A stretch of DNA of 25,866 nt from IMG/VR virus record IMGVR_UViG_3300020578_000381, positions 1 through 25,866 of that record. The stretch is one strand, 5' to 3'. Within the stretch, counting starts at the first letter, position 1. The number at the start of each line of letters is the position of its first letter. The translations under genes were made by a program, and so were the position numbers. This document shows, in pieces, positions 1-25,866 of this stretch. The notes beneath the pieces were generated by a model. The model did not search any database. It saw only the letters and a program-made list of their open reading frames with translations, and had not been told where the DNA came from. Source of the DNA: a virus.

Positions 1-968
1 GCAATCGCAGTACCAGCACCAAGAACATTTGCAGTGGTTACATTTGCATTTAAAAGATTAAAATTACTTTGATTTGAAGTTAAATCTCCACCGTCAATAT
101 TCAAATCACCATCAAAGTCAACAGTTGCATTTCTAACGGTGGCAACACCTGTTGTTGCACCCAATACAATGTTAGTTGCAGCACCAAGAACATTTGCAGT
201 AGTTACATTTGCATTGAATAAATTAAGGTTTGCAGTTTGACTTGTAACAGACCCACCTTCAACCCCAAGATTACCACCTAGATTAACATTCTTTTCAACA
301 CCAAGACCACCCTCAAGAACTAGACATCCAGTATCTTTATTAGTTGACTCTGTGGTGCCTGAAATTATTGTGGTGCCTGTTAGAGAGAAGTTACCACCAA
401 CAAATAGATTCTTTTCAATACCAACACCACCTTCAATGATTAAAGCACCAGTATCTTTATCAGTTGATTGTGTATCAATATTAATTCTAATATCAGCACC
501 AGTAAATGTTAGTTTATCTGTGCCGTTTTCATCATATTCAATTTTGGAGTCTTGACTAGTTCCAAATGTTAAGAACGTATCGTCTGGGATTATAATTTCT
601 CCAGTTCCATCTGGATCTAAATTTATATGTCCGTCAGTGTTTGTTGATGAAATTATATTTCCATCAATTCTAATATTATCAACGTTCCATTGATCAACTT
701 TACGATTCTGATCAAGAATAGCAACAAAACCATTTGCAGGAGTTGTTGGGTTTGTTTGACCTGCTACTAACCCAGGAGCAATGCCTAACAGGTCTGTATA
801 GTATCTACCACCAACTATTAGTGAATTGTTAGAAAAATCTCCGACAAATAGTCTACCACCACCATTTCCATGTGTTCCTACTCCAACTGTAAGACCAAGT
901 TCTCCAAAATTAAGAGATGCTGGAGCAATAGTTCCTGTAGACCTTTTAACTCTAATTATACTTGCCAT
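1..968 (-). CDS. Tail-fibre-like virion structural protein (partial, 3' end beyond the left edge)
   Basis: The reading frame opens at an ATG (966-968) and stays open for 322 codons to the window edge, so the C-terminus is missing. The start is fixed by a good ribosome-binding site, GGAGG, at 980-984 inside the end of the preceding gene. The protein begins MASIIRVKRSTG and is rich in Gly, Asn, Thr and Val. It carries two kinds of tandem repeat: a 40-residue unit with the core DTGxLxxEGGxGxEKN, and a 55-residue unit with the core NANVTTANVLGA. The phrase EYDENGTDKLTFTGADI and the GGxGxEKN repeats are common in phage fibre and adhesin-like structural proteins. No catalytic motif is visible. The position after the baseplate genes suggests a long fibre or peripheral host-contact protein. 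The fibre role is inferred from composition, repeats and context. Confidence 0.75.
   Translation of the reverse strand, partial: MASIIRVKRSTGTIAPASLNFGELGLTVGVGTHGNGGGRLFVGDFSNNSLIVGGRYYTDLLGIAPGLVAGQTNPTTPANGFVAILDQNRKVDQWNVDNIRIDGNIISSTNTDGHINLDPDGTGEIIIPDDTFLTFGTSQDSKIEYDENGTDKLTFTGADIRINIDTQSTDKDTGALIIEGGVGIEKNLFVGGNFSLTGTTIISGTTESTNKDTGCLVLEGGLGVEKNVNLGGNLGVEGGSVTSQTANLNLFNANVTTANVLGAATNIVLGATTGVATVRNATVDFDGDLNIDGGDLTSNQSNFNLLNANVTTANVLGAGTAI
16..215 (-). repeat. 165-nt coding repeat (two copies of a 35-nt core)
   Basis: A 35-base core at 16-50 recurs at 181-215 with two differences. The period is exactly 165 nt, or 55 codons. It encodes the NANVTTANVLGA core of the left-edge fibre-like protein. 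Further copies may lie beyond the window edge. Confidence 0.8.
274..473 (-). repeat. 120-nt coding repeat in the fibre-like gene
   Basis: Two units with a period of exactly 120 nt (40 codons) are seen: AGTATCTTTAT at 330-340 recurs at 450-460. Each encodes a DTGxLxxEGGxGxEKN block. Blocks of this kind are known from phage fibre proteins, where they are thought to form beta-rich shaft repeats. Confidence 0.75.
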
Positions 969-969
969 C

Positions 970-1197
970 TTAGAAATTTCCTCCGTTGATATCTAAATTC
1001 TGTGTTGCGCCTGGGGTTAACGTTAATGTGGCATCCCATTTAGAAGTGGAACCATTATAAACAAGAACCATTCCATCAGATAAATTTGGCGCATTGACAT
1101 CACTGAGTTCAGACAAGGAGGAACCACGAGCACCTGCAAGTGAGGATATAACTTTTATTGCAGATTGCTGCCCTACTCTGACTTTTATTTCTGCCAT
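970..1197 (-). CDS. Small conserved structural-cluster protein, 75 aa
   Basis: This is a 75-residue protein beginning MAEIKVRVGQQ. The frame extends upstream through two TTG codons to 1203, but the ATG at 1195-1197 is the better start. The middle contains SSLSELSDVNAPNLSDGMVL followed by YNGSTSKWDA, a phrase common in phage fibre-associated proteins. The stop codon lies 1 nt before the start of the fibre-like gene, and the last codons (Gly-Gly-Asn-Phe) carry that gene's GGAGG ribosome-binding site, so the two are probably translated together. A late promoter motif lies 26 nt upstream. No Shine-Dalgarno sequence is visible for this gene. A role as a small fibre or baseplate accessory is inferred from position; the function is not recognised. 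Confidence 0.7.
   Translation of the reverse strand: MAEIKVRVGQQSAIKVISSLAGARGSSLSELSDVNAPNLSDGMVLVYNGSTSKWDATLTLTPGATQNLDINGGNF
980..984 (-). promoter_or_regulatory. Ribosome-binding site for the fibre-like gene
   Basis: GGAGG on the minus strand lies 11 nt upstream of the ATG at 968, inside the coding end of the 75-residue gene. It fixes the start of the left-edge gene and is the clearest Shine-Dalgarno sequence in the window. Confidence 0.75.
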
Positions 1198-1223
1198 CAA
1201 CAAATAGATGATTATCTAAAATA

Positions 1224-1231
1224 TATTTATA
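1224..1231 (-). promoter_or_regulatory. T4-type late promoter motif TATAAATA
   Basis: A perfect minus-strand TATAAATA lies in the 72-nt gap between the 66-residue gene (stop at 1270) and the ATG at 1197. T4 late promoters have this octamer at about -10. It would drive the 75-residue gene and the fibre-like gene. The expected leader is about 20 nt and contains a small inverted repeat (TAGAT/ATCTA). The motif can occur by chance in AT-rich DNA, but its position in one of the few real gaps supports it. Confidence 0.6.
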
Positions 1232-1269
1232 ATGAATTAAATCCGATAGTCAAATTACTCAATTAAATT

Positions 1270-1470
1270 TTATTTTGAATCATTAATTAATTGTCTTAAC
1301 AACAACTTAATCTCATCAATATCTTGTTTCATTTTATTCAATTCTTCTTTTTGCAATTCTCTATTGTGTAATGCATTAACATACTGATTATATGCCAAAG
1401 AATCGCAATTGATGATAGCTCCACTATTTTCATCACGATAAAGATTCTGATGCCCTTTTACTCTAATCAT
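1270..1470 (-). CDS. Small protein with predicted C-terminal coiled coil, 66 aa
   Basis: The 66-residue protein begins MIRVKGHQNLYRDENSGAII. The N-terminal half looks like a compact folded segment. The C-terminal half (about residues 36-62) is rich in Glu, Lys and Leu with regularly spaced hydrophobics (ELQKEELNKMKQDIDEIKLL), typical of a coiled coil. The ATG overlaps the TGA of the upstream DUF4815 gene (shared ATGA at 1467-1470), so translation is probably coupled. Small proteins starting with this RVKGHxNLYRD phrase occur, to my knowledge, next to structural genes in marine T4-like phages. The function is unknown; an assembly or oligomerisation adaptor for the large upstream protein is an inference. 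Confidence 0.7.
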   Translation of the reverse strand: MIRVKGHQNLYRDENSGAIINCDSLAYNQYVNALHNRELQKEELNKMKQDIDEIKLLLRQLINDSK

Positions 1471-4400
1471 CTTATTGCTATTGTTCTAAGTTCTTTAATT
1501 CTTGGTGGATATGCTTGATTAGTTCCGGACATTACAATTTTAATTACATATCCATTAAATAAATTAAGATTGTTGGCAGTAAATTCATATTCTTTAAATT
1601 CATTGTCCAAACTTGAAGATACAAAAGTATCTGGTTTTCCATTATTTTTAGAAGGATCTATAACTCTTAAAGAATTTAGATTTTCATATCCAGGGAATAA
1701 TTCAAACGCTTGTTCAATTTCACCGGAGTCTGGTCTAAACAAACTATATAAAATTCTAAAATCAGCAGATTCATGTCTATATGCCGATAAAATAACTTTG
1801 AGTGAAGATGCTGGTTGAGCTAAGTTTACTTTTTTTGAAATATAAACCGCAGCATGTGGATCATCTAATATAGAATTTGATCTGTTATCTAGCGTAAAAT
1901 CAGTAATTGGTCTGTTCAAACGACTTGAAATAAATTCGGTAAATGCGGTATCTAAAAATATTATGGGTGACAAATTGGGATCCGTTGTATTCAAATCTAT
2001 TGCAGTAGTAAATGATTTGTTTCTTGTTAAACCACTTAAATATTCAGTTTCATTTTCTTTGGAACATACAATTCTAACACTTTTAAGAACATTTAAAGAA
2101 TTTAGTTGGACCGGTTCATATCCATTATCTAAAAATGAAGTTTCATCTCCACCAACACTCGTTCCAGTTACAGATCTGATTTGAGCGGAAACTGATGTTG
2201 ATGATCCTGGAGTAATGACATCATATGTGGGTACTATTGAACTGTATAAAATATTTTCTGTTGCAAGAACGTTAGATCCACCTAATGTTGCTTCTGATGT
2301 AAATTGTATCTGTGGGTTTCCATTATCGGCGCTTCTATCCGCTCCCTTTGAACTTCCTCGATCAATTTGAATATAATATCTATCTAATCCAATATTTAAA
2401 TCATCAATATCATGAGTTGTATTAATTCTACGCAATGAAACCCCATTTAATTCATACTTATACATTAAACTATTAACAGAATGTGGAATTATAATTGTAG
2501 AATCAACGCCTCTAGTAATAGCATTCAAGGAGCCATTGCCAATAGATTGATATCCAATAATTTCATTTCCAATTTTTACATATCCAGTATTAGCCGCTCC
2601 AACAGCAATACCCTCAAATGTACTAAAAATTGCAGTGCCTCCAGCTCCAACAGAAATTGATGTTCCCGAAGCAGACAGTTCTGATGTAATTTGAACTGGT
2701 GCTAAACTAGATTCTGCATCCTTAATTCTAAGTTTATTAGTTTTAGCATACATGTGGTGATCAAAGTGATCTACTTGTATATAATTACCAGAATATTGAT
2801 TTGTTGAAGAGGCAAAAGATCTAATTGTAACACCAGCACCGGTCAATACATTAGAATCATTGTAATAACTTAATTCGCCACCATTAGTAAAAGTATTTCC
2901 TTGAATATTTGTTAAGAATAATGTATCTACTCCAGGAGATGTTAAAATAGAAATTCTTGCACCAGTCCCAGTTTTGCTAATAACGGTAGAAGTTACAATT
3001 CCAACTACATCTCCAACTTGGTAACCATTTCCTGGATTTACAATTGTTGGTGTTCCAGTGATTGTTCCAGATGTTGCCGTAATATTTAATACAAGCCCAG
3101 AACCCTTTCCTATAATGTTAAAAGTGGATACATTATTATTTGATGGTGTTGCCAAATCACTATCATAATTACTTCCTCCTGTGGTTAATCCCACCGTGGC
3201 CACAGAACTACCAGTTCCAAAAACGTAACCATATACATACGGTTTTGTTGTGTCTGCAACTTTTCTACCTTTTAACAAATTATTTGTTATAGAAGAGTTT
3301 GTTGTTGTAGTAATTCCTAAAGTCGCTGTTCTCGGTAATGTTGTTAATGGATTATTTGTTAGTTTCTGAACATAACCATTACTCTCATCTAATGTTGGAT
3401 TAAAGAAAGTGGCAGTCCCTGTCGGGGATGTAAACTTTGCCTTATAAAGTTTAAACTTAAGATCCTGATATTGATTTGCTGTCCATATAGATCCATTTTG
3501 AGATTTAAACAAACTTCCCATTGAGAATTGTTTAGAGTATGTTACGGCATTTACATCGGGAAGACTTGCAGTATTAACAGTTTTTTCGCCCATGATTGCC
3601 GTCCATAGTTCATAACTATCACTATTTTCCGAAATAATTACAACGGCATATTCTCTTCCTGGTGGTAGATAAATTGGTTCATCAAAGGTAATTTTAGTTG
3701 CAACAGAAGCATCTGCAGAAATATTAACTTGACTTGGTCTTAAAGTAACTGGAGTTCCAATAACAATCCTTGTAGGAGTTCCAAGTTCAACAGTTCTTAT
3801 TTCAACTTTTACCGGAGCATTGCCACCATCTTTTTTAGCAAAGAATAAATCAACGGCAGTTAAAAATGCACCGTTTATGTCATCGAATGTAGATGTTGGA
3901 GAGGGAGCCTCAACATTTCCACCAACAACAAATGATTGTGCAAGAGGATCAACAAATCTTTGAATTGTTGTTCTTGTATGGGTGTTTATTGTCGTTTGCG
4001 AGGTTGTTGTATTGGTTGTAAGATTTACTACAGTTTGTGTGGTTAAATTTTTAGTTGTGTTTGTAACAGTATTCTCCCATTGCTCAAGAGTTCCATCAGA
4101 ATTAAAATTTGTTTCTGCAAATGAAGTGTCCGAACTTCCAGGAAGACCAGGATTATTTGATGAACTTGAAGACAATTTAAACGTTTTAGTTCCAGTAGGA
4201 ATTCTTACAGTTGGAGTTGGAGTTCCATTTGGATCTCTTAAGAAAAAGGTTCCAATTAAATCTCCAAAATTATCAGAAATCAATCTTAGGTTAGATACAA
4301 ATGCTACGGCACCGCTAGTTTGCCCAACCAGCTGCATACCAGAAACTAAATATCCAGAATATTTTCCTTGAGCTTCTTCTGATAGTGAAATGGTATCAAT

Positions 4401-7400
4401 ATTTAAAATTGTAGATGACTGACTATATCCTGATGATATAGATTCATTTCTATTATATGGATTAATTGTGTAAGTTGCTGATGGTGCGTTATATGGTCCA
4501 TACTTGTGATTTGGTGTTGCAACCCTAAATGTAATTAAATTCCTGTTATCAAATCTCCCTATAACTGCTTCCCCTATTATAAATGCTTTAGATGGATTTG
4601 AAATTTCAACTAATTTTGGAATAAAATCAACACCACTATTTCCATCTAAAAATTGATAAAATTGAGTCGATGGTTTAACATTAGATACTGAGAACTGAAT
4701 GTTTCTAGATCTCATAAACGATTCTTTGGACGATGAAATTAGAACATTTCTTATTGTAGTATCAGTATTACTTACAGTATCAAAAGTTGAAGATGATGAA
4801 AGTGAAGAAGTTGTATTAGTGACCGTATTAGATGTTGTGGTACTGGTAGAATCAGTTATTGTTCTATTCCCTCTCCCCCTAATTGTTGGTAAATTAATAG
4901 TTTCTTCAGTATTGATGTTAATTGGTGCTAATGTAACCGCAACATTACTTGTCAAATTTTGAGTAAGTATTCTACTAGAATTTAAAGTTATATCAATATT
5001 TTTATCTGGAAGCTGAACTGTTCTAACCCAATTATCAATCTCTGGACTGAGTTTAATATCACCACTATACACAATAACATTAAATGGATTTACATTCTCA
5101 ACGGTTGTCGCAAATGCTTGTTCTATCCATCCAATAGAATCATATTTTAAAGTTAGTGCCTGCCCAGTTTTTTGAACATTTGGATCTAATAATTGGAAAT
5201 TTTGCGACGTATCTAATTGCTCATCAATGACTGAAATTGCTGGGGCAAGTTGCGATTTGAGTGAATTTCTACTAACAATGGGTGTCAATTCATTTGCAGA
5301 AGTATTAACTCTTATGTTAGACAATCTATTATTGGTGAATGCATAATTTTTAAAGTCATCAACAAAAAATCCACTCTTAAATCTATTATTTCCTTCCTCA
5401 TCTTGAATTTGTAAAGTTTGAGTATTTAATTCAAGTAGTGATAATGAAGTTACTCTCTCTAAATTTTCTACCCTATCTTCAATTAAACCAATATCTCTCA
5501 TTGTATATCGTCTATTATCCACTAATGTTACAACGGCATTTGCAGGGTTGTAAAGATATGGTGGTAATTTAATAGTTGCAATTTCCATTACCGCATCACT
5601 TTTAGATGGTGCCTTAGGAGTTTTTGAAGATATTCCTCTTTCAACAATAAATGTTCCGGTTTTATCTAGATATAATTTATCAATTCTTGCTAGATAATAT
5701 TCATATCCAAGTAAAGAACTTTCGTTTGGTGATAAAATACGAGTTGGTTTTATAGTTCTCGATGAAAAATCAAATGGGGAAGATGAAATTTCAGTAAATA
5801 CAGGAACTCTTGGTCTAAAATCTAATGTATCGGAAGTCCTTATTGAGTTCTGATTAATAAATGGAACATCATGAGTGAATCTTTCTGCGTCATAACTCAA
5901 AACTGTAAATATGTCACCAGAATCATCTAACGGCACAGAATAATAATCAAATACGATTAAAAGTTTTTTAGATGGTTCTGGAGTATTTTTATTTCTAACA
6001 ATTTTAGAATAATCGTAATATTGATTTTTTTGACCCTTATTAAGACTATATGAATTTGTAATATCGTTATATTTTCCAGGAGTAATTGATTCAATATTCG
6101 TTTTTATTTTTGATTCACTAAATGTAATATCCTCGGTAGATGTCAATTTTTCTGAATTCAAATATACAACTCCTAAAACATTTGTTGATTCTTTAGTAAC
6201 AACTCTAGCAATAGCGCCGCTAGTTGACCCCAAAATATTTTCGCCAATAATTGCATTTGTTGTTACATTAGCACTGGCACCAAACTGTATTTTGTCCAAG
6301 GTAGGTGCTGAAGAATCATATGATTCGTATATTGATATTATTTTTACAACATCTGGATAATTTAAGGATATTTCTTCGTCCTGAACTCTTAAACCATAAT
6401 ATTGATTATATGAAAGACCATCTCCAATTGATGAGCTAATACCACTTCCCGATTCTGGATATTTTGATTTATCCACAATTAAAGTCTGACTTTTGTTATA
6501 TGTTTTTATTTTACTTTGAATTCCATTTTTAATTATTGTAGAATTTACAACAACATTATTTGTTTGGTTAGGAGTTAATCCACTAATAGTTATAGTATTT
6601 CCACTTAAAACAAATTGATCTGAAGTTACTGTGCCAATGCCACCATTACTATAATGTATAGAATATCTTTCTTGATCAAATGCTTCAAAAAATGCGCTTG
6701 AGATACCACTAATTGCAGATATGTCAAATGTCAATACTCCCTGAGCATTAGTAGATTGTCCGGTTATTTGTTGAGAAAGTTTTAATAAAGAATTAGAAAG
6801 ATTTACTGAAGCAATATTATTATCTGGCAATTTTGCATATAATCCAGAATCCTGATTTCTTATAAACGGAGCACCAATAGAAACATCAGTGAATTTTCCA
6901 TTTGTAATTACACCATCATATACACCCGCCACGCCTGGTGTAGGTGCAATGGTTAATGTTCTACCGTCTGGGGAAATTGCTGTGACTCTATTAAATGTTG
7001 AAAAATTAGCCGGAACTGTAACTCCCAATCCAGAGATTGAACCATCATTTAAAATAACTTGAAAAGAGTTTTGTGATAATGTGGTTTGATATCTAATAAT
7101 TGATCCAACCTTTACTCCTATAAAGTTTTTTCCAGCACTTGTTACAGTATTTGATCCACTTATGGTTAGTTCAGTTACCCCATTTGGAAAACTAAATTTT
7201 TCAAGAACGCAATCTGCCGTAAATTGTGAAAATCCTGTTGATGCATTTTGTTGTACTGATTTAATATCATCAGTAGAATATGCTATTACGGATTTAATAG
7301 TTCTTGAAAAGTCTAGTCCATTAACAATCAATTGTTCTCCAACGTTAAAAGTTCCGGAAGTTTGACTTAAATTAATAGTTGTAGAATTTTCTCCGGCAGC

Positions 7401-8873
7401 AACGGCAAAACCACTGGCTCCACTACTTTTCCCCTTAACAAAGGAAGTTTTTGGCAATTCTGTATTTGATACCGAAGAATTTAAAACAAGAGTAGTATAT
7501 GTTTGAATATCATACAAATATAAATTAAAATTGGTAGAAGCATTTTTGTAAGGAGCATCATCCAAACTAAAATTATATACTCTAGCATTACCAATAGTTG
7601 TAATTCCTGCCGATCCTTTTAATCGATCACACAAATTTATAATCTCTGTCTGTTTTGCTGTTCCAAAAACATTATTGACTTTTAAAATATTTCCCATTTC
7701 AAAAGGAATATTTACATTTTCAATCTTTTCAGTGTCTCTGGGTTTTTTTACATCAAGAATAGTTGCTGAAATTTTGTCTATATCATATCCCCGAACATAA
7801 GCTTTTCCTGGAGATATTTTTACACACATTAAATCTTCAGACGGTTTATTTTTTTCTGCTGTCGTTTCAAAATCAAAAAATAATCCATTATTTCCTAGTC
7901 TATCATTTAATGAATTATTTACAAAAACACTAAATGGTTCAACTGTATAGTCACCAGATTCATCATAAGTTCTAGCTGCCATATAATCTTTGATTATATT
8001 GTATTGAGATTTTTGTTCAATTATTTTAATTTTTCCATTTTCAACTCTTAACAATTCAATAAAATCTGTATCATTAAGATCTGATATTAATTTTTTAGTT
8101 AAGGTTAAATTAATCTTAAACCTATCAGCACCTGGTGCCGCATAGTTTGTAAATCCTTTTGAAGGGTCGTATAATGATTTTTCATCTTTTGATCCGATAA
8201 TTAGTTCATCAATTTTTAATCCTACTCTATACGAAGGGGTATTACTATAATCATCTAAAATTATAGTTTGTTTTGATACATTAACAAAATATCCTCTAAC
8301 AAAATAAACACCATCACCTATTGATGCTGAAGACCCTACGGATGTTGCACCCAATGGTATTAAAGACGCAAATGGAGTTCCTGCATTAATAGTTGTATTT
8401 CCATAAGTTATATTTTTTTCTGCAATTAATGCCTCACCATCTTGAAACGGGTTAAATTGAAAATTATTATCAGAGTCTAAATATTTTACATATATGGTTA
8501 AATCAGTTATATTTGAATTATTTGGAAAAGAAACAAATTGAATTGTTGCACTTGTTCCTGATATTTGGCCGGTTACCTTCATTCCAATAAAATTATTAAT
8601 ATAAAGAGATATATCAACTCCAAAATTAGTCGAATTAAGTTTTACGGAATTAAAATTTCCATCATATGCAATATTTCCAGGAATCACCATTGATCCGTCT
8701 TTAAACATATGACTTCCAAAAGTCTTTATTTGATTCTGCAAAATTGATTGCAGAGTTGTCAGTTCTCTTGCCTGTACTGGAAACCCGGGTTTAAATAGGA
8801 CTTTGTAAAAATTCTTATTAGAATCAAAATCATCATAGTATGGATTAATATTTAAATCTGTTTTTTGTACCAT
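1467..8873 (-). CDS. Very large DUF4815-type virion structural protein (baseplate/fibre), 2468 aa
   Basis: The N-terminus carries the DUF4815 signature seen in marine myovirus structural proteins: NPYYDDFDSNKNFYKVLF and GFPVQARELTTLQS at about residues 11-45. The family signature continues to LDFRPRVP and NRRYTMRDIG (about residue 1118), then a short heptad-like segment IEDRVENLERV. Thr/Ser/Asn-rich linkers lie at about 1334-1375 and 1599-1637. A DPLAQSFVVGG phrase (about 1641) opens a probable jelly-roll-like domain. A GxGY-type module (about 1890-1950) and an RG...H module (near residue 2118) resemble parts of gp7. The C-terminus has SLFRPDSGEIEQAFELFPGY and ends YPPRIKELRTIAIR. It follows gp8, the position of T4 gp9/gp10, but I see no homology to those. 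It is likely a peripheral baseplate or fibre-attachment component. No clear Shine-Dalgarno is present; the start lies 6 nt after the gp8 stop codon. Confidence 0.85.
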   Translation of the reverse strand: MVQKTDLNINPYYDDFDSNKNFYKVLFKPGFPVQARELTTLQSILQNQIKTFGSHMFKDGSMVIPGNIAYDGNFNSVKLNSTNFGVDISLYINNFIGMKVTGQISGTSATIQFVSFPNNSNITDLTIYVKYLDSDNNFQFNPFQDGEALIAEKNITYGNTTINAGTPFASLIPLGATSVGSSASIGDGVYFVRGYFVNVSKQTIILDDYSNTPSYRVGLKIDELIIGSKDEKSLYDPSKGFTNYAAPGADRFKINLTLTKKLISDLNDTDFIELLRVENGKIKIIEQKSQYNIIKDYMAARTYDESGDYTVEPFSVFVNNSLNDRLGNNGLFFDFETTAEKNKPSEDLMCVKISPGKAYVRGYDIDKISATILDVKKPRDTEKIENVNIPFEMGNILKVNNVFGTAKQTEIINLCDRLKGSAGITTIGNARVYNFSLDDAPYKNASTNFNLYLYDIQTYTTLVLNSSVSNTELPKTSFVKGKSSGASGFAVAAGENSTTINLSQTSGTFNVGEQLIVNGLDFSRTIKSVIAYSTDDIKSVQQNASTGFSQFTADCVLEKFSFPNGVTELTISGSNTVTSAGKNFIGVKVGSIIRYQTTLSQNSFQVILNDGSISGLGVTVPANFSTFNRVTAISPDGRTLTIAPTPGVAGVYDGVITNGKFTDVSIGAPFIRNQDSGLYAKLPDNNIASVNLSNSLLKLSQQITGQSTNAQGVLTFDISAISGISSAFFEAFDQERYSIHYSNGGIGTVTSDQFVLSGNTITISGLTPNQTNNVVVNSTIIKNGIQSKIKTYNKSQTLIVDKSKYPESGSGISSSIGDGLSYNQYYGLRVQDEEISLNYPDVVKIISIYESYDSSAPTLDKIQFGASANVTTNAIIGENILGSTSGAIARVVTKESTNVLGVVYLNSEKLTSTEDITFSESKIKTNIESITPGKYNDITNSYSLNKGQKNQYYDYSKIVRNKNTPEPSKKLLIVFDYYSVPLDDSGDIFTVLSYDAERFTHDVPFINQNSIRTSDTLDFRPRVPVFTEISSSPFDFSSRTIKPTRILSPNESSLLGYEYYLARIDKLYLDKTGTFIVERGISSKTPKAPSKSDAVMEIATIKLPPYLYNPANAVVTLVDNRRYTMRDIGLIEDRVENLERVTSLSLLELNTQTLQIQDEEGNNRFKSGFFVDDFKNYAFTNNRLSNIRVNTSANELTPIVSRNSLKSQLAPAISVIDEQLDTSQNFQLLDPNVQKTGQALTLKYDSIGWIEQAFATTVENVNPFNVIVYSGDIKLSPEIDNWVRTVQLPDKNIDITLNSSRILTQNLTSNVAVTLAPININTEETINLPTIRGRGNRTITDSTSTTTSNTVTNTTSSLSSSSTFDTVSNTDTTIRNVLISSSKESFMRSRNIQFSVSNVKPSTQFYQFLDGNSGVDFIPKLVEISNPSKAFIIGEAVIGRFDNRNLITFRVATPNHKYGPYNAPSATYTINPYNRNESISSGYSQSSTILNIDTISLSEEAQGKYSGYLVSGMQLVGQTSGAVAFVSNLRLISDNFGDLIGTFFLRDPNGTPTPTVRIPTGTKTFKLSSSSSNNPGLPGSSDTSFAETNFNSDGTLEQWENTVTNTTKNLTTQTVVNLTTNTTTSQTTINTHTRTTIQRFVDPLAQSFVVGGNVEAPSPTSTFDDINGAFLTAVDLFFAKKDGGNAPVKVEIRTVELGTPTRIVIGTPVTLRPSQVNISADASVATKITFDEPIYLPPGREYAVVIISENSDSYELWTAIMGEKTVNTASLPDVNAVTYSKQFSMGSLFKSQNGSIWTANQYQDLKFKLYKAKFTSPTGTATFFNPTLDESNGYVQKLTNNPLTTLPRTATLGITTTTNSSITNNLLKGRKVADTTKPYVYGYVFGTGSSVATVGLTTGGSNYDSDLATPSNNNVSTFNIIGKGSGLVLNITATSGTITGTPTIVNPGNGYQVGDVVGIVTSTVISKTGTGARISILTSPGVDTLFLTNIQGNTFTNGGELSYYNDSNVLTGAGVTIRSFASSTNQYSGNYIQVDHFDHHMYAKTNKLRIKDAESSLAPVQITSELSASGTSISVGAGGTAIFSTFEGIAVGAANTGYVKIGNEIIGYQSIGNGSLNAITRGVDSTIIIPHSVNSLMYKYELNGVSLRRINTTHDIDDLNIGLDRYYIQIDRGSSKGADRSADNGNPQIQFTSEATLGGSNVLATENILYSSIVPTYDVITPGSSTSVSAQIRSVTGTSVGGDETSFLDNGYEPVQLNSLNVLKSVRIVCSKENETEYLSGLTRNKSFTTAIDLNTTDPNLSPIIFLDTAFTEFISSRLNRPITDFTLDNRSNSILDDPHAAVYISKKVNLAQPASSLKVILSAYRHESADFRILYSLFRPDSGEIEQAFELFPGYENLNSLRVIDPSKNNGKPDTFVSSSLDNEFKEYEFTANNLNLFNGYVIKIVMSGTNQAYPPRIKELRTIAIR
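3960..4075 (-). other. Thr/Asn-rich linker in the DUF4815 protein
   Basis: The segment encodes a low-complexity stretch of about 39 residues dominated by Thr and Asn (for example TTQTVVNLTTNTTTSQTTIN). It lies just before the DPLAQSF domain and probably forms an extended hinge between the N-terminal body and the distal domains. Confidence 0.6.
4750..4870 (-). other. Ser/Thr-rich linker in the DUF4815 protein
   Basis: The segment encodes a low-complexity stretch of about 41 residues dominated by Ser and Thr (for example TSTTTSNTVTNTTSSLSSSS). It separates the DUF4815 body from the next domain and looks like a flexible or extended spacer. Confidence 0.6.
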
Positions 8874-8879
8874 TTTTGG

Positions 8880-10421
8880 TTAGAATTCCAGAATAATTTT
8901 AATGTCTTCTTTTTGCCTAATATCTCTTGTTACCAAGGGGCGATTATCAATATAAATTATATCTCCCTTCTTTTTATTTATGTCTGGATTTGAAAGACCA
9001 TTTGTAAACACTGTTCCCAAATTTATAGATTTATTTCCAATATTAATTTGACTTCCTGTAGGGAAAGCAGTATCAATAGATGCAGTAAATCCTTCGCCAA
9101 CTATTGACCCGCCAGAAGATTGAAAATCATAAACAGAAGTTACATTATTATAATCAGTTTGATCTAAATTATCCTTAAAGTATAAAGATCTATCTCTAAA
9201 ATATTTAAGTACTTTTGTTTCACTATCATAGGATGCTATGTACGCTTTTGCAGTCCCACCAGTTACAGATTGAGTTATTTCAGTTCCTATTATTGGAGTT
9301 CCCGTAAAATTAGAAGTAAATTTAATTGCTCCTAAAGATGAATATTGATTTTCTGTAAAAATAATAGTATCAGAAGAATATGTGGTTGGATTTTTTATAA
9401 TACCAACTTGTGAAAATTTAGTATCAATAGGAAAATCTTTGGTTGAATCATCAAATCTCGCATATATTAGTATTTTATCTGTTCCCAATTCAGTATAAAT
9501 ATCACTTCCATGTCCTTTGGATGGTGGAATAATTGGAATTAATTTTGCAGGATTTGTTAAACTTCCCTCCGGTTGAATACTCCCCAAATCAACGATTGCC
9601 CAAGTATACCCAAAACCTCCTGCCGTAACTTGTGTAGAGATAATAGATCCAGACGAATCAACATTGACTAATACTTTACCACCGCTACCGTCTCCAAGGA
9701 TATCAACAATTTTTGAACTATATCCAGCACCACCATTTGCAATGTATACTTTTTTGATTTGATTTGGATTGGTAGAACTAGACTCCCCATTTTCTCTCAA
9801 ACTTACAATTTGAGCATCTGTCGAAGTTGCCCATTCGTTAGGAACAACAACATATTCAGTCGAATCAAATTTTATAATATCGCTAGGTAAAATTGAAAAT
9901 AAATACTTCCAAATATATCCATCTCCACTTGTTCCGGCTGCTGAAGGTTCTAGATCAGTAAACGTGGGTTCATCTTGTGATTTATTTCCTTTTAAGTTTA
10001 CGCCAGAAGATCCATTATCAATACAAATATAAACTCTAAAGTCACTAGTAATTACATAGTAATTTGAATCATATAGTCTACTAGAATTAGAATTTGGTGA
10101 TCGATTATTTATGCTATAATCATGACGATACATGTCATATGATGTATTAGACTGCCACTGAACTTTTCTTATGACTCTTCTAATATTAGCAGACGTAATT
10201 TTTTTACCAAATAATGCAGTATCTCTGTAATGTGAAGGATATTCAAAATTATCAATTGGATTTGGTGTATTGTTATTCCAATTAGTAGTTCTCCCAAATG
10301 CAACTTTGTCTGGATTATTTAATCCCAAAAAAACATAGTAAGAATTATTGGTGCTCACTACAGAATCTACAAAATTACTTGCATTTAATATTCTAAATTG
10401 ATCGGTTACAATTGCTGGCAT
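8880..10421 (-). CDS. 8: Baseplate wedge protein gp8, 513 aa
   Basis: This is a homologue of T4 gp8, a wedge component that binds gp7 and gp6 and connects the hub-proximal wedge to the periphery. Three segments match T4 gp8 as I recall it. The N-terminus is AIVTDQFRILNASNFVDS (T4: AIVTSKFRTEKMLNFYNS). The middle is GDGYIWKYLF (166-175) followed by EYVVVP (189-194), like T4 GDGYVWEYLF and EYIVVP. The C-terminus is GDIIYIDNRP (486-495) ending IKIILEF, like GEMIYMENRP and INILFTF. At 513 residues it is clearly longer than T4 gp8 (334). The extra length lies mainly between about 200 and 480 and includes a paired GxGY module (about 225-280) like those in gp7. A late promoter motif precedes it by 15 nt, and no Shine-Dalgarno is visible. 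Confidence 0.9.
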   Translation of the reverse strand: MPAIVTDQFRILNASNFVDSVVSTNNSYYVFLGLNNPDKVAFGRTTNWNNNTPNPIDNFEYPSHYRDTALFGKKITSANIRRVIRKVQWQSNTSYDMYRHDYSINNRSPNSNSSRLYDSNYYVITSDFRVYICIDNGSSGVNLKGNKSQDEPTFTDLEPSAAGTSGDGYIWKYLFSILPSDIIKFDSTEYVVVPNEWATSTDAQIVSLRENGESSSTNPNQIKKVYIANGGAGYSSKIVDILGDGSGGKVLVNVDSSGSIISTQVTAGGFGYTWAIVDLGSIQPEGSLTNPAKLIPIIPPSKGHGSDIYTELGTDKILIYARFDDSTKDFPIDTKFSQVGIIKNPTTYSSDTIIFTENQYSSLGAIKFTSNFTGTPIIGTEITQSVTGGTAKAYIASYDSETKVLKYFRDRSLYFKDNLDQTDYNNVTSVYDFQSSGGSIVGEGFTASIDTAFPTGSQINIGNKSINLGTVFTNGLSNPDINKKKGDIIYIDNRPLVTRDIRQKEDIKIILEF

Positions 10422-10436
10422 ATTGATGTTTTTAGA

Positions 10437-10444
10437 TATTTATA
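10437..10444 (-). promoter_or_regulatory. T4-type late promoter motif TATAAATA overlapping the gp7 stop
   Basis: A perfect minus-strand TATAAATA contains the TAA stop codon of gp7 (10440-10442) and lies 15 nt upstream of the gp8 ATG. If used like a T4 late promoter it would give a leader of only about 10 nt. It would let gp8 and downstream genes be made independently of the 12-kb gp7 gene. Confidence 0.6.
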
Positions 10445-13400
10445 AGAGTTTTGGAAGTGCTCCGGTATTTCTAATACCGGAATTTCTTCTTTGAATTGTG
10501 GGGAAAGTCGAAAGACCAACATCAACAGTATTTCCAGTCACTCCTATAGAAATTGGAGAACTTGATCTACTGAATCCAAATAGTCTTCCCCAAGAGTATC
10601 TTCCAACAGGATTTGATATGTTTCCAGTGGAATTTAAACCGACTACGGATGTAGTTGATAATATATTACAAGTAATAATTCCAACTATTCCAGTACTAGA
10701 CCAACTACTAATATAGTAAATATTATCTACGAAAGTTGTTCCAATTCCAACTTTTGAAGAATCTGAATTGTCAATAGAAGTTACTCCAGTACCAACTCTT
10801 GTATCAAAAATATAAATTGGATATCCAGTGGACAGACCAGCAAATGATTGGGAGTTAATATGGAATTTAAGTGCCAATGGATTTCCCCCAGTGCCTGTTG
10901 AAGTTGTGATTCCAGTAATAATTCCAGAAAATCCATTGACTGTTGATGATATTTTAGTTATGTTTTCATATATTGGATTTGGGAATGGTGCAATAACTTT
11001 TGGTGGACTTGAGGACGTATAACCAAAACCGGGATTAGTAATTGTTATTGGTGTTGTTAATGTTCCACCTGCACTAACTGTAACTGTTGCAGTTGCGATA
11101 GATCCTATTCCTACTCCTATTATAGAGGGTGAAGAAATTTTTACCACAACTGAATTTCCAGTGTATCCACTTCCAGAACTATTAATAACTAATGATTGAA
11201 TTGTTCCTGCCGCCGAAACAACCGCAGTTATTCCTGCTGCCACCGGATCCGCAGATCCATTTATAATTATAGCTCCAAAATCTGTTGGATTTTCATAATC
11301 AAAGAATTGTGCATTATCAACAAATATTTCATTATCGGTTGTTGAAAAATTTTTAATAATTTTTGCTGTCGGATATACTAATGGTTCAATTGAATCTCTT
11401 GTTTTATAAACGATTTGACCATTAATTATTTTATCTGATTTTTGTTTGATCCAACTTAATGGTTTATTATCTATTTCATCTATTCCCCGACCAGTATAAA
11501 GATTAGTTTCAAACTTATCCGAGAATGATAGATCAAATATTACTCTCTTGTCCTGTGTAACTGTTTTAGAAATTGAATTATTTTTTAATACTTGTACTTG
11601 ATCTCCTTTTTTTAAAGTTTCTGGTACATTTGTAACTAATGTACTATCATCTTCTGCTGTTCCTCTATAGAAGAAAATCGCAACATCATCTTCTGATTTG
11701 GGGGCAGTGGTAAATACGAAACTAGTGCCACCTTCAAATTCATATGCGACTCCAGGATCTTGAATTACGCCATTTATAACTATTAGTAGAGAATTAGCAA
11801 GGTTTACTTGAGATCCTTTTAACTTTTCAAAACTTAATAACTGATCATTATAAAATAGAGGAAATCTTCTCCTTACTCCATCTTGATAATTTTTAACAGA
11901 ATCAATATAGTCTAATTGACCAAATTGCCATAGTGCAAATGAATCCGAGAAAGTACTAAGAACAGTCAATTTAAATTCAGATAATGGAGATGCTAATCCT
12001 TTGGCAGTCACTAATCCTACAGGTTTAAATACGTCCCCTCTTTGGAATGCATAACCTTGTCTAGAAATACTAAATTTGGAAACCTCAAAATATGTAGACC
12101 CAATTCCAGTTGTAGAACTTGCACCAACTTCGACATTAAGTAAAAGTCCAATTCCAGTATTAGTTGTTGCACCAATTCCTAATCTAGATACACCAGTTAT
12201 GGTAAGATTTTCATAAGATGGTTCAGATACAAATATTTTAGGATTTGTATATCCGGTTCCACCATCAACAACAGTAAAGGAAAGTGTTCCACCCACACCA
12301 ACTGATGCAGTTATGATTGCAGTATTTCCAATATGACCACTTTGATATACTGAAACTCCTATCGCAACAATTCCATTATATCCAGAACCAAGATTATCAG
12401 TAGTTCCCAATCCAACAGATACTATACTACCTCCAGCACCAACTACAGCAGTAACTGCTGCTCCTGCAAGTGGTGCATATCCAAGACCAGTAGAAGATCC
12501 CAGAGAAATAATTATTCCACCTCTAGGAGTTTGATTCTGATTTATATCCGAAAGTGAAATAGTAATGTCATCTGTAACAGCGTTTCTGATTCCGGAAAAT
12601 ACTACACTTGATATCCCAACACTGGAGTTTTCAATAATTTTAAAATTATTTTTTGGATTATTTAAAGTTTCTGGTGTTTGGAAAACACTGTTTATGAATA
12701 ATATCCCATTTCCTCCGGTGGTTCCAAGTCCAACAGTATTGGCTCCACCTACTCTCAATGCAAATGTTCTTCCTATACCAGTGAATTGATCTGAAATATC
12801 ATCATAAATTTGATTTGATGTATAATCATTTCTTAAATATACTCTTCCGGCAAAATCCGATGTTTCAAAATTTAAATTACCCAAATCTTTATTAATCTGT
12901 GGATTTCCTCTTGGAGATTCCGTAAAGAAAATATTATTTTTTACAATATTATAAGAACCTTTATAAATTTTAGCTTCAGTAGAATCTGTGTGAGAAGTTG
13001 CAGATGATCCAACAAACCCCCTTGTAACCTCAACTAAATTAATAATTCCACTATCCGTAATTGGTCCAATATTAGTCGTCCCAAAACCAACATTAACAAT
13101 ACCCATATATTCATTATCAACTTTAAGAATATCTTTTGGTGATATTGTTGATATTCCGCTTAAAGAAAATATTGTAGATCCTGCACTAATTTGACCACCA
13201 TTTCCAGATAGTGTGTGTGATATTTTAGTGAATATTAAAGGATATTGTGCTAAATTATCAATAGTAATAATTGCCTTTTCATTCTTTTTAAACATTTCAA
13301 GTTTATGTGCATTACCAAGACCGTATGAAGTAAATGTAACTCCTATTCCTAATTGTGCATAGTCTGGTCTTGTGGATAATTTAAATGAGTTATCAGATAT

Positions 13401-16400
13401 TTTAATAACATAAACATCAGAAGGTAGTATTGTAGTTACGACTCCAACAGAATTTAAAGTTGCTCCAATTCCAACTGCACTTGTTCCAATTCCAACGAAT
13501 GTTGATTCTGGTGTATAAATTAATCTTTCTTTGGGACTAAAGAAATGATTTGGTATCGTAAATTCTCCGGTAGAAGGATTTAATATATTAGAATTTGATG
13601 GATCAAATGTTTTTGTAAAAATTGGTACTCCATCAGAAGTTAATTTAAAGTCTTTTCTATTAACTCTATTTCCATTAATAGCATTGTAAAATTGTAAATC
13701 AATAGATTCGGTTACACTTCCATAAGTTAAATCCGGTGCAATATTTTGCGAATCTAAAATTGTATACAGACATTGATTAAAAGATGAAATTTTTATCTGT
13801 GATGTTATTGAAGCGTCTGGATAGAATTTTAAAGAAAAATTATCTCCAGAGTATTCTCCACCAAAAGTTCCAATTCCAGTTGCACTGTTGGCGGAAAGAA
13901 ATGGAGACTGTTGGACATAAATGTTAGACAGGTCCTGAACCAACATAATTTGATGGAGAGCACTCGTTGACCCAACACTAACCTCAACTAAAGATTTGAT
14001 AGCATTGAAATTAAATTTGTCTAATGATATAATTGATGTCGATGCCGCAGAAACTGTGGATGTGTAAACAGATTGGTATAATGCTCCCCGCTCAAATCCA
14101 GACAATTGACCATTCAGTAAAAATCTATGAGTTCCACCACCAACAGATGTTGTACCAAATCCAACGACCTTAGATCTTGTATTAACAGTGTTTAATGAAT
14201 TATTTGTATAATTTAAGGATAAAATTCCCGAAGAAATAGATGCACCAAATGTTCCTATAAAGTTTCCGGAATAAAGATTAGTTGAAAATTCAGAATCAAA
14301 ATAGTATTCTGAAATATAAGTATCAGTTCCATTATGAGTTAAATATACCTCAACAAAATTCATTTTATTTGGTATTGTTGTTGTATCAATAATCTGAACA
14401 TTTGTATATAATGAAGAGAATTGATTAGATTGTACTGATAGAATAGAAGTTGTTATTCCAGATCCTATTGATTTGTTTGATCCAGTCAAATTAATAAATC
14501 CAATCGGATTTGTTCCAATTCCCGGTAAAATTGTATTAAATCTACTTTTGATTAATTTGATATCATAATCAATATTAAATGGATCATTAGGTTCAAATCT
14601 TAAATAACCATCAATTATTGAGAATTCTCCAAAATCATCTTGCGCGGTATATGTAAGTCCTACTCCAGAATTAATTATTTTTGATTTTTCTGCTAGAAAA
14701 TTATTAGTACCATCATTTAATAATATTAATTCAGTTAATTGAATTTGTGTATTATTCAGATCAGAAACTCTAATTAATAGATTATCATAAGATGTTCCAG
14801 AATTTAATTTTATTAAATTTAAAGCTTTACTAGGACTTGTATTTAAATTGGAAAATTGTTTGTTTATATTGTCTATTTTTAAAACAACATTACTTTTACA
14901 TTCAATATAACTTGATAGTTTTTTATTTTTTAATTTTAATAATTTTGAAAAAACAGTTGATGTAATTCCAGTGTTTACAGTGACTACATCAACATCATTT
15001 ACCAAATCAAAGTCATAAATTGTATCAACTCTATTTTCTTCGACAATATCACGAATTATAGTTGTCGAATTATTAGATGTTGTAATTCCAGATCTTGCAG
15101 TTGATGTGATTCCAGTATCCGAAAAGTTTTTTAATCCACTAGTATGGACCAAACTATTGACAGGAGTTCTTAATTCATTATAAGTAATTGGGCTCTTTAT
15201 TGTATACGAAAGATTCTGATAATAATCATTATCCTGTACTACTTGATCATCATAATTTAATCTCCCTACATTATCAGACCAACCAAGATTTTTTCTGACA
15301 GAATAGTCAACTTTAAATTTTCCAGTGCTAGCATCAATTTTACTTACTGTTGCTATATTTCCAGATTCTTTTCCGGTGATAACATCGCCAACAACTAATT
15401 CATAATCTCCAATCACCTTAATAAAAAAGGAATTACAATCAGAAATTTTTAAATCTACCTCATTACCATTAACTACTAGATTTTCCCCAATATTAAATAA
15501 AGAAGAAATTTGTTTAACATCAAATGTGGGATAATCTTTTTTGTTTACAATGTTTGGAATAGAATCTTGAATTGTTTTTGCTATCCCAGTATTTGTAGTT
15601 AACCCTGAAATATTAATAGTGACTTGATGAAGATTTGTAGTGCTATTGTAATTAGATACGGGAAAAAACTTGTATCCATAATCTTCGGAGTTAAATCCAG
15701 ATCCATCAGTACTGAATTTTTGAATTCCTTCTATAAAAACTTCATCATCAGGCCCAAAGGGGTTTGTTGAAAATCCAAGTGTTGGTGTTGTTATGAAGCA
15801 AGTAAAAATTCCACTAGAATTAGATTGAACTTTTTGAACACTAACTCCATTAGTATTATTAGTAGTAAATAGTTTTACTGATGTTTCTGAAAGACCCTTT
15901 GGTTTTTGTACTATATTTACCGAAGAAATTGAAGATCCAGATAATTTTGCCTCTAATATTCCACTATTAATCTTTTGTCCAGTACTGGAATCTACAATTA
16001 CAATTGATGGTGAGTTTACATATTGTCTTCCACCACTAGTGACTGTGATAATACCAATAGTATTTGAATTTTTAATTGAAATTAGTGGTGATATGTATGA
16101 AATTGGCTGTAAAGTTTTATCTGAAGAATATTCAAATCCTTCATCAATAATTCTTACTTCTCTTGCATTACCTATAGATGTTGATATTGCAACAATAAAA
16201 GCATCTTTTCCACTGGTAGAATTAGATCCCACAAAAATTGGAATCTTTTTATACCCATATCCTCCTGAAATAATATTAATTTTATCAATAGGACCTTTTG
16301 CAGTCAATGATTTCGTATTGTATTTTAATACACTACATTCATTTTGAGAATATTTTAGTTTTTCTGGTTTTTCGATTAAAGATATATTGAAGGTCGTTGA

Positions 16401-19400
16401 TCCTATGCCAGAAACTGTATAATTTTTTAAAGTATAAGTACTATTAATAAATAATATTTCCGAATAGTTAGTCACTGTTTTATCAGAAGTACTAATGTAT
16501 CCAGATTTTTCTAAATTATAATATATTTTATCTGGTAAAGACTCATCATAATTAACAGTCAAAGATGCAGTAGAAGAAACACCTACTGTCCCAATACCTG
16601 ATATTGTAAATTTACCAGTTTTGGCAGTTGAAACGAACTCTTTACTATAACTTTGATCATAATAAAGTTTAAATTTATACCCAATTAAGGAACTATCTGA
16701 TAAATTAAATACTAAATTGTTATTTTTAACTGATTTGATTTGAGGATTTACTAATGAAATGCTTTGACTTGATCCTCCAGTACTAGCAATGCTTACCACC
16801 GTTGGAGGAGTAGTTTTATTATCAATTAAAGTTTTAGAAAGTTTAATATTATTATCATCAACTCTAATAACATAATAAAAATCTGTTGTCAATCCAGATG
16901 CAATTAAATTTGCAGAATATAAAACTTTATCACCGGTTTTTAAATTATGAGAATTAATAGTAATAGTATTTGTTGTTGTATTGATACCAGTAGAGTTAAA
17001 TCCAATTGGGTTAATTAAAATATTCCCGGTTAACAAATCTCTTTTAACATTTACAAATGATGAGGTTCCAATACCAACAGAAAGATTTGATTTAACTTCT
17101 AAGTCAATAGTATCTTCATTGGATAGTTGGTGAGAAGTTGATACTGAAACTGTAGAACTAATTTTTTCAACTTTTCCAATAATTTGTGGATATAGACTTT
17201 CAAATGAATACTTTTCATTATTAGCATCATTTTGATTTACTGTACGAAAATATACTTCAGAAGAATTTAGATTAGTTTTTATTCCAATAACATTCTTATT
17301 TTTATTGCTTACATATACCGGAGAATTTGTAGGTAGATTGAATGTAGACGATGTTGGTGAAGTTGAAATTGCTATTTCTCCGCCCGGTAAACTTACCGTT
17401 GGTGGAATTTTAAATATTACTGCTTGATTATGAGTAAATGGATGATTTTCAATATAAATTCCCTGTGTTGGAATAACTCTCGTAATAGTAGAACTACCAA
17501 ATGATACAATTATAGAATTTGTAATTCCCGAAATAGTTCCAACTCCTACTGATTTTGTCGGGTTAAAATATACTTTATTATTTACATCAGATTCAAAATA
17601 ATCTATATTTTGCGAAATGATAAATGAATCTGGAATAAAATTTATTTGTGTTGTTGCAGTATGAGAGACTCCGGTAGATCCTCTTTCAACTTTAAGTATA
17701 TTAAGATTTTTAAATACCTCCAATATTGACAATGTTTCACTACCAATTGTAATGCTGCTTCCAATTGATACTATTTCAGGAAATTGAGAAATGTAGATTT
17801 CTGTTACCACACCAACCGTTGATGCTGGAATATCTTGGGCAACGTTTGAATAATAAGAGGATACGCCAATTTTATATGGTTTATTTAATTTTGATAAACT
17901 GGTTGAAAGTCCAGAAATTACAACATAATCATTGTTTGATAAATTATGATATGGCAATATATTTACTTGTACTTCATTACCGTTTTTCCAAGTAAAAATA
18001 GAATTTTGATAAGTTTGTATTGAAGTGTTTATTTCTACAATATCTTTTCCACCTATCGATGATACTCTTGCGATAACCCCCCCACCTGAAGTATTTGCAT
18101 CGTCAAAATTTAAGACGTCATCTATCTTATAATTTGTTCCGGAATTGATAATGTTAAATCCACTTATACTTCCTTTGGATACTGATTCTACAATTGACTG
18201 TTGATTTATTTTATTTTCCGGTTCAATTATAAAATCATTTCCGGCATAATTATCAGAAACTTTATATGGCAGAGTATTTCGAGATAAATTCGAATCATTA
18301 AAATTGTATGATTGGTTAAGAGTTTTATTTTCATTTAATGTCTTTGATCTATATGTATTTCCAATAAAATATGGGAACTTGGGAATTAATGTTCCCGAAC
18401 TAATAGTTGCAAAGTATGCATATACACCATTTGGAAATTCTGGAGTTTTTCCAAATCTTCCATTATTTTGATCCAAATCTCCGGAGTTATTATATTCGTA
18501 ATCTTCAACAAAAAATCCTGCAGGAAATTGTGGTCTATCAACAACATTAGAGGTATTTAAAATATATCCGGGAGTTAGTATTTTTGGAATTGAACTAGAG
18601 TTTTCTGGATCAGAATAACCATATGGTCCATATATTGGATTACCATCATAGGCCCATCCGATTATATTGGATACTTCACCATTATCATTAAATGATTCTC
18701 TCAATTTTTTAAAATATCCACAAACTGAATATTGTAATTTATTATCAGTCTCTACTAATATTTCATCCCCAAACTTAAAATTATGATTAAGCGATAAAGA
18801 TCTAATATTAGCATTAAATTTTGCATTAGATCCCGTAGATTGCACATTAATTATCGTTGACGTAGAAGAATATCCAATACCAGTATTTACAACTTTAACG
18901 TCTATTATTTTTCCGTTGGAAATAATAGGTCTCAATTCTGCCCCAGTTCCTGCTCCAGATAAATCTTTTACATTTAAGTTTGGAACGGAATAATATTCAA
19001 CTCCGCTATATTGAATATTAACATTTGTAATTTGACCATTTATAATAACTGGTTGTATACGTGCCTCTTTACCATTTTTTATAGTTATTATTGGAGATTT
19101 TTCTAGATTTAAAATTGTAGACCCATAACCGGTTCCACTTTTATACAAATAAGTATCAATAATACTACCAGTAACCACTGGTGTTACTATGAGAGATGAA
19201 TAAGTTTGAGTTGTTGTACCAATTCCTACTGGAGAATATAATATAGAAACAGAAATATCGGGATAACTAAAATATTGATATCCGGATCCAATTCCAGTAA
19301 ATTTAACATAGTTTTGTCTACTATAATTCGATATATCAGTCCCACCAATTCCAGCATCACAAAGTCTGAAAGAATTATTAGTATCCTTAAGCACATAATA

Positions 19401-22400
19401 TTGTGATGCTGTAGAAATACCAATTGTAGATGTTTCAAATTTATAATTTATTAATTCTCCACTTGAAAATCCATGATTTTCAAAGTTAATTGTATGATTT
19501 ATTGTAGATATTCCAGTTGGGGAAACAATTAATTTTCTATTGGTATATCCACTACCAGGATTCAATATTTTGATTTCTGATACAGTATTTTTAAATGCTG
19601 CGGTTGAAAATTTATGAATTCCTGAATTATTACTATTAATAAAACTTATTGTATTAATTCCCGAAGAACATTCTAAAATAGAAGAAAAAAGTCTAACGGT
19701 TTTATTATTATCAACTTTCACATAATATGTTGCATTATTAATTAAAGTTAAATTGGAAGTACCAATACCGATTGGAGTGTTTCCATTAGAATTATAAATT
19801 ATTGATTCTTGGTTATTCAGATTATGATCGGTTAAAAATATTAATTGTGATGTTGTACTGCTAATTCCACCAGAATTTGTAGTTAGTCTTCCATCAAATA
19901 AAATAGGTCTTTGCCTTTTTACAACGATTGGTTCTAGGACAGCGTTAGACCCATTACCACCACTTACGTCAATAGATACAATTTTATCAATATCATAATC
20001 TTGAGAATCTATATAAACCTTTTTGAAAGATCCACTAATTACTGGCTGCACTAATGCAGTTTCTCCTATACCAGAAGAAACCGATATTAGTGGAAGATTA
20101 ATTACATCATAATCATTTCCACCATTTAATACTTCTATTGATTTTAATGGCCCATAATAAATTTTATCGTCAGATTTATAATTTCTAATCTCAACACCAT
20201 TAATTAACATACCGGTTGATCCAGGAATTGTTAATTCTGATGTTTCAATACCAACATTGGTAGTTTTAACTTTTTCACTTAATGGAAATTTTTTTAATAA
20301 TTTTTGAGCACTAATAATTCTAGATTTTTGTGAATATAATGTAAAATTATGTTCATTTTGACTGTTAAAAGTTGCACTTATAAAATTTAAATGATTATTA
20401 GTTCCAATAAATGATTTTGAAGAATAAAGTTTTATGCCATTGTCTGGATTTTGAACTTGTACATAATAATCACCAGTATCCAATCCAACAATATTGGTTC
20501 CAGACGGTTGATAATAAATCCTATCTCCAGTAATAAATGGAACGCTATTAAAAAATAATATGGTAGAATATCCGTTATTACCTAGATTACTTAATGCCGT
20601 AGCATTAGATGATTTAATATTTTTTGTTATTTCATAATTATAAAAAGTGTTAAGTCCAACTATTCCTGATGGTAAAGAGTTAGAAGCGACATAAGCATAA
20701 TCATCGTCAACATATAAATTTTGTATATCTGATATAATAGAGTTATTTCCAAATTCAATAGGGACTGTTGAACTACTTGCAGTATTAATTTTCCTTCTTA
20801 AATCATACTCTACTCCCACTTGATGAGTAAAGTCACTGCTGGAGTTTTTGCTTTTTAAGTTGTTCAATGTAACGCTATTATTACCAATGTTAATATTAGA
20901 AATATATGCTATATCTGTGGCAGAAGATTCTACAATATTACTGTCTCTTACTAAAATTTCAACTCTATCTCCTATTTTTAAACTAGACCTATCAATAGGA
21001 CTTTTTAAGGTAAAATTGCTAATATCACTAATTTGATATCTTGAGCTTGTATTGTATATCCAAGAATTTGCAAAAATTTCTTTATATGATTTATTAACTG
21101 TTGGATTTTCAATTTTAGATCCAATGTGTCTAACAGAAATAATTTCTCCTTCATTCAAATTTAAATTATCTGATATCTGTACAAATTTAGATAATACACC
21201 ACAAAGTCTCAGTTCAACCTTTTTATTAAGATCGCCATTTTCATATCCAAAATAAATTTCATCAGATCTTATATTAGTAGAAGATAAGATTGAAGATGTA
21301 ATTCCCGAACACCCAAAAAATTGATTAACACTTTTGCTGGTATAGTTAATTTTATTACTGCCAGATATAATCACTCCCTGTTGTGGAAATCCAATTGTAG
21401 AATCTACAGAAATTATAGATGCTCCGATAGAAACATTTTCTAAACATTTGGTATTTGGAGTAATTGTAAAAGTACCAAGAACTGCAGTAGAATCATCATA
21501 TCCAACAAAAAGTGAAATTTTATGATACTGTTTATTATTTCTTGTGAATGGTTCAACTTCAGAAACTGAGGCATTAGTAGATTTATCTGTTGATTTTTCT
21601 ATTGTTTGTCCTACCAATTTACGAGGATCACCAGAAATTTTTTCAACAACTATAACTTCTCTCCGAATAAACTCCGAAGATGATGGTTTAATCAAAAAGT
21701 TTTCTAAATTTATAATTTTCGGAGTAACTCCATAGAGGACATTGAATAAAATTCTAAATGATTCGTCGGTCCCTTTTGCCTGATAAAAAGACCTTGCTTC
21801 TTTTATAAAATTACCAACATTTAAATCATTTACAAAATCATATTCTTCTAATCCTGGAGTAAAAGTATTTTTTATTTTTTTGTAAAATTCTTTTAAAAAT
21901 AAAGAACTTAAATTTTGTACAGATGAGTTTTTCTTATGTTTTTCTATTTTTGATTTAGAAAAAACTAATTCTTCTTGATTTAAATCTGCATGGTAACTAG
22001 TAATTCCACTAAATCCCCGAATACAACCGATGAATGTATTTGTTGTTATTCCGGTATATGTAATAATTTCATCATCAATCTTAAGTAGGCCATATTTTTG
22101 TGGAAAACCCTTAGTACTTGTTACTGTAATTATTCCAACATTAACATCAGTTCCTATATCTTCGCTAAGATTAACATTATTTACGACAGTTTCTGGAGTT
22201 AAATTGTCTAACTTTAAATATTGATCTAAATTTTCGGCAATATCAGTCGGACCACCTTGATATTCCTGAGAAACATAATATTGCTTCAAAAATTCTAATG
22301 TATTTGGACTTTCATCCAAAATAAAATTTGGAAGTTGGCTAGAAATAATTTGCTGAATCTTAACTCTGGATTCTATGGATTCTACTCCGGTTTGTATCAT
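10440..22400 (-). CDS. 7: Giant baseplate wedge protein gp7, 3986 aa
   Basis: It lies between gp6 and gp8, the position of T4 gp7, and starts 1 nt after the gp6 stop with a weak AAGAGA upstream. Residues 14-66 (LPNFILDESPNTLEFLKQYY) and 200-267 (FYQAKGTDESFRILFNVLYG, then LVGQTI) resemble the C-terminal domain of T4 gp7 (FYSTKGIEASYKFLFKVLYN, then LVGQTI). The two halves are split by an inserted module (about 87-147). T4 gp7 has 1032 residues with this region at its C-terminus. Here it is N-terminal and followed by some 3700 extra residues, and I do not see the T4 gp7 N-terminal domains. The remainder is Gly/Ser/Thr/Asn-rich and beta-like: repeated GxGY blocks, HxL...YYV blocks, RG...H blocks, many GIGT phrases, and a YHYH domain near 1210-1370. 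About 3480-3700 contains a conserved-looking segment with INGVIQDPGVAYEF. It is likely a wedge scaffold fused to a very long peripheral or adhesive arm. Confidence 0.88.
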   Translation of the reverse strand: MIQTGVESIESRVKIQQIISSQLPNFILDESPNTLEFLKQYYVSQEYQGGPTDIAENLDQYLKLDNLTPETVVNNVNLSEDIGTDVNVGIITVTSTKGFPQKYGLLKIDDEIITYTGITTNTFIGCIRGFSGITSYHADLNQEELVFSKSKIEKHKKNSSVQNLSSLFLKEFYKKIKNTFTPGLEEYDFVNDLNVGNFIKEARSFYQAKGTDESFRILFNVLYGVTPKIINLENFLIKPSSSEFIRREVIVVEKISGDPRKLVGQTIEKSTDKSTNASVSEVEPFTRNNKQYHKISLFVGYDDSTAVLGTFTITPNTKCLENVSIGASIISVDSTIGFPQQGVIISGSNKINYTSKSVNQFFGCSGITSSILSSTNIRSDEIYFGYENGDLNKKVELRLCGVLSKFVQISDNLNLNEGEIISVRHIGSKIENPTVNKSYKEIFANSWIYNTSSRYQISDISNFTLKSPIDRSSLKIGDRVEILVRDSNIVESSATDIAYISNINIGNNSVTLNNLKSKNSSSDFTHQVGVEYDLRRKINTASSSTVPIEFGNNSIISDIQNLYVDDDYAYVASNSLPSGIVGLNTFYNYEITKNIKSSNATALSNLGNNGYSTILFFNSVPFITGDRIYYQPSGTNIVGLDTGDYYVQVQNPDNGIKLYSSKSFIGTNNHLNFISATFNSQNEHNFTLYSQKSRIISAQKLLKKFPLSEKVKTTNVGIETSELTIPGSTGMLINGVEIRNYKSDDKIYYGPLKSIEVLNGGNDYDVINLPLISVSSGIGETALVQPVISGSFKKVYIDSQDYDIDKIVSIDVSGGNGSNAVLEPIVVKRQRPILFDGRLTTNSGGISSTTSQLIFLTDHNLNNQESIIYNSNGNTPIGIGTSNLTLINNATYYVKVDNNKTVRLFSSILECSSGINTISFINSNNSGIHKFSTAAFKNTVSEIKILNPGSGYTNRKLIVSPTGISTINHTINFENHGFSSGELINYKFETSTIGISTASQYYVLKDTNNSFRLCDAGIGGTDISNYSRQNYVKFTGIGSGYQYFSYPDISVSILYSPVGIGTTTQTYSSLIVTPVVTGSIIDTYLYKSGTGYGSTILNLEKSPIITIKNGKEARIQPVIINGQITNVNIQYSGVEYYSVPNLNVKDLSGAGTGAELRPIISNGKIIDVKVVNTGIGYSSTSTIINVQSTGSNAKFNANIRSLSLNHNFKFGDEILVETDNKLQYSVCGYFKKLRESFNDNGEVSNIIGWAYDGNPIYGPYGYSDPENSSSIPKILTPGYILNTSNVVDRPQFPAGFFVEDYEYNNSGDLDQNNGRFGKTPEFPNGVYAYFATISSGTLIPKFPYFIGNTYRSKTLNENKTLNQSYNFNDSNLSRNTLPYKVSDNYAGNDFIIEPENKINQQSIVESVSKGSISGFNIINSGTNYKIDDVLNFDDANTSGGGVIARVSSIGGKDIVEINTSIQTYQNSIFTWKNGNEVQVNILPYHNLSNNDYVVISGLSTSLSKLNKPYKIGVSSYYSNVAQDIPASTVGVVTEIYISQFPEIVSIGSSITIGSETLSILEVFKNLNILKVERGSTGVSHTATTQINFIPDSFIISQNIDYFESDVNNKVYFNPTKSVGVGTISGITNSIIVSFGSSTITRVIPTQGIYIENHPFTHNQAVIFKIPPTVSLPGGEIAISTSPTSSTFNLPTNSPVYVSNKNKNVIGIKTNLNSSEVYFRTVNQNDANNEKYSFESLYPQIIGKVEKISSTVSVSTSHQLSNEDTIDLEVKSNLSVGIGTSSFVNVKRDLLTGNILINPIGFNSTGINTTTNTITINSHNLKTGDKVLYSANLIASGLTTDFYYVIRVDDNNIKLSKTLIDNKTTPPTVVSIASTGGSSQSISLVNPQIKSVKNNNLVFNLSDSSLIGYKFKLYYDQSYSKEFVSTAKTGKFTISGIGTVGVSSTASLTVNYDESLPDKIYYNLEKSGYISTSDKTVTNYSEILFINSTYTLKNYTVSGIGSTTFNISLIEKPEKLKYSQNECSVLKYNTKSLTAKGPIDKINIISGGYGYKKIPIFVGSNSTSGKDAFIVAISTSIGNAREVRIIDEGFEYSSDKTLQPISYISPLISIKNSNTIGIITVTSGGRQYVNSPSIVIVDSSTGQKINSGILEAKLSGSSISSVNIVQKPKGLSETSVKLFTTNNTNGVSVQKVQSNSSGIFTCFITTPTLGFSTNPFGPDDEVFIEGIQKFSTDGSGFNSEDYGYKFFPVSNYNSTTNLHQVTINISGLTTNTGIAKTIQDSIPNIVNKKDYPTFDVKQISSLFNIGENLVVNGNEVDLKISDCNSFFIKVIGDYELVVGDVITGKESGNIATVSKIDASTGKFKVDYSVRKNLGWSDNVGRLNYDDQVVQDNDYYQNLSYTIKSPITYNELRTPVNSLVHTSGLKNFSDTGITSTARSGITTSNNSTTIIRDIVEENRVDTIYDFDLVNDVDVVTVNTGITSTVFSKLLKLKNKKLSSYIECKSNVVLKIDNINKQFSNLNTSPSKALNLIKLNSGTSYDNLLIRVSDLNNTQIQLTELILLNDGTNNFLAEKSKIINSGVGLTYTAQDDFGEFSIIDGYLRFEPNDPFNIDYDIKLIKSRFNTILPGIGTNPIGFINLTGSNKSIGSGITTSILSVQSNQFSSLYTNVQIIDTTTIPNKMNFVEVYLTHNGTDTYISEYYFDSEFSTNLYSGNFIGTFGASISSGILSLNYTNNSLNTVNTRSKVVGFGTTSVGGGTHRFLLNGQLSGFERGALYQSVYTSTVSAASTSIISLDKFNFNAIKSLVEVSVGSTSALHQIMLVQDLSNIYVQQSPFLSANSATGIGTFGGEYSGDNFSLKFYPDASITSQIKISSFNQCLYTILDSQNIAPDLTYGSVTESIDLQFYNAINGNRVNRKDFKLTSDGVPIFTKTFDPSNSNILNPSTGEFTIPNHFFSPKERLIYTPESTFVGIGTSAVGIGATLNSVGVVTTILPSDVYVIKISDNSFKLSTRPDYAQLGIGVTFTSYGLGNAHKLEMFKKNEKAIITIDNLAQYPLIFTKISHTLSGNGGQISAGSTIFSLSGISTISPKDILKVDNEYMGIVNVGFGTTNIGPITDSGIINLVEVTRGFVGSSATSHTDSTEAKIYKGSYNIVKNNIFFTESPRGNPQINKDLGNLNFETSDFAGRVYLRNDYTSNQIYDDISDQFTGIGRTFALRVGGANTVGLGTTGGNGILFINSVFQTPETLNNPKNNFKIIENSSVGISSVVFSGIRNAVTDDITISLSDINQNQTPRGGIIISLGSSTGLGYAPLAGAAVTAVVGAGGSIVSVGLGTTDNLGSGYNGIVAIGVSVYQSGHIGNTAIITASVGVGGTLSFTVVDGGTGYTNPKIFVSEPSYENLTITGVSRLGIGATTNTGIGLLLNVEVGASSTTGIGSTYFEVSKFSISRQGYAFQRGDVFKPVGLVTAKGLASPLSEFKLTVLSTFSDSFALWQFGQLDYIDSVKNYQDGVRRRFPLFYNDQLLSFEKLKGSQVNLANSLLIVINGVIQDPGVAYEFEGGTSFVFTTAPKSEDDVAIFFYRGTAEDDSTLVTNVPETLKKGDQVQVLKNNSISKTVTQDKRVIFDLSFSDKFETNLYTGRGIDEIDNKPLSWIKQKSDKIINGQIVYKTRDSIEPLVYPTAKIIKNFSTTDNEIFVDNAQFFDYENPTDFGAIIINGSADPVAAGITAVVSAAGTIQSLVINSSGSGYTGNSVVVKISSPSIIGVGIGSIATATVTVSAGGTLTTPITITNPGFGYTSSSPPKVIAPFPNPIYENITKISSTVNGFSGIITGITTSTGTGGNPLALKFHINSQSFAGLSTGYPIYIFDTRVGTGVTSIDNSDSSKVGIGTTFVDNIYYISSWSSTGIVGIITCNILSTTSVVGLNSTGNISNPVGRYSWGRLFGFSRSSSPISIGVTGNTVDVGLSTFPTIQRRNSGIRNTGALPKLL
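10985..12490 (-). repeat. GxGY beta modules in the C-terminal part of gp7
   Basis: Blocks with the core (V/I)xxxGxGYTxxPxV are seen near 10985-11045 (NPGFGYTSSSPPKV), 11120-11185 (SSGSGYTGNSVVV), 12230-12265 (VDGGTGYTNPKIFV) and 12370-12490 (LGSGYNGIVAIGV and a GLGYAPLAG block). Alternating segments of the form AxVxAGGTxxxV link them. This looks like a duplicated beta-strand module that also occurs in gp8 and in the DUF4815 protein. Confidence 0.65.
12970..13180 (-). repeat. RG...H module, C-terminal gp7 copy
   Basis: The segment encodes VDNEYMGIVNVGFGT, then EVTRGFVGSSATSH at about residue 3124 of gp7. It shows the order seen in other copies: an ILKVDNE-type strand, a variable stretch, an RGxxG turn and a conserved His about nine residues after the Arg. 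Related blocks occur near 17640-17830 and 21970-22145 in gp7 and at 2455-2640 in the DUF4815 protein. Confidence 0.55.
13375..13560 (-). repeat. HxF/L...YYV-type module in gp7
   Basis: The segment encodes IPNHFFSPKERLIYTPEST, a GIGT phrase, then VYVIKISDNSFKLS. The block has an (N/S)H-(L/F) start, a polar turn, a (L/V)xY strand, a GIGT loop, an (Y/V)YV strand and a NSFxLS end. Comparable blocks occur near 16836-16960, 17000-17145, 17340-17460, 19345-19487, 19683-19835 and 20420-20560. Confidence 0.6.
16836..17460 (-). repeat. Cluster of three HxL...YYV modules in gp7
   Basis: Three neighbouring blocks begin INSHNLKTGDKVLY, TSHQLSNEDTIDL and ENHPFTHNQAVIF. The first continues to FYYVIRVDDNNIKLSK, the clearest full example of the unit. 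They are diverged enough to show little direct DNA repetition. Confidence 0.6.
17636..17830 (-). repeat. RG...H module, middle gp7 copy
   Basis: The segment encodes SIGSSITIGSETLSILEV, then LKVERGSTGVSHTATT at about residue 1571 of gp7. It has the same arrangement of a strand ending in a polar pair, an RGxxG turn and a conserved His as the other copies in the window. Confidence 0.55.
18375..18790 (-). other. YHYH-type domain inside gp7
   Basis: Residues about 1205-1345 of gp7 contain IGWAYDGNPIYGPYGYSDPE (near residue 1247), a GYIL segment, and further on NGRFGKTPEFPNGVYAYF and FPYFIGNTY. This combination is the hallmark of the YHYH domain family, found in cyanobacterial, marine bacterial and marine phage proteins. 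Its biochemical role is unknown to me. It is flanked by GxGY blocks. Confidence 0.7.
18845..20145 (-). repeat. Alternating GxGY and HxF/L modules in the N-terminal third of gp7
   Basis: GxGY-like blocks are seen near 18845-18900 (NTGIGYSSTSTII), 18970-19020 (YSGVEYYSVPNL), 19110-19145 (KSGTGYGSTIL), 19535-19570 (NPGSGYTNRKLIV) and 20080-20145 (NGGNDYDVINLPL). HxF/L blocks lie between them near 19345-19487 and 19683-19835. The mixed order suggests duplication and shuffling of two small beta modules. Confidence 0.6.
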
Positions 22401-22401
22401 A

Positions 22402-24300
22402 TTATTCTCTTATTAATTTCCCATTTGAATAACTTGATGTATAATGGTCTCTTGAAAATACTGTTCCTGATATTTCATCACCAGAAGATATAGAATCTCT
22501 TACCATATTTATTGTGCTTTTTGAGATACTAAAATTAAGATATAAGTCGGCGAGTCCAATAACATCATTAGATTCTGGAAATGCCTGAATTTCAATAATA
22601 TTGTTTGGTTCTGATGTTGATGTAATGTTTATGGCGCTAATATTAATTTCACCTCTTATATAATCAACGACTCCGGCAGATTTTGCAACAATTTGAGTTG
22701 ATCCATCAGGTAAATTTTTTACTATCGAAATAATACCTTTTCCACTACCGTCTTGGTTTGGAACATCAGTTAGGTATACAGTATCTTCAATACCAGAAAT
22801 TTTAAATCCGGTACTTTTAATATTAAATCCAAGATTATTAATATGAAATCTGTTTCCAAAACATAATTCATATTGAGAAAATTGATTTATGACTGCTACC
22901 AGATCTCTTCTGATTTTTACCTTGGTAATATTAGAAGTTATAGAAGTATCGGTATTATCAATTATCTGTAGAATCTTACTGTACTTAAATCTTCCACCAA
23001 ACTTATTGAAATCAATAGAATTTGAATATTCTGTTAATACTTTAATTATTTTTGTCTTTAATGATTCTACTGCCGATACTTGAGAATAGTTATAATAGAC
23101 GGAAGAATCAATTTCTACATATAGTAACTTAAGATCGATTATTTTTTGATTAATTCCCGAAATACTGTATTGTTTTAATTTATTTTTAATTTGCTGCTTA
23201 TTAAAGTCTGAAACAAATGTTCCATTTTTTGGTTTAATGGCAATTGATACCGTTCCGAACTCCGGTGGATTTAATTCTTCCCCCCCAACAACCGAAACGG
23301 ATTCTGTATCGGGATATATTTTTTTAATAATCGCTTCATAATCTCTGGAGGTAACTGCTCTGTACTGTGCGGAATAGATTCTTGGAGCGAAATATTTAAT
23401 TGAGTTTATAGATTCTATCTCCGCACCATTTTGAGATTTTTGATTTGTAGTAACAATTACTGTTCCTGGATCTATAATTTGATCATTCGCCTTCTTAATT
23501 CTTCCGGAGAATGAAAATGAAGACACATCATTACCGTTTTCCCCATCGGTTACAATATAATTTACTGTGATGAGCGCATTATTTTCTAACTTTTTGCCAA
23601 TTTTACCATCACCAAAGAGTAATTCATATTTTTCATCCTGAACTTCTTGTAAAAGATAAATTTTTGAAGTTGAATCAACCTGAAGAATATTTTCTACCAA
23701 AGAATATTGAACTCCAAGTCCACTATCATTAATTCCTTTTACATAAACAGAGATTGTTGATGTGTCAATGAATGAATTATTTAATATAAATCTTTGATCT
23801 AGAGAACCATCGACTATAAATTGTTTTGTTAAAAATGTTCCTTGATAAATTTCAATATTTTTAAAGGATGCAATATTGTTGATTACATTTGTCGAAATAT
23901 TATTGGGAATTGAAAATGTATACGAGGTATTATTAACGGATCCAACGCACAGTAGTCCTGCTTGTAGAGTAAGAGTTGGTGTGTTTTGGGAGGGATTTAC
24001 TCCCACATCAAATGATACCGTTGCCTTTGCAGATGTTCTGGAACTAGGAACATAACCAATATTTCTCGCTAGAGAAACAACATTTTCACGAACGGTTGCA
24101 GAATCCAAAAAGGATTCATTTACTATCATGTTCGAGTTGAATGCCGTAATATAGGTGTTATATGCTAGTGTATCTATTAAAATGGAAAAATTAGATCCAT
24201 CAAAGTCAAAATCCGTAAATTTGGAGTTTGCACGGAGATAATCTTTAATGGAAGTTTTAATTTGATCAAAATCTAGATTTGTAAATTTAGTAAAAGGCAT
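22402..24300 (-). CDS. 6: Baseplate wedge protein gp6, 632 aa
   Basis: This is a homologue of T4 gp6 (660 residues), a core wedge protein that forms the inner ring of the baseplate and carries the baseplate J-like fold shared by contractile injection systems. The N-terminus is typical: MPFTKFTNLDFDQIKTSIKD, then DFDFDGSNFSILIDTLAYNT and a segment around NSNMIVNESFLDSATVREN. About residues 300-355 contain APRIYSAQYRAVTSRDYEAI, then IYPDTESVSVVGGEE, the conserved J-like core. The length is near that of T4 gp6, so there is no expansion here, unlike gp7. The gene starts 1 nt after gp25 stops and ends 1 nt before gp7 starts. A GAGG lies 12 nt upstream of the ATG. A NATAAATA motif at 22506-22513, inside the gene, might add expression of gp7. 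Confidence 0.95.
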   Translation of the reverse strand: MPFTKFTNLDFDQIKTSIKDYLRANSKFTDFDFDGSNFSILIDTLAYNTYITAFNSNMIVNESFLDSATVRENVVSLARNIGYVPSSRTSAKATVSFDVGVNPSQNTPTLTLQAGLLCVGSVNNTSYTFSIPNNISTNVINNIASFKNIEIYQGTFLTKQFIVDGSLDQRFILNNSFIDTSTISVYVKGINDSGLGVQYSLVENILQVDSTSKIYLLQEVQDEKYELLFGDGKIGKKLENNALITVNYIVTDGENGNDVSSFSFSGRIKKANDQIIDPGTVIVTTNQKSQNGAEIESINSIKYFAPRIYSAQYRAVTSRDYEAIIKKIYPDTESVSVVGGEELNPPEFGTVSIAIKPKNGTFVSDFNKQQIKNKLKQYSISGINQKIIDLKLLYVEIDSSVYYNYSQVSAVESLKTKIIKVLTEYSNSIDFNKFGGRFKYSKILQIIDNTDTSITSNITKVKIRRDLVAVINQFSQYELCFGNRFHINNLGFNIKSTGFKISGIEDTVYLTDVPNQDGSGKGIISIVKNLPDGSTQIVAKSAGVVDYIRGEINISAINITSTSEPNNIIEIQAFPESNDVIGLADLYLNFSISKSTINMVRDSISSGDEISGTVFSRDHYTSSYSNGKLIRE

Positions 24301-24301
24301 T

Positions 24302-24703
24302 TTATCTTGCTGCCTCTAATATAAATGAATATTCTTGAGTTGGTATCTCCTGACCAATAATATCAAAGATGATTGTCACATCAAATTTATTTAAGTCCGG
24401 ATCTGGATTCACCTGAACTTGTACATTATCAACTCTTGGCTCAAAATTGTCAATTGATAATTTAATTTGATCCTCAATTATTGAGGCAGTGCCAAAATCG
24501 ACAAATTCAAATAAACTTTTTGTAATATCAGACCCAAATATTGAATTAAAAAACTTTTCTTTTGGGATAGTCTGCACAATATTTCTTACAGATCTTCGAA
24601 TTGCATTTGCATCCTTTAATATGGGTAGATCCTTTGTTACCGGATGTGGTTCAAAGGATAAACTAATATCAGTAAATGATTTGGATATCCTTTGAATCGC
24701 CAT
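24302..24703 (-). CDS. 25: Baseplate wedge/sheath initiator gp25, 133 aa
   Basis: This is a homologue of T4 gp25 (132 residues), the wedge subunit that binds gp6 and nucleates sheath polymerisation. The sequence MAIQRISKSFTDISLSFE, then HPVTKDLPILKDANAIRRSV and IPKEKFFNSIFGSDI, is typical of the family. The conserved EPR motif, which contributes to the gp6-gp25 core bundle, is present in DNFEPRVDNVQV at about residues 87-98. The family is often called lysozyme-like, but in T4-type phages it is structural. A late promoter motif lies 19 nt upstream of the ATG. The leader has no Shine-Dalgarno sequence but does have a small hairpin. gp6 follows after 1 nt. Confidence 0.95.
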   Translation of the reverse strand: MAIQRISKSFTDISLSFEPHPVTKDLPILKDANAIRRSVRNIVQTIPKEKFFNSIFGSDITKSLFEFVDFGTASIIEDQIKLSIDNFEPRVDNVQVQVNPDPDLNKFDVTIIFDIIGQEIPTQEYSFILEAAR

Positions 24704-24705
24704 CT

Positions 24706-24722
24706 AATGAAAGGTTTTCATT
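24706..24722 (-). other. Hairpin in the gp25 leader
   Basis: A perfect 7-bp inverted repeat (AATGAAA / TTTCATT) with a 3-nt loop lies between the late promoter motif and the gp25 ATG. It occupies the place where a Shine-Dalgarno sequence would be expected. The three-base loop makes its stability doubtful. A role in start-site exposure is speculative. Confidence 0.35.
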
Positions 24723-24730
24723 TATTTATA
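24723..24730 (-). promoter_or_regulatory. T4-type late promoter motif TATAAATA for gp25-gp6-gp7
   Basis: A perfect minus-strand TATAAATA lies immediately after the stop codon of the 58-residue gene and 19 nt before the gp25 ATG. It heads the tightly packed gp25-gp6-gp7 block. In T4 this octamer is recognised by gp55 with the gp45 clamp and gp33. The same assignment here is by analogy. Confidence 0.65.
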
Positions 24731-24907
24731 CTACTTCCAGGCATGTCCGTAGACTGGTTCGGTTCCATATTCCCAATCATCATAGTCTTCATCATTGCGA
24801 ATTTTTTCGTGCAGTTCAATTTGTTTTTTTAGGTCATGTTTTGGTGCAACATCATAAACAACTTCTTGTAGGACTCTTTTTTGATTTTTTTCTGATTCGA
24901 ATAGCAT
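24731..24907 (-). CDS. Small acidic/aromatic protein of unknown function, 58 aa
   Basis: This short gene begins ATG at 24905-24907 and ends TAG at 24731. The protein starts MLFESEKNQKRVLQEVVYDV, has a charged middle (PKHDLKKQIELHEKIRNDED), and ends in an acidic aromatic tail (YDDWEYGTEPVYGHAWK). A good AGGAG sits 8 nt upstream, so it looks genuinely translated. It fills the whole interval between speD and the gp25 promoter. No membrane segment or known motif is visible. The residue pattern suggests a helical N-terminal half. I do not recognise a function; it could be a small regulatory or assembly protein. An 83-codon plus-strand frame over the same bases is its shadow. Confidence 0.7.
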   Translation of the reverse strand: MLFESEKNQKRVLQEVVYDVAPKHDLKKQIELHEKIRNDEDYDDWEYGTEPVYGHAWK

Positions 24908-24918
24908 TTGTGAAACTC

Positions 24919-24938
24919 CTGTTTTAAGAATAAAACAG
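24919..24938 (-). other. Hairpin abutting the ribosome-binding site of the 58-aa gene
   Basis: A perfect 8-bp inverted repeat (CTGTTTTA / TAAAACAG) with a TTCT loop ends inside the AGGAG ribosome-binding site of the 58-residue gene. It could modulate access to that site, stabilise an mRNA end after processing, or act as a weak terminator. It is not followed by a U-run, so a standard terminator is unlikely. Confidence 0.45.
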
Positions 24939-24949
24939 AACTTTTATGA

Positions 24950-24967
24950 AGGAGGTTTCTATCTCCT
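24950..24967 (-). other. Small inverted repeat AGGAG/CTCCT after speD
   Basis: The minus strand reads AGGAG, 8 nt, CTCCT, just after the speD stop codon. The 5-bp stem is weak, and the AGGAG resembles an unused ribosome-binding site. It could pair with and hide that site. This is weak evidence, noted because it is one of the few non-coding stretches in the window. Confidence 0.3.
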
Positions 24968-24975
24968 ATTTCTAT

Positions 24976-25302
24976 TTAACGATCTATTTCACGTATTGAA
25001 TATGAGTCTGAATTAAGATATTTTAAGATTTCTAGAGCGATTAAACGTGGATTTCCTTCACCACAGGTATAGACATCAACTGCCAAACACTGATTTTCTG
25101 GCCAAGTATGGCAAGAAACGTGACTTTCTGCCAATGCGATAACGATTGTACACCCTTGTGGATCAAAATAATGCAAAAAAGTGTTCAAAATCTCCATTTT
25201 TGCACGTTGAATGCCTTTAATCATGGCATTTCGAAGTGATTCTGCATCATTAATTGCCTCAGGGGCAATATTATACGCTTCTAAGAGCAAATGTTTGCCC
25301 AT
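24976..25302 (-). CDS. speD: S-adenosylmethionine decarboxylase proenzyme (SpeD), 108 aa
   Basis: This is a short single-domain bacterial-type SpeD. Such enzymes cut themselves at an internal serine to make a pyruvoyl cofactor, then decarboxylate S-adenosylmethionine to the aminopropyl donor for spermidine synthesis. With the ATG start, the cleavage motif is ALAESHVSCHTWPE, with the pyruvoyl-forming Ser at residue 60 and the conserved His at 65. It is followed by AVDVYTCG with the catalytic Cys at 80, and the N-terminus is MGKHLLLEAYNI. All key residues expected for an active proenzyme are present. The frame opens at a TTG (25317) directly after an in-frame stop, but the ATG at 25302 fits the family better; neither has a Shine-Dalgarno. 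A NATAAATA motif lies 34 nt upstream. speD is a known auxiliary gene of cyanophages. Some phage SpeD relatives are reported to decarboxylate arginine or ornithine instead, so the substrate is probable, not proven. Confidence 0.92.
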   Translation of the reverse strand: MGKHLLLEAYNIAPEAINDAESLRNAMIKGIQRAKMEILNTFLHYFDPQGCTIVIALAESHVSCHTWPENQCLAVDVYTCGEGNPRLIALEILKYLNSDSYSIREIDR

Positions 25303-25335
25303 TGAATGATGTTTCAATTAAATTATTGTAAAAAT

Positions 25336-25866
25336 TTATTTATTTTGGTTTTCTTCTGGTGTTGTGTAAAAATATTCATCACAATCACCCAGACTTCCCC
25401 ATTCAATATCGTTTTCAACTTCAAACCACTGAGTTGAAACCTTAAAATCTGGTGTTTTTACCTCAGATGGTGTCAAAGAGACATCATAAATTCTACACCT
25501 ATTGTTTGGATAGAGTGCATACTGACCATTTTCAAGTTCTATCAGGTTAAATGACTTATGTTCTTGAGGAATTTCACTAGTGCTATAGTCAATTTCGTCT
25601 GTGGACTCATGATAATTATCGAGTGTGCAAATATAAAACCCGTTAATCTCACCAAAATGACGAGTACGCACAACCCAACGCATGGATCCTGTAAATTGTT
25701 TGTGAATATTGGTAATTCCGTAGTCCATACAGTTCCAAAACTGTAAATTTGGAAGATCTAGGTCAGGAGTTGGAATTTCTGGAGATGCAACAAATGCTGA
25801 TATCGGCAGTTTATCAAACATTGCTCCATATTCAGGCAAATAAGTTTCAAAATAAAAGGCACGTCC
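25336..25866 (-). CDS. Conserved protein of unknown function (partial, 5' end beyond the right edge)
   Basis: The frame is open from the window edge for 176 codons to a TAA at 25336-25338. It reads through GRAFYFETYLPEYGAMFDKL without an ATG in a start context, so the true start lies outside the window and the TTG at 25839 should not be taken as the start. The visible part contains DLPNLQFWNCMDYGITNIHK, then RWVVRTRHFGEINGFYICT, HKSFNLIELENGQYALYPNN and a C-terminal acidic tail. It is rich in aromatic and acidic residues, with no signal peptide or membrane segment in the visible part. Similar proteins appear, to my recollection, among conserved hypotheticals of marine T4-like phages. Its stop overlaps the NATAAATA motif preceding speD. 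The function is unknown. Confidence 0.75.
   Translation of the reverse strand, partial: GRAFYFETYLPEYGAMFDKLPISAFVASPEIPTPDLDLPNLQFWNCMDYGITNIHKQFTGSMRWVVRTRHFGEINGFYICTLDNYHESTDEIDYSTSEIPQEHKSFNLIELENGQYALYPNNRCRIYDVSLTPSEVKTPDFKVSTQWFEVENDIEWGSLGDCDEYFYTTPEENQNK
25337..25344 (-). promoter_or_regulatory. Late-promoter-like motif AATAAATA upstream of speD
   Basis: The minus-strand AATAAATA matches the relaxed T4-like cyanophage late consensus NATAAATA and overlaps the stop codon of the right-edge gene. It lies 34 nt upstream of the speD ATG at 25302. It is weaker than the three perfect TATAAATA sites. If real, speD is expressed late, together with virion genes. Confidence 0.4.

Follow-up and report, generated by a model that had tools for sequence, protein, structure and literature searches.

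A small beta-barrel module common to the DUF4815 protein, gp7 and gp15 of marine T4-like phages, probably a loop-inserted decoration domain

Results

Module copies in two long virion proteins of a baseplate cluster

The window, by which we mean the whole stretch of DNA analysed here, is a 25,866-base IMG/VR virus record carrying a T4-like baseplate cluster on the minus strand, with genes for gp25, gp6, gp7, gp8, a 2468-aa DUF4815 protein and a fibre-like protein. Among named phages, it is closest to cyanophages such as S-SKS1 and S-SRM01. The DUF4815 protein (positions 1467..8873, minus strand) was recognized by Pfam DUF4815 (7.6e-54) and phrog_358 and belongs to a type of virion protein that in cyanophages and pelagimyophages is frequently named VrlC (PMC7029224). 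The gp7-type baseplate wedge protein (10440..22400, minus strand; phrog_2885, baseplate wedge subunit) is 3986 aa long and contains a YHYH domain at residues 1230-1334 (Pfam YHYH, 5.3e-24). Just upstream of the cluster lies an S-adenosylmethionine decarboxylase gene (24976-25317, minus strand; Pfam AdoMet_dc, 5.6e-31).

The first-pass annotation had proposed that gp7 and the DUF4815 protein share a small module, on the basis of short strings in both proteins, all of which were found where it had placed them. In the DUF4815 protein, VKIGNEIIGYQSIGNG begins at residue 2099 (window 2579, minus strand) and ITRGVDS at residue 2119 (window 2519, minus strand), with its RG at 2121, and the string pairs of gp7 are located at residues 106/128, 1554/1573 and 3092/3127. 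The segment singled out in that annotation, window 2455-2640, corresponds to DUF4815 residues ~2079-2140 and the full module is somewhat longer: this copy, here called D1 (window 2439..2708, minus strand), matches the module HMM over residues 2063-2145 and has an insert footprint of ~2056-2138, as judged from the HMM, hhalign, an AlphaFold model and an alignment with homologues in which the site is empty.

The module measures 65-90 aa and is present once in the DUF4815 protein and at least four times along gp7, all on the minus strand. Copy G1 (residues 85-147; 21960..22148) carries RGFSG..YH and, self-matches aside, gives the best profile match to the DUF4815 module, with a corresponding fold. 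Copy G0 (residues 322-384; 21249..21437), a fifth copy that the first-pass annotation did not list, has lost RG..H and was recognized by the G1 profile (79 bits), by hhalign to G1 (96%) and by its fold. Copies G2 (residues 1519-1599; 17604..17846; RGSTGVSH) and G3 (residues 3061-3155; 12936..13220; RGFVGSSATSH) match one another by hhalign at 93%, and G3 in addition matches the DUF4815 module at ~50-57%. Identity between the gp7 and DUF4815 copies is just ~20%; E and R residues are kept across the copies. The hallmark of the module, an E in an I(D/G)(D/N)E hairpin together with RG..H, is in the light of the models most simply taken as a fold-stabilizing signature, because G0 keeps the same predicted fold without RG..H. 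An essential functional role of RG..H was considered and is doubted, given this copy.

Other small repeats in gp7 (residues ~966-1036, 1178-1190 and 2722-2880), one of which reads H.F..GD.V.Y...Y.VI..DN..F.L, cross-match the module copies weakly. The DUF4815 protein has a second block at residues ~1830-2010 (window ~2840-3390) with GSGY..GDVV-type repeats, which is seemingly optional and is skipped by the profile in Melnitz-2 and MED4-213.

Insertion into single loops of the DUF4815 protein and of gp15

When homologues that have the module are aligned with those that lack it, the D1 barrel falls within a single loop of a beta domain that acts as its host in the DUF4815 protein (residues ~2026-2215; window 2229..2798, minus strand). 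Five DUF4815 homologues that lack the module and align on both flanks (Cygsa01, ACG-2014e, AG-345-P14, S-CAM3 and Sf-CH1a) show one clean gap inside this domain, whose pattern around the gap is V.V.H..HGM...N.V.I.G..[module]..L.GI.L..IN.TH, and the module occupies the same loop in syn9, ACG-2014b, Syn19, S-SKS1, Melnitz-2 and MED4-213. A profile of the flanks with the module excised scored the module-less homologues modestly (E 4e-4 to 0.06), and the case for the empty site therefore draws on the alignment and on strong matches elsewhere in the same protein.

A third carrier is a gp15 tail sheath stabilizer (phrog_227, 1.5e-91) of 355 aa, encoded at 9209-10273 on the plus strand of locus L062, into which the module is inserted. 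In most of the loci gp15 is shorter, at 259-287 aa, and lacks it, and the module-less forms of L046 and L055 retain both edges of the loop, so that in gp15 as in the DUF4815 protein a clean presence/absence gap shows the module sitting in a loop while the host domain stays intact. The gp15 insert matches gp15 of cyanophages such as S-SM2, P-HM2, Bellamy and S-SSM7 and has relatives in at least 80 virus contigs; Bellamy has the module in its DUF4815 protein as well. Many marine phages (L063, L064, L066 and L176-L253 besides L062) carry the module in gp15 as a loop insert of ~70-90 aa, and most others seen lack it; the loop edges resemble a calcium-type motif, D.N.DGV..A.D.

Giant fibre proteins are further carriers, and barrels of matching fold occur in siphophage hubs and in tailspikes. 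Three syn9 proteins contain the module, namely gp101, at two places, gp103 and gp105, which is the DUF4815 protein of that phage. Another carrier is the GTA-like Pseudanabaena phage Pan4, whose tail protein Pan4_15 (phrog_11439; L152:10653-12365) was matched with E 3e-9.

Sequence evidence that the copies form one family

An HMM built solely from DUF4815 orthologues of the module matched gp7 at residues 103-134 (i-E 1.4e-4 in a six-protein set), scoring G1 at 10.3 bits as compared with a maximum of 4.1 bits among 400 locally shuffled gp7 sequences. G1 was the best match of this HMM in 80/80 gp7 orthologues, which are related and hence do not count as independent observations. For profile-profile comparison, the hhalign background consisted of ~195 tiles of 80 aa cut from five proteins of the window, with a separate orthologue alignment for every one; apart from itself, the DUF4815 module matched best G1 (prob 94) and then G3 (prob 49.5), with unrelated tiles lower. 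Independent agreement came from PHROG profiles: phrog_4406 is matched by the DUF4815 fragment at columns 92-122 and by the G1 fragment at columns 81-143, two ranges that overlap, and further matches of module fragments are to tail-fibre, tail-protein and baseplate-wedge PHROGs.

The direct HMM scores of G2 and G3 against the DUF4815 module did not rise above those of shuffled sequences, and by hhalign G2 reached it with a prob of 6-8, so the link of these copies rests on profile-profile comparison and intermediates. G2 is joined to the DUF4815 module through G3 (93), and a second bridge is the gp15 module, with matches to G2 and D1 (88.9 and 81.5) as well as to G3 (76%). With the gp15-module profile, the 11 best of 199 tiles all overlap G2, DUF4815 or G3. 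D1, G0, G1, G2, G3 and the gp15 module thus belong to one sequence family, its members being linked above background either directly or via intermediates.

It could be argued that the beta-rich repeats of long phage proteins resemble each other by composition, through convergence or low-complexity chance, and indeed single-sequence scores between gp7 and the DUF4815 protein are low and the score of the G1 profile on the DUF4815 protein was equalled in 3/400 shuffles. However, the DUF4815 profile scored above every shuffle and all background tiles, an independent family, gp15, selects exactly the module tiles, and the predicted folds agree, which makes such an explanation hardly credible.

Predicted fold and solved relatives

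AlphaFold models were made for DUF4815 residues 2020-2230 (D1) and for gp7 residues 60-420 (G1 and G0). The core of the D1 module was modelled with a pLDDT of ~90-96; the gp7 model has moderate overall confidence (pTM 0.46) and confident module cores. For D1, G1 and G0 alike the models predict a small beta-barrel, closed or nearly closed, of ~65-90 residues, with identical strand order in all three. The DUF4815 and gp7 models match the same solved proteins of tailed phages, namely GP4 8jov_1 (Z 10.9 and 9.4, respectively), the Chi tail tip 8vjh (Z 9.0 and 8.9), the JBD30 hub 8rk3_b (Z 8.3 and 8.3) and the tailspike 4ru4 (Z 7.1 and 8.5). The D1 model also matches lambda gpJ 490-567 (Z 6.3), and the fold of G0 matches Chi, JBD30, LKA1 and T4 gp7 760-851. 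Among predicted viral structures, the module recurs as an isolated match of ~90 residues in many fibre proteins. Profiles and predicted folds that match the same solved tail domains together bear out the proposal that the DUF4815 protein and gp7 carry the same small module. The expectation of the first-pass annotation that the copies would be linked above background by profile and would agree in fold held for D1, G1 and G0, the copies modelled.

In sequence searches with the module profile, Chi 8vjh_A was detected with an E-value of 8e-5 for the whole chain over two copies, the best single copy being weak (i-E 0.085); this match lies at 537-578 and agrees with the structural one, which starts at 488. 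Solved members other than Chi were not found by the sequence profile. Searches of solved structures with the DUF4815 module or the gp15 module alone returned just noise (bacterial-microcompartment proteins, RSC8 and similar), and a profile of the whole DUF4815 2020-2230 region found no solved relative. The barrels of F1-ATPase and EF-Tu matched at Z 5-7, below the phage tail proteins. The barrel fold is hence a common one, and likeness of fold alone is no proof of descent shared with lambda gpJ or the tailspikes.

Discussion

In this study, we followed a small module through the long virion proteins of a T4-like phage cluster. On the combined evidence it is probably an OB-like beta-barrel of the F1-ATPase-N-terminal type that decorates structural proteins of tailed phages as a plug-in domain, being of the same kind as the OB domain of lambda gpJ. 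In lambda gpJ, residues 483-569 have been described as an extra beta-sandwich inserted in HDIV (PMC10721106), and this segment has been termed an adorned OB domain within an HDIV loop (PMC11101478). The structural match to the module covers exactly gpJ residues 490-567 and starts in Chi at 488, Chi being detected by sequence profile as well. Like the module, the barrels of lambda gpJ, the Chi tail tip (8vjh) and the JBD30 hub (8rk3) are small and inserted into a loop that belongs to a larger domain of a tail protein; however, sequence identity to them is low (7-16%), and they belong to siphophage hub proteins, whereas the carriers described here are the T4-like wedge protein gp7, the DUF4815 protein and, elsewhere, gp15. 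Two oligosaccharide-binding domains have been reported to decorate domains of the distal tail protein of JBD30 (PMC11445458). In this protein, gp49, the decorating domains V and VI resemble the module by description, being small and attached to tube-fold domains, with binding being the authors' naming (PMC11445458). The N-terminal barrel of the F1-ATPase alpha/beta subunits and domain 2 of EF-Tu share the general fold, with no sequence link or functional relation.

This kind of module, a loop-inserted OB-like decoration domain, is thus known from solved phage tails. Its sequence family is absent from Pfam, in which no model scored above noise with six module sequences, and in a literature search we found no paper describing the module as common to gp7, DUF4815 and gp15. 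Its recognition shows that the very long virion proteins of abundant marine phages, poorly annotated as they are, can be divided into real domains, allows annotators to place the barrel in gp7, DUF4815/VrlC, gp15 and fibres, and connects these carriers to solved tail tips.

As to its role, the barrel may decorate the virion surface, being inserted in a loop in the DUF4815 protein and in gp15, and by analogy it would pack against neighbouring subunits and stabilize them, perhaps also giving weak glycan contact. We propose this role because the authors of siphophage structures describe OB-type decorations, and a small barrel that stabilizes the baseplate has been described in a siphophage (PMC11445458). 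The barrel would accordingly serve as a decoration rather than as a single specific docking interface. The first-pass annotation had raised a shared docking role, in which the module would be a dedicated adaptor through which a common partner, a fibre or a wedge, binds both gp7 and the DUF4815 protein. Both proteins are encoded among the baseplate genes, their copies retain the E and R residues, and the module was found in 6/6 records searched, with several copies in five of them. However, gp15 at the neck has it too, as do gp101 and gp103 of syn9, giant fibres, PHROGs of tail fibres and tail proteins and a tail protein of a GTA-like phage; it or a barrel of matching fold recurs in tailspikes and siphophage hubs, and some cyanophage DUF4815 proteins lack it entirely. 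A docking role shared by the two proteins is therefore unsupported, and we regard a dedicated adaptor as improbable.

A further suggestion concerns function only and would refine the decoration reading rather than propose a competing anatomy, namely that the module is a weak carbohydrate-binding domain, the barrels giving avidity for cell-surface glycans, a role that has been suggested for the OB domains of other tail proteins. This agrees with the name oligosaccharide-binding domains given to such decorations in JBD30 (PMC11445458) and with the occurrence of the barrel fold in glycan-active tailspikes. On the other hand, the neck copy in gp15 is an unlikely point of host contact and OB-like barrels are frequently pure structural parts, and we consider glycan binding conceivable, if on the unlikely side. 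For the decoration reading as such, gp15 and DUF4815 proteins with and without the module provide a natural comparison for testing what decorations do.

The first-pass annotation had also invoked gene-internal recombination. On an evolutionary scale this is in agreement with our data, since a single loop of the DUF4815 protein, and likewise one of gp15, is occupied by the module in some homologues and empty in others; as a recent exchange it is contradicted by a tree of 64 copies. In this tree, in which the rows are short and many forks unresolved, the position labels need 4 changes, the minimum possible, as compared with a mean of 39 when shuffled. The copies cluster by position and not by genome and, to judge from their sequences, are inherited in place. 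A recent exchange between gp7 and the DUF4815 protein within this phage was likewise rejected in view of this position-clustered tree, with its short rows, and of the ~20% identity between the copies. Gain or loss of the module inside genes did take place, as an old event, and the interpretation of the first-pass annotation is partly supported.

In the solved T4-type gp7, residues ~760-851 (5iv5_BJ) are alike in fold to G0 and its flank (Z 8.5 over 91 residues), and the helix just before G0 is recognizable by sequence at 728-759 of a T4-type gp7 (E 0.024). On these grounds G0 probably corresponds to a barrel already present in gp7, to which the other copies were added. One matching barrel was found in the solved chain of ~1030 aa, whereas gp7 of the window, at 3986 aa, holds at least four diverged copies.

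More tentatively, and with somewhat less than even confidence, we suggest that in marine T4-like phages the barrel may be a mobile plug-in and an exchangeable decoration, which has spread over unrelated virion parts (the wedge protein gp7, the DUF4815 protein, the neck protein gp15 and giant fibres) and has been gained or lost cleanly at single loops. If true, a mobile barrel would retune particle surfaces without breaking the host protein.

In the Synechococcus phage S-SKS1, the gp7 region (L151:19731-29925) is largely unannotated and broken up into three open frames (710, 1601 and 1113 aa), in which the module copies follow in order; frameshifts or sequencing errors are possible there.
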